Below are positions 1 to 64,000 of a DNA stretch of 64,000 nucleotides, piece by piece. The notes below the pieces were generated by a model. The model had not been told where the DNA came from, did not search any database, and saw only the letters and a program-made list of their open reading frames with translations. This DNA comes from Candidatus Microthrix parvicella Bio17-1 (GTDB lineage Bacteria; Actinomycetota; Acidimicrobiia; Acidimicrobiales; Microtrichaceae): positions 1 through 64,000 of the forward strand of contig NZ_AMPG01000005.1 in NCBI RefSeq assembly GCF_000299415.1. Reading direction: 5' to 3'. Each line of letters begins with the position of its first letter. The stretch's first letter is position 1. A program made the position numbers and the translations under genes.

Positions 1-83
1 GCGATCGGCCGGGAACCGTCGATCACCATTTTCACGGCCTCGGCCTTGAAAGTGTCAGAGTATTTTGTTCGTTTGCGTGTCAT
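1..83 (-). CDS. IS3-family transposase OrfA, N-terminal part (runs off left edge)
   Basis: Read on the minus strand from an ATG at 83, the first 27 codons give MTRKRTKYSDTFKAEAVKMV followed by IDGSRPI. This is the classic start of the small helix-turn-helix OrfA of IS3-family transposases. OrfA binds the element ends and makes OrfAB by frameshifting. Only the N-terminus lies in the window; the rest of the IS is to the left. About 30 bp upstream of the ATG (84 to about 117) should contain the IS terminal repeat, because at about 118 the sequence becomes tyrosine-recombinase coding sequence on the other strand. The IS therefore appears to have cut into that recombinase gene. I could not define the exact IS end. 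Confidence 0.7.
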   Translation of the reverse strand, partial: MTRKRTKYSDTFKAEAVKMVIDGSRPI

Positions 84-111
84 ATTGGATTCCTTTGTGT
101 CAGTGGATGTT

Positions 112-492
112 ATCAATCACCCACTGTCCGAAATCCTCGGGGCACCCCAGTTCCCCAGCGGACGTCGGACCCACCTCAGCCGAGACTCCATTGCCCACCT
201 CGTCACCAAACACACCGCAACAGCCGCCGCCAGGCATCCATCCCTAACCACCAAAAATGTGACTCCGCACACCCTCCGGCACACCTGTGCCATGGCCCTC
301 CTCCAAGCCGGCGTCGACATCACCGTCATCGCGCTCTGGCTCGGCCACGAAACAATCGAGACCACCCAGATCTACATGCACGCCGACATGGGCACCAAAG
401 AAACCGCCCTCAACCGGACCACACCACCCAACACCAGCCCCGGCCGCTACCAGCCCGACACCGGCACCCTCGCCTTCCTCAAGAACCTGTGA
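112..492 (+). pseudogene. RIT-type tyrosine recombinase (third gene, RitC-like), 5'-truncated
   Basis: This is the C-terminal catalytic half of a tyrosine recombinase. It has the HTLRHT box and the IYMHADM tyrosine motif, and it ends with FLKNL followed by TGA. It matches, almost block for block, the C-terminus of the complete third recombinase of the intact RIT element at 7162-8151 (shared HLSRD, HTLRHT, DITVIALWLGHE and the GRYQ..FL..L tail). The N-terminal domain and the arginine box are missing because IS3-type sequence abuts the gene on the left. The open frame extends back to 46, but those first codons belong to the IS side. It is the only remaining gene of a second, divergent RIT copy. 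Confidence 0.75.
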
Positions 493-600
493 TTATGCCG
501 AACACAACACCGCCGATCCCGCTCCCACCAACACATCCGCACCCCCATTCGGCATAATCACGGATTCGGCATAATGCGGCTTATGCCGCATTCGGCATAA
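493..600. repeat. Right terminus of a truncated RIT element (82-bp end plus outer palindrome)
   Basis: Directly after the recombinase stop codon lies an 82-bp unit (493-574) that starts TTATGCCGAAC and ends TTCGGCATAA. It has the same length and layout as the 82-bp terminal repeat of the intact RIT copy (8152-8233). It is followed by TGCGGC and then a hairpin, TTATGCCGCATTCGGCATAA (581-600). The flanking sequence from 601 is the HNH endonuclease gene. The intact copy carries the analogous outer palindrome at its left rather than its right end. Confidence 0.75.
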
Positions 601-1944
601 ACCGCAGAGCGGCGCCGCGTTCGTCTGGGTAGTTTCGCCGCCCCGGCCGTGCTCGTGGAGGTGGTCGATCTCGCAACGGCTGGCCGGTGCGTGACACCCG
701 GGCCAGATGCAGTGGGTATGGACGGCCGTGGCGGCCAGGCGGGCCGATCCGGTGAATCGTCGTGCCCGGCCGAGGTCGATGACGACGTCGGCTGCGTTGG
801 TGATCACCCTGCGGACCTTGTGGATCAGGCTGTTGGCGGCGGCTTCTGTGGGGTCGACGTCGTGGCCGTCCTCGTTGCGGCACATGAACGTGTCGGGGTC
901 GAACCGGGGCGGCCGATCGTGATCGATCGCTGCGAGCATTTCCTCGTAGGCCTGGGCGGACCAGTGGATGTTGTGAACCCAGCCGACAGGCACAGCGGAG
1001 CCGTCAGCGGTCGCAGCATCCCGGAACACCTGCACCAACGCGTCAGCACGGCGTTGGGCATCGGTCCGATCCAAATCCTCTTTGCACAGCCCCTCGCCGA
1101 ACAGACCATCGGGACCCAGCCGTGCCTTGGCATCGGCCCAGTCATCCTCGAACTCGGCGGCGATGTATCGGTCGAGGATCTCCCACAACTCCGCACCCTG
1201 CCCAGCCCCAAAGAACCCGGACAGTTCCCACGACAGGTCGAAGGGGTTCTGCACCAAGCGGACATCCCGCTTCTTGTGGTTACGTTCGTTTGGTGGCTCG
1301 GAACCGTCCTCGTCGACCAGGCGGGCCCACCGGTGCACCTTGCGCCCAAACGCCTTCGCATCCATCGTCTGGGCATCCGCCAGGAATTCCTCGTCGCGTT
1401 GGCACAACGCTGCCGCCACCCGAGGGTTGGCATCCACCCGGCCCAACGCTCTGACCGCACACGTCGACACCTCACCCGCCTGCCACGCCGCTGTCACCTT
1501 CGGAGCGTCCTTGGCCAGCCGGGCCGTCTTCGCCCGGACTGACGCCTCAGCCTCGGTCAACCGGGCCACGTGGCGGACCATGATCTTGGCCGACCCATGC
1601 CCGTCGGCTGTGTGCAACACTCGCCGTTGAATCGCCCCCATCAGTACCGACTGGGCCGCATCAACGCGACGACCCAACCGATCGAGCTCCTCGATCCATA
1701 CCACCGCATCTCGCGAATCCGCAGGGTCGAATCCAGCCTCAAACAACTCGTCCATCGCCAACTCCGCCTGAGCCAACGCCGCCCCCGCAGCAACATCGGC
1801 CACCGCCGACTTCGCAGCGGACCAGGCAGCCAACTCATCGGTGGCCAACCGCAATCGCAGCGCCGCCAGAGCGCCACCGTCACCTGAACCGTTTCCGCCG
1901 CCCGGACCGCTGCCGGTCGACTCGAAATCTGTGATCGAAGCCAT
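493..1944 (-). CDS. 13E12/DUF222-family HNH endonuclease, 3' end replaced by RIT terminus
   Basis: This is a 483-codon frame with the actinobacterial 13E12 repeat layout: a long helical DUF222 region (about residues 30-330) and then an HNH nuclease domain containing CIWPGC and EIDHLHEHGRGGET. Such multicopy proteins are presumed DNA-cutting enzymes of mobile or repeat origin; their cellular role is not settled. Genuine coding sequence stops at about 601, inside the HNH motif just after NAAPLCG. The usual next residues (RHHRLKH-like) are missing. The last 35 codons are read through the RIT terminal repeat (LCRMRHKPHYAES...) and are artificial. The insertion therefore removes the final HNH metal/catalytic helix, and the protein is probably inactive. 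Confidence 0.8.
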   Translation of the reverse strand: MASITDFESTGSGPGGGNGSGDGGALAALRLRLATDELAAWSAAKSAVADVAAGAALAQAELAMDELFEAGFDPADSRDAVVWIEELDRLGRRVDAAQSVLMGAIQRRVLHTADGHGSAKIMVRHVARLTEAEASVRAKTARLAKDAPKVTAAWQAGEVSTCAVRALGRVDANPRVAAALCQRDEEFLADAQTMDAKAFGRKVHRWARLVDEDGSEPPNERNHKKRDVRLVQNPFDLSWELSGFFGAGQGAELWEILDRYIAAEFEDDWADAKARLGPDGLFGEGLCKEDLDRTDAQRRADALVQVFRDAATADGSAVPVGWVHNIHWSAQAYEEMLAAIDHDRPPRFDPDTFMCRNEDGHDVDPTEAAANSLIHKVRRVITNAADVVIDLGRARRFTGSARLAATAVHTHCIWPGCHAPASRCEIDHLHEHGRGGETTQTNAAPLCGLCRMRHKPHYAESVIMPNGGADVLVGAGSAVLCSA

Positions 1945-2177
1945 GGGTCCAGTCTGACGAACGGGTGTGACAACGAAGCCGAATCCGGGCGAGAATTTGT
2001 GTGAATCAATGGCTCAACCTGCGATGACGAGGGGCTCCGCAGACCCGGGCAAAGGTCGACCCGCTCGCGTCGTATTCCCGGAGTCTTATGAGGGTGCCCC
2101 GGTCCGTCTCGGCTGGTGGGGGAGCACTGCGGCGCTGCTATGATGACCCGCTTGCACCGGGTGAAATCCGGGGCCAC

Positions 2178-2262
<85 letters not shown>

Positions 2263-2313
2263 CTGAAAAACCCCTACGGCGGCAAGGGATCCGAGGTGGC
2301 GAAGCCAGGATTT

Positions 2314-2331
2314 GTCATCACTTTGTCATCA
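2314..2331. promoter_or_regulatory. Putative integrase arm-type site (left)
   Basis: GTCATCACTTTGTCATCA is two GTCATCA half-sites 11 bp apart, located 51 bp inside attL. An equivalent pair differing at one base (GTCATCAATTTGTCATCA) sits 131 bp inside attR. Paired direct repeats at both ends of a tyrosine-integrase element are what arm-binding sites look like. Assignment is by position and repetition only. Confidence 0.55.
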
Positions 2332-2830
2332 GCCCGCACTCGCTGACGAGCGCTTGACACAAGGTAGGGCTGCGCATTTGGCCTGCCCATGGCTGCGGCA
2401 GTCGATTGGGCTGCGCACGAGCGGCACGCCGGAGTTCGACGAGTTGGAGGGCAGACATCCATGATCAGGCCACACCCTTGCCTGATCGAACGCCCAATCG
2501 TCGGCCCGGCGCTCGTGAACCTGGGACGCGAGTCCGTGGGATTCGAACGGGCCAGACGGGCTCCTGCATTGCGGAGAGGCGTTTCAAGTAGTGCGTGGCT
2601 GGACTATGAGCCGGTTGACGCGAAGTGCGATATAGTGGACGACAATGCTGATCGCGAGATCGGCAGGGACCAGATGGGAACATATGTCCTGGTGGTCCAG
2701 TTTCGACGGGTAGTACTTGGGACTGCCTTGGCACCACACAAAGCGAGCCCAGAATCACAGATTCTGTCTCGGTGAACCAAGGCATATCAAGGTAAGCCCC
2801 CGAAGCGTGCAAGAGCTCGCATTCGAAAAC
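2332..2830. other. Non-coding stretch inside attL
   Basis: About 500 bp between the left arm-type repeats and the terminator. Open frames exist on both strands, but none has a ribosome site, coherent composition or a recognisable domain. I see no gene here. Confidence 0.5.
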
Positions 2831-2855
2831 GCCTCGTCCTTTGGACGAGGCTTTT
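2831..2855. terminator. Rho-independent terminator
   Basis: A 9-bp perfect stem, GCCTCGTCC (2831-2839) / GGACGAGGC (2843-2851), closes a TTT loop. It has AAAA on its left and TTTT on its right, so it could work in both directions. It lies directly after the stop codon of the minus-strand gene ending at 2855 and fits termination of the LOTUS operon. Confidence 0.8.
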
Positions 2856-3643
2856 CACTTTTTGCGAGGAGGGACACCCGGGTTCGCCTTCTGTTTGACG
2901 AACTTGGATCGCGAGCCGAGACGAACGTGACCATTTGGGGAGACGTTCACGTGCCCCGCTGGTTGGACTTGCACAACCTGGGTGAGGGTTAGGAGTGTTC
3001 TCTTGTGCTTGTCAGAGACGTCCCAGTGGTAGCCACGGCTAAGGATCCTGCCTGCCACCTGCCCCTGCATTTGTCCGTGGCGAGCCGGATCTGGTTTCCA
3101 ATGCAGACCGTTCTCGCAGGTTCGGTCGCTCGGATGGCCGTGTTTGCGGCCGAATCGGAGCTTCCCGTCGTCCGAAGCGAGGTCGGTCACATCTTCAGAT
3201 GGGCAAAACATATGAAGCGGGAGGACCCTGGCGTCTCGCTCGCTGTCGCACTCAATACGGGACGTCCAATCATCGAAAGCCGCAGCGGCTCGTGGCAGGT
3301 TGGCGGGAGACACGCGTGCATAGCACGCCTTGTACCGAATCAGACGAGATAGATGGGCTAGGTACCGAGGATCAAGTCTGTGTCGAGTTGGGTCGAGTTG
3401 GACCCAAACGTCGGCGGTAGTCCAGACCGCGAGACGGGCGCTGTGCGCCCGCTGGTAGATCTGCTTCGCAGTGTCGGGATCGAGCAAACAGTAGGGCTTA
3501 CCCGCGCGGTCTTGGATGGGAGGCTGGCGGTAGACCCGCTTCTCCCAGTCCCGTTTTTCAGCCTCCTGGGTAGCCAGCTTCACCACCGGCTTGTCCTGCG
3601 ACTTACGCCCGTTTGCTGCAATGATCCAGAGCTCTGGCTTCAC
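2855..3643 (-). CDS. Hypothetical protein, second gene of the LOTUS operon
   Basis: A 262-residue soluble protein that I do not recognise. It is basic at the N-terminus (KSQDKPVVKL) and at the C-terminus (SRSKFVKQKAN...PPRKK). Between these are several Trp/Tyr-rich segments (AVWTTADVWVQLD near residue 70, LHWKPD near 180, GYHWDVSDKHKR near 210). There is no signal peptide, membrane segment or obvious catalytic motif. Its start overlaps the stop of the upstream OST-HTH gene by 4 bp, so the two are almost certainly co-translated, and a strong terminator follows. The basic, aromatic-rich make-up would suit a nucleic-acid-binding partner, but that is only inference. Confidence 0.6.
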   Translation of the reverse strand: MKPELWIIAANGRKSQDKPVVKLATQEAEKRDWEKRVYRQPPIQDRAGKPYCLLDPDTAKQIYQRAHSARLAVWTTADVWVQLDPTRHRLDPRYLAHLSRLIRYKACYARVSPANLPRAAAAFDDWTSRIECDSERDARVLPLHMFCPSEDVTDLASDDGKLRFGRKHGHPSDRTCENGLHWKPDPARHGQMQGQVAGRILSRGYHWDVSDKHKRTLLTLTQVVQVQPAGHVNVSPNGHVRLGSRSKFVKQKANPGVPPRKK

Positions 3644-4482
3644 CGGGTTCGACTCTTAGCCAATTGACGCTGCGACCTGAAGATAGCGGCCGCAGGAAGC
3701 CGCAATTCGGAAAGCTCCGCAGCGGTCATGCTCTTCACGATTTCAATGACGGAGCGCTGCATCGCGAGATCGTCATCAACTCGGGTGTCTCGTCCCGCGT
3801 GGCGCCTCGGCTGGACAGCATCCGTCGGCATCGCCTCGTCACGTTTCTCGAAGAAGTCTGCCAAACGCTTGACCACCTCCCTCTTTAGGGTTGCAAACCA
3901 CTTGTGGCGCACTTCCGGGGATAGAACGAAGGCAGCACGCTCTTCGGCGGCCCACTCGTCAACCTCAATCGCCACCTGTCGGTTATTCGACGAACTGGCG
4001 AGTTCGCTTGCGAATTCGCTACGCATCTCGGTCATCTCAGCGTGAGAGATCGTTGGTAGAGATGGCAGGTCATCTCCGTCAGCCTCCACGCGGGCTTGCC
4101 CAGCCATGGCGTCCCACACCCACACCTTTCCTGACGAGTAGTCGATGATTGCGTGCCAGAGGTCAGAGCGAACCCGCATGGTCGGAGCCGAGGCAATCGT
4201 GGAGGGACTTGCTTCGGCGTCAACGGTGGCGAGCAGATGGACGTTGGCGGGTCGGGTCGTGCGATCCAACTCGACAATGTTCGACGATGCCTCCAAGAGG
4301 TCGGTGAACCGCTCGTAACCGAACTTCTTTTCGTCGAAAGAGTGGGACGTAACTTGGAGCAGCCGGTTCTTTAGTACGGCAGCCGTCATCCGCCGCCAGT
4401 CTTGCCGACCAGAGGCACGTGCGACCTCAAAGGCAGCGACGATCAGCGACTCGATCTCTGTGTCTGTTTCTGACGTGGTCAT
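3640..4482 (-). CDS. OST-HTH/LOTUS-domain protein
   Basis: 280 residues. The first 70 resemble the OST-HTH (LOTUS) winged-helix fold: a helix IESLIVAAFEVARA, a polar turn, then a helix containing LKNRLLQ, and the signature FDEKKFGYERFTDLLEAS, which matches the family's F..k.yGY.kf.dLl pattern. LOTUS domains bind RNA (G-rich or structured) and, in bacteria, often sit beside NYN/PIN nucleases. No nuclease domain is visible here. The remaining about 200 residues are helical and acidic and unassigned; DDDLAMQRSVIEIVKSM near the end may be a dimer helix. It leads a two-gene operon in mobile-element cargo, a place typical of defence or regulatory genes. Function is unknown; the domain call is from pattern reading. 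Confidence 0.55.
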   Translation of the reverse strand: MTTSETDTEIESLIVAAFEVARASGRQDWRRMTAAVLKNRLLQVTSHSFDEKKFGYERFTDLLEASSNIVELDRTTRPANVHLLATVDAEASPSTIASAPTMRVRSDLWHAIIDYSSGKVWVWDAMAGQARVEADGDDLPSLPTISHAEMTEMRSEFASELASSSNNRQVAIEVDEWAAEERAAFVLSPEVRHKWFATLKREVVKRLADFFEKRDEAMPTDAVQPRRHAGRDTRVDDDLAMQRSVIEIVKSMTAAELSELRLPAAAIFRSQRQLAKSRTR

Positions 4483-4678
4483 TCAGACCTCCTCGTACCC
4501 ACTATTTCATACGACAGCCTGGACGGGACCTGTGGCGACGCTCTTCGGGTGGCAGCGCTTTCAATGGGCTCTGCGGGAGCCATCTCGCACCAGTGCCAAA
4601 CCCGACCGATACCGCGTGACAAACAAGTGGGGCCTTGGCAGATGCCACTTCGTCGGCGCTCGAAGCAAGGTTTCTCAC

Positions 4679-4867
4679 TCACGAGGCCGGCGTGCCGAAG
4701 ATCTGACTGGCGACTCGGTCTGCGGCGTCCGACTGCATCGGAGGGGTCACGTGGGTGTAGATCTCGCGGGTGATGTGAGTGGACGAGTGGTTGAGCCGGT
4801 CGCTCACGATCTTGATGTCAATGCCCTCTTGAAGCGCCAATGTCGCCCATGTGTGACGGAGCCCGTG
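4679..4867 (-). pseudogene. int: Tyrosine integrase, C-terminal fragment (3' half of split gene)
   Basis: Read from 4867 down to the TGA at 4681-4679, this encodes LRHTWATLALQEGIDIKIVSD, then RLNHSSTHITREIYTHVTPP and a tail ending FGTPAS. It contains the RH part of the HxxRH box, the histidine motif and the catalytic tyrosine (EIYTHV) of a phage-type integrase. The N-terminal 401 codons lie 3.4 kb away at 8234-9438 on the same strand. The reading frame joins exactly if the RIT element and one copy of the 5-bp CCGTG repeat are removed. The ATG-proximal part is therefore intact but separated, and no functional integrase can be made without excision. Confidence 0.9.
4863..4867. repeat. 5-bp flank CCGTG, left of RIT element
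   Basis: CCGTG at 4863-4867 directly precedes the RIT end and recurs at 8234-8238 directly after the other end. It is either a target-site duplication or the crossover sequence shared by target and element. Confidence 0.7.
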
Positions 4868-4889
4868 ATTATGCCGACGTCGGCATAAT
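4868..4889. repeat. Outer 22-bp perfect palindrome at RIT left end
   Basis: ATTATGCCGAC followed by its exact reverse complement. It is separated from the 82-bp left terminal repeat by CATGA. No matching outer palindrome exists at the right end of this copy, but the truncated copy at 493-600 has one at its right end. Confidence 0.8.
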
Positions 4890-4894
4890 CATGA

Positions 4895-4976
4895 TTATGC
4901 CGACCTCCGCGTTATGCCGACCTCGGGGTGTGATCCCTTGCGGGGTGAGGGCTCTGGGGTGTTGATGTCGGCATAA
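4895..4976. repeat. RIT left terminal inverted repeat (82 bp)
   Basis: It begins TTATGCCGACCTCCGCG and ends TTGATGTCGGCATAA. It is the inverted partner of 8152-8233, with identical outer 31 bp and inner about 15 bp and a more variable middle. The three TTATGCCGAC boxes per end are probable recombinase-binding sites. Confidence 0.85.
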
Positions 4977-5030
4977 CGCGGCTTGTGGTGGCCATTGTTT
5001 CTTCTCTGTTCCGAGAAGAAGGAGATGGTC

Positions 5031-6248
5031 ATGTCGATTCCAACCAGCAGGGTCAGCAGGGTCCTGATTGTGGGGCCGTTGGCCCCGTTCGCTGAGCAAT
5101 ACCGGGAGCGGTTGAGGGAGCGGGGTTACACGCTGCGGACTGTTGTGAGTCTGGAGCGTCAGGCGGCGCATCTGAGTCGTTGGCTCCGGGCGGAGGGTTT
5201 GGGCGTCGAGACGTTGAGCGAGACGACCGTTGATGCGTTCGTGAGCTTTCTGCTGGCCGGTGACGGTTTTTCGCCGTCCCGGTTGTCACGTCCGGGGCTT
5301 CGGTGTCTGCTTGTGTTGCTTCGCGAGTTGGGTGTGGTCCCGGCACCGGTTCCTTTGCCGCTGTCGCCCGTCGAGGTGCTGATGGGTTCGTTCGAGCGTT
5401 ACCTGTTGTCCGAACGCGGTCTGGTGGCGGGCACCGTCGTCGGGTATGTGGCCGCTGCGTCATGGTTTGTGACCGGTCTGGGTTCTGGGGCTCTCGGCGA
5501 TGTGGGGGCGGCTGAGGTGACCGCCGCGGTGCTGTCCCGGTCCGGGATGGTGTCGGTGAGCGGAACCCAGAACTTTGTGTCCGGCCTGAGAGCATTTTTG
5601 CGGTTCTGTTTCGTCGAGGGCCACCTCGAGGTCGACCTGTCGGAGGCGGCGTTACCGGTCACGGGCCGGAGACACACGTCGTTGCCGTTGGGAATCCCCG
5701 CTGGCGATGCTGCTGCACTGTTGGGGTCGTGTGACCGTCGGACCGGTCTTGGCCGACGTGACTATGCGTTGTTGATCGTCATGTTACGTCTCGGGTTGCG
5801 GCGCAGCGAAGTGGCCGGTCTTCGCCTTGACGACATCGACTGGCGCTCAGGTGTGCTGGTCGTGGCCGGCAAAGGTGACCGTCGGGACCGGCTCCCGTTG
5901 CCTGCCGATGTCGGCGACGCGATCGCCGGGTATCTCACGCGCGGCCGACCGGCGACTGTGCACCGGGAGGTGTTCATCCGGGCTAAAGCACCGTTCGAAC
6001 CCATCGCGGATGGCACGGTCGCGTCGACTGTCCGGCGTGCGTGTCGCCGGGCTGGTGTGGCAGAGGTCGGATCGCATCGGCTGCGACACACCATGGCCTG
6101 TGACATGGTCACAGCTTTGGTTCCGCTGGCCGAGATCGCCCAGGTGTTGCGTCACGACAGCCTCCAATCGACGGCGATCTACGCCCGGGTTGATGTCGAA
6201 ACGTTGCGTCTGTTGGCCCAACCCTGGCCCGAAGGCGGGGCGCGATGA
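5031..6248 (+). CDS. ritA: RIT tyrosine recombinase A
   Basis: A tyrosine site-specific recombinase of 405 residues, the first gene of the recombinase trio. The N-terminal SAM-like core-binding region (about 20-190) is followed by the catalytic domain. The arginine box is LRLGLRRSEVAGL (about residue 257), the HxxR box is HRLRHTMA (about 349), and the nucleophile lies in TAIYARV (about 383), so all catalytic residues are present. I chose ATG 5031 because AAGAAGGAG lies 6 nt upstream; an ATG at 5025 and a TTG at 4983 are possible but poorly spaced. The 3' end overlaps the next gene by ATGA. It presumably acts with the other two proteins on the 82-bp ends. Confidence 0.9.
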   Translation: MSIPTSRVSRVLIVGPLAPFAEQYRERLRERGYTLRTVVSLERQAAHLSRWLRAEGLGVETLSETTVDAFVSFLLAGDGFSPSRLSRPGLRCLLVLLRELGVVPAPVPLPLSPVEVLMGSFERYLLSERGLVAGTVVGYVAAASWFVTGLGSGALGDVGAAEVTAAVLSRSGMVSVSGTQNFVSGLRAFLRFCFVEGHLEVDLSEAALPVTGRRHTSLPLGIPAGDAAALLGSCDRRTGLGRRDYALLIVMLRLGLRRSEVAGLRLDDIDWRSGVLVVAGKGDRRDRLPLPADVGDAIAGYLTRGRPATVHREVFIRAKAPFEPIADGTVASTVRRACRRAGVAEVGSHRLRHTMACDMVTALVPLAEIAQVLRHDSLQSTAIYARVDVETLRLLAQPWPEGGAR

Positions 6249-7165
6249 ACGCCATGTGCGGTCACGTCGAGGACTACCTCAGGATGCGCCGCTCGTTGGG
6301 CTACAAGCTTGAACGCGCAGGTGTGCTCCTCCCGAAACTCGTCGACTATCTGGAGACCGCTGGATCTCCGACGCTCACAAGCGAGCTGGCGATCTCTTGG
6401 GCCCGCCTCCCCGTTGGGGTGAGCCCGAACCATTGGGCTGCCCGTCTCGCGGTCGCCCGCGGGTTCGCCCGCTACCTACAAACAATCGACCCCGCCACCG
6501 AGATCCCACCGGCGGGGGTGTTCCCCGCCCGCCGGAACCGCCCCACCCCTTACCTGTGGTCTCAGGCCGACATCGCCCGGCTCCTTGATGGTGCTCGGGT
6601 GCTTCGTTCACCGATCCGGGCGGCCACCCATCAAGCCCTGTTTGGGCTGCTCGCAGTGTCGGGGATGCGCGTCGGAGAGGCGACAGGTCTCGACCGAGGC
6701 GACATTGACTTCGAGACCGGTGTTGTCACGATCCGTCACGCCAAACACGATCGGACACGCCTCGTGCCGTTGCACGAAACAGCCGTTGCCGCGCTCGATG
6801 CCTACGCAACCGAACGTGACCGTCTCTGCCCCGCTACCCGATCAGACGCGTTCTTTGTGTCGAGCACCGGGACACGCCTCACCCCCAGCGGCATCGCCAA
6901 AACGTTGCGGCAGATCACCACCGACATGGGCATCCGGGACGCCACAACGGCCCCGACCGCGCACCAGCTCAGACACAGCTTCGCTGTCCGCACCCTGATC
7001 GACTGGCAACAATCCGGGGTGAGTATCGACGGGCACATCGCCATCTTGTCGACCTACCTGGGCCACATCGCGCCGTCGGACACCTACTGGTATTTGTCGG
7101 CGTCCCCCGAGCTGATGGCCACCGCAGCCGAACGGCTCGACACACGGCTCGGAGCCCGAACATGA
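6245..7165 (+). CDS. ritB: RIT tyrosine recombinase B
   Basis: 306 residues, the second gene of the trio, overlapping its neighbours by 4 bp on both sides, which implies translational coupling and a fixed protein ratio. The arginine box is SGMRVGEATGLDRGDID (about residue 141) and the HxxR box is HQLRHSFAVRTL (about 239). The tyrosine region LGHIAPSDTYWYLS (about 280) offers two candidate nucleophiles, Y and Y two residues apart, with the WxxL spacing unusual for the superfamily. This is the usual order and size for the middle RIT protein. The role of each subunit in strand exchange is not known. Confidence 0.88.
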   Translation: MNAMCGHVEDYLRMRRSLGYKLERAGVLLPKLVDYLETAGSPTLTSELAISWARLPVGVSPNHWAARLAVARGFARYLQTIDPATEIPPAGVFPARRNRPTPYLWSQADIARLLDGARVLRSPIRAATHQALFGLLAVSGMRVGEATGLDRGDIDFETGVVTIRHAKHDRTRLVPLHETAVAALDAYATERDRLCPATRSDAFFVSSTGTRLTPSGIAKTLRQITTDMGIRDATTAPTAHQLRHSFAVRTLIDWQQSGVSIDGHIAILSTYLGHIAPSDTYWYLSASPELMATAAERLDTRLGART

Positions 7166-8151
7166 CCGATCTCGCCCCGTCACTGCAGGCCTTCTTCACC
7201 GACCGGCTGATCGGACAACGCGATGCCAGCCCGAACACCATCAGCTCCTACAAGACCACCTTCGGGCTGCTCCTCAGGTTCGCTTCTCAACGGACCGGGA
7301 CATCACCCAGCCAACTCGACATCGACGATCTCGACGCGCCGCTTGTCGCAGCGTTCCTCGGGCACCTGGAGACCGAACGGCACAACACACCAAGAACACG
7401 GAACAACCGGCTCGCAGCGATCCACTCGCTGTTCGCCTACCTCGCCCTCCACCACCCCGAACACGCCGGGACGATCCAACGGGTGCTCGCCATCCCCACC
7501 AAACGCACCCTACGGAACCTCCTCACCTACCTGACCGAACCCGAAGTCGCCGCGCTCCTCCAAGCATGCGACCAACAACGCTGGACCGGCCGACGTGACC
7601 ACGCCATGTTCGTCCTCACCATCCAAACCGGCCTGAGGATCTCCGAACTCGCCGGGCTCACCCGCGCAGATGTCACCCTCGGCATCGGCGCGAACGTGCA
7701 CACCATCGGCAAAGGCCGCAAAGAACGACGAACACCACTCGTTCCCACCACCCGAACGATTCTCAGATCATGGATGGCCGAACAGGCCGGTGACCCGCCC
7801 GATCCGTTATTCCCCACCACCACCGGCAAACACCTGAGCCGTGACGCCATCGAGAAACGTCTCGCCCGAACCGTCACCCATGCCGCCGACAGCTGCCCGT
7901 CGATCCAAACGAAACGGGTCACCATGCACACGCTGCGACACACCGCAGCCATGCGGCTCCTCCTCGCCGGAAACGACATCACCGTCATCGCCCTCTGGCT
8001 CGGCCACGAACAGATCGCGACCACCAACATCTACCTCCACGCAGACATGACCCAAAAACAAGAAGCGATCGACCGTGTCCGCCCCACCAGCACACACCAA
8101 GGCCGATACCAGGCCCCCGACACGCTCCTCGCTTTCCTCGAACACCTGTGA
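7162..8151 (+). CDS. ritC: RIT tyrosine recombinase C
   Basis: 329 residues, the third gene of the trio. It is XerD-like along its whole length: core-binding domain up to about 115, then the catalytic domain with QTGLRISELAGL (arginine, about 157), HTLRHTAAM (about 255) and TTNIYLHADM (tyrosine, about 290). Its TGA is followed immediately by the right terminal repeat at 8152, so coding and repeat abut without spacer, exactly as in the truncated copy at 492/493. The protein is about 60 percent identical by eye to that remnant in the overlapping part, so the two RIT elements are related but not recent duplicates. Confidence 0.9.
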   Translation: MTDLAPSLQAFFTDRLIGQRDASPNTISSYKTTFGLLLRFASQRTGTSPSQLDIDDLDAPLVAAFLGHLETERHNTPRTRNNRLAAIHSLFAYLALHHPEHAGTIQRVLAIPTKRTLRNLLTYLTEPEVAALLQACDQQRWTGRRDHAMFVLTIQTGLRISELAGLTRADVTLGIGANVHTIGKGRKERRTPLVPTTRTILRSWMAEQAGDPPDPLFPTTTGKHLSRDAIEKRLARTVTHAADSCPSIQTKRVTMHTLRHTAAMRLLLAGNDITVIALWLGHEQIATTNIYLHADMTQKQEAIDRVRPTSTHQGRYQAPDTLLAFLEHL

Positions 8152-8233
8152 TTATGCCGACATCAACAACCCGGAACCCGCTCCCCGCAACGGATCCCGC
8201 GCCGAGGTCGGCATAACGCGGAGGTCGGCATAA
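8152..8233. repeat. RIT right terminal inverted repeat (82 bp)
   Basis: It starts TTATGCCGACATCAAC directly after the ritC stop codon and ends GGTCGGCATAA. It is the inverted partner of 4895-4976 with 9 differences by my count. It is followed by CCGTG (8234-8238) and the integrase coding sequence. Confidence 0.85.
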
Positions 8234-9438
8234 CCGTGCAACACGAGGCGGGGGAGCGATTCGTCTGCGTTGGCGCGGTTGAACTGCTCCTGTTTGCGTT
8301 GGAACTCCCGGCTGAACCGCTCTGGGTGGAACGGTCGTCCGTCCGCCATCGAGAACACCAGTCCGTGATTGGCGTAGCCGGGACCACCCAGCAGTCGCTC
8401 AGCGTTCTGAGCGGCCTTCCAGGACTGAAGCATCGAGACGGTGCCGGGGTCGAGCCGGACGACGTGCGCCCGCTTCGTCTTGGGTAGGTCCTTGAAGACG
8501 ATCTCGTGGTCGACCGTGACGACCTGGTGCCCGATGATGGCCGTGCGTGTCTCAAGGTTGACGTCTGACCAGCGCAATCCGAGCGCTTCGCCCCTGCGAC
8601 AGCCCGACGTGGCGAGGAAGAGCCATGCGGGTAGGTACCTCGACTCAGCGACGAACTCGAAGAACTGCCGCACCTGCGTTCCAGTCCACGTGGACGCGCG
8701 CTTGGCTTGGGTGGCCGAGGAGGGAGGCGGTGTTGCAGAGTCGGCGATGTTCCGGCCGACCTTGTTCCACCGAACAGCATCACGGAGGGCTGCCCGAATG
8801 ATGGTGTGGATGTACCTCACCGTCCTGGGCGAGAGCCCATCCTCAGGCGCGGCCTTGACCACGTCTTGGGCATCACGTCGGAGCATTGCCGCTACCGCGT
8901 GGCGGGAAACGTCGTCGATATTGAACGAGGGCTCCGAGTTGAGCATGTCGGCGATCTGCTGGCTGGTCCTGCCATTCGCCCGAGCCTCATGTGCGGCTTC
9001 AACCGCCTCGTCGCTGAATCGCCGACGGCCTGTAGCCGGAACCACCCGCCCCGAGTCGAGCAAGCTGCGGTAGAGCTGGTTGAGGTGCATGGGCGTGAGC
9101 CCGGCAAGGCGAACTGACCCGACATTGGGGATCACGTGCAGGCGGAGGTTGCGCTCGTACGAGCGGAATGTGGACTCCTCCAGCGTGGGCGGGCGCTTGG
9201 TCGGCAGCCATTCGTCGACGAGAAACGAAGCGAACGTCTGTCGCTTGTCGGCCACGTAGGAGCCGTCAAGCAAAGCAGCGTTTGCCCGAGTCTGGGCCGC
9301 CAGCGCCTCCTTCTGGGTGGCGAACCCACCCTGGGAGTACTGCTTCCGAGTCCCATCGGGCCCCAACCCATAGACGTAGTAGGTGTAGGTGCCGCCCCTC
9401 TTCCGGATGTTGCTTCTAGCTGTCCGCTTCGACGCCAT
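8234..9438 (-). pseudogene. int: Tyrosine integrase, N-terminal part (5' part of split gene)
   Basis: A phage/ICE-type integrase with an AP2-like arm-binding N-terminus (RGGTYTYYVYGLGPDG), core-binding domain, and catalytic domain with SGCRRGEALGLRW (arginine, about residue 280). Codon 402 is cut after PRLVLHG by the RIT element; the missing LRHTW...Y part is at 4679-4867. The intact protein would be about 463 residues. It has an unusual insertion of about 60 residues in the core-binding domain (about 130-190, with the HTH-like TSQQIADML). Its start overlaps the end of the XRE gene (9416-10129) by 23 bp, so the two are co-transcribed. The open frame runs on to 8152 through the repeat, but that tail is artificial. 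The likely target was the tRNA-Leu 3' end. Confidence 0.9.
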
Positions 9439-10129
9439 CGTTCTTCGCCTCCTCCAGCTGCTCCGCCAGGGCCAGATTTAGGAACCGATCCATCGGGTAG
9501 GACTCGATGGTCTCGAGCGCTGACCTCAAGGCGTCCAGAAGTTGGACAGCGTTTCCGGTGCCTCCTCGCAGTTCCGGCGCACCCCTCAGTGCGGAGGTCA
9601 TGAATTCGTAGAGCGCCGCCTCCATCAGCGAGACGCGGGAGATCTCGCGGTTGCCCCCCGCTGCAATCCTGCTGACGTCGCCGTCATCGATCACATCACC
9701 TTGGGGAACCTCCACGCTCTGCCCCACTGGTCCTGCCCCGAGTGCTGCGGCGAGCAGCTTCTGCGAGTTGCGGTCTCCGATGAGCCTCAACCAGATGTAG
9801 TCCCAACCCGCCCGGGAGGCGTCTGGCACGTCGGGAGGGAGGGCGGGGTCCTCTGGTGGCACGAAGAAATATGGGATTGGGAGATCAAATGTCCTCGATA
9901 GCGCCAGGATCTCGTTGGCGGTGAAGAGCCGGGGTCGTCCGCCTTCGGAGCCCCCTTCTGCGGCTGATACAGCGGGGACGCTCCAGTTGCTCCGCGTAAA
10001 GCGAGTCAGCCGTTCGGCGACCCAACTCTGCGTTCTGCCGCGGAGATGCCGGGCAGTCACCATCCGGTGCGCTACGACATCACCCATGTCCCAGTGGCCT
10101 TCGATTCTCTCTCGGCGGGCTCTCGCCAT
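9416..10129 (-). CDS. XRE-type transcriptional regulator of the element
   Basis: 237 residues. The N-terminal part (about 15-80) has an XRE-like helix-turn-helix signature: an MVTARHLRGRTQSWVAERLT helix pair, then NWSVPAVSAAEGG as recognition helix, and FTANEILALSRTFDLPIPYFF. The C-terminal part is helical (LMEAALYEFMTS; LRSALETIESYPMDRFLNLA) and may bind a ligand or dimerise. It is located directly upstream of, and overlapping, the integrase and divergent from the Xis-like gene, where element repressors usually sit. Control of the intergenic 10130-10227 region is inferred, not seen. Confidence 0.65.
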   Translation of the reverse strand: MARARRERIEGHWDMGDVVAHRMVTARHLRGRTQSWVAERLTRFTRSNWSVPAVSAAEGGSEGGRPRLFTANEILALSRTFDLPIPYFFVPPEDPALPPDVPDASRAGWDYIWLRLIGDRNSQKLLAAALGAGPVGQSVEVPQGDVIDDGDVSRIAAGGNREISRVSLMEAALYEFMTSALRGAPELRGGTGNAVQLLDALRSALETIESYPMDRFLNLALAEQLEEAKNDGVEADS

Positions 10130-10227
10130 GGTGTCTCAATTCAGTGACGCCGACTGCGCTTAATCGCCGCGGCTGGGGAGTACGGTACGCCACTAACCCT
10201 ATAGAGACCGAACCGAAAGAGTCCAGG

Positions 10228-10464
10228 ATGACCCCGATCGACCCACCGAACACGAAGCAGTACCCGCCCTATCTGACAGTCCCGCAGGTGCAGGAACTCA
10301 CGCAGCTGAGCAGGGGCCAGGTGTACCGCCTGATCGAGCGCTACACCGAGACAGATGGAGCCGAGGGGATCCCGTCGGTCCGCTTCGGCCGATGCCTCCG
10401 AGTACCAAGCCACACACTTCTCACCGTGGTCGACTCAGCGACGGCCCGGGAGACCCACCTATGA
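10228..10464 (+). CDS. Excisionase-like helix-turn-helix protein
   Basis: 78 residues, starting at the ATG at 10228, which is preceded by GAGTCCAGG. LTVPQVQELTQLSRGQVYRLIER followed by VRFGRCLRVP is the MerR/Xis-type winged HTH (helix, helix, wing with R-F-G) typical of excisionases and directionality factors of actinobacterial elements. It is divergent from the XRE-integrase pair and overlaps the next gene by ATGA. Its likely role is to bias integrase towards excision. The longer upstream frame to 10144 lacks support. Confidence 0.65.
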   Translation: MTPIDPPNTKQYPPYLTVPQVQELTQLSRGQVYRLIERYTETDGAEGIPSVRFGRCLRVPSHTLLTVVDSATARETHL

Positions 10465-10784
10465 ACCCCGAAGACGAGCGAGAGGTACTCCGTCGAAGCT
10501 CAAAGCTGATCCGCCAGATCGGCCCATCCGCCTTCATGGTCCTCACCCACCTGGTGAGCAAAGCCAAACGCGTTGATGGCCGCCTGGTAGTGGAGACCAC
10601 CTACCGGACCACCGGCGCTGCATTGGGGCTGAGCCCATCAACGGCGGGTCGAAAGTTCGAGGAACTGCGGCGCCATGGAGTCATCGCAGGAGCCGTCTCG
10701 CGCAACGGCTGCCGGTTCACGGTTCCCGAATCCGTGTTTGACGGGACCCTCAGCGAACTCAGGAGCACCGACCAGGTCGCCTGA
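10461..10784 (+). CDS. Winged-helix protein (replication/plasmid-type regulator)
   Basis: 107 residues from the ATG at 10461, overlapping the Xis-like stop. MVLTHLVSKAKRVDGRLVVE, then TTGAALGLSPSTAGRKFEELRRHGVI, is a clear winged helix-turn-helix: recognition helix SPSTAGRKFEELR and wing GVIAGAVSRNGCRFTV. Its position between xis and the relaxase suggests control of transfer genes or of element copy behaviour. No replication-initiator motif is visible. The precise role is unassigned. Confidence 0.6.
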   Translation: MNPEDEREVLRRSSKLIRQIGPSAFMVLTHLVSKAKRVDGRLVVETTYRTTGAALGLSPSTAGRKFEELRRHGVIAGAVSRNGCRFTVPESVFDGTLSELRSTDQVA

Positions 10785-11138
10785 CCGTTTGGCGGCTGGC
10801 GGTTAGCGGCTGGCGGAGTTGAGCGGACGTGCCATGGGGGTCTGCTTCAACGCGCCCTGGTTTCGACCCAGGCGCCGCCCGCTGAGCCATCGCCTCCACT
10901 TCGCCCGGCCGTCAGCCCCCATCCCAAGTCGCTCCCGGCACCCGGCACCGAGCCGCAGCCAACCATTCCACCAACCCCAGACGACTGAACCAAAGCGAGC
11001 CCCCGAGCCTTCTCTCCGCCACTTGACCTCCCCGGCCGCCCGCCGTCCAACCCCTTCCGAAACCAGCCCCAATCAACAGCACACACATGCACCCAAGGTG
11101 CTCGACCCGGCCCCGAGCCGGGGAAAGGTGATCCAGCC
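10785..11138. other. Non-coding region upstream of relaxase; candidate oriT
   Basis: 354 bp without a credible gene, directly in front of the MobF relaxase. It holds a tandem repeat GCGGCTGGCGG (10792-10802 and 10806-10816) and a GC-rich hairpin GCGCC-CTGG/CCAGG-CGC around 10851-10874. MobF-type oriT regions are normally placed here and contain direct and inverted repeats around the nick site. The location is suggestive; the nick site cannot be identified by eye. Confidence 0.35.
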
Positions 11139-14100
11139 ATGATGTCCATCGCCAAGGTCGGCGTCGGCAACGCCGACTACTACGAGAGCCGGATCGGGCG
11201 TTCGCCCGAGGGCTACTACACCGGACGGGGCGACATTCCCGGCGTCTACTTCGGGCAGCTCGCCGAGCGGCTCGAGGCCGAAGGCGAGGCGCTTCCGGGA
11301 GCACTGAAGCGACTGCTCGACGGACAGCACCCACTCGATGGCACGGCACTCCGGCGGCCGCTGGCCGACACCTCAAGCGCGCATGTCGGAGGCTTCGACC
11401 TCACGCTGTCGTGCCCAAAGGACGTGAGCATCCACGCGCTGGTCGGCCCGGCGGAACAGCGGGCTGCTGTCAACGACATCGTCAGCGCCGTGGCCGAGGA
11501 GACGGTGGCCGCAATGGCACAGAGCGCCGGATGGTCGCGCCGGGGGAGAGGCGGTGCAGCGAAGTCCTTCACCGGAGAACTCGGAGGCATCCGCTACGTC
11601 CACCCGGACTCCCGTGCTCACGATCCCAACCTCCACATGCATTTCATCGTGGCCAACATGCAGTGCGTGGACGGCAAGTGGCTCACGTTGGACGGGCGAC
11701 CGCTCTACTCGATGGTGAAGGCGCACGGAATGCTGTTCCAAGCGATGCTGCGCGCCGAGTGCGCCCGAGAACTTGGGTGGGGGTTCGACGACCTCACCCC
11801 CGACGGCCAGGCCACGCTTCGCGAATTCCCCGCTGAGCTCCGGGAACTCTTCTCCAAGCGCCGCTCCCAGGTGCTCCGTGAGAGCCAGCGGCGCCAGGAG
11901 GAATACACCGACGAAACGGGTCGTGAGCTGGGCGGCAAAGCGCTCACCAAGCTCAATGCCCACGCAGTTCTCACCACCAGGGCGCGGAAAGGCGAGCCGG
12001 TGGACCTGGACGATCGGGAAGCAGCGTGGATCCAGGAGGCAGCCGAAGCTGGCTTCGACCTGGCCGAACTCCGAAACTGCTACGGGGCGTCCGGGCCCCG
12101 AGTTGCGATCGTGCCGGACGAAGTAGTCGCCATGGCCATCGGGAAGCTCAGTGCTGACAAGCCATCGTGGAAGGTGGGTGACGCGATGCAGGCGGTTCTC
12201 GCAGAGCTTCCAGTAGTAGCGGCCGACTCATCTGGTGATGTCGTCGACATCGTCACCCGGCTGACCGACCGGGTGCTGGACGACTTCTCCGTGATCGAAG
12301 GGGGACAGCCGTACGAAGTTGTCGGAACCGACGCCCAGTACCCCATGCGCCCCCACACGACGGTCAGCACGATCGTCACCGAGCACCAGGCCATCGCAAC
12401 CGTTCTCAACTCGGAGGGCAGGGGGAACGGTCTGCTGAACCGGTCCAAGGTGTCCGAGGCCGCAATCGGCGAACTTGGGGATGGAGAGCAAGCCGACGCG
12501 GTCACCAACGTCGCAACCGACGGCAACGGGGTCTCGCTCGTGAGGGCACCAGCAGGGTCGGGAAAGACCCGCCTCTGTCGGACACTCGCCAGCTGCTACT
12601 CCGAGGCGGGGTGGAACGTCGTCGGACTCGCTCCCTCTGCAGCAGCGGCCGAGATCCTCCACCAGGAGGCGGAGATCGAGCGCTCGTCCACCCTGACCAA
12701 GCTGCTCGTGGAGAACGAGCACGAGGCGGGACCGATGCGCGGCTACCGACTGGACCGCCAAACACTGGTGATTCTCGATGAGGCATCGCTTGCGTCCACC
12801 CGTGACACGGCGAATCTGATCCAATTGGCCCAGCAGGCCGGATCGAAGCTGGTGCTGGTCGGAGACGACGAGCAGCTCCAGTCCGTCGAGGCTGGCGGGC
12901 TCTTCACGGTTCTCTGCCAGCACTTCGACACCAACGAACTCTCCGAAGTGCGCCGGATGTCAGCTCAGTGGGAGCGAGAGGCGTCGACCGGACTTCGACA
13001 AGGCGACGCCGACGCGCTCGACCAGTACATCGACCACGGACGGGTGCGGAGCGGCACCGCAGAAGATGCGCTGGAGTGGGCCTACGAACGGTGGGCCGAC
13101 GTTCGCAACCGGGGCGGCTCGCTCATGGTGATGGCGCGCACCAACGGACAGCTCGACGATTTCAACGAGCGGGCCAGAGCCCACCTGCGCGGCACCGGGG
13201 AACTCAACGGTCCGGACGTTCCCATTGGAAACCTGGGCATCGCCATCGGCGACGAGCTCGTCACCCGCCGAAACGCACGCTGGATCGTCACCACCAACAA
13301 GTCCCGAGTGATCAATGGCGCTCGGTGGGAAGTATCCCGTATCCGTCACGACGGGGCGCTCGACGTCACGTCACTTGATGGCCGAGGCCGGGCGACGCTG
13401 CCCGCCGAGTACACGATGGCCGACGACCAGCTCAGCTACGGGTACGGATCGACGGTCCACCGCGCCCAAGGCAGCACCGTCGACCAAGCCATCTTCCTCG
13501 CCGACGAAGGTGCGTCGAGGAATCTGTTGTATGTCGCCGCGTCAAGGGCCCGGGAACGCAACGACATCTGGCTCACCCGAGAAGGAAGCCAACCAGCGTC
13601 CGGAAGCACGACGCTGACCGATGACGACATCGACGTACTCAGACAGGTCCTCAAACGAACCGACCAGGAGGCGACAGGCTCGGAGGTCGTCTGGGCCACG
13701 GAGCTGGGCTACGAACTCGACGACGACCGTATCCACCAACTCCTCACCCCAGCGGGCCGTCTTGCGATCCAGCACCGCACAGTTCAGCTCGAACGCGGGC
13801 TACGTGCCCGCAATGTTGGTGCGGATGACGCAAGGTCCGTCGTAGCCACGGCGCACAAGGCCGCAGAGAAGGCAAGCACCGCAGCTGATCGGGCTGACAC
13901 CGACCCCAACCGGTCCCAGAAGCGGCTTGCAGCAGAGGAAGCCCACGGACTGGTAGCCAGGGTCAAAGCGAGGCACGACATCGCCGACCTGCGATCCGAC
14001 GTCGTGCAGAAGGCCGAGCGTCGCGACTCCGCTGAGGGCTTGCTGGACACCGCAGCTCAGCGACTCACCGAGGCCGAAGCGACCTACGACCAGGCACTGG

Positions 14101-14369
14101 AGGTCACCACCACGGCCAACAGCCGGGACCTCGCCATCAGCGACAGTCTGAAGCAACGCCTGGCCCTTGACGACCGAGGTCAGAAGGCCTCGGCAGGAGC
14201 AGGACACGCCATGGCGAGCGCAAGCACCAACCCTCAGCCTGGCACCGGTAGGGCGGGCTGGACGCCCGAACAAACCGCCTACGCCAACGAGCTGCTGCGG
14301 CGCTCCCGCCAAGCCGCCCAACAACCTGTCCCTGGCTTCGAGCAGACGGGCATCAGCCGTGGCATGTGA
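11139..14369 (+). CDS. MobF-family conjugative relaxase-helicase (TrwC/TraI-like)
   Basis: 1076 residues. The N-terminal TrwC relaxase domain has tyrosine pair DYYESR (about residue 15), GFDLTLSCPKDVS, and the metal-binding HDPNLHMHF (about 160-169). A RecD2/UvrD-like helicase follows: Walker A APAGSGKT (about 470), Walker B VILDEASLAS (about 545), late motif VHRAQGSTVDQ (about 773), and an Ala/Asp-rich helical tail. The enzyme nicks oriT, stays bound to the 5' end and unwinds the strand for transfer. The size is normal for the family and all motifs are present. No coupling protein or type IV secretion genes lie nearby, which implies mobilisation in trans. Confidence 0.92.
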   Translation: MMSIAKVGVGNADYYESRIGRSPEGYYTGRGDIPGVYFGQLAERLEAEGEALPGALKRLLDGQHPLDGTALRRPLADTSSAHVGGFDLTLSCPKDVSIHALVGPAEQRAAVNDIVSAVAEETVAAMAQSAGWSRRGRGGAAKSFTGELGGIRYVHPDSRAHDPNLHMHFIVANMQCVDGKWLTLDGRPLYSMVKAHGMLFQAMLRAECARELGWGFDDLTPDGQATLREFPAELRELFSKRRSQVLRESQRRQEEYTDETGRELGGKALTKLNAHAVLTTRARKGEPVDLDDREAAWIQEAAEAGFDLAELRNCYGASGPRVAIVPDEVVAMAIGKLSADKPSWKVGDAMQAVLAELPVVAADSSGDVVDIVTRLTDRVLDDFSVIEGGQPYEVVGTDAQYPMRPHTTVSTIVTEHQAIATVLNSEGRGNGLLNRSKVSEAAIGELGDGEQADAVTNVATDGNGVSLVRAPAGSGKTRLCRTLASCYSEAGWNVVGLAPSAAAAEILHQEAEIERSSTLTKLLVENEHEAGPMRGYRLDRQTLVILDEASLASTRDTANLIQLAQQAGSKLVLVGDDEQLQSVEAGGLFTVLCQHFDTNELSEVRRMSAQWEREASTGLRQGDADALDQYIDHGRVRSGTAEDALEWAYERWADVRNRGGSLMVMARTNGQLDDFNERARAHLRGTGELNGPDVPIGNLGIAIGDELVTRRNARWIVTTNKSRVINGARWEVSRIRHDGALDVTSLDGRGRATLPAEYTMADDQLSYGYGSTVHRAQGSTVDQAIFLADEGASRNLLYVAASRARERNDIWLTREGSQPASGSTTLTDDDIDVLRQVLKRTDQEATGSEVVWATELGYELDDDRIHQLLTPAGRLAIQHRTVQLERGLRARNVGADDARSVVATAHKAAEKASTAADRADTDPNRSQKRLAAEEAHGLVARVKARHDIADLRSDVVQKAERRDSAEGLLDTAAQRLTEAEATYDQALEVTTTANSRDLAISDSLKQRLALDDRGQKASAGAGHAMASASTNPQPGTGRAGWTPEQTAYANELLRRSRQAAQQPVPGFEQTGISRGM

Positions 14370-14696
14370 ACGGGCCACCAAACCCACGCACCACCAGCTA
14401 CCACACCTTCGATCAAACCAAGACGCTCGAACATGGACCGAGGAACGGCCGCACCATGGGAGCCCGGGCCCAATCCAGCTTGGCCAGTTTCCACCGGTGC
14501 CGTTGCACTCAGGGACGGAGCCTCAAGGGACGCTCCGACATGCTCCGCTGCGCTCGTTCCTCCCTCCGCTCCCCGTGTCTCCACTCAACGCCCTTGACCC
14601 ACCGCCCCCGATCGCACCCCGTCGACACATGGTCGAGGCGCCGTTCCGGACGCCTCAACCGTCCCAAGAACTCACTACCGACTGGATTTCCGTGGC
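14370..14696. other. Intergenic region without recognised gene
   Basis: 327 bp after the relaxase. Short GC-rich hairpin-like stretches are present (for example around 14520-14575), but no frame with a good start or domain. I see no gene here. Confidence 0.4.
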
Positions 14697-14942
14697 ATGA
14701 GCCGATCACTCGCAGAACTAGCCGAACTCGTCGCCGACACGAACCTCGACCCCTTCAATCGGATGTGCCACGCCGCGTCCCTCACCAACCAGGCGCACGC
14801 TGCCACAATCGAACTTGCCCGATCGTGCGCCCTGCGGGGCGAAGAGAGCCTGGAGGATCTGGGGAGAGTTCTCGCCATGTCGCCCGATGACGTGGGTCGA
14901 CTCATCGGCTGGGAACAACTACGCCTAATAGATATCGACTGA
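14697..14942 (+). CDS. Small hypothetical protein (81 aa)
   Basis: A soluble, mostly helical protein: LAELAELVADTNLD, AASLTNQAHAATIELARSCALRG, LEDLGRVLAMSPDDVGRLIGWE. The last segment looks like an XRE/HTH-type helix pair (LGRVLAMSPDDVGRLIG), so a small DNA-binding accessory of the mobile element is possible. The 3' end overlaps the convergent permease gene by 18 bp. It has no close family that I recognise. Coherent amino-acid composition and position downstream of the relaxase are the main support. Confidence 0.5.
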   Translation: MSRSLAELAELVADTNLDPFNRMCHAASLTNQAHAATIELARSCALRGEESLEDLGRVLAMSPDDVGRLIGWEQLRLIDID

Positions 14943-17081
14943 CTCGGCGCCAGCTGGCACACCAACTTGCTGTCTGCCATGTGCCCAGAGGGCGGCCTCA
15001 ATGACGACCGATGTCGCTGCCCCGCAGAGGATTGCCGAATTGGCCAGCGATAGGTAGTCGAGTTCGGTGATCCCCGATGGTTGACCGGCGGTAACCGCGA
15101 CGATTCCGTAGCCGCACCCGAGCAGGACCCCAACCCACACTGCGGAGTGAAAGCCCCAACGCAACACGGCACGTCGGGTTCGGATGGGTGCAGCGAGCCA
15201 GGCCAGGGCCTGGTCGCTCTGCGACGGGAACCGGATCGTGTTCACGAGCAGCAAGACCACCGCCACACCAAACAGCGCGAGTGCTGACACACCGAGTGGC
15301 TGGACCCACCCGATGATCGGGTTTGGACCCAAGCGGTCCCAACCGCTCACGCTTGAGGGGCCGAAGATGGCATTGGCGTCAGCTTCGAGAGCGTGGGCCT
15401 GGCTGGCCGAATCGACCCGGGCAATCATCTGAACAACCGGCCGGTCGAGCGGCGGGCTGCCAAGCACGAAGACCCCAGGACGAACGGCTGTCGAGCGCTC
15501 GACCTCGTTCATAAACCGTTCGGGGTCCGTTGAGCACCCTTGCGACCCGGGCCCCGCCGGTACTGCCAGTTCTTCGCAATTGGCCACGAACACTTGCCCA
15601 TCGACAACAGTCGCGAACGGAACGTTGGGGAACTGCATAGCGAACTCGGCGAACGTCGGACCATCAATCTCCGAATCAGCGCTGACGGTCATGATGCCAG
15701 GCGGCCCCTCCGACTCCAGGGCACCGGCGTAGGAAGCGAGACTCATCGAGGTCAATACAACTGCAGCCACAACGGTCAGGGTCGTGATGCGAATGAGATC
15801 AGATCCCCGCTGGTCGCCCCGTTGGAACCGACGACCGGCAACCAGCCTCGCAACTCGGTCAGGCGCAGTGAGTATCGCGCCAACCACCGGTAAAACAGCA
15901 ACGGCGACGGTCGGAACGACTGCGACAACCGACGCAAGCACTACAACAAGTCGGAGAGCTCTCAGCTGAGGAGGGAACTGGGTCGTCGCGACGGAAACGG
16001 CGACGGGAACAAGCAACAGGAGGCGTCCGGTCCAACGGATGGTGCGCTTATTGCGCTGCGCTCTCCACGCGGTCACCTTGGGTGTCAGCGCTCCGACCGC
16101 CACCGGCACCAGCAACGCAATAAGCAGTGCGACGACAGCGATGCCAGCACTCGGCCGCAAGTCGCCGGACAAGTACTCGATCGAGCCGAACGGCAACGAC
16201 GTGGGGACACCCAAGATCCCCCACATGACCGCCGACACGATGAGCGCAATCGGCACGCTCAGCGTGGCGGCTTCCGACGCATCGAACGCATCCTGTGCGT
16301 TAGGGCCAGCTCCTAGATAGACCAACGCGTCGCTGCGTTGGGTACGCAACGCCGAGCGAGCGGACAATCCGATCCCCAGCACCAACAGTCCCGGAAGCAA
16401 CAGGCCGAACATGGCTCCGCTCTGAGCTGCTGCTGGAGTAGGGACACGCTCGTCGAGCGAGTGGGGAATCGTTACGAGCCCGCTCGGCATCTCAAATGGC
16501 CCACTTGCCACGCTCGCGCCCAGTTCTTCTGCATCAAATCCCACCAGACTTTGCTGAGGACCTGCAGATGCTCCCACCGATGGAGGTCGTCCCTCCGGAA
16601 CCGTCGCGAACGCCAAAAACTCGCCAGCAAACGCCGTCACATGCTCCCACCGGACATCACGATTGTGTTCATCAACCTCGATACCGAACCGTTCCTGGAA
16701 GCCACCGGGTCCACCTGCGGCCTCAATCAGGGCCGGCGAAACGAACCCTTTCCCTGGCTCCGGTAGATGCCCGCCGAACTCGGCCGGAATCGACTGAGCG
16801 TCGGCACCCAGCCAGTGGATTTCGAACTGGCGCCCATCCAGAATCGGCAAACTCTTGCCAAGCAACGGCACCCCCGCACCGCCGCTACCGAAGTCCACGA
16901 CCGGCATACGAGCAAGATCCCTGGTCTCGTTTCGCTGGCTCGCGGACCAGAAACCCGCTGCGCACCAAGTCGCTGCCGAGAACACGCCTACAGCGATCAC
17001 CACCAGCCAGGCTCGACCTCGCTGACCACCGAGACGCGATACAGCAACGCGCGTGCCCAACTTCGCAATGACACGAATCAA
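14925..17081 (-). CDS. ABC transporter permease, FtsX-like, last gene of SIR2/ABC operon
   Basis: 718 residues with about ten membrane segments: one near the N-terminus (VVIAVGVFSAATWCAAGFW), a cluster between about 225 and 450, and three at the C-terminus. Two large extracytoplasmic regions (about 45-225 and 450-585) separate them; the second has a CEELAVP...GCSTDP pair of cysteines. This is the MacB/FtsX-type layout used by exporters or mechanotransmission systems, not importers. The start overlaps the ATPase stop by ATGA, so the two form one complex. No substrate is evident. Similar two-gene sets accompany lactococcin-972-type bacteriocins, but no such peptide gene is visible here. Confidence 0.75.
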   Translation of the reverse strand: MIRVIAKLGTRVAVSRLGGQRGRAWLVVIAVGVFSAATWCAAGFWSASQRNETRDLARMPVVDFGSGGAGVPLLGKSLPILDGRQFEIHWLGADAQSIPAEFGGHLPEPGKGFVSPALIEAAGGPGGFQERFGIEVDEHNRDVRWEHVTAFAGEFLAFATVPEGRPPSVGASAGPQQSLVGFDAEELGASVASGPFEMPSGLVTIPHSLDERVPTPAAAQSGAMFGLLLPGLLVLGIGLSARSALRTQRSDALVYLGAGPNAQDAFDASEAATLSVPIALIVSAVMWGILGVPTSLPFGSIEYLSGDLRPSAGIAVVALLIALLVPVAVGALTPKVTAWRAQRNKRTIRWTGRLLLLVPVAVSVATTQFPPQLRALRLVVVLASVVAVVPTVAVAVLPVVGAILTAPDRVARLVAGRRFQRGDQRGSDLIRITTLTVVAAVVLTSMSLASYAGALESEGPPGIMTVSADSEIDGPTFAEFAMQFPNVPFATVVDGQVFVANCEELAVPAGPGSQGCSTDPERFMNEVERSTAVRPGVFVLGSPPLDRPVVQMIARVDSASQAHALEADANAIFGPSSVSGWDRLGPNPIIGWVQPLGVSALALFGVAVVLLLVNTIRFPSQSDQALAWLAAPIRTRRAVLRWGFHSAVWVGVLLGCGYGIVAVTAGQPSGITELDYLSLANSAILCGAATSVVIEAALWAHGRQQVGVPAGAESVDIY

Positions 17082-17809
17082 CGTAAGCTCGGCACCATCG
17101 CCAGGTCCACGACGCGATCACACAACGCCGCAACCGCCAGATCGTGCGTCGCCAACAGCAGCGCACGATGTGGGTTGGTGCTCACCTGATCGACCAGCAA
17201 CCGACCAACACGATCTGCGTTTGCTCGATCCAACGCAGCCGTTGGCTCGTCGGCCAGCACCACTCCCGCTGGCCGAACCAACGCTCGCGCAACCGCAACG
17301 CGTTGGCTCTGACCGCCTGACAAAGTTCGGAGATCCCTGCTGGCCAACTCTCCAAGTCCCACCTCCTTCAACGTGAGCTTGGCCTGGTCGAAGGCGCTGT
17401 CAGCCCTCACTCCATCCAGCATCAGGGGCAAGGCCGTGTTCTCGAGCACGTCCAGCTCTGGCAACAACAACGGCGACTGATCTACGCCCGACAAGTTCTC
17501 CTGCACAAACTTGCTGCGCTTGCGGACCGAGAGCCCTCCCAACTCTGTCCCCATCAGTGCGGCCCTGCCGAAGGAGGGCTTCAGTTCACCGCGCAGCCAG
17601 CGGAACACAGTCGATTTGCCTGAGCCAGAAGGGCCGACCAACGCGACGGTTTCTCCCCAGCCAATCTGAAACGACACCGGCCCGACGGCTTGATCTGCGA
17701 ACTCGGAAATGCACGCATCCACCTCCACGGCGGTTGAACCGACGTTCACGGACCCCAGCGGACCGCTTGACGGAGCAGAATCTTGTTTGGGGTCATGGTG
17801 GTCTGTCAT
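17078..17809 (-). CDS. ABC transporter ATP-binding protein (LolD/MacB type)
   Basis: 243 residues with all nucleotide-binding motifs: Walker A GPSGSGKST (about residue 59), Q-loop FVQENLSG, signature LSGGQSQRVAVARAL (about 161), Walker B VVLADEPTAALD, and H-loop LLATHD. It has a short variable N-terminal extension (first about 20 residues, HHDPKQDSAPSS). It pairs with the FtsX-like permease downstream (4-bp overlap) and overlaps the small upstream ORF by 4 bp. It powers the permease. Confidence 0.85.
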   Translation of the reverse strand: MTDHHDPKQDSAPSSGPLGSVNVGSTAVEVDACISEFADQAVGPVSFQIGWGETVALVGPSGSGKSTVFRWLRGELKPSFGRAALMGTELGGLSVRKRSKFVQENLSGVDQSPLLLPELDVLENTALPLMLDGVRADSAFDQAKLTLKEVGLGELASRDLRTLSGGQSQRVAVARALVRPAGVVLADEPTAALDRANADRVGRLLVDQVSTNPHRALLLATHDLAVAALCDRVVDLAMVPSLR

Positions 17810-18078
17810 TGCGATCGCTTTCCAGGATTCGAGCAGGGAGGATTCTGAGCCAAGCCAGGCTTACAGATCGGTTGGCTCATGCGGGACATCGCGGCCGAGC
17901 TCCTCCCAATACCCGACGTGATCGATGTAGACCACGAAGCGTCGGGCACGTGCTGGAAGCTGCCCCTGCCAGTGTCCGGCAACGCTTCGTAGGTCATCGA
18001 GCCAGATCGAAGCCTGCGCATGGTTGGGTGCGCGCAGCCACATTCAGGCACTGTCTGGACCTCAAAGTTGAGACGCAT
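17806..18078 (-). CDS. Small ORF between SIR2 and ABC genes (possibly frameshifted)
   Basis: The ATG at 18078 overlaps the stop of the SIR2 gene (TAATG). The 90-codon frame ends overlapping the ATPase start (ATGA), so spacing argues for a real gene. However, after MRLNFEVQTVPECGCAH the composition becomes Ser/Pro-rich. A second frame (18043-17861) reads as a better globular protein (WLRAPNHAQASIWLDDLRS..., RRFVVYIDHVGYWEEL...). Either a frameshift has broken one gene, or only one of the frames is used. No family recognised. Treat the product as uncertain. Confidence 0.35.
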   Translation of the reverse strand: MRLNFEVQTVPECGCAHPTMRRLRSGSMTYEALPDTGRGSFQHVPDASWSTSITSGIGRSSAAMSRMSQPICKPGLAQNPPCSNPGKRSQ

Positions 18079-19313
18079 TATTGACCCTCTAGACGCTCTA
18101 TCGCCGCATCAAGGCCGTTCTTCGCAGTCTCCTTGATATGGGTCAGTTGATCGGGCCTTCTCGGGTCCAGCGCAAGCGCGTCGGTGAAGTGTGCGCCAGT
18201 GCTTTCGTCGGAGATCAAGTCATCGGGACCCACCAGGACGATGCGGTTGTCAGAATTCGATGCCAACCATCTCCGCAGAACCGTGTTGATGTGACTGTCT
18301 TGAAATGAATAACCAACGACCAGTAGCTGCGAAACGTTGAGCAACCCAAGACGAAAGCCATCAAACAATTCCAAGAACGGACCTTCCGCCTGAAGCTTCG
18401 CCCCTTCTCCAAAGATAAGCTCTGGCCCCTCACTCCGTAGAGTTGCATTGTCCAAGTCAACAATGCGCACCGATTCGTTGGATCTAACCCAGTTTATAGA
18501 CCCGTGAAGTTTGTGTAGATGTATCCCTTTGTCGTGAAATGCTAGGCCATTATTCTGGTCCCATCTCTCAACCCCTAGAGCGACTGACACACCCAGGCTC
18601 GCGGCTCTACTCTCAATGGTGAGGTCGTAGTTGAGGGTGCCAATCAGAAGGGGGCCGGGCATCCCTTGTGAGAGTCGAATTAGAGGGTCCAGGTAGGTGA
18701 GATCGGCTGACTCATCGGGCGTAAGCACTAGCGGCAACGCACGGCCAATCGCAAGGCTCGTGGAACGGAACCTCCCTTGGTGGCGGGCACCAGGACGGGA
18801 AACCACATCCACGATCGCCTTGGCGGCGTCAGAAGAAATTCGACTGCGTTTGATCGAGGTAGGGCGATTCCACGACCTATTCTTGTTTGACAGGAACCCG
18901 TTGAGTATCGCCGAGTTCTTATCCACTTGCTCAATTATCGGATCAGCATAGGATTCAATCAACTTCGAAAGCTTGTTGTCGACGCGCCTAACCAATTCCG
19001 AGCGCGGCACCTCGTAGCTGTCTAGGCCATCGATAGTCGGGTCCCACGCCTGGACAAAGGGCGAGATCGGCGATCCGCCTCGGTCTGCTAGCAGCTCAAT
19101 GGCCGCTGCAAGGCGCTCGGCGCTGATTGGAAGGCGCGGATCAAACCCAAGACGACCTTGCTCAGCTTGTAGGACGCCAAGGACATAGAAGGCGACAGCA
19201 GCTTGCGCATCGTCGAGCGAATCAAGAATGCACCCGGTGAGTTGATTCGTCGTGGGAAGTCCCGCATCAACTGATGCGCCAGCGCCAAGGAGCACTGCGA
19301 AGGGTGCATGCAC
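18078..19313 (-). CDS. SIR2-like NAD-binding protein (probable NADase defence effector)
   Basis: 411 residues with the SIR2-like (SIR2_2) pattern: LLGAGASVDAGLP at residues 8-20 (NAD-binding glycine loop), LLIGTLNYDLTIE (about 224), LHKLHGSINW (about 268, with the catalytic-type His) and LLVVGYSFQDSHINTVL (about 334). Zn-binding cysteines of true sirtuin deacetylases are missing, as in phage-defence SIR2 effectors that hydrolyse NAD+. The base composition is clearly less GC-rich than its neighbours, suggesting recent transfer. It is the first gene of an operon with overlapping junctions (TAATG) into a small ORF and an ABC exporter. Whether the exporter acts with it is unknown. Confidence 0.75.
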   Translation of the reverse strand: MHAPFAVLLGAGASVDAGLPTTNQLTGCILDSLDDAQAAVAFYVLGVLQAEQGRLGFDPRLPISAERLAAAIELLADRGGSPISPFVQAWDPTIDGLDSYEVPRSELVRRVDNKLSKLIESYADPIIEQVDKNSAILNGFLSNKNRSWNRPTSIKRSRISSDAAKAIVDVVSRPGARHQGRFRSTSLAIGRALPLVLTPDESADLTYLDPLIRLSQGMPGPLLIGTLNYDLTIESRAASLGVSVALGVERWDQNNGLAFHDKGIHLHKLHGSINWVRSNESVRIVDLDNATLRSEGPELIFGEGAKLQAEGPFLELFDGFRLGLLNVSQLLVVGYSFQDSHINTVLRRWLASNSDNRIVLVGPDDLISDESTGAHFTDALALDPRRPDQLTHIKETAKNGLDAAIERLEGQ

Positions 19314-19578
19314 TACGAGACTCCAAGTTGGGGGTTGTCGATATCAACCATGAACCAACGATAACGCACCCCGCATAGCCACTGAATTGCTACATGACGT
19401 TCCGCAATGGCCGGGGGACTGAGAGCGTTCGAACTTGTCCCGCTTGATCGCCAGGACGCCATCGCAACGGCAGGGTCCTCCGTCCGTGGGCGGTACCCGG
19501 GGCGGACCGAAGAGGGCCCAGAGCGCCTTGACTGCTCTCTTCAGTCCTGACCAGTCCACTCCGGAGCGCCGATTCCGT
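19314..19578. other. Promoter region upstream of SIR2 operon; no gene seen
   Basis: About 265 bp between the SIR2 start and the right arm-type sites. The part nearest the gene is AT-richer and presumably holds the operon promoter. No convincing open frame. Confidence 0.35.
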
Positions 19579-19596
19579 GTCATCAATTTGTCATCA
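19579..19596. promoter_or_regulatory. Putative integrase arm-type site (right)
   Basis: GTCATCAATTTGTCATCA, 17 of 18 bases identical to 2314-2331 in the same orientation, 131 bp inside attR. It is interpreted as an arm-binding site of the element's integrase. Confidence 0.55.
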
Positions 19597-19726
19597 CGAG
19601 CGCCCGAAACTGCCCGATACGGACCGATAGCGGAAGCGACGGAGCATCACTCAGAACGCCAGGAACCCCTGCAATTGCAGTACAAACTGCAACTCGGCGA
19701 CACTGATCAACACGGCCGCTGCGGGA

Positions 19727-19748
19727 GTTCAAGTCCCCCCTCCGACAC
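19727..19748. repeat. attR core (22-bp copy of tRNA-Leu 3' end)
   Basis: A perfect 22-bp match to 2242-2263. The 5' part of a tRNA is absent here, so this is not a second tRNA gene but the right attachment site. Confidence 0.9.
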
Positions 19749-20561
19749 CACTCAACTCCGAGTCTTCAAGTCCGACTTCGGAGAATGCAACGTTGAGCGC
19801 TGGTGCTCCGTGCAGCGTCACCGCCAGCCGGTCCGGGTGGACCGTGACGTCTTGGAGCAGCTCGTCGAGCAGCGTCCTGCGCTCGCTCTCGTCGGCGTGT
19901 TCCCAGAGGTCTGAGACGTTGAGGCTGGTCAGGAGTTCGGCGACGTCCTCGAACCGTTGGGAGAGGTCGCCGGCCTGGAGCTGGGCCTCGACTGCGTTGG
20001 TGGTTTCGTACTCGAGGTTCTCGATCTCTTTGGTTATGCGGGCCTGTTGCTCGCCGAACTGATCGGCCGAGATCTGGTCGTCGAGGTGCAGCATGAGCAG
20101 CTTGTCCCGCTGGCGGCGGAGTTCTGCGAGCCGACCCGGCGGATCGCGCTCTGCAGTTCTTCGTCGCACAGCAGTTCCATTGCCAGCACTGCTGCAGTCA
20201 CGAGGCCACGATTCGACCGTGCTGGCAGCTTGCAGCCCTTGCCCCGATGTTTGCAGCGGTAGTGGCTCTGGCCTTGCCCGTTCGATTCGATCGACATGCG
20301 TCGGACGCACACCCCGCAGACGACCCGGCCCGACATGAGGTCCTTACCACGCTTGCGGCCCGGTACTCGCCCACGATGGGCGGCCTCGAACTGCTCGACG
20401 GTCACGAGCGGCTCGTGGTTGCCCGGTAGCCACTCGTCCTTGTGGCGCATCTCACCGATGTAGGCCCGGTTCTTCAGCACGGCGACCACCGTCGAGTGCT
20501 TGATTCCGGTCGCCTCGGACACTTCGGTCTGGCTGACGCCCTGGCCTCGAATCTCAAACAC
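19732..20561 (-). pseudogene. Large serine recombinase, C-terminal remnant, frameshifted
   Basis: The first frame (20561 to about 20145) encodes the recombinase domain and zinc ribbon: EVSEATGIKHSTVVAVLKNR, YIGEMRHK, CGVCVRRM...YRCKHRGKGC. The reading then continues in another frame (about 20150-19732) with the coiled coil LAELRRQRDKLLMLHLDDQISADQF, EQQARITKEIENLEYE and a C-terminal domain. The N-terminal catalytic domain with the serine nucleophile is absent. It is dead as a recombinase. The last codons run into attR of the neighbouring element, so that integration event, or an earlier one, abuts its 3' end. Confidence 0.8.
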
Positions 20562-21075
20562 GTCCCGAGGGCTCGCTCGACCGTTGGCGGGCGACGCGGT
20601 CTCTGCTGCTCAGGCGAGAATGGCTAAGGACGCACTGGCTTCGATCGACCTCGCCAAGCTGAGCGAATGGGCGCCAAGCACGCGGTGGGACGGGTACTCG
20701 GTGAAGTCGGGCAGACTCCGAGCAAACTCGCGAGAAGGGCGATCGATGACGCGTTGAGAGACGCAGTCGGTCTGAACCCGGTTGACGACCCTGACGACTA
20801 GTCGGGCGAGCCCGTGCCCGTTTGCAAGCGATCCGCCATCCACAGATCCGACGCGCCACCCGATCGGCGGCGTCACGTGGGTGTATGTCACGCGCGTGGC
20901 GCGGGTTTCGATGCTTACGCTCGATGAGCTCGGATTGTCCCCTTCGTCCGAGCCGGTGCTGTCCGGCATGGCCAAGGGCAAGTACGGGGTCCGGCATCCT
21001 CCGGCTTCAGGTGCGGTCAGAAGCCGCACATTGGGGGTACGCTACCCGAACACACGTTCGTCAGGAGGTTACCCG
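20562..21075. other. Remnant-rich stretch upstream of methyltransferase
   Basis: No intact gene. A 44-codon plus-strand frame (20667-20801, MGAKHAVGRVLGEVGQTPSK...) has natural composition but no identified family. At 20855-20900 the minus strand reads TRVTYTHVTPP, matching the integrase tail (IYTHVTPP) seen at 4679-4867 and 22859-23041; a 23-bp stretch around the TCACGTGGGTGTA core is identical to the latter copy. It is probably scar tissue of earlier integrations. The methyltransferase ribosome site (AGGAGG at 21063-21068) closes the region. Confidence 0.5.
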
Positions 21076-22091
21076 GTGAGCCCAGCAACGAAACGCAGCG
21101 AGAAAAGTACTGGCGAGCCTACGGTGTTCGGCGTGCCGCTCGGTCCTGATCTTGTCGGAGCAGCGGCACCGCAGTCGCTTCTTGAACTCGCTCAGGCTGA
21201 GCCGCAGAAGGCATTTCCTGCGATAGCGAAGGATCCGGAGGCTTGCGCCCGCATTCAGAAGGCCGTCCAGGGGCTGCCGACGATCCATCGACTGCACAAC
21301 GGCGACAGCCGGAGTATTGAGCTCGAGCCAGGGAGTGCCGATCTGGTCGTGACGTCGCCGCCCTATTGGACGCTCAAGAAATACAACGACCACGAAAGCC
21401 AACTCGGCGACGTCAACGACTACGACGACTTCCTCGACGAGCTCGACGAGGTGTGGCGCCGTTCCTACGACGCCCTCGTGCCGGGCGGCCGGATAGTCGT
21501 GGTGGTCGGGGATGTCAACGTGTCGAGAAGGCCTTCGGACGCCACCTTGTCTTCCCGCTGCACGCCAGCATCCAGGAGCGTTGCCGGGCGATCGGCTTCG
21601 ACAACCTCGCGCCGATCATCTGGTACAAGATCGCCAACGCTCAGTACGAGATGGGAGGCAGTGGATTCTTCGGCAAGCCATACGAACCCAACGGTGTGGT
21701 CAAGAACGACATCGAGTACATCCTGTTTCAGCGCAAGCCTGGCGGGTACCGGAAGCCTGGGCTCGCAACGAAGCTGATGTCTGTGATCGCAGCCCCGGAC
21801 CATACCGAGTGGTTTCAGCAGGTATGGCGCCTAGGTGGCGCATCGACGCGCGACCACCCCGCGCCTTTCCCCCTAACCCTGGCTGATCGGCTCGTTCGGA
21901 TGTTCTCGTTCGTGGGTGACACGGTGTTCGACCCCTTCCTTGGTACGGGCACGACGGCGGCGGCCGCAGCGGGGTGTGGGCGAAACAGTGTTGGCTGCGA
22001 GGTGGATCCCGCCTATTTCGAGCAGAGCATCGAACGTGTTCGACAAGCCGTGGAGGCCACGAAGCAAACGGCCATGGGCCTCTCCGCATAA
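21076..22091 (+). pseudogene. DNA methyltransferase (beta class, N4C/N6A), one frameshift
   Basis: The GTG start at 21076 has AGGAGG 7 nt upstream. Frame one (to about 21525) carries LHNGDS, catalytic motif IV TSPPYW (about residue 93) and VVVVGDVNVSR. The protein then continues in another frame with KAFGRHLVFPLHA, WYKIANA, the recognition region, and motif I DPFLGTGTTAAAAAGCGR (about residue 287). The order of motif IV before motif I defines the beta class, and SPPYW favours N4-cytosine or N6-adenine methylation. A single missing base in the AGAAGG at 21522-21527 explains the break. It may be a true pseudogene or an assembly error; apart from this, it is full length. Confidence 0.8.
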
Positions 22092-22093
22092 CC

Positions 22094-22354
22094 GTGGCAC
22101 GACGACCGATTGAGCCAACGGGATTGCCCCTCGTCGACGGTCTCCCCGCTCTTGAACGTCCCACGATCGAGAACTACTGCCTTGCGTCGGCTGAGTGCAT
22201 CAGAGAGGCAACCGCTCTCGGCCCGAAGAAGGCGAAGGCAGCTCAGATACGGCTGTCGAACGCGCTGGGAGCAGTTACCTTGGCTGATCTTCGCGCACAA
22301 GGCATTACCCTTCCTGAGGCGTTTGCCGGCGGGCGTGAGGTAGGCGGGGCTTGA
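22094..22354 (+). CDS. Small hypothetical protein of the restriction-modification locus
   Basis: The GTG at 22094 starts 2 nt after the methyltransferase stop. 86 residues: LERPTIENYCLASAECIREAT, PKKAKAAQIRLSNALGAVTLADLRAQGITLPEAF. It is helical, with a helix-hairpin-like LADLRAQGI segment. The end overlaps the next gene's TTG. It could be an N-terminal part of the putative restriction enzyme that follows, separated by a frameshift, or an independent specificity or control protein. I do not recognise the family. Confidence 0.45.
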   Translation: MARRPIEPTGLPLVDGLPALERPTIENYCLASAECIREATALGPKKAKAAQIRLSNALGAVTLADLRAQGITLPEAFAGGREVGGA

Positions 22355-22812
22355 GAAGCGTCCGAGCAGACGTGTCGGAGATGACAACGAGGGATGGGCT
22401 GACCCTGGCCATCGAGATCAAACCGGTCCATCTCGCGGTTGGGCGTGCGATCTGGAATCGGTTCGGCGACGTCAGAACCTTCGCCGTAAACCTGCACCTC
22501 AAGTTTCCGTTCGCCGTGGTCGGAGGAATTCTGACTCTCCCGACGACTGAGCGGATCAAGTCTGGCAATGACGACGATTGGAAGTCGACTACTCACTTGG
22601 TCACGAGGGCGATCGGCCGCTTTATGCGAGCCGGGGGTCAATCCACAGAGGGCGATGCCTCCCATCTGATGGAGGGAATCGCGGTTGTTGCATTCGATCG
22701 GGAGACCAGCAACATCGAGCCGGATCTGCCGCCACCAGGCAGCGGTCTTCGATGGGAAGAGTTCATTGCAGCGATGGCCGAGGTCTACGACGCTCGCTTC
22801 GGCGACATCTGA
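22351..22812 (+). CDS. Putative PD-(D/E)XK restriction endonuclease (or fragment)
   Basis: 153 residues from a TTG that overlaps the preceding stop; an ATG at 22381 is an alternative start. DGLTLAIEIKPVHL contains a D..ExK-like pair typical of the PD-(D/E)XK nuclease core. It is followed by FAVNLHLKFPFAVVGGILTLPT, a hydrophobic strand region, and DWKSTTHLVTRAIGRF. Its position directly after a DNA methyltransferase supports a restriction enzyme. At this length it may be the C-terminal half of a longer enzyme whose front is the 22094-22354 frame. The assignment is inference from motif and context. Confidence 0.45.
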   Translation: MRSVRADVSEMTTRDGLTLAIEIKPVHLAVGRAIWNRFGDVRTFAVNLHLKFPFAVVGGILTLPTTERIKSGNDDDWKSTTHLVTRAIGRFMRAGGQSTEGDASHLMEGIAVVAFDRETSNIEPDLPPPGSGLRWEEFIAAMAEVYDARFGDI

Positions 22813-22858
22813 CTGATTGGTCGTCCGTGGGTGCAAGGTTGTCTCGGATGGTGCCCGC

Positions 22859-23041
22859 TCAGATTCCGAAGTCCTGGCTGGCGACCCGATCCGCTGCATC
22901 CGACTGCATCGGCGGCGTCACGTGGGTGTAGATCTTCCTCGTGATGTGAGTGGGGGAGTGATTGGGCCGGTCGCTGACGATCTTGATGTCGATGCCCACC
23001 TGAAGCGCCAGGCAACGCAAGGTATGACCCTCCGGCAGTTG
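22859..23041 (-). pseudogene. Integrase C-terminal remnant
   Basis: The minus strand reads LALQVGIDIKIVSDRPNHSP, then THITRKIYTHVTPPMQSDAA and DRVASQDFGI stop. This is nearly the same as the integrase tail at 4679-4867 (IDIKIVSDRLNHSSTHITREIYTHVTPPMQSDAADRVASQ). The LRHT box upstream is degenerate (GHTLRCLAL) and nothing further upstream is integrase-like, because the ArsR-type gene begins within 50 bp. It is the leftover tail of a third related element at this locus. Confidence 0.8.
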
Positions 23042-23064
23042 TAGCCGCTTCTATTCGTCACATG

Positions 23065-23082
23065 GTACAGCCGTAGGTGTAC
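23065..23082. promoter_or_regulatory. Candidate operator of the CmtR-like sensor
   Basis: The inverted repeat GTACA-N8-TGTAC lies 10 nt upstream of the sensor ATG. An ArsR/SmtB dimer binding here would repress the whole metal-resistance operon until metal is bound. Prediction from position and symmetry. Confidence 0.5.
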
Positions 23083-23091
23083 TATCCGGCG

Positions 23092-23430
23092 ATGACCAAA
23101 GGGCCTACGACTCACCCGATCGATCTTGATGCGCTGAGCCGGATTGGTCACGCCTTGGCGGACAACACCCGGCGTCGCCTGCTGGTGGAACTGCTCGACG
23201 GTCCGACCTATCCGAGCGACCTGATCGCCGCGCTCGGCCTGTCGAAGGCGAACGTGTCCAACCACTTGACATGCCTGCGGGGCTGCGGTCTTGTGGTGGC
23301 CGAGCCCGAGGGGCGTCGGGTCCGCTACCAGCTTGCCGACCCCCAATTCGCCGAGGTACTCCGGCGGCTGACCGAGCTTGCGTTGCCACCCGCGCACGGC
23401 TGCGAGCACGACACCGGAGGTCGCCGATGA
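23092..23430 (+). CDS. cmtR: ArsR/SmtB-family Cd/Pb sensor (CmtR-like)
   Basis: 112 residues from the ATG at 23092. Winged HTH: ALADNTRRRLLVELL, PSDLIAALGLSKANVSNHLTCLRGCGLV, wing EPEGRRVRYQL. Cysteines 61 and 65 in the recognition helix (CLRGC) and Cys104 near the C-terminus (AHGCEH) match the three-thiol metal site known for mycobacterial CmtR (Cys57, Cys61, Cys102), a Cd(II)/Pb(II) sensor that leaves DNA on metal binding. It overlaps the DUF3703 gene by 4 bp and heads an operon with a P1B-type ATPase. The first five codons of the longer frame (from 23077) lie over the operator and are unlikely to be translated. Confidence 0.85.
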   Translation: MTKGPTTHPIDLDALSRIGHALADNTRRRLLVELLDGPTYPSDLIAALGLSKANVSNHLTCLRGCGLVVAEPEGRRVRYQLADPQFAEVLRRLTELALPPAHGCEHDTGGRR

Positions 23431-23789
23431 GCGGCAGGGTTCCGGCGCCGCTCGCTGAGCGTCTCGACGCGAACCTGGGGGACGCCCGCCTCGTCGCGTC
23501 GAACGGCGACGTCGATCGGGCATGGATGCTGCTCGAAGAGGCTCACGTGCTGTCGCAACCTTGGGCGTGGCCACACGTGCGGGTGCACCTGGCGATGCTC
23601 GCGTTGGGTTGGCGCCTCCGGGACTGCACCGAGGTGGTCGGACAGGCGCTGCGAGTGTTGGTCGCCGGGCCGGGTTCGCTCACCGGTCGCTACCCGGAGG
23701 GCAATACGGGGCGGGCTGCGGAGCCTGCCACTCGGCCGATGCCGGTGCCCGACCACCTGCGAGAACTGCTGGAGCTGCGACGTGGCTGA
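23427..23789 (+). CDS. DUF3703 family protein
   Basis: 120 residues from the ATG at 23427, overlapping the sensor stop. It has the DUF3703 pattern: WMLLEEAHVLSQ, WPHVRVHLAMLALG, EVVGQALRVLVAGPGS, YPEGNTGRA and a final MPVPDHLRELL. These small proteins are commonly encoded with ArsR regulators and heavy-metal ATPases. Their biochemical role is not established; conserved His residues (AHVLSQ, WPHVRVH) hint at metal binding. The end overlaps the ATPase gene by 8 bp, so all three genes form one operon. Confidence 0.75.
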   Translation: MSGRVPAPLAERLDANLGDARLVASNGDVDRAWMLLEEAHVLSQPWAWPHVRVHLAMLALGWRLRDCTEVVGQALRVLVAGPGSLTGRYPEGNTGRAAEPATRPMPVPDHLRELLELRRG

Positions 23790-25763
23790 CGCCTGTTGCG
23801 CCGACGACACAACCGCCGACCCGCCGGAAGACGGGGGCGGGCCGACGTCGTTGTGGGAGGTGCGCGATGCTCGAATCGCCGCCGCATCCGGAGGCCTCCT
23901 CGCTGCAGGGCTGATCGCTGGTGGGCTCGACGCGTCGACCGCGGCGACGGTTCTGTTCCTGGCCGGGCTGGTCGTCGGTGGCTCCACCTTCATCCCCGAC
24001 GCGGTTCGGGCGCTGGGTCGAGGCAAGCTTGGCGTCGCGACCCTCATGACGATTGCCGCAATCGGCGCGGTGGTGCTCGGCGAGTTCGGTGAAGCCGCGT
24101 CGCTTGCGTTTTTGTTCTCGATCTCCGAGGCACTGGAGGGCTGGGCGTTGGCTCGCACCCGCCGTGGTCTGCGGGCGCTGCTGGCACTCGTCCCCGAACG
24201 CGTCACGGTCGAGCGCGACAACGCCACCGCCGTCATCGGCCCGACGGAGCTGATCCCGGGCGATGTCATCGTGCTGGCTGCGGGGGAGCGACTGCCGACC
24301 GACGGCACCGTGCGTGCGGGCACGTCGGTGGTCGACCTGTCGGCCATTACCGGCGAGTCGGTCCCCGTCGATGTCGGGCCGGACGACACGATCTTTGCCG
24401 GTGCGGTCAACGGTGGCGGACTTCTGCGAGTCGAGGCGACGGTCGCCACCAAGGACAGCTCCCTCGCCCGGATCGTGCACCTGGTCGAGGAGGCACAAGA
24501 CCGCAAGGCTCATGCCCAGCGGCTGGCCGAGCGCATTGCGCGTCCCCTCGTCCCGGCGATTCTCATCGTGGCGACCGGTATCGCACTGGTCGGGTCGGCG
24601 CTCGGCGATCCCGGCGTCTGGGTCGGGCGGGCCCTGGTCGTGTTGGTCGCAGCCGCTCCCTGCGCCTTCGCCATCTCCGTCCCGGTCACCGTCGTCGCGG
24701 CGGTGGGCGCCGCTTCCCGCATGGGCGTGCTGATCAAGGGCGGCGCCGCTGTCGAGGCGCTCGCCAGGGTCCGCGTCGTGGCGCTGGACAAGACCGGCAC
24801 GCTCACTCGCAACACGCCGACGGTCATTGCGTCGATTCCGTCCGCCGGAACCCCCCAGGGCGACCTGGTTGCGGTCGCGGCGGCCCTGGAACGCCACAGC
24901 GACCACCCGTTTGCCACCCCCATCATGTCTGCCGCCAGCGACCTGCTGGTCAGTATCGAGGCCGACGAGGTCCAGGCCATCGCCGGCAATGGCATCACCG
25001 GTCTGGTCGACGGGCGGCCGGCGCGCCTCGGTAAACCCGGGTTTGTCGACACCACCGCCATGGACGGCACGGTGCAATCACTCCAGGAGGAAGGCGCCAC
25101 GGTGGTCGCGGTCGAGCACGATGGGCGCCTGCTCGGGGTCATCGCGGTCCGCGACGAACTCCGTCCGGAGGTCTCGAGGGTCATCGAGCGACTGCGCGCG
25201 CTGGGAATTGGCCGCATCGTCATGCTTACCGGCGACAACCAGCGGACCGCGTCGGCGCTTGCATCCGAGATCGACCTTTAGGAGGTCCACGCCGGGCTGC
25301 TCCCCGAGGACAAGGTGGCCATCGTCGATGCGCTCCAGGGGGAGTACGGACCGGTTGCCATGGTTGGTGATGGCATCAACGACGCGCCGGCGCTCGCCAC
25401 CGCCAGCGTCGGCATCGCCATGGGAGCGATGGGCAGCGACGTCGCCATCGAGGCCGCCGACGTGGCCCTCATGGGCGAGAGCCTCGATCACCTCGCCGAC
25501 GCGCTCGACCACGCTCAGCGGGCCGGACGGATCATGGCTCAGAACCTGGCCCTGTCCGCCCTCATCCTGGTCACCCTCATCCCGTTGGCCGCTTTTGGCG
25601 TGCTCGGCCTTGCTGCTGTCGTCGTCACGCACGAACTCGCCGAAGTGGTTGTGATCGCCAACGGGGTCCGCGCCGGCCGCCGGCGAAGCGATGACGCGCG
25701 CGATGAGAATGCGTTGCTCCGCTCGTCACAGGTTGCGACCACGAGCCCCGCTCGGAGGAACCC
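23782..25763 (+). pseudogene. P1B-type heavy-metal ATPase (CadA/ZntA-like) with in-frame stop
   Basis: A Cd/Zn/Pb efflux ATPase. It has a short N-terminal ADACCADD metal site, TGES loop (DLSAITGESVP), the transmembrane metal-site motif APCAF (about residue 290), phosphorylation site ALDKTGTLT (about 335), HP motif SDHPFA and MLTGDNQRTA. Codon 500 is TAG (25279-25281, after SEIDL). The frame continues unbroken with [27 protein letters not shown] and the last two membrane helices. A GAG to TAG change fits the conserved acidic residue. The break removes the hinge motif, so the pump should be inactive unless the stop is an assembly error. An AGGAGG follows the stop, so re-initiation of the C-terminal piece is conceivable. 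Confidence 0.85.
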
Positions 25764-25930
25764 ATGGGCAAGCTCATCTACGCAATCAACACCTCGCTGG
25801 ACAGCTTCACGGAGGACCCCACCGGCGCGTTCGACTGGTCGGTCCTGACGAGGACGTACATGAGTTCTACAACGACCTGATACGCGGCGTCGGCACTCAA
25901 CTGCTTGGGCGTCGCTTGGCAGGAGGTGCT
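25764..25930 (+). pseudogene. RibD-C/dihydrofolate-reductase-like protein, 5' fragment
   Basis: The ATG at 25764 (preceded by GAGGAACCC) begins [27 protein letters not shown]. It then shifts frame to [20 protein letters not shown] followed by LGRRL and stops matching. This is the N-terminal strand-helix of RibD-C-type reductases (usually about 190 residues) with a frameshift at about 25848 and the rest deleted. The downstream sequence is an unrelated decayed gene on the other strand. Confidence 0.7.
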
Positions 25931-25931
25931 C

Positions 25932-26440
25932 TTACCGGTTGCGCTCGGCGCCGGAAAGCCGGCCCTCCCGACCAATCTGCGGCTGGAGTTCGAACTCCGA
26001 ACAGGTGACGATGGACAAATTCGTCAAAGCAGCAACGGCGCACTTGCCGAACTTCTTCAACATTCGCGCCAACATGAAACCCAGGATGGGGCCGCTTACC
26101 TTCTCGCCGAGCCCGCCCGGCTTTCGCCCGATGTCCATTGCCATCGTCCACTCCACCCGACAGCGGCCGGCGTTGAAGCGGAAGGCCATCCGCGTGCCGT
26201 GCTTGAAGGCGATGAGCTCCTCGTGCCCGACCAGCCCGCCGATCATGTGGACGTCCCGGGTGGAGCCGACCTCGTCGGGCGTGGCCATGACCTCCACGCT
26301 CGTTCGATGGACGGTTGGCGCGGTGTCGAAGGACTCGAGATCACGTCGTCGGTGTGCTCGGGCTCGCTGGCCCACACCCGTTCGCCGGGCGTGGTCATGC
26401 GGGCGCCGATGGCCTGCTTCATGGTCTCTTGGCTGGTCAT
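25932..26440 (-). pseudogene. SRPBCC-like protein, degraded
   Basis: The ATG at 26440 begins MTSQETMKQAIGARMTTPGE with a plausible start. Sense is then lost near 26330 and regained in another frame: APTVHRTSVEVMATPDEV, HMIGGLVGHEELIAFKHGTR, FRFNAGRCRVEWTMAMDIGR, LARMLKKFGKCAVAALTN. The second part has the START/SRPBCC look (P-D-E-V helix start, VEW strand, long C-terminal helix). The two frames and missing middle indicate decay. Confidence 0.5.
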
Positions 26441-26707
26441 CACGTCCTCCTGAGCTCGGCGTCGCACGCGTCCCGCACCGGGTACTGGAGCCAGGTGGTC
26501 CGTCACGCTTCAACTGGGACCGACCACCGACTGCTAGGTCGCCACCCACGGTTTGCTCCTCCGACGGTTCCGGAGGTCGCTCTTGTCTCCCGCACTTTCA
26601 CAAAAACCGCTACTCTCCGTCGCACGTCATCGTCATGTGGCTGGTGCCCAGGTGTGCGTAGGGCCGGACCATCCGGTTGATCCAAAGATCTCAAGCGAGG
26701 GAACGGC

Positions 26708-28060
26708 GTGACTCAATCTGATTCGGGACCGATGGCCGCGGGCGGCAAGCCCGACCCGACCGCCATTCTCCTGGACCGCAGCTACCTGGCGCTGTTGCTG
26801 CTTGGTGCGCTGCTCGGCGCACCGGTAGCCGTCGTCGGGCTGTACTTCCTGAAGGTCGTGGCCGTGGCGCAGACCTGGGTGTTCACGACCTTGCCGACGG
26901 ACCTCGGTGTCGGCCAGGCGGCCTGGTGGCCCCTGATCCCGCTGACCCTGAGCGGTCTGGTGGTGGGACTCTCGATCCACTACCTGCCGGGTACCAGCGG
27001 CCACAAGCCGGCCGAAGGGTTCAAGGCGTCCGGGGCCACCCAGCCGATGGAGTTGCCGGGCGTCATCCTCGCCTCGTTGGCGACCCTCTGTCTGGGCGCC
27101 GTGCTCGGCCCTGAGGCGCCGCTGACCGCCATCGGCGGCGGAATGGGCGTGCTCGCCGTCCGGCTCGCCAAGCGCGACGCCCCGGCCCAGGCCACCATGG
27201 TGATTGCTGCGGCAGGAAGCTTCGCCGCAGTCAGCACGCTGCTGGGCTCCCCCCTGGTCGGAGCCTTCCTCATGCTCGAGATCATCGGCATCGGCGGGCC
27301 GCTGATCGGAGTCGTCCTCGCACCAGGTCTGCTCGCTGCGGGCATCGGCTCCCTCGTGTTCGTGGGGGTCGGACGCTGGACGGGCTTCGGCACCATGAGC
27401 CTGGCGATCCCGGGCGTCCCCTCGTTCGACAAACCCACCCTGGGGGAGATGCTCTGGGCGATCGGGATCGGGCTTGCCGCGGCCGTCGTCGGCTCGCTCA
27501 TCAAGCGTGGCGCGCTCTTCCTGCAGCCCATCGTCGAGCGCCGCATCCTGCTGCTCACCCCGCTCATCGGTCTCGCCGTCGGCGGCCTGGCCGGATTGTT
27601 CCAGCTGTCGACCAACCGGAGTTACTCGCTGGTGCTGTTCTCCGGCCAGTCCGCGCTGCCAGGCCTGATCCAGGACTCCGCCAAGTGGAGCGCAGGAGCC
27701 CTCGTCGCGCTCATGGTCTTCAAGGGGCTCGCCTACAGCATTTCGCTCAGCGGCCTACGCGGCGGGCCGACCTTCCCCGGCATGTTCATCGGAGCGGCGG
27801 GAGGGATGGCGTTGTCCCACCTCGCCGGGCTCCCGATGATCTCCGGCGTCGCCATGGGGATCGGCGCCATGACCGTCGCCATGCTCGGGCTGCCCCTGAC
27901 CTCGGTCCTGCTCACAGCGGTGTTTCTGCAGGCAGACGCCGTTGCCCTGATGCCGTTGATCATCATCGCCGTCGCCGTCTCGTACGTCGCCTCTGTCCAT
28001 CTCACCCCTGCATTACCTGGCGATCCGGTTGATGCGGCGGCAGCGCCCTCCTCGGCCTGA
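26708..28060 (+). CDS. ClC-family chloride channel/transporter
   Basis: 450 residues with about ten to twelve membrane helices. The ClC selectivity motifs are recognisable but modified: GPEAPL (about residue 133, for G[K/R]EGP) and LRGGPTFPGMFIGAAGG (about 346-360, for GxFxP). It moves Cl- or another anion across the membrane; the modified first motif (E followed by AP instead of GP) may change gating or selectivity. The first 18 residues are polar and cytoplasmic. It is monocistronic, with no clear link to the neighbours. Confidence 0.85.
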   Translation: MTQSDSGPMAAGGKPDPTAILLDRSYLALLLLGALLGAPVAVVGLYFLKVVAVAQTWVFTTLPTDLGVGQAAWWPLIPLTLSGLVVGLSIHYLPGTSGHKPAEGFKASGATQPMELPGVILASLATLCLGAVLGPEAPLTAIGGGMGVLAVRLAKRDAPAQATMVIAAAGSFAAVSTLLGSPLVGAFLMLEIIGIGGPLIGVVLAPGLLAAGIGSLVFVGVGRWTGFGTMSLAIPGVPSFDKPTLGEMLWAIGIGLAAAVVGSLIKRGALFLQPIVERRILLLTPLIGLAVGGLAGLFQLSTNRSYSLVLFSGQSALPGLIQDSAKWSAGALVALMVFKGLAYSISLSGLRGGPTFPGMFIGAAGGMALSHLAGLPMISGVAMGIGAMTVAMLGLPLTSVLLTAVFLQADAVALMPLIIIAVAVSYVASVHLTPALPGDPVDAAAAPSSA

Positions 28061-28207
28061 GCCCGGAATGCCGGCTGCGGGCTACCGGTAGGTCGGCGTC
28101 CGATCCTGCTCGGCCGGAGCGTTTGGCTGTGGGACGGGCTGGATTGTTTGGAGCAGCACTACGACGTGGCGGCGGTCTCGATCCCCTGCGGCTGTAGAGT
28201 CCGCACG

Positions 28208-29005
28208 GTGGGAAGAAAACGAATCGCCGTCGGTGTCGGCGTCGCGATGGCCGCACTCATCGGTGTGGGGGTGTACCTGACCCTCCGAGACAACGCTGAG
28301 CCGGTCGGTATCGAAGCGGCCAAAGAACGGATTGCCGAGGCCGCTGCTCCGAAGGGTTCCGCTGAGAGCCGCCGGCCCGAGCCGGGCGTGTACCGCTACG
28401 AGGGGTTCGGAACCGAGTCGCTCTCGACCCCGCCACTGTCACAAGGGCAGGGGCCGACCATGCCGGGCACGGTCGAGCTGGGCGACGATGGCTGCTGGAC
28501 GTTTCGCATCGACTACAGCACCAACCACTGGCAGAGCTGGGATCAGTGCCCACAGGGCGACGACGTGGTCGAGACGGGCGGCAAGGCGTGGCAGCGATGG
28601 ATGATCGGTCCGACCGCCATCACCAACCTCAGCGACTTCACCTGCGCCGACGGCGCCATGCGCCTCCCGGCGGACCCGGAGGACGACCAGGAGTGGACCG
28701 CCCGCTGCACCGGCACCAACGAGGCCGTCGAAGGCGAGGCGGTCTCGGAGGGCACCTACCGCTTCATCGGCGAGAAGAAGATCAAGGTGGGCGACGCAAC
28801 CGTCACGGCACACGGCTTCGTCAGCGAACGCACGATGTCCGGTGCCCAGACCGGCATAGAACGCAACGAGATGTGGTTCGCAGCGGACACCGGCCTTCAG
28901 GTCCGCAACGAGCGCACGGCCGAAGTGCGCACCGATACACCGATCGGTGAGTCGACCTACACTGAAACCGGGGAGTTCCATCTGGTATCGGTCGACCCTG
29001 GCTGA
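28208..29005 (+). CDS. Membrane-anchored or secreted hypothetical protein
   Basis: 265 residues from a GTG at 28208. GRKRIAVGVGVAMAALIGVGVYLTL at the N-terminus is a signal anchor. The rest is a soluble extracytoplasmic domain rich in beta-type segments: GVYRYEGFGTESLS, GCWTFRIDYSTNHWQSWDQC, TYRFIGEKKIKVGDATVTAHG, TYTETGEFHLVSV. Three cysteines in the middle (GCWTF, DQC, TCADG...RCTG) could form disulfides. It resembles actinobacterial exported beta-barrel or DUF3108-like proteins, but I cannot name the family. The upstream part of the frame (28148-28207) lacks a good start. Confidence 0.6.
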   Translation: MGRKRIAVGVGVAMAALIGVGVYLTLRDNAEPVGIEAAKERIAEAAAPKGSAESRRPEPGVYRYEGFGTESLSTPPLSQGQGPTMPGTVELGDDGCWTFRIDYSTNHWQSWDQCPQGDDVVETGGKAWQRWMIGPTAITNLSDFTCADGAMRLPADPEDDQEWTARCTGTNEAVEGEAVSEGTYRFIGEKKIKVGDATVTAHGFVSERTMSGAQTGIERNEMWFAADTGLQVRNERTAEVRTDTPIGESTYTETGEFHLVSVDPG

Positions 29006-29037
29006 GGCACCACGCGGCTCGCTGACACCCGACGGTG

Positions 29038-29832
29038 CTACGAGGGCACGTCAACGCTGTCGCCGGCAGGATCGCTTCGCCCGGTCTCCACGAGGAGTCG
29101 ATCCATCAGCTGTCCGAGGTGCTTCTGGATTTCGTCGTTCATCGCCAACTCGAGTTCCTCGGCAACGACGCCCGCCGCCAGGGGACGCAGCGCTTGTACG
29201 ACTTCGATCAGCGCAGCCTGATGTCCCGAGTCGTTGCTGGCCAACGCGGACTCGGCATCCTGGGCGACCCGGTCGGCCACGAGCATGACCAGCTTGTGAG
29301 CGATGGGCTGAAGGCCCGCGGCGAGCTCGCCGCTCATGGCGATTGCGGCATCGAGCGGGACGCCGGCTTCCACGAGGTCCCGGCCGGCGCGAAGCGCGCG
29401 GGGCTTGCGGACGCGGTAGCGGCGCTCGGGCAGCGGGACGTCGCCATCGAGGGGCTCGATCAGGCCGAGGCGTTCCGACGTGTCGACAAGCGTTCCGTCG
29501 GTGACCCCGTAATTCTCCATCAGTTCGGCACCGGTCAGCCCGTCTCCCGGCCTGCTGGGAAGCGGCTCCAAGAGCGCAGCCTCGACCCCGAGCAGTTCAG
29601 CGACGTCCACGCCCCGGGCCTGGCCCGAGAGCAGCTCGCCGATATTGGCCAGGGTGTACCCGCGTTGGATCAGCTTGCTGATCAACAGCAGGCGATCGAG
29701 GTGGGAGTCGTCGTAGAGGGCAAGGCGCCCCCTGCGCTCCGGCGCTGGAAGCAAACCGTGGTCGCGGTAGGAGCGGATGTTGCGGACGGTCGTTCCCGCC
29801 TTGACCGCCAATTCCTCCGCTCGGTAATCCAT
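29038..29832 (-). CDS. MerR-family transcriptional regulator
   Basis: 264 residues from ATG 29832 (MDYRAEELAVKAGTTVRNIR). An ATG at 29850 is possible but lies almost on the operator. The N-terminal MerR winged HTH (residues 1-70: AGTTVRNIRSYRDHGLLPAPER, LALYDDSHLDRLLLISKLIQRGYTL) is followed by a 190-residue helical effector region without metal cysteines. It is divergent from the acyltransferase/exporter locus. The intergenic region contains two inverted repeats with identical cores, which it likely binds. MerR proteins usually activate by realigning promoters with 19-20-bp spacers. The ligand is unknown; a lipid-like substrate of the adjacent enzymes is a reasonable guess. Confidence 0.85.
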   Translation of the reverse strand: MDYRAEELAVKAGTTVRNIRSYRDHGLLPAPERRGRLALYDDSHLDRLLLISKLIQRGYTLANIGELLSGQARGVDVAELLGVEAALLEPLPSRPGDGLTGAELMENYGVTDGTLVDTSERLGLIEPLDGDVPLPERRYRVRKPRALRAGRDLVEAGVPLDAAIAMSGELAAGLQPIAHKLVMLVADRVAQDAESALASNDSGHQAALIEVVQALRPLAAGVVAEELELAMNDEIQKHLGQLMDRLLVETGRSDPAGDSVDVPS

Positions 29833-29855
29833 CCGGTGATCGTACCTCATTCAAC

Positions 29856-29877
29856 GTCGACAGTACAGACTGTCGAC
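29856..29877. promoter_or_regulatory. Palindromic operator 1 (MerR gene side)
   Basis: GTCGACAGT-ACAG-ACTGTCGAC: 9-bp perfect arms with a 4-bp spacer. It shares the core GACAGT-N4-ACTGTC with operator 2 at 29937-29954. It lies 24 bp upstream of the regulator's ATG at 29832. Confidence 0.75.
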
Positions 29878-29936
29878 AGATGCGACATCGCACAGCGCAA
29901 TAAGGGGCAATCTCAACTGATGCCATTCTGCTTGCG

Positions 29937-29954
29937 TGACAGTCGTAACTGTCA
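29937..29954. promoter_or_regulatory. Palindromic operator 2 (acyltransferase side)
   Basis: TGACAGT-CGTA-ACTGTCA: 7-bp perfect arms, 4-bp spacer, same core as operator 1. It is 54 bp upstream of the acyltransferase ATG. Paired sites suggest that one MerR regulator controls both divergent transcripts. Confidence 0.75.
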
Positions 29955-30008
29955 GGTATGGTGCGAGCCGCCGGCGAGTTTCTGGATGCGCCGCACGAGG
30001 GGGCCCCA

Positions 30009-31520
30009 ATGCGCTTCAGTGATGTTCGAGACCTTGCTCTCCCGCTGGGTCGGTTGTCGGCCTGGGTGGCTTCGGAGGCCACCCTCGCCCGTGCGGCCGC
30101 CCAGACTGCGGACCCTCGTGGTCCGTCCCACAATCAGCACGGACACATCAGCGACGCGCTGGCCCGGCGGGTCGACCCTGAATTGCTCGACCTCGGCATG
30201 GAGTCAATAGGCGCATCGGGCAAGGCCCCCGCTACCGGGTGGTTGGGCGTTGCCTTCGAGGTGCCAACGGCCGATGGTGGCTGTCTGCAGCGGGCATTTG
30301 AGGGGTGGGTGAGCCGTCATGAAACCCTCCGCAGTGGCTTCCGACCCACCGGCGTCGGCATCACCGACGTGGAGTTCGAGCGCATGACCTTGGGTCCCGA
30401 TGAGGTGCGTTTCGACGAGGTCGACCTTGGCGCGTGCACCGATGCCACCACGCTTGCGGACACGCTCGACGATCTCTTCAACAGATCCACCGATGCCGTC
30501 AGCTGGCCGGCCTACGCCTTCGCGGCCATCAGGTCATCGAAGGGCACCACGGTGGTGATGGCGTTCGATCACGTCAACATCGACGGGTACTCGATCCTCC
30601 TTTCGGTCAGCGAAATCCGAGAACTCATCGACGCCGATCGCGAGGGGCGGCCGGCCCAACTCGCCCCGGTGCCGAGCTACCTCGACTTCGTACAGGACGA
30701 GTTGGCACTGGCCTCGGAGGCCTCGGCATCCCACGTTGCCGTCGACACGTGGCGAGAGTTCATCGGTGACCGCGGCACGCTCCCTCGGTTCCCGCTTCCG
30801 GACGGGCTGCCGCCGGGCTCGCAGGTTCCTCAAGAGGCGCGCTGCATCCCGATCATCACCGAGGTTCAAGCATCTGCGTTCGGCGCCTGGTGTCGAGCCA
30901 ACGGTGCCAGCGCCGCAACCGGATTTCTGGCGACCATGTCGCTGGCCTTCACCCGGCGCGCCCAGCAGATCGCCGCCGAGCGGGGCATCGAGACGGCGCC
31001 CGATGTGGTCGGCTTTCGTTCCCTCGTCTCGACCCACACCCGTCACTCGCCACACTGGGCCGAGTCAATCGGTTGGTTCACGGCGATCGCCCCCTTTGCC
31101 GTGGAGTATCCGGCCGACCGGGAACTGATCGACGTCCTGGCCCTGGCGAACGAATCGTGGACGACCGCCAAGCAAGGTGCCGGGCTTCCCATGCCCCGCA
31201 TCAGCGACCTGCTCGACGCACCGCTTCAGCCTCGGTTCGTGCTCTCCTACCTGGACGCCAGGTTCAACCGCAGCGCCGACCGCTGGGATGACTGGAAGGC
31301 CCACGCGCTCATCGGTGACGTCGGGCCGACCGACGAGGTGTACGCCTGGATCAACCGGATGCCCACGGAGACCTACCTCACCTGGCGCTTCCCCGGCAAC
31401 GAGGTCTGCGGCGCCGAGGTCGAGGCCGTCACCAAATTGATGGCACAGATCATCCTCGAAACCCTGTCGCTCGGGTCCGAACCCATCCGCACACCCGTCG
31501 AAAGCAGCGCGCAATGGTAG
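30009..31520 (+). CDS. Condensation-fold acyltransferase 1 (PapA/WES-like)
   Basis: 503 residues from the ATG at 30009 (GAGGGGG about 6 nt upstream). The longer frame to 29958 would start on the operator. It is a stand-alone chloramphenicol-acetyltransferase/condensation fold. The active-site motif FDHVNIDGYS (about residue 187) gives HxxxDG with Asp instead of the first His, as in PapA-type and WES/DGAT-like enzymes. Solvent-channel segments follow, and the C-terminal half has FVLSYLDARFN and TYLTWRFPG. There are no carrier or adenylation domains. It probably transfers an acyl chain onto a hydroxyl of a lipid or polyketide. It overlaps the second acyltransferase gene by 7 bp. Confidence 0.75.
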   Translation: MRFSDVRDLALPLGRLSAWVASEATLARAAAQTADPRGPSHNQHGHISDALARRVDPELLDLGMESIGASGKAPATGWLGVAFEVPTADGGCLQRAFEGWVSRHETLRSGFRPTGVGITDVEFERMTLGPDEVRFDEVDLGACTDATTLADTLDDLFNRSTDAVSWPAYAFAAIRSSKGTTVVMAFDHVNIDGYSILLSVSEIRELIDADREGRPAQLAPVPSYLDFVQDELALASEASASHVAVDTWREFIGDRGTLPRFPLPDGLPPGSQVPQEARCIPIITEVQASAFGAWCRANGASAATGFLATMSLAFTRRAQQIAAERGIETAPDVVGFRSLVSTHTRHSPHWAESIGWFTAIAPFAVEYPADRELIDVLALANESWTTAKQGAGLPMPRISDLLDAPLQPRFVLSYLDARFNRSADRWDDWKAHALIGDVGPTDEVYAWINRMPTETYLTWRFPGNEVCGAEVEAVTKLMAQIILETLSLGSEPIRTPVESSAQW

Positions 31521-32968
31521 TGATGGCACGTCTCAGCGACCACCCCACACAGGGCGGGCAGGTGGTGGATTGGACGCCCAGCCAGGCAACCCTCGACGCC
31601 ATGGCCGTGGCGCCACCGACCGGCGTGATCCCGTCAATGATGCAGGCGGCACACCTCGCCCTCGCCAAGAGTAAGACCCGCGAGGGCTACACCGACAGCA
31701 GTTGGTTGTGCGTCGCCTTCGAACTGCCCGGCCAATTCGACGTCGACGCATGGACGCGGACGATCAACTTCTGGCTCGGCCGTCACGGCGGGATGCGCAA
31801 CTGGTTCACCGCCGATGGTGACAGCGAGGACACGCCGATCGAGCGTCACGAGTTGGCACCTGAGGACGTTACCTTTGCGCCGACCTTCCACCCCGACGAG
31901 GTCACCGCCGAGGGGATGCTCGACCACGTCCGCCGGCAGATGGACGTGTGGGCAGTGCCGCTGGGGCGCTTCGGCTACACGTTCACGGCGGTCGTCGGGG
32001 ACGAGAAGACCATCATCTACTTCGGGGCTGATCACAGCTACACCGACGGCGTGTCCGTCCTCCTGTCGCTGTGGGAACTCTCCACGATCTACGACTGCGA
32101 GCGGGCGGGCACCACGCCCGAGCTTCCCGAGGTGGGCTCCTACCCCGACTACTGCATCGAGGAACGTGAACGGGCCGACGGATTCACCGCCGAGTCCAAA
32201 GGGGTGCAGGATTGGCTGTACTTCTTCATGCGCGGTGGCGACCTGCCCCGGTTTCCGGTCGACCTTGGAATGTTGCCGGGTGTCAAGGTCCCGCTGGTCC
32301 CCGTCTACCAGGAACTGCTCAACGCCGAGCTGGATGACGGCTACGAGAAGGCGGTCAAGGAACTGGGCGGGACCTACGCCGGTGGGCTCTACGCGGCCTG
32401 CGCCATGGCCGCCCACGAGATGGCGGCTGCAACCTCGTATCGGTGCCTGAACCCGGTGCACAGCCGCTGGTCCGACGAATGGGTTGCGGCCATGGGGTGG
32501 TTCATCAACCTGGTTCCGCTCCACGTCGACATCGAACCCGACGACACGTTCGGTTCGCTGGCGCGCCGAACGCGTCAGGAGTTCCGCGATACCAAGGCGG
32601 CCGGGGATGTCCCCACCCTGCGGGTAGCCGAGATCCTGTCCGAGTACATGGACTTCGACGCCGACTCGTCGGACCGCCCGCCGATCATGTCCTACCTGGA
32701 CGGCACCATGATCCCGGGCCACGAAAAGTGGCTCGACCAGAACTTTTGGGGCCTCACCGGCGCCGGCGACGACGACGACGTGTACGTCTGGATGATGCGG
32801 ATGCCCGGGAGCACCTACGTCACCGCCAGCTGCCCCGACACGCCACAGGCGGTGCACGCGGTGACGAGCTACTTCGCCCGCGTCGCCGAGATCCTCCAAG
32901 AGGTGGCCCGCACCGGCGGAGACGTACCGATGGGTCCGGCCGCCATCCTCCAGCCCCCGGTTGCCTGA
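31514..32968 (+). CDS. Condensation-fold acyltransferase 2 (PapA/WES-like)
   Basis: 484 residues, homologous to the preceding gene (similar order WLCVAFELPG, the active-site region, NPVHSRW, MSYLDG, PGSTYVTASCPDT). The catalytic motif is GADHSYTDGVSVLL (about residue 174; HxxxDG intact). It has the same fold and probably acts on another position or substrate, or forms a heterodimer with protein 1. The start follows AGCGCGCAATGG and overlaps the first gene. Two paralogues in tandem that share only limited identity suggest functional split rather than recent duplication. Confidence 0.75.
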   Translation: MVVMARLSDHPTQGGQVVDWTPSQATLDAMAVAPPTGVIPSMMQAAHLALAKSKTREGYTDSSWLCVAFELPGQFDVDAWTRTINFWLGRHGGMRNWFTADGDSEDTPIERHELAPEDVTFAPTFHPDEVTAEGMLDHVRRQMDVWAVPLGRFGYTFTAVVGDEKTIIYFGADHSYTDGVSVLLSLWELSTIYDCERAGTTPELPEVGSYPDYCIEERERADGFTAESKGVQDWLYFFMRGGDLPRFPVDLGMLPGVKVPLVPVYQELLNAELDDGYEKAVKELGGTYAGGLYAACAMAAHEMAAATSYRCLNPVHSRWSDEWVAAMGWFINLVPLHVDIEPDDTFGSLARRTRQEFRDTKAAGDVPTLRVAEILSEYMDFDADSSDRPPIMSYLDGTMIPGHEKWLDQNFWGLTGAGDDDDVYVWMMRMPGSTYVTASCPDTPQAVHAVTSYFARVAEILQEVARTGGDVPMGPAAILQPPVA

Positions 32969-32977
32969 GGTCGTCTC

Positions 32978-33478
32978 GTGGAATTCACTGCATCCCATCG
33001 CTTCGACCGACCGCTCGACCAGGTTTCGGCCGCGTTTCTCGACCCCGACGCGCACGTCGGCCGGTACGACCTGGCGGGGGATCGGGAGATCGGGATCCTG
33101 CGCGTGGAGGCGGGCGATGACCTCCTCGACCTGACAACCGTCCGAACGGTCGAGGGTGACGTGCCCGCCATGGCCCAGCGAATCGTCAAGGCCACCAACA
33201 CGATCACCACGACGGAACGGTGGAAGCGTGCCGATGGAGGGTGCACTGGGCAATCGACGATGGAGGCGAGCAACGTTCCGGGCACCGCCACCATGGAGGC
33301 GACGATCGAGGCGGACGGCGACAGTGCGTGCGTCTACACGATCGTGCTCACCCTTGCGATGAAGGTGCCGTTGATCGGCGACCGGTTCGTCACCCTGATG
33401 CGGCCGAAGGTCATGGAGATCATCGACGCAGAGTTTGAGGCTTGGGACCGGTGGTTCGCCCGCTCCGACGTGGCGTGA
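32978..33478 (+). CDS. DUF2505/SRPBCC protein
   Basis: 166 residues with the actinobacterial DUF2505 pattern: MEFTASHRFDRPLDQVSAAF, LDLTTVRTVEGDVPAMAQRI, ERWKRADGGCTGQ, and a C-terminal helix FVTLMRPKVMEIIDAEFEAW. The START-like fold has a hydrophobic cavity and could bind the lipid or acyl product of the neighbouring enzymes. It overlaps the ABC ATPase start (GTGA), so it is translationally coupled to the exporter. No catalytic residues are evident. Confidence 0.8.
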   Translation: MEFTASHRFDRPLDQVSAAFLDPDAHVGRYDLAGDREIGILRVEAGDDLLDLTTVRTVEGDVPAMAQRIVKATNTITTTERWKRADGGCTGQSTMEASNVPGTATMEATIEADGDSACVYTIVLTLAMKVPLIGDRFVTLMRPKVMEIIDAEFEAWDRWFARSDVA

Positions 33479-34449
33479 GCCCGGCTATTGAGGCCTGCGG
33501 CCTGACCAAGCGGTACGGGGACGTCCAGGCCCTCGACGGGGTCGACCTGGTCGTTCCCCACGGCACCGTGTTTGGGCTGCTTGGACCGAACGGCGCCGGT
33601 AAGACGACGGCCGTCCGGGTGCTCACCACCACCGTCCGGCCCGATGCCGGCACGGCGACGGTGCTCGGCGTCGACGTGCGCAGGCACCCCCAGCACGTCC
33701 GCTCGATGATCGGCCTGGCCGGCCAGTACGCGGCGGTGGACGAGCGGCTGACCGGACGCGAAAACCTGGTGCTGATCGGCCAACTCACTCATCAGCCGAG
33801 GTCGCAACTGAAGGCCCGCGCCGACGAGCTGTTGGAGCTGTTCCGGCTGACCCGCGCCGCCGACCGGCCGCTCTCCGGGTTTTCCGGTGGCATGCGGCGT
33901 CGCCTCGACCTGGCGGCGTCGCTGGTGCACCGGCCATCGGTGCTGTTCCTCGACGAGCCGACCACCGGGCTCGACCCACGCAGCCGCAACGACCTGTGGG
34001 CCATGATCCGCCGGCTGGTCGGGGACGGAACCACGGTGCTGCTCACCACCCAGTACCTGGAGGAGGCCGAACAACTCGCCGACAGCGTCGCGGTCATCGA
34101 TGAGGGCCGGGTGATCGCCAAGGGCACTGTCGCCGACCTCAAGGCCTCACTTGGGGCCACTGTCATCGAAGTTTCGTTCGCCGACCCGTCGACGGCGGCG
34201 GCCGCCCTGCCCGCAGTGCGCACCGTCATCCCCGATGCGGAGGTGGACGACCTGATGGTGCTCGGCCCGGTCACCGGGGGAGCCGAACGGGCCATCGAGG
34301 TGATCCGGGCCCTCGACGCCGCTCGGCTGTCGCCTACCGGGTTGACCGTGCGTGAGCCAAGCCTCGACGACGTATTTCTGCAACTCACCGGCCACACCAC
34401 GGCCGCCGACATCGACCCGGACCTGGCGTCGGCCGGAGCCAGGCGATGA
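33475..34449 (+). CDS. ABC exporter ATPase (DrrA type)
   Basis: 324 residues from the GTG at 33475, which overlaps the upstream TGA. Walker A LGPNGAGKTTA (about residue 36), Q-loop LAGQYAAVDERLTG, signature FSGGMRRRLDLAASL (about 136), Walker B LFLDEPTTGLDPRSR, H-loop TTQYLEEAE, and the C-terminal DrrA extension ending EPSLDDVFLQLTGHTT. DrrA/DrrB transporters export daunorubicin in streptomycetes and PDIM/phenolic glycolipids in mycobacteria. The partner permease overlaps by 4 bp. Confidence 0.9.
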   Translation: MSPAIEACGLTKRYGDVQALDGVDLVVPHGTVFGLLGPNGAGKTTAVRVLTTTVRPDAGTATVLGVDVRRHPQHVRSMIGLAGQYAAVDERLTGRENLVLIGQLTHQPRSQLKARADELLELFRLTRAADRPLSGFSGGMRRRLDLAASLVHRPSVLFLDEPTTGLDPRSRNDLWAMIRRLVGDGTTVLLTTQYLEEAEQLADSVAVIDEGRVIAKGTVADLKASLGATVIEVSFADPSTAAAALPAVRTVIPDAEVDDLMVLGPVTGGAERAIEVIRALDAARLSPTGLTVREPSLDDVFLQLTGHTTAADIDPDLASAGARR

Positions 34450-35294
34450 CGGCCACACAGGCCGTTGCGGACGACACGGCCGACGACAGCGTCGGGTTCG
34501 TCTTCGCCATCTTCGACACCCTGGCGCTGACCAAGCGCAACCTGCTGCACCTGGTGCGCGAGACCGGGCTGCTGGTGTTCACCTTCTTGCAGCCCGTGAT
34601 GTTCGTGCTGTTGTTCCGGTACGTCTTCGGCGGCACGCTCGGCCAGGTGCTGGGCATGGACTACGTCAACTACCTGCTGCCGGGGATCTTCGTGCAGGCG
34701 GTCGCCCTCGGGTCGGTGTCCACCGCCATCGGCCTCGCCGAGGACTTCGGCGGCGGCCTGATCGAACGGTTCCGCTCGCTGCCGATGGCCCCCATGTCGG
34801 TGCTGGCGGCCCGCACCCTGGCCGACCTGGTGCGCAACATCGGCATCGTCGTGGTGATGTTGCTCGTCGGCATGGCGATCGGCTTTCGCCCGAATGACGT
34901 CATCGGCGTGGTCAAGGGCAGCCTGCTCGTCCTGGCGTTTGCGTTCTCGCTGTCCTGGCTGATGGCGCTCGTCGGGCTGCGATCCACGTCGGCCGAGGAG
35001 GCCCAGTCGATCGCCTTTCCCGTGCTGTTGCCGCTCACCTTCGCCAGCTCGGCGTTCGTGCCGGTCAACTCGATGCCGGGGTGGCTGCAGGCCTTCGCCG
35101 CCCACCAGCCCGTCACCATCGTCGTCAACGCCTGCCGGGGGCTGATGCTGGGCCCCGAAGCGGCCCAGGCCCTCCAGGATTCCGGCTCCTTCACCACGAC
35201 GACCACCGGGTACGTCTTGCGGTCGCTGCTGTGGGTCGCGGCGATCCTCGCCGTCTCGGTCCCGCTGGCGATCCGTCAGTACAACCGGACCTGA
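34446..35294 (+). CDS. ABC-2 type exporter permease (DrrB type)
   Basis: 282 residues with six membrane helices of the ABC-2 fold: LLVFTFLQPVMFVLLFRYVFGG, YLLPGIFVQAVALGSVSTAIGLAED, the conserved GLIERFRSLPMAP loop, MSVLAARTLADLVRN, LLVLAFAFSLSWLMALVGL, and FPVLLPLTFASSAFVPVNSMPGWLQAF. The last is the DrrB-typical P-x-SMPGWLQ motif. It forms the transmembrane part of the exporter with the DrrA-type ATPase. It is followed 6 bp later by the third acyltransferase. Confidence 0.9.
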   Translation: MTATQAVADDTADDSVGFVFAIFDTLALTKRNLLHLVRETGLLVFTFLQPVMFVLLFRYVFGGTLGQVLGMDYVNYLLPGIFVQAVALGSVSTAIGLAEDFGGGLIERFRSLPMAPMSVLAARTLADLVRNIGIVVVMLLVGMAIGFRPNDVIGVVKGSLLVLAFAFSLSWLMALVGLRSTSAEEAQSIAFPVLLPLTFASSAFVPVNSMPGWLQAFAAHQPVTIVVNACRGLMLGPEAAQALQDSGSFTTTTTGYVLRSLLWVAAILAVSVPLAIRQYNRT

Positions 35295-35300
35295 CGCTGC

Positions 35301-36665
35301 ATGGAGACGGCCTTGGACGACCGCATCGATCTCATGGACCAGGGGTCGTTCCTCGGGTTGCGGGCCCTCGGCCACCAGCCGGTCTTCCTCGCAACGTGGA
35401 CCTACGACCGGCCGGTCGACCTCGAGGCCCTGCGGCGCGTCAACGACAACCTCTGTCACACGTTGGCGGGACGGCTGGTCGAGCGCTCCCCGCTCCCGGG
35501 CGGGCGGCACCGTTGGGTGGCGGTCGACCGTGCTCCCAACCTCGTCGTCGAAGCCACGCCCCGGCCGCGAGACCAGGTGTTCGGCTGGACTTCGGAGTTC
35601 GGTGACCGTGGTACCGATCCCGAGCACGGTCCGGGCTGGAGGATCGGGGTGCTCTCGCTGACCGACGGCGGTTCGGCCGTGGCGTTGGCCATCCCGCACA
35701 CGCTTGGTGATGGCCTGTGCGTGCTCCAGGCGATCACCGATGCGGTCGAGGGTCGACAGCGCCGCCCGGCCTACCCCCGGAGGGGCGCCCGTCGACGCAG
35801 CCGCGTGTTGTGGGCCGATCTTTTGGCGTTCGTCCGAGAACTGCCGGCCGTTCTGCGTGCCGTGGTCGCCGGCATGCGGGTCGCTCGGGCCCAGGCGGCC
35901 CCGAAGGCTTCCGGCAAGGCGACCGGCTTCTCGGCCACCACCACTCGCATTGCGTCTGAACCGACGAGCGGCACCTTTCGCGTGCCCGTCGCGTGCGTCC
36001 GGGTGAACCAGGCCGACTGGGACGCTGCCGCAGCCGACCGTGGCGGCACCAGCAACACGCTCGTGTCCGCGATCGCCGCCCGCCTCGGGGAGCGGTTCGA
36101 GCGAACCGGGGCCGACGGCATGGTCACCCTGGCCGTCCCGGTGAGCGTGCGCGTCGATGGCGACACTCGCGCCAATGCCCTCGACGGAGCCACCATCCGG
36201 ATCGACCCCATGGGCGTGGTCGATGACCTCACCGGGCTACGCGCCGCCACCAAGGCGGCCCTCGTGGCCGTGGCCGAACAGTCACACAACCTGACCGCCG
36301 CCCTTCCGCTGACGCCGCTGATGCCCGCCACCGTCGTCCGCCGGAGCGAGGCGATCGCCATGGGCGCGTCCGCCCTGCCGGTCGGCTGCTCCAACTACGG
36401 CGACCTGCCCGCCGCAGTCGTCCGCATCGACGGCCGGGACTCGAGCGACTTCTGGGTGCGCCTGATCGAGCCGGGCCAGGGGCCGGCCGACCTCGACCGC
36501 ATCGGCGGTCAGTTGTACGTGCTCAGCGGCCGGGCGCTCGGCAACGTCTTCCTCTCGATTGTCGCCCGCCCGGTGGGCGGTGGCCTCGACGACGACGAAC
36601 TGCACCGCCACGTCGCCGCCACGCTCGCCGAGTTTGGCCTCAGCCCGACGGCGGTCACCCGCTGA
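35301..36665 (+). CDS. Condensation-fold acyltransferase 3 (PapA/WES-like)
   Basis: 454 residues, the last gene of the locus. The active-site motif is AIPHTLGDGLCVL (about residue 132; HxxxDG intact). Other condensation-fold features include CHTLAGRLVERSPLPGG, a Ala/Arg-rich lid region (about 155-205), NTLVSAIAARLGERFER, LAVPVSVRVDGDTRANALDG and PVGCSNYGDLP. The nearest architecture is wax-ester-synthase/PapA-type acyltransferases. It differs clearly from the other two and sits on the other side of the exporter genes. Together they suggest a multiply acylated, exported lipid. Confidence 0.75.
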   Translation: METALDDRIDLMDQGSFLGLRALGHQPVFLATWTYDRPVDLEALRRVNDNLCHTLAGRLVERSPLPGGRHRWVAVDRAPNLVVEATPRPRDQVFGWTSEFGDRGTDPEHGPGWRIGVLSLTDGGSAVALAIPHTLGDGLCVLQAITDAVEGRQRRPAYPRRGARRRSRVLWADLLAFVRELPAVLRAVVAGMRVARAQAAPKASGKATGFSATTTRIASEPTSGTFRVPVACVRVNQADWDAAAADRGGTSNTLVSAIAARLGERFERTGADGMVTLAVPVSVRVDGDTRANALDGATIRIDPMGVVDDLTGLRAATKAALVAVAEQSHNLTAALPLTPLMPATVVRRSEAIAMGASALPVGCSNYGDLPAAVVRIDGRDSSDFWVRLIEPGQGPADLDRIGGQLYVLSGRALGNVFLSIVARPVGGGLDDDELHRHVAATLAEFGLSPTAVTR

Positions 36666-36666
36666 C

Positions 36667-37116
36667 TCAGATGTCTGACCAAAGGCGCGCATCGACGTAG
36701 CGCTCAAGGTGCGTGACGTTCGTGGTTGCGACAACGATCGTTTCGCCTGGCTCCTCGGCCTGAAGGGCCTGTGCCTGGGCGGCGAGGATGACGTCACCAT
36801 CAAGGGCTGCATCCCGGGCTGTTGGGAGTCCGCTGTTTCGTGCTTCGGCCCAGAGGCTGGCGGCGATCCGCATCATGGCGGTTGATAAGGGCAGGTAGCC
36901 GAGGCCGGTGCCGAGTCTTTCGAGCCGCTCGATGCCGGCGTGTTTCCCTGACCGTTCGAGTTCTCGGCGAACTTCATAGTCAGAGACTTCCGCCACGATG
37001 AGGCGGTCGCCGGCGTCGATACGGGTCCGTGCCCACGTTCGGGCATCGTGGGCAGGCCCTTTGGCACTCGGGTTGCTCACGAGGCCGAGGGGTCCGCTGT
37101 CGAGAATGATCAGCAC
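36667..37116 (-). CDS. PIN-domain toxin
   Basis: 149 residues from the GTG at 37116, starting VLIILDSGPLGLV. PIN acidic residues are in place: Asp6 in LDSGPLG, Glu in VSDYEVRREL, Asp in ALDGDVILAAQA, and TTN in the last strand VVATTNVTHLERY. PIN toxins are ribonucleases, usually cutting tRNA or rRNA. The gene starts 1 nt after the stop of the upstream gene, as in VapBC-type operons. The longer frame to 37257 overlaps that gene and has poor composition. Confidence 0.8.
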   Translation of the reverse strand: MLIILDSGPLGLVSNPSAKGPAHDARTWARTRIDAGDRLIVAEVSDYEVRRELERSGKHAGIERLERLGTGLGYLPLSTAMMRIAASLWAEARNSGLPTARDAALDGDVILAAQAQALQAEEPGETIVVATTNVTHLERYVDARLWSDI

Positions 37117-37117
37117 G

Positions 37118-37651
37118 CTAGAACGGTCGACCCTCGGATCGGCGCGTCGCAGCCAGCGCATCCATGAGCGCCCGACCGGTCGACTGTCGTTCGCTGTCCT
37201 CGCCGATCTGGCCGACGGCGTCGATCGCTGCGAGCGCACCGGCCGCATAGTCGTCACCTGCGGCTGGGCCGGGGGCGAAGCGTTCGGCTTTCGTGAAGTG
37301 CGAGGCCCCCTTCACGGCGCCCTTTCGACCAGTGGACCGCCAACCCAGCTTCGCCATCTTGAGCTTCACGGCGACGCCCACAGACTGACGAAAGCGGAAG
37401 CCGGGAGGACCAGAGACGAGAATGCGTTCGATCGTCGGGTCTGCCTCGATGAACCGAACAACTCCGGCGAGGGCGGGCAGGTTGTGCATCTCTGCGTCGG
37501 CGAGCCGTTGTTCGTTAGCAGGCAAGTTCAGCAGGTCAAAGAGAATCCGAAATGCGTTCGGATTTGCCTCGAGCTCCGCCTGATACTTGGTCGCGTGAGG
37601 GTCGGCGTAGAAGTCGGCGGCGCCAATGCCTGTGCGAGTTGCAGTTTCCAT
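37118..37651 (-). CDS. Partner of PIN toxin (large putative antitoxin)
   Basis: 177 residues, upstream of and nearly contiguous with the PIN gene. Contents: HATKYQAELEANPNAFRILF, LLNLPANEQRLADAEMHNLP, a basic region KLKMAKLGWRSTGRKGAVKG, and a C-terminal part QSTGRALMDALAATRRSEGR. It is much longer than usual VapB antitoxins (70-90 residues), and no AbrB or ribbon-helix-helix motif is obvious. The basic middle could bind DNA or the toxin. It is called an antitoxin because of gene order and an upstream operator. The family is unknown. Confidence 0.6.
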   Translation of the reverse strand: METATRTGIGAADFYADPHATKYQAELEANPNAFRILFDLLNLPANEQRLADAEMHNLPALAGVVRFIEADPTIERILVSGPPGFRFRQSVGVAVKLKMAKLGWRSTGRKGAVKGASHFTKAERFAPGPAAGDDYAAGALAAIDAVGQIGEDSERQSTGRALMDALAATRRSEGRPF

Positions 37652-37662
37652 GCCGGTACCTT

Positions 37663-37685
37663 AGATATCCCATAAGTGGATGTCT
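37663..37685. promoter_or_regulatory. Candidate autoregulatory operator of the PIN operon
   Basis: The inverted repeat AGATATCC (37663-37670) / GGATGTCT (37678-37685) has one mismatch and a 7-bp spacer. It lies 12 bp upstream of the antitoxin ATG and is AT-rich compared with its surroundings. Toxin-antitoxin complexes typically bind such sites. Confidence 0.5.
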
Positions 37686-37769
37686 ACACTTCGGCCCTCA
37701 CAATCGGTTGCTCTGGGAGTGACGCGCAAGTTCGGGTCATGACGCATTGTCCGCCGGTACGATCGGCCG

Positions 37770-38930
37770 ATGACTCGCCAAACCGGCACGTATCCCGTCG
37801 AGCTGGGCTTCCTCCCGGATGCGTTCGCGATTCCTGACGTCGAGCACCCCGGCTTGTTGCGAGTAGGCGAACGGGGAGCCGCCCCGTATGGGGGCGAGAG
37901 CGTGGAGCACCACGACTGTCCGACGACCGACTGCACTCATGTCGACGTCGACGTCGACCTGCTCGAAGCGGGCTTCGACACCGTCGACCTGGCGCCGTTC
38001 GCCGACCTTCAGCGTGTGCTGGAACGAATCGATGCGGCAGGCAGCCTGATCGAAGCTGACGCCGCGGCGGTGCAGGCGGCGCTGGAGGGAGCGGTGCTGC
38101 GGTGTGCCAGTGGGCTGACGCTGACGGTGCTGTACGTGGCCGATGAGGGGCAGTTCATGCGCACCGCCGGGCCGAACCGCATGTCGATGGTGCCGTCGCT
38201 GCCGACGGGCAAAAACGGCCACGGACCCGCCGATGCGGTACACGCCGACCAGGACGTGTTCGGCACGCCGATACGACAGCTGATGGGTGGCGACGGGCCC
38301 ACGCTTTTCCGTCACGACTCACCCGGCGTCCACAATCACGAACCCTCGCTGATGCTGGTCAACCTGTGGATTCCGTTGCAGCAGATCACCCAGCCGCTGG
38401 TGTTCGCCGACGGGCGCAGCATCGACCGGGAGCGCCACCAGCTGCGCTACGGGCTGGCCACCAACTCGTTCCTCGAGCGGGAGGACGACGTTGACATCAA
38501 CGACATCTGGATGTTCCTGCACGATTCGGGTCAGCGGTGGTTCTTCTGTTCGGACATGGACCACCGCTCCGCCTACGTGTTCAACACGTTGGGCACCGCG
38601 CACGGCGCCGGTGTGCTTCCGGGCGAGAGCGTTGCAGAACGCTGCTCCCAGGCACTGGAGGCGGGGGAGTCGGCGGTCGAGCGGGGCGACGCCCCCGGGC
38701 TGGTCGAAGCGCTGGGCGACCTCGACGGCACCAAAACACCCGAGCAGGCGACCCCGGCGCTGCGCCGGGCGATCGAGGGGATGCTCGCCTTGGCCGACGA
38801 GGCTCGGGCAGACGCGGAGGCGGTGTGCGGACCGGGGTCTCGGGACTGGGTGGCGAGCTCACGGGCAGCGCGTCGCAGCGTCGTCCGCAGATCGATCGAG
38901 TTGCGAGTCGTGGTATCGGTCAACCGGTAG
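37770..38930 (+). CDS. CmcJ/NvfI-family oxidoreductase-like protein
   Basis: 386 residues. The order of motifs resembles CmcJ/AsaB-type putative hydroxylases: VHADQDVFG (about residue 156, H-x-D metal-type motif), LVNLWIPLQQ (about 198), PLVFADGRSID, and WFFCSDMDHRSAYVFNTLGT near residue 265. Family members are linked to secondary metabolite modification and are thought to be iron/2-oxoglutarate-like enzymes, though mechanisms vary. The first 90 residues (DDCPTTDCTHVDVDVDL region) and the last 70 are extra helical parts. The neighbouring acyltransferase locus may or may not be related; a toxin-antitoxin pair lies between. Confidence 0.6.
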   Translation: MTRQTGTYPVELGFLPDAFAIPDVEHPGLLRVGERGAAPYGGESVEHHDCPTTDCTHVDVDVDLLEAGFDTVDLAPFADLQRVLERIDAAGSLIEADAAAVQAALEGAVLRCASGLTLTVLYVADEGQFMRTAGPNRMSMVPSLPTGKNGHGPADAVHADQDVFGTPIRQLMGGDGPTLFRHDSPGVHNHEPSLMLVNLWIPLQQITQPLVFADGRSIDRERHQLRYGLATNSFLEREDDVDINDIWMFLHDSGQRWFFCSDMDHRSAYVFNTLGTAHGAGVLPGESVAERCSQALEAGESAVERGDAPGLVEALGDLDGTKTPEQATPALRRAIEGMLALADEARADAEAVCGPGSRDWVASSRAARRSVVRRSIELRVVVSVNR

Positions 38931-39059
38931 CTGGTTCAGTCGGTCTCCTCAATACACATTCGGTCATTGAGGTGTGAAAGACCGCGGCCCGTGGCCAACC
39001 ACCCAGACCTCCCAGCCGGTGTCGGGTGGCCACCTTTTGACGGGTGGTAGAACTGCTCC

Positions 39060-40676
39060 GTGGCATCCCTCGTATACACCCCCAGAGGCGTGACTGGATT
39101 TCATTGCGAACTGGTTTCTTCGATCGGGACCAGGCTGGAGATTGTTCAGACGGTTCCAGAGGAGCCCGATCAACTTGTCGGCGATCTTGGGCTGCGCAAC
39201 AACCAGGCGATCGTCAAGAATCTCTCCGCATTCGCCAACTATGAGTTCCTAGCGCGCCGCCTCCGCAACGAGGAGACTCGTGCTAGCTATCGCAAACAAG
39301 CTGCCGGATTCGAAGAGACCTGCCTGAGCCTGTGTGAAATGGTCGAAGGTGCGGCCTTGACCGGACCGACTGGCTGGTGCTCAGCATGCTTTGCCAAAAC
39401 AGAGCATCGTCAGGTGAAGGGCATGAGGCGTCCAACCCCCGCATATTTGTGCACCGGGTGTGGGGCGCCAATGACCCCCTGCGTGGCACCACGGTGCGAC
39501 AACTTCGCCAATCGCCCGCTTCGAAGGATGGCTGCCCCATCGTTCTGTGCCGAGCATCGCCATGACATCCCGGGGTTCGACAAACTCGATCAGCCGTTGG
39601 AGTCGCTCGACAGATATGCCGATTGGCTCAGTTTCGAGAAGCCCAACCTTCGTCGCCTGACCCACGTCGCTATTGGTGCGGTGGGTAGCGCCGCAGCGAT
39701 CGTTCCTGCCGCATTTCTGGCCGCGCCCGCCATCGGTGGTGCCATCGGTTCGATTTCCGGCCTGTCGGGAGCGGCGGCGACGAGCCACGGGCTTGCGGTT
39801 CTCGGTCTGGGACCCATCGCCACCGGCGGGTTCGGAATGGCTGGAGGCACCGTCGTAGTCACTGCCGCTGGGAGCGCACTGGGTGGCACTCTCGGCGGAG
39901 TGGCGACCTCCGCGTACGTCGGAGCCGACGACTCCTTCGCCATCGAGCAACTCGCCGAGGGAACTGGCTCGCCGGTGGTGTTCATCAGCGGATTCCTTAC
40001 CGAGAGGACCACCGAATGGGACGGTTGGGGCAGGCTCATCCGCACGCGCTACCCCGAAGCGCCGATCTACCGAGTTCGGTGGGGAGCGAAGGAACTTGCT
40101 GCGATCGGATCCCTGGTGGGCTTCGGCGTGGCTAAGGAAGGATTCAAGAAGATCCTGCTCAAGCAAGCCCTGAGCGCCTCCACGAAGGCAGCCAGCAAAC
40201 TGGGGCCTCTGTCTGGAGCATTCAATGCGGCCGGTCTGGCAAGCAATCCGTGGTCAGTCGCTCATGCTCGGGCCGGAATGACTGGGGCAGTCCTCGCTGA
40301 CCTCATCAAACGAACCAACGACAACTTCGTCCTGGTCGGCCACAGCTTGGGCGCGCGGGTGGCCGTCACGGCGGCGCAAGCTCTAGGAACCAACTCGGTA
40401 GGCGAGCCGAGACTCCAGTCGATACACCTCTTGGGTGCAGCGGTGGACGATGCGGGCGACTGGCAGTCGCTCAACCACGCCGTCACCGACACAGTCTGGA
40501 ACTACTGGTCACGCAACGACCAAGTGCTCGGTCGCGTTTATCGGGCAGCCCGAGTTGGCGGCGTGGCGGTGGGTCACTCGGGCTTCAACTCGAGCTTTGC
40601 TCGCATCAGAGATCGAGACGTCTCCAAGCAAGTTGCGAGCCACGTCTCCTACGTGGCGAATATCAAACTTCGCTAA
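39060..40676 (+). CDS. DUF726-type alpha/beta hydrolase with zinc-ribbon-like N-terminus
   Basis: 538 residues from a GTG. The N-terminal about 170 residues are soluble with cysteine pairs WCSACF, LCTGCG, CVAPRC and CAEHRH, resembling a zinc ribbon. A long hydrophobic Gly/Ala-rich region (about 200-285) is probably membrane-associated. The C-terminal DUF726/TMCO4-like hydrolase has VVFISGFLTE, nucleophile GHSLG (about residue 426), AAVDDAGDW and VGHSGF. Eukaryotic relatives of the hydrolase part are membrane proteins of unclear substrate. The combination suggests a membrane-tethered lipase or esterase. Confidence 0.7.
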   Translation: MASLVYTPRGVTGFHCELVSSIGTRLEIVQTVPEEPDQLVGDLGLRNNQAIVKNLSAFANYEFLARRLRNEETRASYRKQAAGFEETCLSLCEMVEGAALTGPTGWCSACFAKTEHRQVKGMRRPTPAYLCTGCGAPMTPCVAPRCDNFANRPLRRMAAPSFCAEHRHDIPGFDKLDQPLESLDRYADWLSFEKPNLRRLTHVAIGAVGSAAAIVPAAFLAAPAIGGAIGSISGLSGAAATSHGLAVLGLGPIATGGFGMAGGTVVVTAAGSALGGTLGGVATSAYVGADDSFAIEQLAEGTGSPVVFISGFLTERTTEWDGWGRLIRTRYPEAPIYRVRWGAKELAAIGSLVGFGVAKEGFKKILLKQALSASTKAASKLGPLSGAFNAAGLASNPWSVAHARAGMTGAVLADLIKRTNDNFVLVGHSLGARVAVTAAQALGTNSVGEPRLQSIHLLGAAVDDAGDWQSLNHAVTDTVWNYWSRNDQVLGRVYRAARVGGVAVGHSGFNSSFARIRDRDVSKQVASHVSYVANIKLR

Positions 40677-40893
40677 GCGCACTGCCCACTCCGTAGTCCG
40701 AGTCGCCGTAGCGGACGAGGTCCGGCATGCTCTCGGACGGTTGCCCGAACTGTTCCCAACCGGCAGTTCGTCACGTATCACCGATAGCGACGTTCATTGT
40801 GAATAGGCACACGTCGGCGCCGGAGGCGATATCTCGTCTACGGGCGTCGGATGCTTGTTGGCGTCTCAGCATCCAGGATCTGTCACCATCGGC

Positions 40894-41598
40894 CTATCTT
40901 TCGCTTACAACGGGGGGCGCGTCCCCCTTCGCGCCTCGGGATGAGGCGTCGGACCAAGGCACCTCGAACGAATCGCGTGCCGCCATCACCCGAGGGCCCT
41001 TGCGGGTGATGGGGCCGTGGCCGCGACCGACCGGGTAGCCGATCGGCACCAGCGCAACGGTCGCCCACGAATCCGGAATATCCAAGAGGGCCTTCACCTC
41101 GGGTTCGCGAAGGCAGTGCAGCGTGGTCAGCGTGCAGCCGAGCCCCTCCGCAACACAGGCCAGCATGGCGTTTTGCACCGCCGGGTAGACCGACCCACCG
41201 CCGACCATGCTGATGCGATCGAGGTTGGCGTCGGTGATGGCCATCGCCGCCGGGTTGGCGCAGAACACGAGAACCGCCGGCGCCTCGTCCAGGTGGTTGG
41301 CAAGATGGTCGCCCGCCCTCACCACGCGGCGCCGCGGGGCCGCGTGGTCGTCGGGCAGTCCGTCGAGACTGGCGAGAACCTGCGCAGCGTAGCGCTGCCA
41401 TTCCGGGCGATAGATCGCCTGGAGCCCGGCCTTTACATCGGGGTCAGTGGCGACGATCACCTTCCAGGGCTGCGTGTTGCCGCCGGTCGGTGCCCAACAG
41501 GCGGCCTGAAGCACCCGATCGACAACGTCGTCGGGGATCGGGTCGGTTCGCAGCCTGCGAACCGCTCGCAGGGTGCTCATCGCGTCATAGAGCTGCAT
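40894..41598 (-). CDS. Nitroreductase-family flavoprotein
   Basis: 234 residues. The FMN-binding nitroreductase pattern is clear: RAVRRLRTDPIPDDVVDRVL, AACWAPTGGNTQPWKVIV (FMN contact), NHLDEAPAVLVFCAN, YPAVQNAMLACVAEGLG, LDIPDSWATVALVPIGYPVG. It reduces nitro groups, quinones or similar using NAD(P)H. It lies 14 bp downstream of two acyl-CoA dehydrogenase genes on the same strand, so all three probably form one operon for catabolism of an unidentified compound. Confidence 0.88.
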   Translation of the reverse strand: MQLYDAMSTLRAVRRLRTDPIPDDVVDRVLQAACWAPTGGNTQPWKVIVATDPDVKAGLQAIYRPEWQRYAAQVLASLDGLPDDHAAPRRRVVRAGDHLANHLDEAPAVLVFCANPAAMAITDANLDRISMVGGGSVYPAVQNAMLACVAEGLGCTLTTLHCLREPEVKALLDIPDSWATVALVPIGYPVGRGHGPITRKGPRVMAARDSFEVPWSDASSRGAKGDAPPVVSER

Positions 41599-41612
41599 GG
41601 ATGTGCCTACTT

Positions 41613-42752
41613 TCAGGGTTGGGGCCGTGGCTCACGCGGTAGGCCGAGAAGCCGTTCGCCGATGATGTTCCGCTGGATCTCAGAGGTGCCGCCGCCGATG
41701 GTGAGCGCTCGGCTGAACAGGTAGGCCCAATGCCAGGGATCGGTCGCCTCGGCCTCCTCGGATTGGATGCCGAGCATTCCGGCGGGCCCGGCGAGGTCGC
41801 AGATGAGATCGAGAATCGCCTGGGCGTTGGCATCGGCCTTCGCCTTGCGGATCGACGCGAACGGCGACGGATCTTCACCCTGGAGCATCGCGTCGACGAT
41901 CTTCTGGCTCAGCAGGTTGGTGACGAACCCGTCGCTGTACACCCTGGCCGCCCGCTGGCGGTTCGCCGGGGTTCCGGCGGCCGGCCTCCGCCGGATCTCG
42001 TCCATGCACTCCCCGAAGGTCGGCCCCATGCCCCAGAGCACGCCGCCCTCGCTCAGCGCAACCCGCTCGTTGCCCAGCGTGACCGTCGCCAGGCGCCATC
42101 CGTCGCCCTCGGCGCCGATGCGGTTCTCGACGGGGATCCGCACCTCGTTGAGGAACGTCTCGTTGAAGTGGTTGCCGCCGGTCATCTCGATGATCTTGCG
42201 CACCTCGACACCGGGGGTGGCCATGTCGACCACGAAGTAGGAGATGCCCTGGTGCTTCGCCACGGTTGGGTCGGTGCGGGCCAGAAGGATGCCCCACTGG
42301 GACCGATTGGCCCACGTCGACCAGATCTTCTGTCCGTTGACGACGTACTGGTCGCCGTCGCGCTCGGCTGTGGTGCGAAGCGATGCCAGGTCGGAGCCGG
42401 CGTCCGGCTCGCTGAACAGCTGGGTCCACATCTCGGTGCCGTCCAGGATGCCCGGAAGCCAGCGCCGGTGTTGGGCCTCGGTGCCTCCGGCCAGGATCGT
42501 CGGGCCGGCCCAGCCCATGCCGATCGTGCTGTCCGGGACCGCCACGTCGGTCACCGCCAACTCCTCGGTGATGACCAGCTGCAGGTGCGGGTCGGCACCG
42601 AGCCCCCACGGCCGCGGCCAGTCCGGAGCGATCAGCCCGGCGTCGGCCAGCTGGCGGGCAGCGGGGGAGGGGTGATCGGCAAGCCAGGCGCGAAGCAGAC
42701 CTCGCTGTTCGACGGGGTCAAGCTCGTTCGTCAGCTTCGTCAGCTCGTTCAC
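41613..42752 (-). CDS. Acyl-CoA dehydrogenase
   Basis: 379 residues with the family's flavin and substrate motifs: MWTQLFSEPDAGSDLASL, YVVNGQKIWSTWANRS, GISYFVVDM and the C-terminal GGTSEIQRNIIGERLLGLP. It oxidises an acyl-CoA at C2-C3. The start overlaps the stop of the upstream gene (ATGA). It is of the FadE type found in actinobacterial fatty acid or steroid degradation; the substrate is not deducible. Confidence 0.9.
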   Translation of the reverse strand: MNELTKLTNELDPVEQRGLLRAWLADHPSPAARQLADAGLIAPDWPRPWGLGADPHLQLVITEELAVTDVAVPDSTIGMGWAGPTILAGGTEAQHRRWLPGILDGTEMWTQLFSEPDAGSDLASLRTTAERDGDQYVVNGQKIWSTWANRSQWGILLARTDPTVAKHQGISYFVVDMATPGVEVRKIIEMTGGNHFNETFLNEVRIPVENRIGAEGDGWRLATVTLGNERVALSEGGVLWGMGPTFGECMDEIRRRPAAGTPANRQRAARVYSDGFVTNLLSQKIVDAMLQGEDPSPFASIRKAKADANAQAILDLICDLAGPAGMLGIQSEEAEATDPWHWAYLFSRALTIGGGTSEIQRNIIGERLLGLPREPRPQP

Positions 42753-43906
42753 AGAAGTCCCGTGTCCGTCTCGATGCCCAGCCGGATCCGACCATGGGTT
42801 TCGAACGTTCGTGGTGCGACCATCGCATGCTGGGTGGCGACGAACGCGTCACGGAACGTTCGCTGCAGCGGACACGACGTGTAGACCGACGCGCCGCCGC
42901 CTGCCTTGTACATCAGCTCGGCCACCTCGGCCGCCGTCTGCGTGGCATGGGTGGCGCTCAACCGAAGCCGGCGCTTCTGCTCCACCGTTGGCGCGCTGCC
43001 CGACTCGGCCGTCACCCAGGAGTCGGTGATGGACGCCTCGACGAACGCCCATGCCGAGGCCAGCTTGGCCTCGGCGATCGCAACATCGGCCTGAACCTGG
43101 GGACGTCTGCCGAGCGTCTTCGAGCTTCCCTGGGGCCTCTTCGTTCCGGCGAGCTCGACGAGCTCGTCGACGGCCCGCCGGGCGATGCCCATCGCGCAGG
43201 AGGCCACGCCGCAGGCGAGCAGCCCAAAGAACGAGAACCGCGACATGCTGTTGTGCCGCACCGTCGCGTCGTCGCCCAACTGCACCCAGCGGCCCTCCGG
43301 AACGAACACGTCGGTCACCTGGTAGTCGCCCGAGCCGGTTCCGGACAACCCTGACACGTCCCAGTTGTCGATGAACTCGACGTCGTCGGGTTGGAAGAAG
43401 ACGAAGGGGGCCATCAGGCCGTCGGATCTCGCCTGGGGTGTCCCGTCCTCGCCGACCAGCAGGCAGCCCCCGGCGATCCAAGTGCAGTGACGGGTGCCCG
43501 AACCCCACTGCCAGCGGCCGCTGACGCGCAGGCCTCCGTCGACGGGCGTGGCACGACCGGACGGCATGGCGAACCCGCCGGCGACGGCGCCGTCGTCACC
43601 GAAAATCTGGTTCGCAAACCGGTCCGGCAGCATCGAAGCCGTCAGCGATGTCGTCGAGCCGATCATCGAACACCAACCGGAGGCACCGTCGTGGTAGGCC
43701 AGCTCCTCGATCACCTCCAGGCTTTGCCACGCCGTGACGCCGGGACCATCCATGTCCTCCGGGACATACATCCTGAACGCTCCCGTCGTCTTGATCAGCT
43801 CGACGACATCGAGCGGAAGGCCACGCGCCTCTTCGATCTCGATCGACCGGCTCGCAAGCGCCGGACCGATCTGCCTCACGGCGTCCAGTACCAGGTTGGT
43901 TCCCAT
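42749..43906 (-). CDS. Acyl-CoA dehydrogenase/HsaA-type flavin monooxygenase family protein
   Basis: 385 residues. The acyl-CoA dehydrogenase fold carries the features of the HsaA/HpaB-like subgroup: GAFRMYVPEDMDGPG, GASGWCSMIGSTTS, GGLRVSGRWQWGSGTRHCTW, DNWDVSGLSGTGSGDY and RRLRLSATHATQTAAEVAELMYKAGGGASVYTSCPLQRTFRD. Members hydroxylate aromatic rings or oxidise odd substrates using FMNH2. It is the first gene of a three-gene operon with a dehydrogenase and a nitroreductase. The latter might supply reduced flavin, but this is speculative. Confidence 0.85.
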   Translation of the reverse strand: MGTNLVLDAVRQIGPALASRSIEIEEARGLPLDVVELIKTTGAFRMYVPEDMDGPGVTAWQSLEVIEELAYHDGASGWCSMIGSTTSLTASMLPDRFANQIFGDDGAVAGGFAMPSGRATPVDGGLRVSGRWQWGSGTRHCTWIAGGCLLVGEDGTPQARSDGLMAPFVFFQPDDVEFIDNWDVSGLSGTGSGDYQVTDVFVPEGRWVQLGDDATVRHNSMSRFSFFGLLACGVASCAMGIARRAVDELVELAGTKRPQGSSKTLGRRPQVQADVAIAEAKLASAWAFVEASITDSWVTAESGSAPTVEQKRRLRLSATHATQTAAEVAELMYKAGGGASVYTSCPLQRTFRDAFVATQHAMVAPRTFETHGRIRLGIETDTGLL

Positions 43907-43969
43907 GGGTTGTTTCTAGGGGATTCCGGGTGCGTATGCGTCGAATGAGCGGGCGTAGGCTTCCCCGAC

Positions 43970-45553
43970 TTGAGCTGGATACGCCTGAAGAACATCTCCA
44001 AGTCCTACGACCGGACCACGATCTTCCGCGAGATCCACTTCAAACTGGGCCCGGACGACAAGGTCGGGCTCGTCGGCCGAAACGGCGCCGGCAAGACGAC
44101 CCTGATCAAGCTGATCCTCGGCGAGGAGGCGCCGGACGAGGGCACGGTCGACATCTCGGACGGCGTCGCCATTGGCTACTTCTCGCAGTTCTCCGAACTC
44201 GACAGCGACACCACAATCCAGGCCGAACTCGTCGCTCTCTTCGGAGAGGTGCACGCACTCGAGGCGCAGATGGACGAGGTGAACCAAGGTTTCACGGCGG
44301 GTCCAGACGACGTAGAAATGATGCGGTTGGTCGACCGCCAGGCCGAATTGTTGGAAGCGCAGGAACGCGCCGGTACCTGGACCTACGAGAACGACATCGA
44401 CACTGTCCTGACCAAGCTCGGGTTCTCCGATGAACATCGGGAGTTGCCGATTGGTCGGCTCTCCGGCGGCTGGAGAAACCGGGCGGCCCTTGCCAAGGTG
44501 ATCCTGCAGCAACCCCAGGTCCTGCTCATGGACGAACCCACGAACTACCTCGACATCGCGGGGCTGCGCTGGTTGGAAAGCTGGTTCCAGAAGTTTGACG
44601 GGGCGCTGATCGTCATCTCCCACGACCGCCAGTTTCTGGAGGCGGTCTGCAACCGGATCGTCGAGGTCGAAAACCATCGGCTGTACGAATACGACGGGGG
44701 TTTCAACGACTACGTGCAGATGAAGCAACGACGGATCAAGAGCCTCGAGCGGGAGTTTGCGCACGAAGCCGAACTGCTCGCCTACGAGCAGGAGGCGATC
44801 TCAAACCGCAAAGAGCTGGCAAAGAACCCGAGCCCGGCGCTGCGGCGCCGCCTGGCGAAGATCAAGAAAAGCGGATCGCCCCGACCCGTCGACCAGATCG
44901 TGACAGACATCTACTCCGGCCTCCACGTGAAGGACAGGCTGTGCGAGGTGACCGGCCTGGGAATGGCATTCGACGGGCACAGCCTGTTTGAGAATCTCAG
45001 CTTCGATATCCACCGCGGCGACAGGATCGCCATCCTCGGCCCCAACGGCTGCGGCAAGACCACCCTGCTGGACGCCCTCGCCGGAGGTGAGCCCACCAGT
45101 GGGGAGGTCAAGTGGACCAGCGGCACCAGCCACGTGTCGTTCAACCGGATGGTCGATGCGCTCGACCTTGACGACACCGTGGGCCACGCCGTCTCCGCCA
45201 TGCCCGACAGCCTGGCCTTTCATGCCACCAGGAAGTCGGTCGGTCGGTTTCTCAGCCTGTTCCAATTTTCCGAGATGGACCGTGCCACCAAAATCAGGGA
45301 TCTCTCCGGCGGCCAGGCAGCACGTGTGGCTCTCGCTCAATGCCTGCTCTCGGGAGCGGCCGCCATCATCCTGGACGAGCCCACCAATCACCTCGACCTG
45401 CAAAGCACCCAGGTGATGGAGCGTGCGTTGGCCCACTTCCCCGGCGCCGTGCTGGTCGTGAGCCACGACCGCTTCTTCATCGACAAGGTCGCCAACCGGG
45501 TCGTCCGCTTTGATGGCGAGGGCGGTGCCGGGGAGCTACAAGCGGGAGTGTGA
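43970..45553 (+). CDS. ABC-F family ATPase
   Basis: 527 residues from a TTG at 43970; no better start is present. Two nucleotide-binding domains: Walker A GRNGAGKT (about 37) and GPNGCGKT (about 357), signatures LSGGWRNRAALAK (about 164) and LSGGQAARVALAQ (about 445). The ABC-F interdomain linker (about 240-300, IKSLEREFAHEAEL...) contains many charged residues. There is no membrane domain. ABC-F proteins act on the ribosome (translation factors or antibiotic protection). It resembles housekeeping EttA/Uup-type proteins more than known resistance types; this is inference. Confidence 0.88.
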   Translation: MSWIRLKNISKSYDRTTIFREIHFKLGPDDKVGLVGRNGAGKTTLIKLILGEEAPDEGTVDISDGVAIGYFSQFSELDSDTTIQAELVALFGEVHALEAQMDEVNQGFTAGPDDVEMMRLVDRQAELLEAQERAGTWTYENDIDTVLTKLGFSDEHRELPIGRLSGGWRNRAALAKVILQQPQVLLMDEPTNYLDIAGLRWLESWFQKFDGALIVISHDRQFLEAVCNRIVEVENHRLYEYDGGFNDYVQMKQRRIKSLEREFAHEAELLAYEQEAISNRKELAKNPSPALRRRLAKIKKSGSPRPVDQIVTDIYSGLHVKDRLCEVTGLGMAFDGHSLFENLSFDIHRGDRIAILGPNGCGKTTLLDALAGGEPTSGEVKWTSGTSHVSFNRMVDALDLDDTVGHAVSAMPDSLAFHATRKSVGRFLSLFQFSEMDRATKIRDLSGGQAARVALAQCLLSGAAAIILDEPTNHLDLQSTQVMERALAHFPGAVLVVSHDRFFIDKVANRVVRFDGEGGAGELQAGV

Positions 45554-45633
45554 CCCGGTCACGGATGACCGCCAGGTGTGCCCAACGGTATGGGTCTTAC
45601 TACCGACTTGACGCTGAGGCTGACTCCCGGCGC

Positions 45634-45828
45634 TCAGAGGGTGATGACGAGAACGCCGATCAGCGCCGCTACCAGAATCACGCCGATGATCACAGCCGTG
45701 ACACCCGAACCGAAATCCTGCCGCTTGCGCGTCTCGTGCTCCCAACGCTCGTTGGCCGGTGACCCGACCTTGGGCAGGTGTTTGGGCTTTTTGTGACCGT
45801 TACGCGGCTTGCTGGTGCTGCTTCCCAT
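45634..45828 (-). CDS. Small C-terminally anchored membrane protein
   Basis: 64 residues. A basic N-terminal half (SSTSKPRNGHKKPKHLPKVG, ERWEHETRKRQ) is followed by one membrane helix, GVTAVIIGVILVAALIGVLVITL, at the very C-terminus. This is the topology of a small tail-anchored protein. The basic part could bind nucleic acid or lipid head groups. Function unknown. Confidence 0.6.
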   Translation of the reverse strand: MGSSTSKPRNGHKKPKHLPKVGSPANERWEHETRKRQDFGSGVTAVIIGVILVAALIGVLVITL

Positions 45829-45934
45829 TGCGGCACCTTATCTTGACCCGCCCACTCGCTCAGGAGCCTCTTCAGAGCTGCAGCGAGCGAGGTGGCACCT
45901 CAACCGACCAGAACATCCGTAGCCTGCCGACCTG

Positions 45935-46270
45935 ATGCTTCTGCTGATTCTGACGCTCTGTTCGGCAGGAGCATTCTTCTATTACGGGTACGAAGCCCTG
46001 GTGGCAGACCGCGTCCGCCGGGAGTTCGAGCGCTACGGCGTGCCGCAATACCGAGTGCTTGTTGGCTCGCTACAGGTGATGGGAGCCTTGGGTGCGTTGG
46101 TCGGCCTGGTCAACGACACAATCGGAGCCCTGGCAACCGGCGGACTGATGTTGATGATGCTGATCGGCGTGGCCGTCCGCCTGCGCATTCACGACGCGCC
46201 TCGGGAGATGGCGCAGGCGGCATTCTTCGCTGCACTCAACGGGGTACTTCTGTACCTCCACCTGACCTAA
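45935..46270 (+). CDS. DoxX-like membrane protein
   Basis: 111 residues with four membrane helices: LLLILTLCSAGAFFYYGYEAL, YRVLVGSLQVMGALGALVGLV, LATGGLMLMMLIGVAVRLRIHD, MAQAAFFAALNGVLLYLHL. The conserved EFERYGVPQYR between helices 1 and 2 is the DoxX-like family hallmark. The role of this family is poorly known (redox or respiratory accessory proteins). It is convergent with another DoxX-like gene. Confidence 0.75.
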   Translation: MLLLILTLCSAGAFFYYGYEALVADRVRREFERYGVPQYRVLVGSLQVMGALGALVGLVNDTIGALATGGLMLMMLIGVAVRLRIHDAPREMAQAAFFAALNGVLLYLHLT

Positions 46271-46306
46271 CAGCGACCGTGACCCGAGGTGCCGGGGCCC
46301 CGGCTC

Positions 46307-46690
46307 TTAGGCCTCGCTGTCGTCCCCGTTGAGGGCCGCAGCCAGGACGGCGCCGGTGAGCACCGAGATGGCGGGGATCGAGCGCTTCAGTGGATCCTTG
46401 ACCTTGAGGTGCATGCCGATGGCGCCAAGCATCAGCGTGGCCAGCCCAACGGAGGCCGGCCGTGCGAACTTCGGCTTGACGAGCCCGACCAGCATCATGG
46501 TTGCGAGGCTGACCTTGGTGGCCCCGACGGCGTACATGACCGGCTCCGCAAGCCCGTACTCCTCGAACTCCTCGCGCATGTTGGTTGCGTTACCGCCCCG
46601 GTAGCCGGTGTCCTTGTTGAACCGGTTGAACCAGACGTTGAGAATCCAGATTGCCGATCCGGCCTGACCGATCTTACCGATGATCTTCAT
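46307..46690 (-). CDS. DoxX-like membrane protein 2
   Basis: 127 residues. DoxX-like: an N-terminal helix IGQAGSAIWILNVWF, a polar loop with EFEEYGLAEPVMYAVG, the helices TKVSLATMMLVGLVKPKFA and ASVGLATLMLGAIGMHLKV, and a C-terminal helix PAISVLTGAVLAAALN. It is on the opposite strand to the previous DoxX-like gene and shares the EFEEYG/EFERYG motif. It is followed by the photolyase gene on the same strand. Confidence 0.75.
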   Translation of the reverse strand: MKIIGKIGQAGSAIWILNVWFNRFNKDTGYRGGNATNMREEFEEYGLAEPVMYAVGATKVSLATMMLVGLVKPKFARPASVGLATLMLGAIGMHLKVKDPLKRSIPAISVLTGAVLAAALNGDDSEA

Positions 46691-46796
46691 AGGTTTCCTT
46701 CTGTTGAGGTTCCAGTGGGTCTGCAGGGCACAGCCGCTCCCGGATGTGCCGGGAGTCAGCGTACGACTTCAGCTTTGCAATCCCCACCAAAGAGAC

Positions 46797-48296
46797 CTAC
46801 AGGTCGCCCGCGTCAAGCGCCGCCAGCACCTCGACCGCACGCTCGCGGACCGCCGGAAGGTTGTTGAGACGTCGCATGCCGGCGACTTGCCGGGCCATGC
46901 GGTGGTTGCCGGCGAAGACCTCTTCATGACGGGCGAGAAAGTCCCAGTACAAGGTGGTGAACGGGCACGCATCGTCGCCGACCCGCTTCTTCGGGTCGTA
47001 CCGGCAGCCCTTGCAGGAGTCGCTCATCTTGTTGATGTACGCCCCGCCGGAGGCGTACGGCTTGGTCGCCATCCGTCCTCCGTCGGCGTGGAGCGCCATG
47101 CCGACGACGTTGGGAATCATCACCCACTCGGCGCCGTCGACGAAGCTTGCCCACATCCAGTTGGTCATGGCCTGAGGTTCGACACCGGCGGTCAGCGCCA
47201 GGTTGCCCAGCACCATCAGCCGCTCGATGTGGTGCGCGTAGCCGTGACGTTCGACGTGGCCGACCGCGCTGGCGACGCAGGCCATTCCGGTCGACGACGC
47301 ACCGGTGAACGCAGGCGGGACGGTCCGGTCGGCATCGAGGCCGTTGTTGTCTCGAAACGCCGGCATCCACAGCCAGAACAACCCCCACACATACTCCCGC
47401 CAGCCGATGACCTGACGGAGGAACCCCTCGACAGAGTTGAGCGGCGCCGTGCCCGCCCGATGGGCGGCGACGACAGCGTCAACGATCTCCGCCGGGTGGA
47501 GTATTCCGAGGTTCATCGATGACGAGAGCGCAGAATGGGCCATCTTCCACTCGCCGGCGAGCATGGCGTCCTCGTGGGCACCGAACCGTTCCAGTCCGGT
47601 GGCGACGAACTCATCGAGCCGGATGAGGGCCTGGTGGCGGTTGACCGGCCACGTCCCGTCGGGTGGCGAACCCCAGAGATCGTCGTTCAGGTCGGCGATG
47701 ACGGTCCGGTCGATGTCGTCGAGTTCGAAGCGGGTGAGTTGCGGCCATGTCCGGCCGTCCCTGGGCGGCGGTTCGCGGTTGTCGTGATCGAAGTTCCAGC
47801 GACCGCCGACCGGCTCGCCGTCCGGTTCGATCAGCACGTCGAGGCGGTAGCGCTGCCATCGGTAGAAGTCCTCCATCTTGAAGTTGCTTCTGTCACCAAC
47901 CCAGGCGGCAAAGTCGTCGTAGTGGCAGAGGAACTGGCCATTGGGGACGAGTTCGACATCGGCACCGCTCAGCATGGCTCGGCCGTCCCAGCTCATCGGC
48001 TCCATGGCGATGACCGTGCTCACATCGTGCTCGGCGCGGTGGGCGTGCAGCCCGGCTGCGAGGGTTGGGGCCCGACGGTGGTCCACCTCGAAGCCCTCGG
48101 CCCGCAGCTCTGCTGCGAAGTGGGCCATGGCCGACAGCACCAGGTGCAGCCGCTGGCGATGCCAACGCTTCGAGCTGATCTTGGCTTCGCTCGTCACCAG
48201 CAGCACGCGACAGTCGCCCGGCTTGCGGTCGGCCAGCGCACCGACGCGACGATTGAGCTGGTCGCCGAGTACCCAGACGGTGTCGAGCTGCGTCAT
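46797..48296 (-). CDS. FeS-type photolyase/cryptochrome (PhrB-like)
   Basis: 499 residues. N-terminal photolyase-related Rossmann domain with WVLGDQLNRR and SSKRWHRQRLHLVLSAM. FAD-binding helical domain with VIGWREYVWGLFWLWMP, SAVGHVERHGYAHHIERLMVLGNLA and MTNWMWASFVDGAEWVMIPNVVGM. Cysteines in GMACVAS and SCKGCRYDPKKRVGDDACPF match the [4Fe-4S] site of bacterial FeS photolyases/CryB, which repair (6-4) photoproducts with light. Its ATG overlaps the end of an upstream decayed frame. The length is normal. Confidence 0.9.
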   Translation of the reverse strand: MTQLDTVWVLGDQLNRRVGALADRKPGDCRVLLVTSEAKISSKRWHRQRLHLVLSAMAHFAAELRAEGFEVDHRRAPTLAAGLHAHRAEHDVSTVIAMEPMSWDGRAMLSGADVELVPNGQFLCHYDDFAAWVGDRSNFKMEDFYRWQRYRLDVLIEPDGEPVGGRWNFDHDNREPPPRDGRTWPQLTRFELDDIDRTVIADLNDDLWGSPPDGTWPVNRHQALIRLDEFVATGLERFGAHEDAMLAGEWKMAHSALSSSMNLGILHPAEIVDAVVAAHRAGTAPLNSVEGFLRQVIGWREYVWGLFWLWMPAFRDNNGLDADRTVPPAFTGASSTGMACVASAVGHVERHGYAHHIERLMVLGNLALTAGVEPQAMTNWMWASFVDGAEWVMIPNVVGMALHADGGRMATKPYASGGAYINKMSDSCKGCRYDPKKRVGDDACPFTTLYWDFLARHEEVFAGNHRMARQVAGMRRLNNLPAVRERAVEVLAALDAGDL

Positions 48297-48651
48297 GGCG
48301 CGATCTGAGCAGGCGAGGGGAGCGGTTGGCGAAACAGCCCGGCCGGCACCGGGCGCCGCAGCGCACCAGGCGAGGTGCCAGGAGGGCGACGCGCCAAGCG
48401 ACCACCCCAGCGCAACCGTCGCGCGTCGGTTGCGACACGATCGGGATGGTTGGCGATCCGGGCGGCGAGTTCCGCGGCGGTGTGGGAAGGGGGTCGGCGC
48501 CGAGCACCCGCCACGACACTGAATCCGGACCCAAAATGCCGGGATCCCCGGGGTGGTCGAGCGTGTTTTTCAGGGGAGTGGGGCCGTGTGCGAACAGCCC
48601 CGTCAGCGCCGCCACAACGGGGTCCCGCACGCTGCGGAGGCTGAGGCTCAA
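48297..48651 (-). pseudogene. MpaB/DUF2236 oxygenase, N-terminal fragment
   Basis: From the ATG at 48651 the frame reads SVRDPVVAALTGLFAHGPTP, then LKNTLDHPGDPGILGPDSVS followed by WRVLG. This closely matches the start of MpaB/latex-clearing-like DUF2236 oxygenases (GLFGPDSV.WRV). It then loses sense at about 48510. Another frame (HTAAELAARIANHPDRVATD...), ending with TGA over the photolyase ATG, looks coding but is not identifiable. The conserved heme-binding core is missing, so this is a deletion remnant. Confidence 0.55.
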
Positions 48652-49100
48652 CGCTTCTCAACGATCTTTGCCAGACGACGCATACCGGACGCAAAGCCGA
48701 GGGCGCTCGCCTTGTTGACGATCGGGGCCAGAAGCTTGGGTAGGTAGGGGACGGTGACCCGCTCGAACCACTCGACGCTGGAGCCGTCCCCGTCGGGCGC
48801 TACGACAAAGCCGGCTCGACCCTGGAGGACCGGTCCAAGCTTCTCCACCTCGCAGGAACCCCGTGAAGTCGCTTCGTCCCAGTCGATGGCCGAGATCTTC
48901 ATCCGGTCGACCAGGGTGAGCTTCCAGTAGCCCGTGTACCCGGTGAAAGTGGCGCCCTCGACCTGGTAGTCCTCGGAGTCGACCTCCATGCGTGTGGCGG
49001 GAATCCAGTTGGCGTGGTTCGGCCAATCGATCATCTCATCCCAGACCGCTCGGGGGGGTGTAGCGAACCGGTGGGTGACGGTGAAGTCGATCAAGGCCAT
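48648..49100 (-). CDS. SRPBCC family protein
   Basis: 150 residues. The START/SRPBCC fold begins DFTVTHRFATPPRAVWDEMID with WPNHANWIP. Next come strands GATFTGYTGYWKLTLVDRMK, SRGSCEVEKLGP and SVEWFERVTVPYLP, and a C-terminal helix. It is a polyketide-cyclase-like lipid or hydrophobic-ligand binding protein. Its 3' end overlaps the MpaB remnant by 4 bp, so the two were once an operon. Confidence 0.8.
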   Translation of the reverse strand: MALIDFTVTHRFATPPRAVWDEMIDWPNHANWIPATRMEVDSEDYQVEGATFTGYTGYWKLTLVDRMKISAIDWDEATSRGSCEVEKLGPVLQGRAGFVVAPDGDGSSVEWFERVTVPYLPKLLAPIVNKASALGFASGMRRLAKIVEKR

Positions 49101-49149
49101 GCAGCAAGGTACTCACACCCCGATAACGTCCGTCGCCAAGGGAGGACCA

Positions 49150-49330
49150 ATGCCCGGGAGTTCAGAGAAGCTTGAGGACCCCATGGCGGGTCGTTCGGTG
49201 CTCGTGGCCGGGGCAACCGGTGGTCGGGGTTATCCCCATGCGTGCGACGCTGCGATCCAGGCGGCGATCGAGCACGCCGGAAAACTCGATGTTGTGGTGA
49301 ACGCCGGCGCCGTTGGTTGCCCATCTCGAA
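49150..49330 (+). pseudogene. Short-chain dehydrogenase, degraded fragment
   Basis: From the ATG at 49183 the frame gives MAGRSVLVAGATGGRG (SDR nucleotide-binding TGxxxGxG region). A large deletion follows, then AAIQAAIEHAGKLDVVVNAG, the conserved NAG strand of SDR proteins. The catalytic YxxxK part is absent. The fragment abuts a decayed esterase on the other strand. Confidence 0.55.
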
Positions 49331-49499
49331 CTGGTCCACGCACGGCATCGGGCAGACAACGTGCTGGGCCTCGTGCTGTTTGCGCTCGCCGAACAGGCGC
49401 GCGTAGGGGTCGGGCCGGAACGTCCGTTGCCGAACTGGCCGACGCACCGTTGGCCGCGCTTCTGGCCTGATCCCACGCGCCGGGGGACCCGCTGCCCCT

Positions 49500-50090
49500 C
49501 GGCGTACTAGACCGCCAGGAACGACCCTCTGGGCGTGGCCACACTCTCGGCGCGGGAGCGCACCACCGCAAGAAAGCGGTCGATCGCCCGCAGGGTGTGT
49601 AGGGTGCGCACCGAGGTGGCCGCCAGCCGAACCACCGGTGACGACCACGAAGTCTGGATCGCCGCCGTGCTTGCCAATGTGCTCCTTCACCCAGGCGATG
49701 GCCCGCTTCACGTCGACGATCTGGGCCGGCCAGGTGTCCCGGGGGCGAGCCGGTAGTTCAACGCAACACACACACCCACCCCCGCTCGGCCATGTGCCCC
49801 ATCAGGGGAGCACCCTGTTGCTCCTTGCTTCCCGACATCCACGTTCCGCCGTGCACCTGGATGAGCACGGGCGCGCGGCCCGCCCATGGCAGGTCGGACC
49901 GCCGCCAGATATCGAGGTTCCGTCGACCGAACGGCCCGTGGGGAACGTCGCAGGTGGTGGCGTAACGCCGACGCAGCGGCGGCAGCGGGTTGGTGACCAG
50001 CCCAACTCTTCCCGCTCGTGAACGGTGGGCCCCCGCAGCGACGAAACCGCGGTAGCAGGCTGGGTGACGATGTGAAACCTCGACCGGTGC
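49500..50090 (-). pseudogene. Alpha/beta-hydrolase (esterase), several frameshifts
   Basis: Pieces of one protein appear in successive frames: RRNLDIWRRSDLPWAGRAPV, LIQVHGGTWMSGSKEQQG (HGG oxyanion-hole motif), a piece reading ALNYRLAP, and AQIVDVKRAIAWVKEHIG, DFVVVTGGSAGGHL (nucleophile GGSAGG). Shifts near 49760 and 49735 split them, and sense is lost after the nucleophile. The HGG...GxSxGG order identifies a hormone-sensitive-lipase-type esterase that is now inactive. Its upstream end overlaps the start of the convergently unrelated acyltransferase gene. Confidence 0.7.
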
Positions 50091-50099
50091 GCGATCCTG

Positions 50100-51191
50100 T
50101 TGATCACGCCGTTTCCGCTCACAGGGATCCACCTTGCCCGACCACACAACCCGCCGTTGAAGCAGACGCAGCGACCGGAGCCGCGTCGCGTCGCACTCGG
50201 GCAGCGTGCCTTGGCGCTCTGGGCGCGCCTGGCGATCGGCGGGTTCTATCGCAACGTTCGCGTGGCCGGGGACCCGGAAACGCTGCGGGATCGACCGGCC
50301 GTGATCGCGATCAACCATTCGAACGCGCTCGGCGACATTGCCGTGATGATCGACGTGTTGCCCCAGTTTCCGCGCTTCCTGGCGGCCTCAACCTGGTGGC
50401 GCCACGCACCAGTGCGGCTGCTGTTCAGGCTGGGTCGTGTCCTTCCCGTCGACCGCCGAGGCGACAGGCAAACCGGCGACGGGAACGGCCACACGTTCGC
50501 CGACTGTCACGACGCACTTGCGGCTGGAGACCACATCGCGATCTTCCCCGAGGGCAAGCTCAACTCCGGATCGGCGCTGTTGCCATTCCGCACCGGCGCA
50601 GCGCGAATCGCGCTGAGCGCCGCAGCCAACGTTGGTATCCCTGGGGTGGCCATCGTCCCGGTCGCCATCGCCTACGAGGACCGAGGGCGACTGGGGTCGG
50701 ACGTCGTGGTCCGGTTCGGTGAGCCGATCGCCATGGACGGCTGGGTGGCTCAGGCCGGCGCCAACCCGGTCGACACCGCCCACGAGGTGACCCAACTTCT
50801 TCGCGAGCGGCTCGCTGCTGCCTACCAACTGGGGATCGCCGGGATCGAGGCGACAGATGCCGGGACGGTTGATCGCAACCACCGGATGGCGCAACTTGCA
50901 GTGCTCGCCCCGGCTGCAGCCGTCGGAGTGGTGGTCAACGCCACGGCGATCGCGCCGATCATGCTCGGTGCCCGACTCGTGGGTGACGAAGGCTGGCAGG
51001 CGACGGCGAAGGGCGTCGGCGCGACCGTGCTGGTTCCGGTCACCTGGATGGTGGGCGGCCGCCTCCTCGCCAAGCGTTACGGAGCGGCCCGTGCAGCGGT
51101 GCTGATTGCCGCTGGAGTCGGAAGCGGATGGGTGTCCATCGCCTGGCTGGGTCTGCTACGGGAACTGGATGAGCAACCCGCGGTTGGATGA
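50100..51191 (+). CDS. PlsC-like 1-acylglycerol-3-phosphate acyltransferase
   Basis: 363 residues. Catalytic motif INHSNALGD (NHxxxxD, about residue 72), then GRVLPVDRRG, the FPEGK motif (about 149), and VAIVPVAIAYEDRGRL: the usual order for PlsC enzymes. After about residue 270 an added C-terminal domain has two or three hydrophobic segments (VLAPAAAVGVVVNATAIAPIML, GVGATVLVPVTWMVGGRLL), as in larger bacterial PlsC homologues. It acylates lysophospholipids or related alcohols at the membrane. The start region overlaps the esterase pseudogene; an internal GTG start is possible. Confidence 0.85.
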   Translation: MITPFPLTGIHLARPHNPPLKQTQRPEPRRVALGQRALALWARLAIGGFYRNVRVAGDPETLRDRPAVIAINHSNALGDIAVMIDVLPQFPRFLAASTWWRHAPVRLLFRLGRVLPVDRRGDRQTGDGNGHTFADCHDALAAGDHIAIFPEGKLNSGSALLPFRTGAARIALSAAANVGIPGVAIVPVAIAYEDRGRLGSDVVVRFGEPIAMDGWVAQAGANPVDTAHEVTQLLRERLAAAYQLGIAGIEATDAGTVDRNHRMAQLAVLAPAAAVGVVVNATAIAPIMLGARLVGDEGWQATAKGVGATVLVPVTWMVGGRLLAKRYGAARAAVLIAAGVGSGWVSIAWLGLLRELDEQPAVG

Positions 51192-51240
51192 CCGGGTCGA
51201 CAAGCGGTTCGGGAACCATGGTGGAGAGGGGGGTTCTTAC

Positions 51241-51513
51241 ATGAACGACAACGACTGGCTCGTGCTCGCCGCCCACCGGGGCGAAGACCGACCGGGCCAG
51301 GACCAGTTCGTCCTGTCGGCGTGGCCGGCGGCCAACTGCCTCCGAGAACTCCGGGGCGACAACCACTGGGTGCTGTGCGCCGCCAAGCACCTCGATGACG
51401 TCGAGGTCGGACTGCTCCACTCGGTCATGATCGACCTCGACACGCTCGTCGCCCGCATCGACGCCACCGCCGGCCCCCGATGGATGCCGGCCGTTCGTAG
51501 TGCCGGCGGGTAG
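51241..51513 (+). CDS. Small hypothetical protein (90 aa)
   Basis: It begins MNDNDWLVLAAHRGEDRPGQ at 51241, with GGAGAGGGGGG 7-17 nt upstream, a strong ribosome site. Soluble, with HWVLCAAKHLDDVEVGLLHSVMIDLDTLVARIDA, a single domain of alternating strands and helices. No family recognised. The longer frame to 51106 overlaps the acyltransferase gene and is not supported. Confidence 0.6.
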   Translation: MNDNDWLVLAAHRGEDRPGQDQFVLSAWPAANCLRELRGDNHWVLCAAKHLDDVEVGLLHSVMIDLDTLVARIDATAGPRWMPAVRSAGG

Positions 51514-51527
51514 CCGCAGCCAAATGG

Positions 51528-52109
51528 CTACTGGATGGTGATGTCGTCCACCATTCCAAGGTGGTAGTGCGGATTCTCTCCCTGGAGGGGACCCTGGGCC
51601 TTTGCCACGTCCTCGGGGGTGGTGCCCTTCGGGAACGTGCACAAGATGATGTAGCGGCCTGGCTCGGAGAGCGTGCCGTCGCCCACGACGGGACCTGGGG
51701 TGTCGGTGGTGCCCGGCATCGCGATGGTCACCAGGGCCGGCTCTCCCGCAAGGACGGTCTCCATGTCCGCGTCCGAGAGCGCACCGATCTCCTCGGCAGA
51801 GCGGGTTTCGCTCTCTGGCACGTGGACGGCAACGAGTTCGTGTGGCTCGCCGCTCTTGTCAGTGGTGAGGGAAATCTTTGAGCCTGCGGGCGCCGTTTCG
51901 GGTAGGCCCGTGAACTTGTAGTCGGATCCGGTGACCTTGATCGTCTGAGGCTTGGTGCTCGCGGCTGTCGTCGAGGTGGTAGCCGCCGGTTTGGCGGTGG
52001 TGGCGGTGGCCGTCACGCCATCGTCCGATGAACCGCACGCGGCGGGCACCACCGCGAGCGACACCGCCAAACCCACCGCAGCCACACGTGTCTTGCGGTT
52101 TCCGCCCAT
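51528..52109 (-). CDS. Cupredoxin-like lipoprotein
   Basis: 193 residues from the ATG at 52109, with AGGAGGGG 8 nt upstream. The lipobox VPAACGSS (Cys about 24) predicts membrane anchoring, followed by a Thr/Ala-rich linker. The C-terminal domain has SDYKFTGLPETAPAGSKISL, EPHELVAVHVPE, PGRYIILCTFPKG and PHYHLGM. The His, Cys, His and Met spacing fits a type-1 copper (plastocyanin-like) site. It probably functions in extracytoplasmic electron transfer or copper binding. The start at 52142 would place an extra 11 residues before the signal peptide. Confidence 0.75.
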   Translation of the reverse strand: MGGNRKTRVAAVGLAVSLAVVPAACGSSDDGVTATATTAKPAATTSTTAASTKPQTIKVTGSDYKFTGLPETAPAGSKISLTTDKSGEPHELVAVHVPESETRSAEEIGALSDADMETVLAGEPALVTIAMPGTTDTPGPVVGDGTLSEPGRYIILCTFPKGTTPEDVAKAQGPLQGENPHYHLGMVDDITIQ

Positions 52110-52288
52110 TGGACTCAACCCCTCCTGCCAATTGGCATGCACCTACTGTTTTGTGATAATAGACCGCATGTCAAGGCTTCTGCGGCGCTCGGCACGGCAT
52201 CGAAGTTGTCGAGTGCCTTGAGGCCTTGACATACAACGAGGAGCTGCTGGATTTGGGGAACTCGAAGGTCGCGCCTACCGCCGGGACG

Positions 52289-53152
52289 CTACGGAGGCCG
52301 AGAGGTAGCGGTGGGGTCGGCCTCGGACTCGCCCCGATTCAGGAAAGCGACCGCGACTGCGCCGTCTTCGAGCGGTCGGGCCCACACCTCCATGTCGTCC
52401 TCATTTCGCACAAGCCGGGCTTGCCTGCCAAGGGGGTCCTGGTCGATGGCGATCACCTCGTCGTTGGTGACGATGGTGCCCAGCATCAGCGGAGCGGCCA
52501 GCATCGCCCACATGGTGAAGTGGGCTCGGTTCTCGTCGAGGGTGAGGGGCCCGATGCCCAGCTGGAGCATGTCCGGGTCGTTCCAGTCGCCCGGCCGGGC
52601 GTATGGATGCAGATCGACCTGTTGGTCAACGACCATGGCTATGGACCACCATGCCGGTTCGATGTCTCCGGTGGTACACCACATGTGGGCGATGCCTGGA
52701 GCCCACTTCCACGGTTCGGTCTCGCCATCCTCGGAGATGCTGTAGAGCATCGGGCGGTCGAGCGCATCGAGTTCGTCGCGCATCATCTGGAACGCGGTGG
52801 GCCGGTCCAGGCCATCGGTCTCGTCGGCCCGACACCAGTCGTACTTCAGGTAGTCGACGCCCCATTCGTCGAGCTGTGCGACGTCGCTGCGTTCGTGGCC
52901 GTAGCTGCCCAGCTCGACGCCGGGATAGTCGTCCCAGAACATCGCGCAGGTCTCGCCGCCGGGCGCGAGATACAACCCAAAGTCCAGCCCAAGGTCGTGC
53001 ACGTAGTCCGCCAGGGCCTTGATGCCGGACGGAAAGCGAGTGGGATATCCGGCGTCGTGCATGCCCCGCTCGGCCATTGCGTCGGCCGCGTTCTTCACGA
53101 CGTCCTCGGTCAGGTCATTGCAGCGCACCTGATTCCAGCTGTTCCAGCCCAC
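52289..53152 (-). pseudogene. GH27 alpha-galactosidase-like, internally deleted
   Basis: MGWNSWNQVRCNDLTEDVV, GLDFGLYLAPGGETCA, WGVDYLKYDWC (nucleophile Asp), WCTTGDIEPAW (acid/base Asp) and RPGDWNDPDMLQLG identify family GH27. There are oddities. No signal peptide. Between MHDAGY and RFPSGIKA about 22 residues including the substrate-binding DDCW loop are missing. The usual Arg before TTGDI is Cys. A second short deletion lies before AIDQDPLG. The C-terminal beta-sandwich stops early after FLNRGE. These changes make activity unlikely. The reading frame itself is intact, so a remodelled protein cannot be excluded. Confidence 0.75.
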
Positions 53153-53331
53153 TCGAGCGCCGTTCCTGGCGTGAGCGACAGCACCATCCGGCTGGTGCTC
53201 ACCGTGCTCAGGAGGAGCGACGAGGTCGCCAACCTCGGCGACGGCCGCGGCCCCGAATGGCGCCGGACGCAGCGGCCTTCTCCACGGTCGGACTGAGGAC
53301 GAGCCGCGCCGCCGACCTCAGATCGAGGCCG

Positions 53332-54663
53332 CTATCCGGGAGAACCATCTCCGGACTCGTGAGCGAGCGGGCGGCGTCGACGTCGATGCTGATAGGTGGC
53401 TTCGCCAAGATAGGTCAGGGCGATGAGGCCGCCCAGCAGGATCAGATCGGCGGGCCGGTCGGCGGCGATGTGCGCGATCAGGGCGACGAGCGCGCCCAGG
53501 CACATGATGGCGCCGCACACCGAGATGTACCTGTGGCTTTCGGTTCGGTCGGCAAGACGGACGTTGGCCACGTTCACAGCGGCGAAGATGATCAGGAACC
53601 CGGCCGAGGCCAGCGAGGAGATCGCTGCGAGGGGAACGAAGTTGGCGATCGCGAGCGAGGCGGCAGCGGTCAGGAACAGGCCCACAAGCGGCTTACCTGC
53701 GATCTTGCGTTCGAGCCGGGTGGGAAGCTCGCCGTCGAGGGCGATGTCGACGCTGAGTCGGGAGGTTCCATACAGGGTGGCGTTGATCGCAGATGCGGTC
53801 GATAGCAGTGCGGCAACGACGATCAGGTTGAACCCGATGCCGCCCCAGACTTGTTGCGCCGCTTCCGCCAGCGCGAAGTCGGCGGCGCTCACGATCTCGC
53901 TTGGGCTGAGCAGCCCGACGGTGACGACCGCAACCAACATGTACAGCACGATCGTGAACAGGACCGATGTGTAGAGGGCCCTGGGGATCTCGCGTTTTGG
54001 GTTTCTGATGTCTCCGGCGGCGTTGGCGATGAGTTCGAAGCCTTCGTAGGCGACAAAGATCAGCATTCCGCCGGCGATCAGCGAGCCGGCGCTCTCCCAC
54101 TCCGCCGGAGCGGACGCGCCGAGGTCGGCCTGGGTGAGTGCAAAGGCGACGAAGAGGACGAGGATTGCGATCTTGGCAGCGACGATGTAATCCTCGGCCG
54201 CTGCGATCAGCTTGGCGCTGAAGACGTTGAGCGCCGTGATGACCAGGATCACCGCGGAGATGAGTACGTGCAGGCTCAGGGTCTCGGCCGAGTCGGGCAG
54301 CAGGGTGGAGCCGTAGGAGCCGAACGCATAGGCGTACAGGGCCGTCGTGATCACATACGACAGCCACAACAACACGTTGAGCGTTCCGGGGATGCTGCCC
54401 GAGCCGAACGCCGCGTCGAGGAAGGTCACCGTTCCCCCATCGGATGGCATCGCAATCGACAGCCGGGCATAGGAGTACGTCGTCACCAGTGCGACCAAGC
54501 CGGCGACCAGGAACGCCAGGAAGGTGCCACCGCCTCCGACGCCGACGGCAAGCCCCAGCACGGCGAAGATCCCGCCGCCGACCATCCCGCCGACGCCGAT
54601 CGAAACTGCGGCGAGGTACCCGATGGTGCCATCTGAGTTGGCGGTTCCTCGCCGTGCGGTCAT
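53332..54663 (-). CDS. APC-superfamily amino acid permease
   Basis: 443 residues, twelve membrane helices. The first helices carry the APC signature VGGMVGGGIFAVLGLA, and helix 6 has GGMLIFVAYEGFELIANAAGDIRNPKREIPRA, the conserved loop of the family. LYGTSRLSVDIALDGELPTRL is the helix 8 region. It most likely imports an amino acid or polyamine with H+. The C-terminal tail is polar (HRRRRRPLAHESGDGSPG). It is divergent from the frameshifted flippase gene. Confidence 0.88.
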   Translation of the reverse strand: MTARRGTANSDGTIGYLAAVSIGVGGMVGGGIFAVLGLAVGVGGGGTFLAFLVAGLVALVTTYSYARLSIAMPSDGGTVTFLDAAFGSGSIPGTLNVLLWLSYVITTALYAYAFGSYGSTLLPDSAETLSLHVLISAVILVITALNVFSAKLIAAAEDYIVAAKIAILVLFVAFALTQADLGASAPAEWESAGSLIAGGMLIFVAYEGFELIANAAGDIRNPKREIPRALYTSVLFTIVLYMLVAVVTVGLLSPSEIVSAADFALAEAAQQVWGGIGFNLIVVAALLSTASAINATLYGTSRLSVDIALDGELPTRLERKIAGKPLVGLFLTAAASLAIANFVPLAAISSLASAGFLIIFAAVNVANVRLADRTESHRYISVCGAIMCLGALVALIAHIAADRPADLILLGGLIALTYLGEATYQHRRRRRPLAHESGDGSPG

Positions 54664-54740
54664 GTCGACCCTTTCTACTGCGGATGATTCCCGACGCCGT
54701 GCGGTTGGGCCAAGATGGTCGGAAGAACCGGAGGGCTTGC

Positions 54741-54830
54741 ATGAACGCGTGGAAGGTGACGACGGGTGAGTTCACGCTGCTCGACATCGACTGGGTGGCT
54801 CGGGGCATCAGACCCGCAGGCGTGCAGTGA
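54741..54830 (+). CDS. Possible leader peptide (29 aa)
   Basis: ATG at 54741 with GGAGG 6-10 nt upstream. The frame MNAWKVTTGEFTLLDIDWVA ends with a TGA that overlaps the GTG start of the next gene (GTGA). It could translate-couple the flippase-like gene. It is too short for a domain call and might be chance. Confidence 0.3.
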   Translation: MNAWKVTTGEFTLLDIDWVARGIRPAGVQ

Positions 54831-57216
54831 GAGGTGCTCGCAGCGGCGTGCCGTTCTTCAGCTCGGGTCGCCTCGCCCCGAGGGAGCGCAACGCTACCGA
54901 TGTCGTCACGTTGGCGGGCACGGTCGTGTCGATCCTGCTCCTGTCCCTGGTGGCCGTTCCCCAGTCGGGATTCGAAAACGCGGTCATCGGGCTGATCGAG
55001 GCTGTCCCGTCGTGGCTCGACATCCTCTGGTGGCTCGGCATCATCACCTTGGTGCTGTGGATCCTGACGGTGCTGGTGACAACGCTGCTCCGTCGAAGGT
55101 CCGATGTGGCGCTCGACGCCGGACTGAGCTGCGTCGCAGCGCTCGGGTTGGGCGCTGTGGTCGGCCAACGCATCAACGGATCCTGGCCGAGCCTCGCCCA
55201 GATCGTGGCGGGCGGCACGAACGGCACTGTTCCGCTGGTGATGCTGGCCATCGGCTCGGCGTTCGCCACCGCAGTGGCACCCCACGTGGCCCGCCCGTTC
55301 CGGCGTTTCGGCCAGTGGACGGTCGCCACTGCCGGCGTGTCGGTCGTGATGCTCGAGGCGACGACGCCCATCGGCACCTTGATCAGCCTGCTTCTCGGCA
55401 CCGCCGCTGCGGCGTTGGTCCACGTCGCGCTCGGCACGACAACGGGCCGACCGACCACGGTCGAGGTCACCAGCGCGCTCGCCGACCTGGGGGTGACGGC
55501 GAGCAACATCGAACTTGCGCCTCGACAGTCGGGGGAGTCGTCGCTTTGGACGCCCTCGACGAGCACGGCGATGCCCTGCGGGTGAAGGTGTACGGGCGCG
55601 ACGCACGCGACGCCCAGCTGTTGGCCCGGGCCTGGCGAGGCCTGTGGTACCGGGGGAGCACTGGAACCCCGGCGGGCCGCCTGCAGCAGGTCGAGCACGA
55701 GGCATTCGTGACGTTGTTCGCCTCGGCCCGAGGTCTGCTCGTGCCCGAAGTGGTCGTCGCCGGGAGCGACGCTCGTCAGGACTCGGTCATCGTCGTGCGC
55801 GACGTCAGCAGCGCACTCGTCGATCGGTCCACCGACGAGCTGCCAGATGCCGCCGCCCTCGCCGGCATCTGGGGTGTCGTCCGTGGCATGCACCGGCTCG
55901 GCCTGACCCATGGGGAGCTCTCGCCCGAGGTCTTCGGGGTCGTCGCCGGTCGGGTCTCGCTGCGGGAGATGAGCCGCGTGGCCCTCGCCGACAGCGACGA
56001 CCAGCAACAGAAGGACCTGGCGCAGGCGCTGGTGTCGACCGCGCTGCTCGTCGGAAACGACCGTGCGGTCAGCGTCGCCGGCGACGAGCTTGGCCCCGAC
56101 GGCGTTGCGGCCATGTTGCCGTACCTTCAGCAGGCGGCGCTCGGGACGGCGCTGCGTCATCGGGTCAAGTCCGAGGCATTCGATCTCGCTGCGCTGCGCT
56201 CTGCGATTGCTGCGGCGGTGGAAGTGGACGTCCCCAAGGTCGCCGAGCTTCGCCGCGTGAGGCCGCAGTCGCTGGTGACGATGGCCCTGATCGTGTTCGT
56301 GGCGTACGCACTGATCTCCGCGTTTGGCAACGTGGACGTGTCGCAACTGGTCGACGAGATCAGCGGCGCTTCGATCGGTTGGCTCGTCGCTGCGTTGATC
56401 GCCGCGCAACTGCCCTTCCTTGCCCAGGCCGTGGCCACGCGGGGCGCCTGCCCGCAGGCCGTGCCGCTTGGACCGCTCGCCCTGCTCCAGTCGGGGATCG
56501 GGTTCGTGGCGCTCGCCGTCCCCTCCACCGCCGGACGGATTGCACTCGACATCCGGTTCTTCCAGCGTCAGGGGCTGCAGGCAACCACTGCGGTGTCGAT
56601 CTCTGCGATCGACGGTTTCAGCGGGTTTCTGGTGCAGGTTTCGGTGCTCGTGTTGACCCTCGCGGTGGGCGTGGGGGACGTCGAGCTGCAGTTCAAGCGT
56701 TCCGGGAGCGACGGCTCGGGCGGCGGCTCCAACCTGGGGATCGCACTTGGGGTTCTGGCGGCCGTGGTCCTCGTGGCGGCGATCGCAGCGATGGCGCTGC
56801 CGAAGATCCGCGCCCGGGTCGTCGAGCGCGTGCGCCCGATACTCGGACAGGTAGCCGACACCGTCCGCTCGCTCCGGTCCCCGAAGAAGCTCCTCCAGCT
56901 CTTCGGCGGCAACCTTGCCACCCAGCTCCTCTTCGCCGTCGCCCTGGGCCTGTGCCTGCGGGCGTTCGGGGGCAGCCTGAACCTGGCCACGCTGCTCACC
57001 GTCTACGTGGCCTCCGCGCTGTTCGGCGGAATGATGCCCGTGCCGGGCGGGGTCGGCGTGATGGAGGCTGCGTTAACCGCCGGCATGGTCGCCGCAGGCA
57101 TCGGCTCGACCACCAGCGCCGCAACTGCGCTGGTATTCCGACTGGTCACGTTCTACCTACCACCGCTCTGGGGCTGGCTATCGCTGCGCTGGCTCCGCCA
57201 CCACGACTACCTCTAG
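54827..57216 (+). pseudogene. Flippase-like (UPF0104/LPG synthase TM) protein with kinase-like middle, frameshifted
   Basis: Frame one (54827 to about 55540) gives four to six membrane helices. Then the frame changes and continues VVALDALDEHGDALRVKVYG, a kinase-like segment VLVPEVVVAGSDARQDSVIV..DV, HRLGLTHGELSPEVFG, and a C-terminal UPF0104/MprF-flippase region (LLQSGIGFVALAVPSTAGRI, TAVSISAIDGFSGFLVQV, GGMMPVPGGVGVMEAALTAG). Such about 800-residue proteins are common in actinobacteria and presumably move or modify lipids. A one-base loss in the G-run near 55527 explains the break: assembly error or recent mutation. Otherwise complete. Confidence 0.75.
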
Positions 57217-57234
57217 CCAGAAAGCGACCTCACC

Positions 57235-57795
57235 GTGAGCGACCCGACGCCATCAACACTGTCTCGCCGGACGCGACGCAGGCTCATCATCCTGGGTCTT
57301 CTGCGTGCGTGCTCATCCACCGTCGTGTTGCTCGCGCTGTACTTCGTCGTGCCGCTCGACCGCTCCGACGCCATCCCAATCGGGGCCTCGCTTGCGCTCG
57401 CGCTCGTCGTGCTGCTCGGCGTGGCCGTGTGGCAGATGAAGGCGACCATCCGCTCCTCCCATCCGCCGATCCGTGCAGTCGAGGCGCTCGGCGTCACCGT
57501 GCCGCTGTTCCTGTTGCTGTTCGCGACGAGCTACTTCCTGATGGCGCAGTCCAACCCAGCCAACTTCAGCGCCGGGCTGACCCGGATCGATGCCCTCTAT
57601 TTCACGATTACCGCGTTCAGCTCCACGGGCTTCGGTGACATCACGGCGACGAGCCAGTCGGCGCGATTGCTCGTCTCGGTCCAGATGATCCTCGACCTGC
57701 TCGTCCTCGGTCTCGGCGTCAAGGCGTTCGTCGGAGCGGTCCAACTCGGTCGCCAGCACCACTCGAGTTCGACAGACACGCCCACAGACACCTAG
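57235..57795 (+). CDS. Two-TM potassium channel family protein
   Basis: 186 residues from a GTG. Three or four hydrophobic segments: VVLLALYFVVPLDR, LALALVVLLGVAVWQM, VTVPLFLLLFATSYFLMAQ, LLVSVQMILDLLVLGLGVKAF. The pore loop ITAFSSTGFGDITATS (about residue 125-135) carries the TxGFGD selectivity filter. It is an ion_trans_2-type K+ channel without a visible regulatory domain. It follows the flippase gene by 18 bp and may be co-transcribed. Confidence 0.85.
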   Translation: MSDPTPSTLSRRTRRRLIILGLLRACSSTVVLLALYFVVPLDRSDAIPIGASLALALVVLLGVAVWQMKATIRSSHPPIRAVEALGVTVPLFLLLFATSYFLMAQSNPANFSAGLTRIDALYFTITAFSSTGFGDITATSQSARLLVSVQMILDLLVLGLGVKAFVGAVQLGRQHHSSSTDTPTDT

Positions 57796-58061
57796 CGACA
57801 GAACCTCAGCTGATTTCGGAGGTGGCCTCCTTGACCGCCGATGATGGCCGGCGGGAAGAGGATGCCGATGACGGCTCCCGCTGCGGCGCCGCCCCATCCG
57901 CCGTGGCGAGTGGCCATCTCGTCCTTGGTGACGACGGCGGCGTCAGAGGTGCCGACGATGCCGTCCGTGTGGAGGTCCTTGCCCACGGCGTAGTCGGCTC
58001 GGGCGGCCGTTTCGCTCCCGTACGTGCCGATGCAGAGGAACGTTCCGTCTGCTGTGGCCAT
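57792..58061 (-). CDS. DUF1269-like protein, C-terminally shortened
   Basis: 89 residues from the ATG at 58061, with AGGAGGGGG about 6 nt upstream. FLCIGTYGSETAARADYAV, VTKDEMATRHGGWGGAAAGAVIGILFPPAIIG is the hallmark of DUF1269 membrane proteins (the glycine-rich helix and FPPAI). Family members are about 150 residues or more; here the sequence turns polar right after AIIGGQGGHLRNQ and stops. A frameshift or deletion has removed the C-terminal half. The stop overlaps the convergent channel gene. Confidence 0.6.
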   Translation of the reverse strand: MATADGTFLCIGTYGSETAARADYAVGKDLHTDGIVGTSDAAVVTKDEMATRHGGWGGAAAGAVIGILFPPAIIGGQGGHLRNQLRFCR

Positions 58062-58317
58062 GTGATCCCCCTCCTGTCCCGTGAGTCTTGAACGGCTCAT
58101 GTCAATCAGCTCGATACTGCGCCGGAGCGACAACGTACTGCGGTGAAGCGCCGCCGCCAGGCGCCGGGCGCGGCAGGGATGCCCGTACTCCTGATGAGGG
58201 CGTTCCCTGGTCGGTTCACCCGATCTGGTTGAGGCGGAACCCGGCGCCCTGCTCCAACATGGATCCGTCCTCAACTCTTGAGGGCGGGAGGCGGCTCGGA
58301 TCTGTGCGATTAACACG

Positions 58318-61300
58318 TTGGACCATGACGGGACGCGAACTGTCGTGATCCGACTTCCCGGTGGGCTCGATCCGTTCGCCCCCGCCAGGCGGTTACAGGA
58401 ATGGCTGGGCAATGCCGAGGGCCGGGTGCACCGTCGGACTTCGGTGACGGCGGACCATGCTCACATCGAGGTTCGGGGCATCGATAGTCCCGACCGTTCA
58501 GACATGGCGGACAGGCTCAAGGCGGACCTGGAACGGTTGGAGGGGGTGAACTGGGCTGAGATCGATGCGGTCGTCGGCCGGGCTGTGGTGCTGTTCGATC
58601 CCGAGTCGATCGAGGTGGACGATCTCATCTCGGTGGTGGAGGACGTCGAGGACGCCCACGGCGCGGCGGAGGAGCGGTTCCCCCACGACAGGCCAGACCA
58701 CCCGTCCGACCAAGAGCCGATCAAGCGAAACATGGTCGCCCTGGTGGCCGACGCCGCCGGGCTCGGCATCGCCTCGATCAGCCAGGCCCTCAGGTTCATG
58801 CCCATCCCGGCGGAGATCCCCGGCGTGGTGTCGCTGATCGACAGCCAGCCGCGGATTCGTCGGATCATCGAGGACCGGCTGGGGCGCCCGGCGGCCGACA
58901 TGACGGTGGCCGCGACCGCCGCCCTCGCTCAGGCCCTGGGGCAGGGGCCGATCGGCCTTGGCGTGGACATGGCCTACCGCGCGTCGCTCATCTCGGAGCA
59001 GCGATCCCGACAGGCCACCTGGGAGCGCCGCGAGCGTGAGCTCGTGCAGGGCCCATACAGCGTTCGGCACCGCGCAACGGTGTTGCCACCCCGTGAGACG
59101 CCGCTGCCCAAGGGCCCGATCGAACAGTACGCAGACGCCGCATCCGTTGCCTCCCTCGGCGCTGTCGGGCTCACCCTCGGCCTCACGCGGGATCCCCGGC
59201 GCGCTGCTGACCTCATCCTGACCGGGGTGCCCAAGGCCGCCACCCTCGGCCGCGAGGCGTTCGCCGCCCAGCTCGGCGTGGCCCTGTCCAAGAGCGACGT
59301 CGTGGTGATGGACCCCGCCGTGCTGCGACGCTTGGACCGGGTCGATGCCATGGTCCTCGACGCCCGGCTGCTCGGCACTGAGCGCTGGTCGATCGATCGG
59401 ATCGACCAGGTCGATGAGGACATGGATGCCACCAGCTGCGCTGCCCGCGTGCGCTCGCTGTTGGATCCGACGCAACCGGACGCGAGGCGCCGACGGGGTT
59501 CGTGGGTGCTGGCACCCTGGGAGTCCGACCCGCGTGCCCCGAGGGGTTCGGTGACCCGCGCCCGTCGTCTCGCTCGCGGGGGTCGCCGGGCGTTGGGGCT
59601 GTGGCGGAGTGACCATCTGGTTGCCTTGGTGGCGGTCGCAGAGGAGCCCGTCGCCTTGGCGTGCGAGCTGGTGACCGAAGCGCGGGCCTCGGGCTTGGAC
59701 GTGTCGCTCGCCGGTGGAAACGACGCGCTCGCCGCCCGACTCGGTGATCTGGTCCGGAGCCCTGCGACCAAGGTGGCGGGGGAGATCCGAGCCGCTCAGA
59801 CGGACGGCCACGTGGTGATGTTCGTCAGCGGACGGGCGCACGCAGGGCTCCGAGCCGCCGACGTCGGCATCGGCGTTGAGACTCCGGGGAGCAAGGCACC
59901 TTTCGGCGCACACCTGCTCATCAAGGAGGGCCTCGGCCAAGGCTGGATGCTGCTCGCTGCAGTTCGACGTGCGCGTAGCGTCAGCCGGCGCAGCGCGCTG
60001 ATCGCGCTGGCCGGCGCCAGCACGGGTGGTTCGTGGGCACTCCTCGGGTCGGGGCGCACCGCTGCGCAGCGGACCATGCTCGCCGTGAACTCCAGCGCGC
60101 TGCTGAGCATGGCCAACGGAGCGGTTGCCGGTGCGGGCATCGGGGCCGTTGCACCGCCACCGGTGCCGTCGACACAGCCGTGGCACGAGCTCGACGGCGC
60201 CGGGGTACTTCGTCTGGTCGAGTCGAGCATCGACGGCCTCGACGATGAGGATCGCGCAGCGCGCCAGCGCGCCGAGACCGCTCGTGTGGAGCGCGCCCCA
60301 GTCGGGATGGCCAAGGCGGCACTCGACGAGCTGGCAAACCCGTTGACCCCGTTGCTGGGCGTGGGTGCGGCGCTGTCGGCCGCCGTCGGTTCCATGGTGG
60401 ACGCCGGGCTTGTCCTCGGCGTGGTTGGCGTCAACACAGCAGTCGGCGCGGCCCAACGGGTGCAGACCGAACTCGCGCTGCTGCGCTTGGAACGTAACGG
60501 ACAGTCGGGCGCCCGCGTGCTGGTGCGCGGGGAGGTGGTGGACGTGCCGGCCGACAGCGTCGTCGTCGGCGACGTCATCCTGCTGGAGGCCGGCGACGCC
60601 GTGCCCGGCGACTGTCGGCTGCTCGACGCCACAGCGCTCGAGATGGACGAGTCGGCGCTGACCGGGGAATCGCTGCCGGTGCAGAAGTCCTGCGACCCGA
60701 CACCCGGTGCGGCGGTGGCAGAGCGCACCTCCATGCTCTACGACGGCACCGTCGTTGCGGTGGGCGATGCCACCGCGGTGGTCGTCGGGGTGGGATCGCA
60801 CACCGAGGCCGGTCGGAGTGCTGCCGCTGCGGGCGAGGCCCCACCGTCAGGCGTCGAGCAGCGGCTCGGACGCTTGACCCGACTCACCGTACCGGCGACC
60901 CTCGCTGCGGGTGCCACGGTGACCGGACTCGGGTTCCTGTACAGGCGCCCAATTCGTCAGTCGATCGGTACCGGCGTCAGCTTGATGGTCGCCGCAGTGC
61001 CCGAAGGCCTCCCGGCCCTGGCCACCCTGGCGCAGGTGGCATCCGCACGGCGTCTCGCCGATCGCAACGCACTCGTGCGCAACCCCCGCGCCATCGAGGC
61101 GTTGGGCCGAGTGGACCAGATCTGGTTCGACAAGACCGGCACCTTGACCGAAGGGACGATCTCGGTCGCCCACTTGTCCGACGGGTTCGACGAGGAACCC
61201 GTCGGAGCGGCCGGCGACTCGCTTCTGGCCGTGCTCGCCGCTGCCCGCCGGGCCACCCCACCGACCAACGGGGATGCTCAGCTGCCCCACGCCACCGATC

Positions 61301-62808
61301 GTGCCGTTGTCGCAGCGGCCCGAACGGCTGGGCTCGACGATGCGGATACGGGCTGGGAACGTATTGAGGACCTGCCGTTCGAGTCGGCTCGCGGCCTCCA
61401 CGCCACCGTCGGGCGCCAGGGTCGCCGCCACATGGTTGCGGTGAAGGGGGCCCCGGAGGTGGTGCTGCCCATGTGCGGTGCGTGGCGCCGTGACGGCAGA
61501 GAGTCCCCGATGGACGCCGAGGCACACCGGGTGCTGGAGGATCGAATCGAGTCGATGGGGCGCCGCGGGCTTCGGGTGCTTGCAGTTGCGACCGCCGACA
61601 CACCGTCTCGCACCCGGCTCACCGATCCCGCCGATCTGCCGTCGCTCACGCTGCAGGGTTTTGTGGGCCTGTCGGACGTTGTTCGCCCCAGCGCAGCGGT
61701 CGCCGCCGGAACCCTCACCGAGGCCGGTATCCGTGTTGGGATGATCACCGGCGACCACCCGACCACCGCCCAAGCGATCGCCGTCGAACTGGGCATCCTC
61801 AACGGCGGCCGCGTCGTCACCGGGGTCGAGCTCGATTCCCTCGACGACGGCGAACTCGACGCGATCATCGACGACGTCACCGTCTTCGCCAGAGCCACCC
61901 CGCTGCAAAAGGTTCGCATCGTCGCCGCATCCCAGCGGGCGGGACGATCGGTTGCGATGACCGGCGACGGGGCAAACGACGCCGCTGCAATCCGGCTCGC
62001 CGACGCCGGCATCGCCCTCGGCGGGCGGGGGACCGACGCTGCCCGGGCCAACGCCGATGTGATCGTCGTCGACGACCGCATCGAGACGATCGTCGACGCC
62101 GTCGTCGAGGGCCGAGCCATGTGGGAATCGGTCCGTGGTGCGGTCGCGATCCTCGTCGGCGGCAACCTCGGAGAGATCGGCTTCACCCTCGCCGGTACCG
62201 CCGTCGGCGGTGTCGCACCGCTTAACGCACGACAGTTGCTGCTGGTCAACCTGCTCACCGACATGGCCCCGGCGCTCGCCATCGCCCTCCGAGAGCCCCG
62301 CGACCGCTCGCCCGAAACGCTCCTGCACGCTGGGCCGGATGCCTCCCTCGGTGGCGCGCTCACCCGCGACATCGCAGTTCGTGCCGGCGCCACCGCTGCC
62401 GGTGCCACCGGCGCATGGGCCGTCGCCAGCCTCACCGGGACGCCGACCCGCGCCCGAACGGTCGGCCTCGCCGCCCTCGTCGGCACCCAACTTGGACAGA
62501 CGGTCGTCGCCGGCGGGACGAGCCCATTGGTGCTGGGAGCTACGGTCATCAGCGTGGGTGCCCTCGTGACCGCCATCCAGACGCCAGGCATCAGCCAGTT
62601 CTTCGGTTGCCGCCCGCTTGGCCCCGTCGGCTGGACCACAGCGGTGTACGCATCACTCCTCGCCACCGGCGGATCGGTGGCGGTTCCGTGGGCTGCAGGC
62701 CGGGCGGGTGATGCCATCGTGGTCGCCCACAACAGCGCTCAACGACGGCTGCAGTCGGGGCCTGGCGAGGGCGTCGTGGCCACTCAAACGATTCCAGCGC
62801 GCACGTGA
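58318..62808 (+). CDS. Giant P-type cation ATPase (CtpH/CtpI-like)
   Basis: 1496 residues; TTG at 58318 or GTG at 58345 are possible starts. The C-terminal two-thirds is a complete P-type ATPase: ALTGESLPV, AVPEGLPALATLAQV, WFDKTGTLTEG (about residue 937), KGAPEVVLP, MTGDGANDAAAIRLADAGIAL (about 1214), then membrane helices with LLLVNLLTDMAPAL. The N-terminal about 600 residues are a degenerate second unit: an HMA-like start, two or three helices, and a P-domain-like part where VLDARLLGTERW (about 345) replaces DKTGTLT. Mycobacterial CtpH and CtpI have the same architecture. The ion is unknown (PEGLP helix as in Ca2+ and Na+/K+ types). Confidence 0.85.
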   Translation: MDHDGTRTVVIRLPGGLDPFAPARRLQEWLGNAEGRVHRRTSVTADHAHIEVRGIDSPDRSDMADRLKADLERLEGVNWAEIDAVVGRAVVLFDPESIEVDDLISVVEDVEDAHGAAEERFPHDRPDHPSDQEPIKRNMVALVADAAGLGIASISQALRFMPIPAEIPGVVSLIDSQPRIRRIIEDRLGRPAADMTVAATAALAQALGQGPIGLGVDMAYRASLISEQRSRQATWERRERELVQGPYSVRHRATVLPPRETPLPKGPIEQYADAASVASLGAVGLTLGLTRDPRRAADLILTGVPKAATLGREAFAAQLGVALSKSDVVVMDPAVLRRLDRVDAMVLDARLLGTERWSIDRIDQVDEDMDATSCAARVRSLLDPTQPDARRRRGSWVLAPWESDPRAPRGSVTRARRLARGGRRALGLWRSDHLVALVAVAEEPVALACELVTEARASGLDVSLAGGNDALAARLGDLVRSPATKVAGEIRAAQTDGHVVMFVSGRAHAGLRAADVGIGVETPGSKAPFGAHLLIKEGLGQGWMLLAAVRRARSVSRRSALIALAGASTGGSWALLGSGRTAAQRTMLAVNSSALLSMANGAVAGAGIGAVAPPPVPSTQPWHELDGAGVLRLVESSIDGLDDEDRAARQRAETARVERAPVGMAKAALDELANPLTPLLGVGAALSAAVGSMVDAGLVLGVVGVNTAVGAAQRVQTELALLRLERNGQSGARVLVRGEVVDVPADSVVVGDVILLEAGDAVPGDCRLLDATALEMDESALTGESLPVQKSCDPTPGAAVAERTSMLYDGTVVAVGDATAVVVGVGSHTEAGRSAAAAGEAPPSGVEQRLGRLTRLTVPATLAAGATVTGLGFLYRRPIRQSIGTGVSLMVAAVPEGLPALATLAQVASARRLADRNALVRNPRAIEALGRVDQIWFDKTGTLTEGTISVAHLSDGFDEEPVGAAGDSLLAVLAAARRATPPTNGDAQLPHATDRAVVAAARTAGLDDADTGWERIEDLPFESARGLHATVGRQGRRHMVAVKGAPEVVLPMCGAWRRDGRESPMDAEAHRVLEDRIESMGRRGLRVLAVATADTPSRTRLTDPADLPSLTLQGFVGLSDVVRPSAAVAAGTLTEAGIRVGMITGDHPTTAQAIAVELGILNGGRVVTGVELDSLDDGELDAIIDDVTVFARATPLQKVRIVAASQRAGRSVAMTGDGANDAAAIRLADAGIALGGRGTDAARANADVIVVDDRIETIVDAVVEGRAMWESVRGAVAILVGGNLGEIGFTLAGTAVGGVAPLNARQLLLVNLLTDMAPALAIALREPRDRSPETLLHAGPDASLGGALTRDIAVRAGATAAGATGAWAVASLTGTPTRARTVGLAALVGTQLGQTVVAGGTSPLVLGATVISVGALVTAIQTPGISQFFGCRPLGPVGWTTAVYASLLATGGSVAVPWAAGRAGDAIVVAHNSAQRRLQSGPGEGVVATQTIPART

Positions 62809-62841
62809 AGCGCCCCGAACCTGTAAGAGTCCCGGGGCGCT
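62809..62841. terminator. Hairpin after the P-type ATPase gene
   Basis: AGCGCCCCG (62809-62817) pairs with CGGGGCGCT (62833-62841) around a 15-nt loop and starts at the stop codon. There is no T-run, so a GC-rich actinobacterial-type terminator or mRNA-stabilising hairpin is likely. Confidence 0.55.
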
Positions 62842-63298
62842 GGTCGGCGATCGGCACGTCTCCAGCTCCCGAAGCTCCCGAGTCCGCTGTCTCCCGTCGT
62901 CGGCAGGGCCTCGCGAGCGTTGCGGAGCACGATGTCCCTGGCGACAGGGTCCAGCTCGAGTTGGCACCCGGCGGGAACTAGGGAAAGCCTTGATCGATGT
63001 CGTCAACGAGGTGCCGCCGGCTCCGGCCGAGCATCCGCCGGTAGCGAAGATCGAAGCGGAACTCCTTGCGCTGCTGACCGACACAGTCGAGCACGTCCTT
63101 GCCGACGGTCCGGCGCAACCCGCGACCGAGCTGTTGCAGAAAGATCGCGGCGCTCTCGGCCGGCCATGAAGTTGGCGTGGTCGATGCTGACGCACAACCC
63201 GAGCACTCGCATCTGCGTTGCGTCGCCGACCGTGTCGCGGACCGGAGCGCCTTCGGCCCGTTTGAGGACCGCTCCGTCGACACGATGGAGGAGCTCTC
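62842..63298. other. Decayed stretch without intact gene
   Basis: Plus-strand codons at about 62986-63169 read coherently (ALIDVVNEVPPAPAEHPPVA, KIEAELLALLTDTVEHVLAD), then sense shifts frame (EVGVVDADAQPEHSHLRCVAD). It is probably a pseudogene of unknown family. I see no functional gene. Confidence 0.4.
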
Positions 63299-63514
63299 AT
63301 GACCAACACCTTCCTCCCGATCCTCCTCGCCAAAGCTGCCCTCGGCGCGCTCACCCAGGGAGGGGTCATCGTAAACATCCCAGGCGTGATCGCGGAACAG
63401 AACCTTCCCGGCATGGCCGCCGCACACCGAGACCGGATTGGCGGACCGTCCCATCGAAGGTCGGACGCCCAAGATGTCGAAAGGGCTGGATCCGGTGGAC
63501 GTCGCAAGCGATGA
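63299..63514 (+). pseudogene. Short-chain dehydrogenase, fragment
   Basis: The ATG at 63299 begins MTNTFLPILLAKAALGALTQ, then GGVIVNIPGVIAEQNLPGMA. This is the SDR strand before the catalytic Ser/Tyr (GVIVNISS...GMAAY.ASK). The Tyr-Lys box is lost (GMAAAHRD), and the N-terminal Rossmann part is missing. Inactive remnant. Confidence 0.5.
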
Positions 63515-63610
63515 TCTGCGATGCCATCGACGGCGACACCACCGACCTTCCCAGCACAACGTTCGCCTGATTGGCAGCACAACGAAGTCGCTGTGCTGAA
63601 GTCTACAAGG

Positions 63611-63638
63611 TTGACATCAGATTCGTGGGGTCCATACT
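63611..63638 (+). promoter_or_regulatory. Sigma-70-type promoter for the peptidoglycan-binding gene
   Basis: TTGACA (63611-63616) and CATACT (63633-63638) with a 16-bp spacer, about 60 bp upstream of the ATG at 63700. The -35 box is perfect and the -10 matches 4 of 6. Confidence 0.5.
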
Positions 63639-63699
63639 GGACGATGCAGTTCACCCAATGTGAACACGGAACACCAAGAATGCTGGAAAGGCGAATCCA

Positions 63700-64000
63700 A
63701 TGGCTGACCCAATCATCAAAATTGGCTCCAAAGGCCCTGCCGTCAAGAATGCGCAAAAGGCTCTCAATAACCGCGGCGCATGGTTGACAGTTGACGGGAT
63801 CTTCGGATCATTGACACGTAACGCCGTCATCGACTATCAAACGTACCGATCCTCTGGCCAGTACTGGGCGCTCTCCTATCCATTAAAGGTTGACGGAATC
63901 GTTGGACCAGCAACCTGGTCGAGGCTGACTCCGCCGGTGATCAAGAAAAAGTCCACAGGAAACGCAGTACGGCTCCTTCAGGAAATCTTGAAGGACTTCG
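63700..64000 (+). CDS. Peptidoglycan-binding-domain protein (partial, runs off right edge)
   Basis: From ATG 63700 (GGAAAGG 7-13 nt upstream), 100 codons stay open to the window end. IIKIGSKGPAVKNAQKALNN, then LTVDGIFGSLTRNAVIDYQT, KVDGIVGPATWSRL is a complete PG_binding_1 repeat (G..V...Q..L, DG.FG..T..AV..Q), followed by the start of a second (STGNAVRLLQEIL). Such domains target lytic enzymes to the cell wall. The AT-rich codon use differs from the rest of the window, suggesting transfer, perhaps from a phage. No signal peptide. Confidence 0.8.
   Translation, partial: MADPIIKIGSKGPAVKNAQKALNNRGAWLTVDGIFGSLTRNAVIDYQTYRSSGQYWALSYPLKVDGIVGPATWSRLTPPVIKKKSTGNAVRLLQEILKDF

Follow-up and report, generated by a model that had tools for sequence, protein, structure and literature searches.

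RIT elements have been described in Cupriavidus metallidurans, Acidithiobacillus and other bacteria, and in the available portions of these accounts their mobility is undemonstrated and no convincing recombination or binding sites are given beyond the end repeats (PMC3414803, PMC2864759). The same portion of one account considers three recombinases cutting four strands hard to envisage (PMC3414803). RitA is reported to have two core-binding domains and RitC an extra C-terminal helix in the excerpted text of PMC8138268. A neighboring class, the SE, is presented in extracts of PMC10214605 and PMC5385486 as strand-biased circularizing integrative elements. Here, we analyze a RIT located in the first 64,000 nucleotides of contig NZ_AMPG01000005.1 of Candidatus Microthrix parvicella Bio17-1 (hereafter the window), where it interrupts the integrase gene of a tRNA-anchored island, and compare its junctions with those of RITs in other genomes.

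Results

A RIT element splits the catalytic box of an island integrase

In the window, an insert at 4868-8233 separates H from LR within the HxxR box of a tyrosine integrase encoded on the minus strand. The 5' part of the gene (8236-9438), comprising the arm-binding region, the SAM-like region and the first half of the catalytic domain, terminates with ..LPRLVLH at the catalytic His, and the 3' part (4682-4867), which runs from HGLRHTWATLALQEG to TPAS and a stop codon, provides the rest of the catalytic domain (HGLRHTWA..). The two parts cover positions 6-122 and 130-169, respectively, of the 172 positions of the Pfam Phage_integrase profile. When placed on L018, an intact 482-aa open integrase frame from another genome in the same family, they occupy residues 22-415 and 416-474 with no gap, with 52% identity for the 5' part and 85% for the 3' part. 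The search of 33 same-family genomes, our own included, returned outside our own only one long integrase match with more than 50% identity, together with a broken integrase in genome G023 that is represented by short pieces at 55-59%. The preliminary description had placed a RIT between the H and the R of this box and had named non-contiguous integrase halves in a related genome as an observation that would speak against it; the halves adjoin in L018, and a CCGTG direct repeat stands on both sides of the insert (4863-4867 and 8234-8238), in agreement with that claim. Its proposal that removal of 4868-8233 plus one CCGTG restores the gene is correct as a deletion, but it does not describe the anatomy, because a palindrome and a second core are also part of the insert. 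A candidate reading of this palindrome as part of the target is rejected by the intact homolog, which is contiguous without it. Cut between His and Arg, the integrase should be inactive, and the term "silenced" used for it earlier is well supported by a cut within the HxxR box, loss of activity being the expected outcome.

The integrase belongs to an island anchored at tRNA-Leu (GAG) (2178-2263, plus strand; ARAGORN), the attachment gene, whose 3' end constitutes attL (2238-2263, plus strand). A copy of this end, attR (19723-19748, plus strand), forms with it a 26-nt direct repeat, identical at 25 of 26 positions and spaced at 17,485 bp; the 22-nt att core is exact at both sites and is found nowhere else in the window at up to 5 mismatches. 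The island encodes a MobF/TrwC relaxase-helicase (11139-14369, plus strand) and an HTH_17-like protein that is a possible excisionase (10144-10464, plus strand; 25.6 bits, below the Pfam cut-off of 27). The tRNA-end direct repeats, integrase and relaxase of an integrative mobilizable element are all present, the integrase in broken form, and the end repeats and MobF relaxase confirm that the integrase is part of a relaxase-bearing element anchored at tRNA-Leu. It is plausible that this 17.5-kb island is "locked" in the chromosome: the broken integrase would probably immobilize it unless the RIT leaves via its outer direct repeat, which would permit precise excision, if RITs excise at all.

Anatomy of the window RIT

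Identification of the insert as a RIT, already made in the preliminary description, rests on three consecutive tyrosine-recombinase genes on the plus strand and a terminal inverted repeat. The genes ritA (4983-6248; Phage_integrase E 1.4e-25), ritB (6245-7165; E 2.6e-22) and ritC (7162-8151; E 4.2e-33) are linked by short ATGA overlaps, ritA with ritB and ritB with ritC, and take up 4983-8151 between the inverted repeats (4976/8152); further listed open reading frames in this stretch simply overlap them. The likely start of ritA is the ATG at 5031. In RitA, positions 38-92 match a SAM-like domain, and the XerC profile aligns from 137 on; for the Rit proteins, XerC/XerD are the best among the NCBIfam models, all far below the cut-offs. 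The left (4895-4976) and right (8152-8233) terminal inverted repeats lie within an inverted repeat of 87 nt with 87% identity (4890-4976/8152-8238), and the left one carries the arm TTATGCCGA, which is repeated 17 bp further in. Arm to arm, the element measures 3,339 bp (4895-8233), in line with the RIT size of about 3.5 kb. It does not have the four core genes of SE/GInts, which include srap/ginD and a recombinase-like gene lacking the catalytic motif.

The insert is asymmetrical. On the left only, a perfect 20-bp palindrome (4869-4888), composed of two recombinase arms back to back (TTATGCCGAC/GTCGGCATAA), and the inner overlap O2, TCATGA (4889-4894), precede the true terminal arm at 4895; the same six bases adjoin the left arm of L063, the nearest RIT in our species scan (RitC identity 73%). 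The outer overlap T on the palindrome side reads CCGTGA (4863-4868) and its counterpart on the far side CCGTGC (8234-8239), with CCGTG as the direct repeat. The layout is integrase C-terminal side, CCGTGA, palindrome, TCATGA, ritABC, CCGTGC, integrase N-terminal side. In this element, T and the self-reverse-complementary O2 agree at only four of six positions. Judged from its recurrence elsewhere, the palindrome at 4869-4888 appears to belong to the RIT.

A side-switching palindrome flanked by 6-bp overlaps

Best hits identify RitA, RitB and RitC counterparts in the same order at 75 of 82 RIT loci. We scanned 145 end regions of the 82 RITs for triple arms, allowing palindromes of 16-24 and spacers of 4-9 and slightly favoring the usual sizes in the score. 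Forty-one regions score 22-24, and none of 435 shuffled regions exceeds 20, which rejects the palindrome as a chance feature. Among the 40 RITs with both ends called, 37 carry the palindrome on one side only, 19 on the left and 18 on the right, so that it is not a fixed left end of the element, and three carry it on both sides. The strict palindrome count required palindrome and spacer to sum to 26 bp, and the sizes 20 and 6 are therefore partly imposed. Over 51 palindromes, the outer 6 bp agree with the reverse complement of the inner 6 bp at a mean of 5.08 of 6 positions (27 exactly), against at most 2.75 in 1000 shuffles; the L119 palindrome, which lacks outer bases, was excluded from this statistic. 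No automatic palindrome call was obtained in 33 of the 82 RITs, a number of which stop at a contig end; in two cases without a call, L063 (spacer 7) and L140, the palindrome was found by eye, and L096, L115 and L139 have both ends present and no palindrome. In a replicate on plasmids, for which 12 RITs were taken from the 60 matches listed (382 records matched; crop and human pathogens were left out), the automatic score is at least 20 in six, a one-sided palindrome was accepted by eye in nine, and three are without a palindrome.

One and the same element occurs in both palindrome states within a single genome in three cases: Desulfopila, Cryobacterium and a second RIT of our own genome, RIT'. 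Cryobacterium aureum Hh31 and Desulfopila sp. IMCC35006 each carry several identical RITs. The right end of RIT' lies at the window start, where its R arm ends at 574 and is followed by O1, TGCGGC (575-580), the palindrome (581-600), the outer overlap ACCGCA (601-606) and, from 607, the target gene on the minus strand. This copy and the one on contig C10 are marked by an IS with the same junction in ritC' (100% over 430 bp), and the right end of RIT' faces opposite target sides at the two places; the IS-marked RIT' has therefore moved. From the presence of one element at several sites, together with target-site repeats, we infer that RITs are mobile.

Sister copies allow the outer overlap to be predicted from the element. 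Among seven palindrome-bearing insertions from the RIT', Desulfopila and Cryobacterium genomes, the outer overlap equals the predicted element overlap without any assumption in four, two each in Cryobacterium and Desulfopila, as judged by reading. L173, with no partner end assigned, is one base off the prediction; the C5-end RIT' is also one base off and would be exact only if C8 were its partner, yet the shared IS points to C10; and the window-start RIT' agrees only with C4 as its partner. In a label-free comparison of homologous flanks, 90 of 98 pairs, which are not independent of one another, match like with like and eight are unlike; with the element flipped, 43 of 47 pairs match like with like. 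This comparison excluded RITs with a palindrome on both sides or none. In it, C4 and C8 were taken as the RIT' far ends, and taking C10 instead of C8 as the partner of the C5 end leaves the target side, and hence the class in this comparison, unchanged.

RITs frequently enter catalytic codons of mobile genes

Transposase, recombinase or reverse-transcriptase genes are the target in 42 of 64 located insertions, classified by eye, often at catalytic-motif codons. We take the target names partly from such motif reading, with Pfam counts in support. Reading frames of the flanks were picked by a codon-position measure rather than by length, and the junction scan covered 183 of 184 pieces (97 flanks, 61 loci), one antisense window piece being left out. 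The 183 junction pieces yield Phage_integrase 15, Transposase_mut 14, IstB 8 and rve 6 times, against Phage_integrase 4, IstB 1 and rve 1 in 124 pieces from flanks 2 kb away, where Transposase_mut is not among the 25 families listed of 36. Ordinary genes are also entered, namely those for an SNase (L092), MarC (L064) and a response-regulator-like protein (L174).

The window RIT is not alone at its site: L063, inserted the other way round, occupies the H/xLRH codons of a different integrase, and insertions at neighboring LR/H integrase codons recur in a distinct RIT clade. The same codons have been entered across phyla, both for integrase LR/H and for the IS256-type WQRCR/VH, the latter in Mesorhizobium and Pseudarthrobacter. 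Target class follows the RitC tree, with 29 changes against a mean of 46.3 and a minimum of 40 in 300 shuffles (61 of 89 rows carry target labels). Better survival of insertions in mobile genes may inflate their share among the targets. The site of the window RIT does not look accidental, nor does the insertion look random.

Discussion

A two-core joint as putative attachment site

Collectively, our comparison yields a putative attachment site that is exactly defined, with a 6-bp core on either side of a 20-bp palindrome. We consider it probable that the RIT entered the integrase by target-specific integration mediated by tyrosine recombinases through such a joint rather than by chance. The element in its mobile form would be a circle with its ends joined as R arm - O1 - 20-bp palindrome - O2 - L arm, in which two dif-like cores (arm - 6 bp - arm) would lie side by side, both presumably in use, with O1 and O2 approximately reverse complements of each other. 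The target would supply the third 6-bp overlap, often on conserved catalytic-motif codons, in the window CACGG(G), which encodes His-Gly in the HxLR box of the integrase. A crossover at O1 would place the palindrome left of the element, and a crossover at O2 would place it on the right and turn the element round. Because the O2 crossing both moves the palindrome and flips the element, the palindrome would keep one side of the target. The model predicts the circle joint base by base, with CACGAC as O1 and GTGCTG as O2 in the case of Cryobacterium; this joint pattern occurs in none of the viral contigs and in 0 of 296 genomes searched. A RitC search of the same number of genomes returned mostly weaker tyrosine-recombinase matches, and six outside our own genome with E < 1e-80 were left out of the comparison.

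Alternatively, the palindrome could arise anew with every insertion, for instance through hairpin formation or template switching on the target side that is cut first, which would account for its fixed target side, for inner six bases that are the inverse of the outer six and for its resemblance to terminal arms. We regard this as unlikely: the asymmetric palindrome of RIT' is oriented the same way with respect to the element whether at a left or at a right end, several palindromes, among them those of L103, L116, L117 and L128, clearly differ from the terminal arms of the element, and in L132 the same palindrome, identically oriented, stands at either side, the right one at a contig end. Near-random insertion, with survivors only in dispensable mobile genes and motif matches due to selection or chance, is quite improbable. 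Such elements are often surrounded by mobile genes, which are dispensable, certain targets fall outside mobile genes, and survivorship must contribute; however, entry into the same codons in different phyla, the site shared by the window RIT and L063 in opposite orientations, the agreement of target class with the RIT tree and the small part of the enrichment that persists 2 kb away all argue against it.

The junctions were judged from the assembly alone, and copies of RIT' break contigs of our genome, so that assembly around RITs is imperfect. Nevertheless, the likelihood that the junctions are assembly artefacts is next to negligible, given that both lie within one contig with matching direct repeats and that the same architecture recurs in unrelated genomes. 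Moreover, across the 13 contigs of our genome the window RIT is full-length only at 4868-8233, the next match by score being 69% identical over 1,209 of 3,366 bases, and with no other full-length copy repeat collapse is an unlikely origin of the junction. Outside our genome, RIT DNA is matched in three of the 33 same-family genomes, at best at 65% over about 1 kb. Finally, the RIT might act as a reversible switch of the island, its excision at the outer CCGTG repeats restoring the integrase when needed. The overlaps CCGTGA/CCGTGC do form a near-perfect direct repeat, and the three rit genes are open, but there is no sign of excision or regulation, and SE elements that work similarly are reported, in the available part of PMC10214605, to leave no empty site; we hold such a switch to be highly improbable.

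Returning to target-specific integration through the two-core joint, our data suggest a landing rule for RITs, often the catalytic-motif codons of mobile-element enzymes. We lean towards the broader view that RITs are active-site-seeking parasites of mobile elements, with motif-faithful lineages and a joint whose 6-bp overlaps would serve as an address and preserve a trace of earlier targets. Each lineage would keep to the codons of one or a few catalytic motifs, such as integrase HxLRH, the IS256 type, IstB Walker B, the first Asp of DDE, reverse-transcriptase YAD(D), RadC and HNH. The inner TCATGA of the window RIT may correspond to the CATGA in an integrase box with His-Asp, as at L063, the present target being His-Gly. 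With two cores, a single element could read one and the same asymmetric address whichever way round it lies. If this view is true, RITs would naturally silence transposases and integrases and would form a widespread natural brake on other mobile elements across bacteria, as site-specific recombination systems addressed by conserved protein motifs.

Comparison with known systems

The arms of dif read GCATAA-6 bp-TTATG, and RIT arms are of the same form; however, the XerCD/dif site is a single core that serves chromosome resolution, whereas a RIT joint would contain two. Inteins and homing elements land in the most conserved, catalytic stretch of a gene, and RITs share such landing sites. Unlike inteins, RITs are not spliced out, and they therefore break the gene they enter. 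The Tn554 family is known for a single target, radC, and differs from RITs in encoding TnpABC, not RitABC. It resembles them in its several recombinases, its site-specific insertion and its 6-bp footprint, according to the available part of PMC10214605. SE/GInts, too, have recombinase operons, and in the SE circle joint, imperfect inverted repeats enclose a 6-bp spacer that leaves a fingerprint beside one end; in contrast to RITs, they are described with one core per joint, have four core genes and are larger and cargo-bearing, and the extracts of these accounts contain no extra palindrome (PMC10214605, PMC5385486). Although the two-core joint, the 6-bp overlaps, the side-switching palindrome and the preference for catalytic codons are absent from the available portions of the RIT accounts, the elements described there share with the window RIT three adjacent RitA/B/C-type recombinase genes with short overlaps, a length of about 3.5 kb, and an inverted repeat with an "overlapping palindromic sequence" at the ends, and they include copies inside transposase and radC genes (PMC3414803, PMC2864759).

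A RIT lies within the catalytic box of the island's integrase

The recombinase-in-trio (RIT) element at 4868-8233 sits, as the preliminary description proposed, between the His and the Arg of an integrase catalytic box: the 5' part of the gene (9438-8236, minus strand) ends with ..LPRLVLH and the 3' part (4867-4682, minus strand) starts with HGLRHTWATLALQ. The two parts cover adjoining stretches of the Pfam Phage_integrase profile. An integrase match is found in 21 of the 33 whole genomes of the same family (the window's own genome being among the 33). The best match outside that genome, locus L018, is an intact 482-aa frame, whose residues 22-415 share 52% identity with the 5' part and residues 416-474 share 85% with the 3' part. 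Both parts thus fit it with no gap, bearing out the expectation that they would be contiguous in a related genome without the RIT. We regard the insertion as virtually certain.

The interrupted gene belongs to a 17.5-kb island, whose end repeat, a tRNA-Leu end, occurs in copies 17,485 bp apart. The island encodes a MobF relaxase and has a weak HTH (excisionase-like) match; no drug-resistance gene is named among the families matched in its larger ORFs, apart from an unspecified ABC ATPase. Within 14925-19313, an ABC ATPase is accompanied by a 718-aa neighbour without Pfam family, and a SIR2-domain protein weakly matches an NCBIfam SIR2 anti-phage-associated family, far below cut-off. Beyond attR, two decayed tails of the island's integrase family (20863-20898, 83% over 36 nt; 22866-22997, 85% over 132 nt) suggest repeated arrivals at this tRNA-Leu.

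By anatomy the window's RIT is an ordinary one: its three tyrosine-recombinase genes overlap by ATGA, the inverted repeat measures 87 nt, and CCGTG is repeated on the two flanks. XerC/XerD are the best NCBIfam profiles for its Rit proteins, with scores well short of the cut-offs, and its terminal arms resemble dif. Its left end reads, outside in, CCGTGA, a perfect 20-bp palindrome (4869-4888), TCATGA and then the arm TTATGCCGACC, starting at 4895; the right end is without the palindrome. Both the integrase target and the palindrome exemplify a wider pattern, which supplies a concrete and testable mechanism by which RITs could move.

A one-sided palindrome is widespread among RITs

A RitC alignment scan of 84,980 species genomes gave 79 loci among the matches listed, from many phyla; three RITs of the window's own genome, the one described above among them, bring the sample to 82. 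When their 145 end regions were scanned for the order arm, inverted arm, spacer, arm, 41 scored 22-24, while the highest score among 435 shuffles was 20. When a palindrome of 20 and a spacer of 6 are strictly required, at least one palindrome is present in 49 of the 82 RITs: 37 with both ends called have it on one side and not on the other (19 left, 18 right), three have it on both (L070, L130, L132) and nine are called on the palindrome side only. The remaining 33 have no strict call; among them, L063 (spacer 7) and L140 carry a palindrome by eye, L096, L115 and L139 lack one although both their ends are present, and a number of the others run into a contig end or offer a single readable end. 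In L132 the same palindrome sequence stands in the same orientation on both sides, the right one at a contig end. In both L096 and L115, the two flanks come from different copies of one target gene and each is an N-terminal half, as if two insertions had later undergone an exchange that took the palindrome out.

The outer 6 bp agree with the reverse complement of the inner 6 bp at a mean of 5.08/6 over 51 palindromes (27 exact), and at most 2.75 in 1000 shuffles; the far-side 6 bp agree equally well (5.08, 36 RITs). Among 12 chosen plasmid RITs, nine have a one-sided palindrome by eye, six of these scoring at least 20, and three (L197, L198, L205) have none. When viral contigs were searched with just the palindrome pattern, six matched; RIT genes adjoin in five and the sixth ends there.

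RITs often land on motif codons of mobile-element genes

Targets were named from translated junction flanks, partly by our reading of motifs and partly with Pfam. An end could be located in 64 loci, 42 of which we assign to transposase, recombinase or reverse-transcriptase genes: IS256 type (10), integrases (9), IstB (5), rve type (4), IS66 (3), IS21 IstA, other transposon-type AAA and IS701 (2 each), and IS630, ISAs1, IS3, group II intron reverse transcriptase and serine recombinase (1 each). Twelve lie in other named genes (DUF3489, 4; HNH, 2; RadC, ArdC, SNase, C5 methylase, DUF3987 and MarC, 1 each) and 10 are left without assignment. In 183 junction-flank pieces, where a locus may count repeatedly, Pfam matched Phage_integrase 15 times, Transposase_mut 14, IstB 8, rve 6, DDE_5 and IS66 4 each, RVT_1 2, and RadC and Resolvase once each. 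In 124 control pieces 2 kb further out, the matches listed include Phage_integrase 4, rve 1 and IstB 1, with no Transposase_mut among the best 25 of 36 families.

Many of the junctions lie on codons of a motif. Integrases are cut at HG|LRHT and HTLR|HSFATH, the IS256 type at WQRCR|VHFMRN and CDGL, IstB at LLCID|ELGYMEL, IstA at PGLWF|QWDYGDG, the reverse transcriptase at YAD and the serine recombinase at SRLARNNA|DWH. We think it likely that such motifs are targeted by sequence, rather than met so often through survivorship alone. Target class follows the RitC tree: 61 labelled rows in 23 classes require 29 changes, and shuffling gave a mean of 46.3 and never fewer than 40. LR|H of integrase boxes is hit within one 26-row RitC clade, and H|xLRH by the window's RIT and L063, apart from that clade. 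The 6 bp beside the left arm of L063 are TCATGA, just as in the inner overlap of the window's RIT, and at L063 this hexamer overlaps His-Asp box codons; the window's inner overlap may therefore be, to judge from this match, the trace of an earlier His-Asp target.

On plasmids, L201 and L203 lie in ArdC/zincin genes by annotation and, by our reading, L199 lies in another and L200 in an integrase box. The ArdC-type antirestriction genes of L201, L203, L199 and L121 are broken at HxTGHxSRLxR, in the metallopeptidase-like part. One RIT end of L174 (Desulfopila) adjoins, by our reading, a response-regulator-like gene at a VDDE motif, not a mobile-element gene.

Sister copies carry the palindrome on either side

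Other RITs occur in the window's own genome, several at contig ends. Most of their readable ends follow a common layout, in which one end consists of the target, 6 bp, the 20-bp palindrome, another 6 bp and the arm, and the opposite end of the target, 6 bp and the arm. Three genomes hold one element in both states, palindrome left and palindrome right: RIT', a second family in the own genome, in DUF222/HNH-type genes; a Desulfopila element in integrases; and a Cryobacterium element in rve-type transposases. A RIT' right end with its own palindrome occupies window positions 1-606 in a DUF222/HNH-type gene, and an IS end inside ritC' (1-149) is 100% identical to L011 9058-9206. The target flanks at the window start and at the end of contig C5 share 77.5% protein identity, Pfam naming DUF222 for the latter and giving the former an HNH match below threshold only. 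The palindrome of RIT' is not symmetrical, and it always points the same way with respect to the element.

The outer overlap is exactly that predicted from sister copies in four of seven palindrome-bearing insertions (both Cryobacterium copies, Desulfopila L176 and L177). L173 is one base off, with its partner end not known, and the two RIT' cases hinge on contig-end pairing, the C5-end one missing the prediction by a single base when the better pairing is used. The RIT' bodies on C4 and at the C5 end are 99.8-100% identical over 2.6 kb. The same IS junction in ritC' marks the window-start and C10 copies, which are identical over 430 bases; their right ends nevertheless stand on opposite sides of their targets, so the IS-marked RIT' has moved. 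Contigs C4, C5 and C8 are broken by copies of RIT' and its IS. At the C2 end and C1 start (L011, L015), a RIT with an IS3-like transposase ORF between ritB and ritC apparently lies inside another RIT's ritC, at the catalytic-Tyr motif YLHA|DMT by our reading.

A two-core joint would account for both states

A palindrome fixed to one element end is excluded, because the split is 19 left to 18 right. We consider it quite probable, from sequence comparison, that the circular form instead carries the palindrome and both 6-bp overlaps (O1, O2) in a joint of right arm, O1, palindrome, O2 and left arm. Each half would be a complete inverted core, and the palindrome would end up left or right depending on whether crossing over took place in O1 or O2. 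O1 and O2 are near reverse complements; therefore either would read the same target overlap, with the element turned round. The model predicts that the element flips while the palindrome stays on one side of a given target.

In a label-free comparison of translated flanks (61 insertions or single junctions, 99 flanks), homologous flanks pair like with like in 90 of 98 pairs (72 palindrome-palindrome, 18 far-far), and in 43 of the 47 pairs in which the element is flipped, the pairs in both counts not being independent. The eight unlike pairs involve L128, L120, L068/L073 and L140/L202; we read those of L128, L120 and L068/L073 as insertions elsewhere in one transposase family, a reading that does not cover L140/L202. 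The two-core joint itself was seen in 0 viral contigs and 0 of 296 genomes; if the circle is transient, as it may be, it would leave none to find.

Comparison with known elements

In earlier work RIT mobility is described as undemonstrated, and the ends are resolved no further than an inverted repeat with an overlapping palindrome (PMC3414803). Copies are reported there inside radC and inside a transposase gene related to Tn6049, and elsewhere in radC and IS66 tnpA (PMC2864759); RitA/B/C subgroups are defined in PMC8138268. Our literature search found no account of RIT target motifs or a double core, though subscription papers might contain one. A table in PMC10214605, as we read it, marks both the target specificity of RITs and their empty site as "not tested". 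The SE elements, as described in PMC10214605, have a single-core 6-bp joint, whereas for RITs we propose a joint with two cores.
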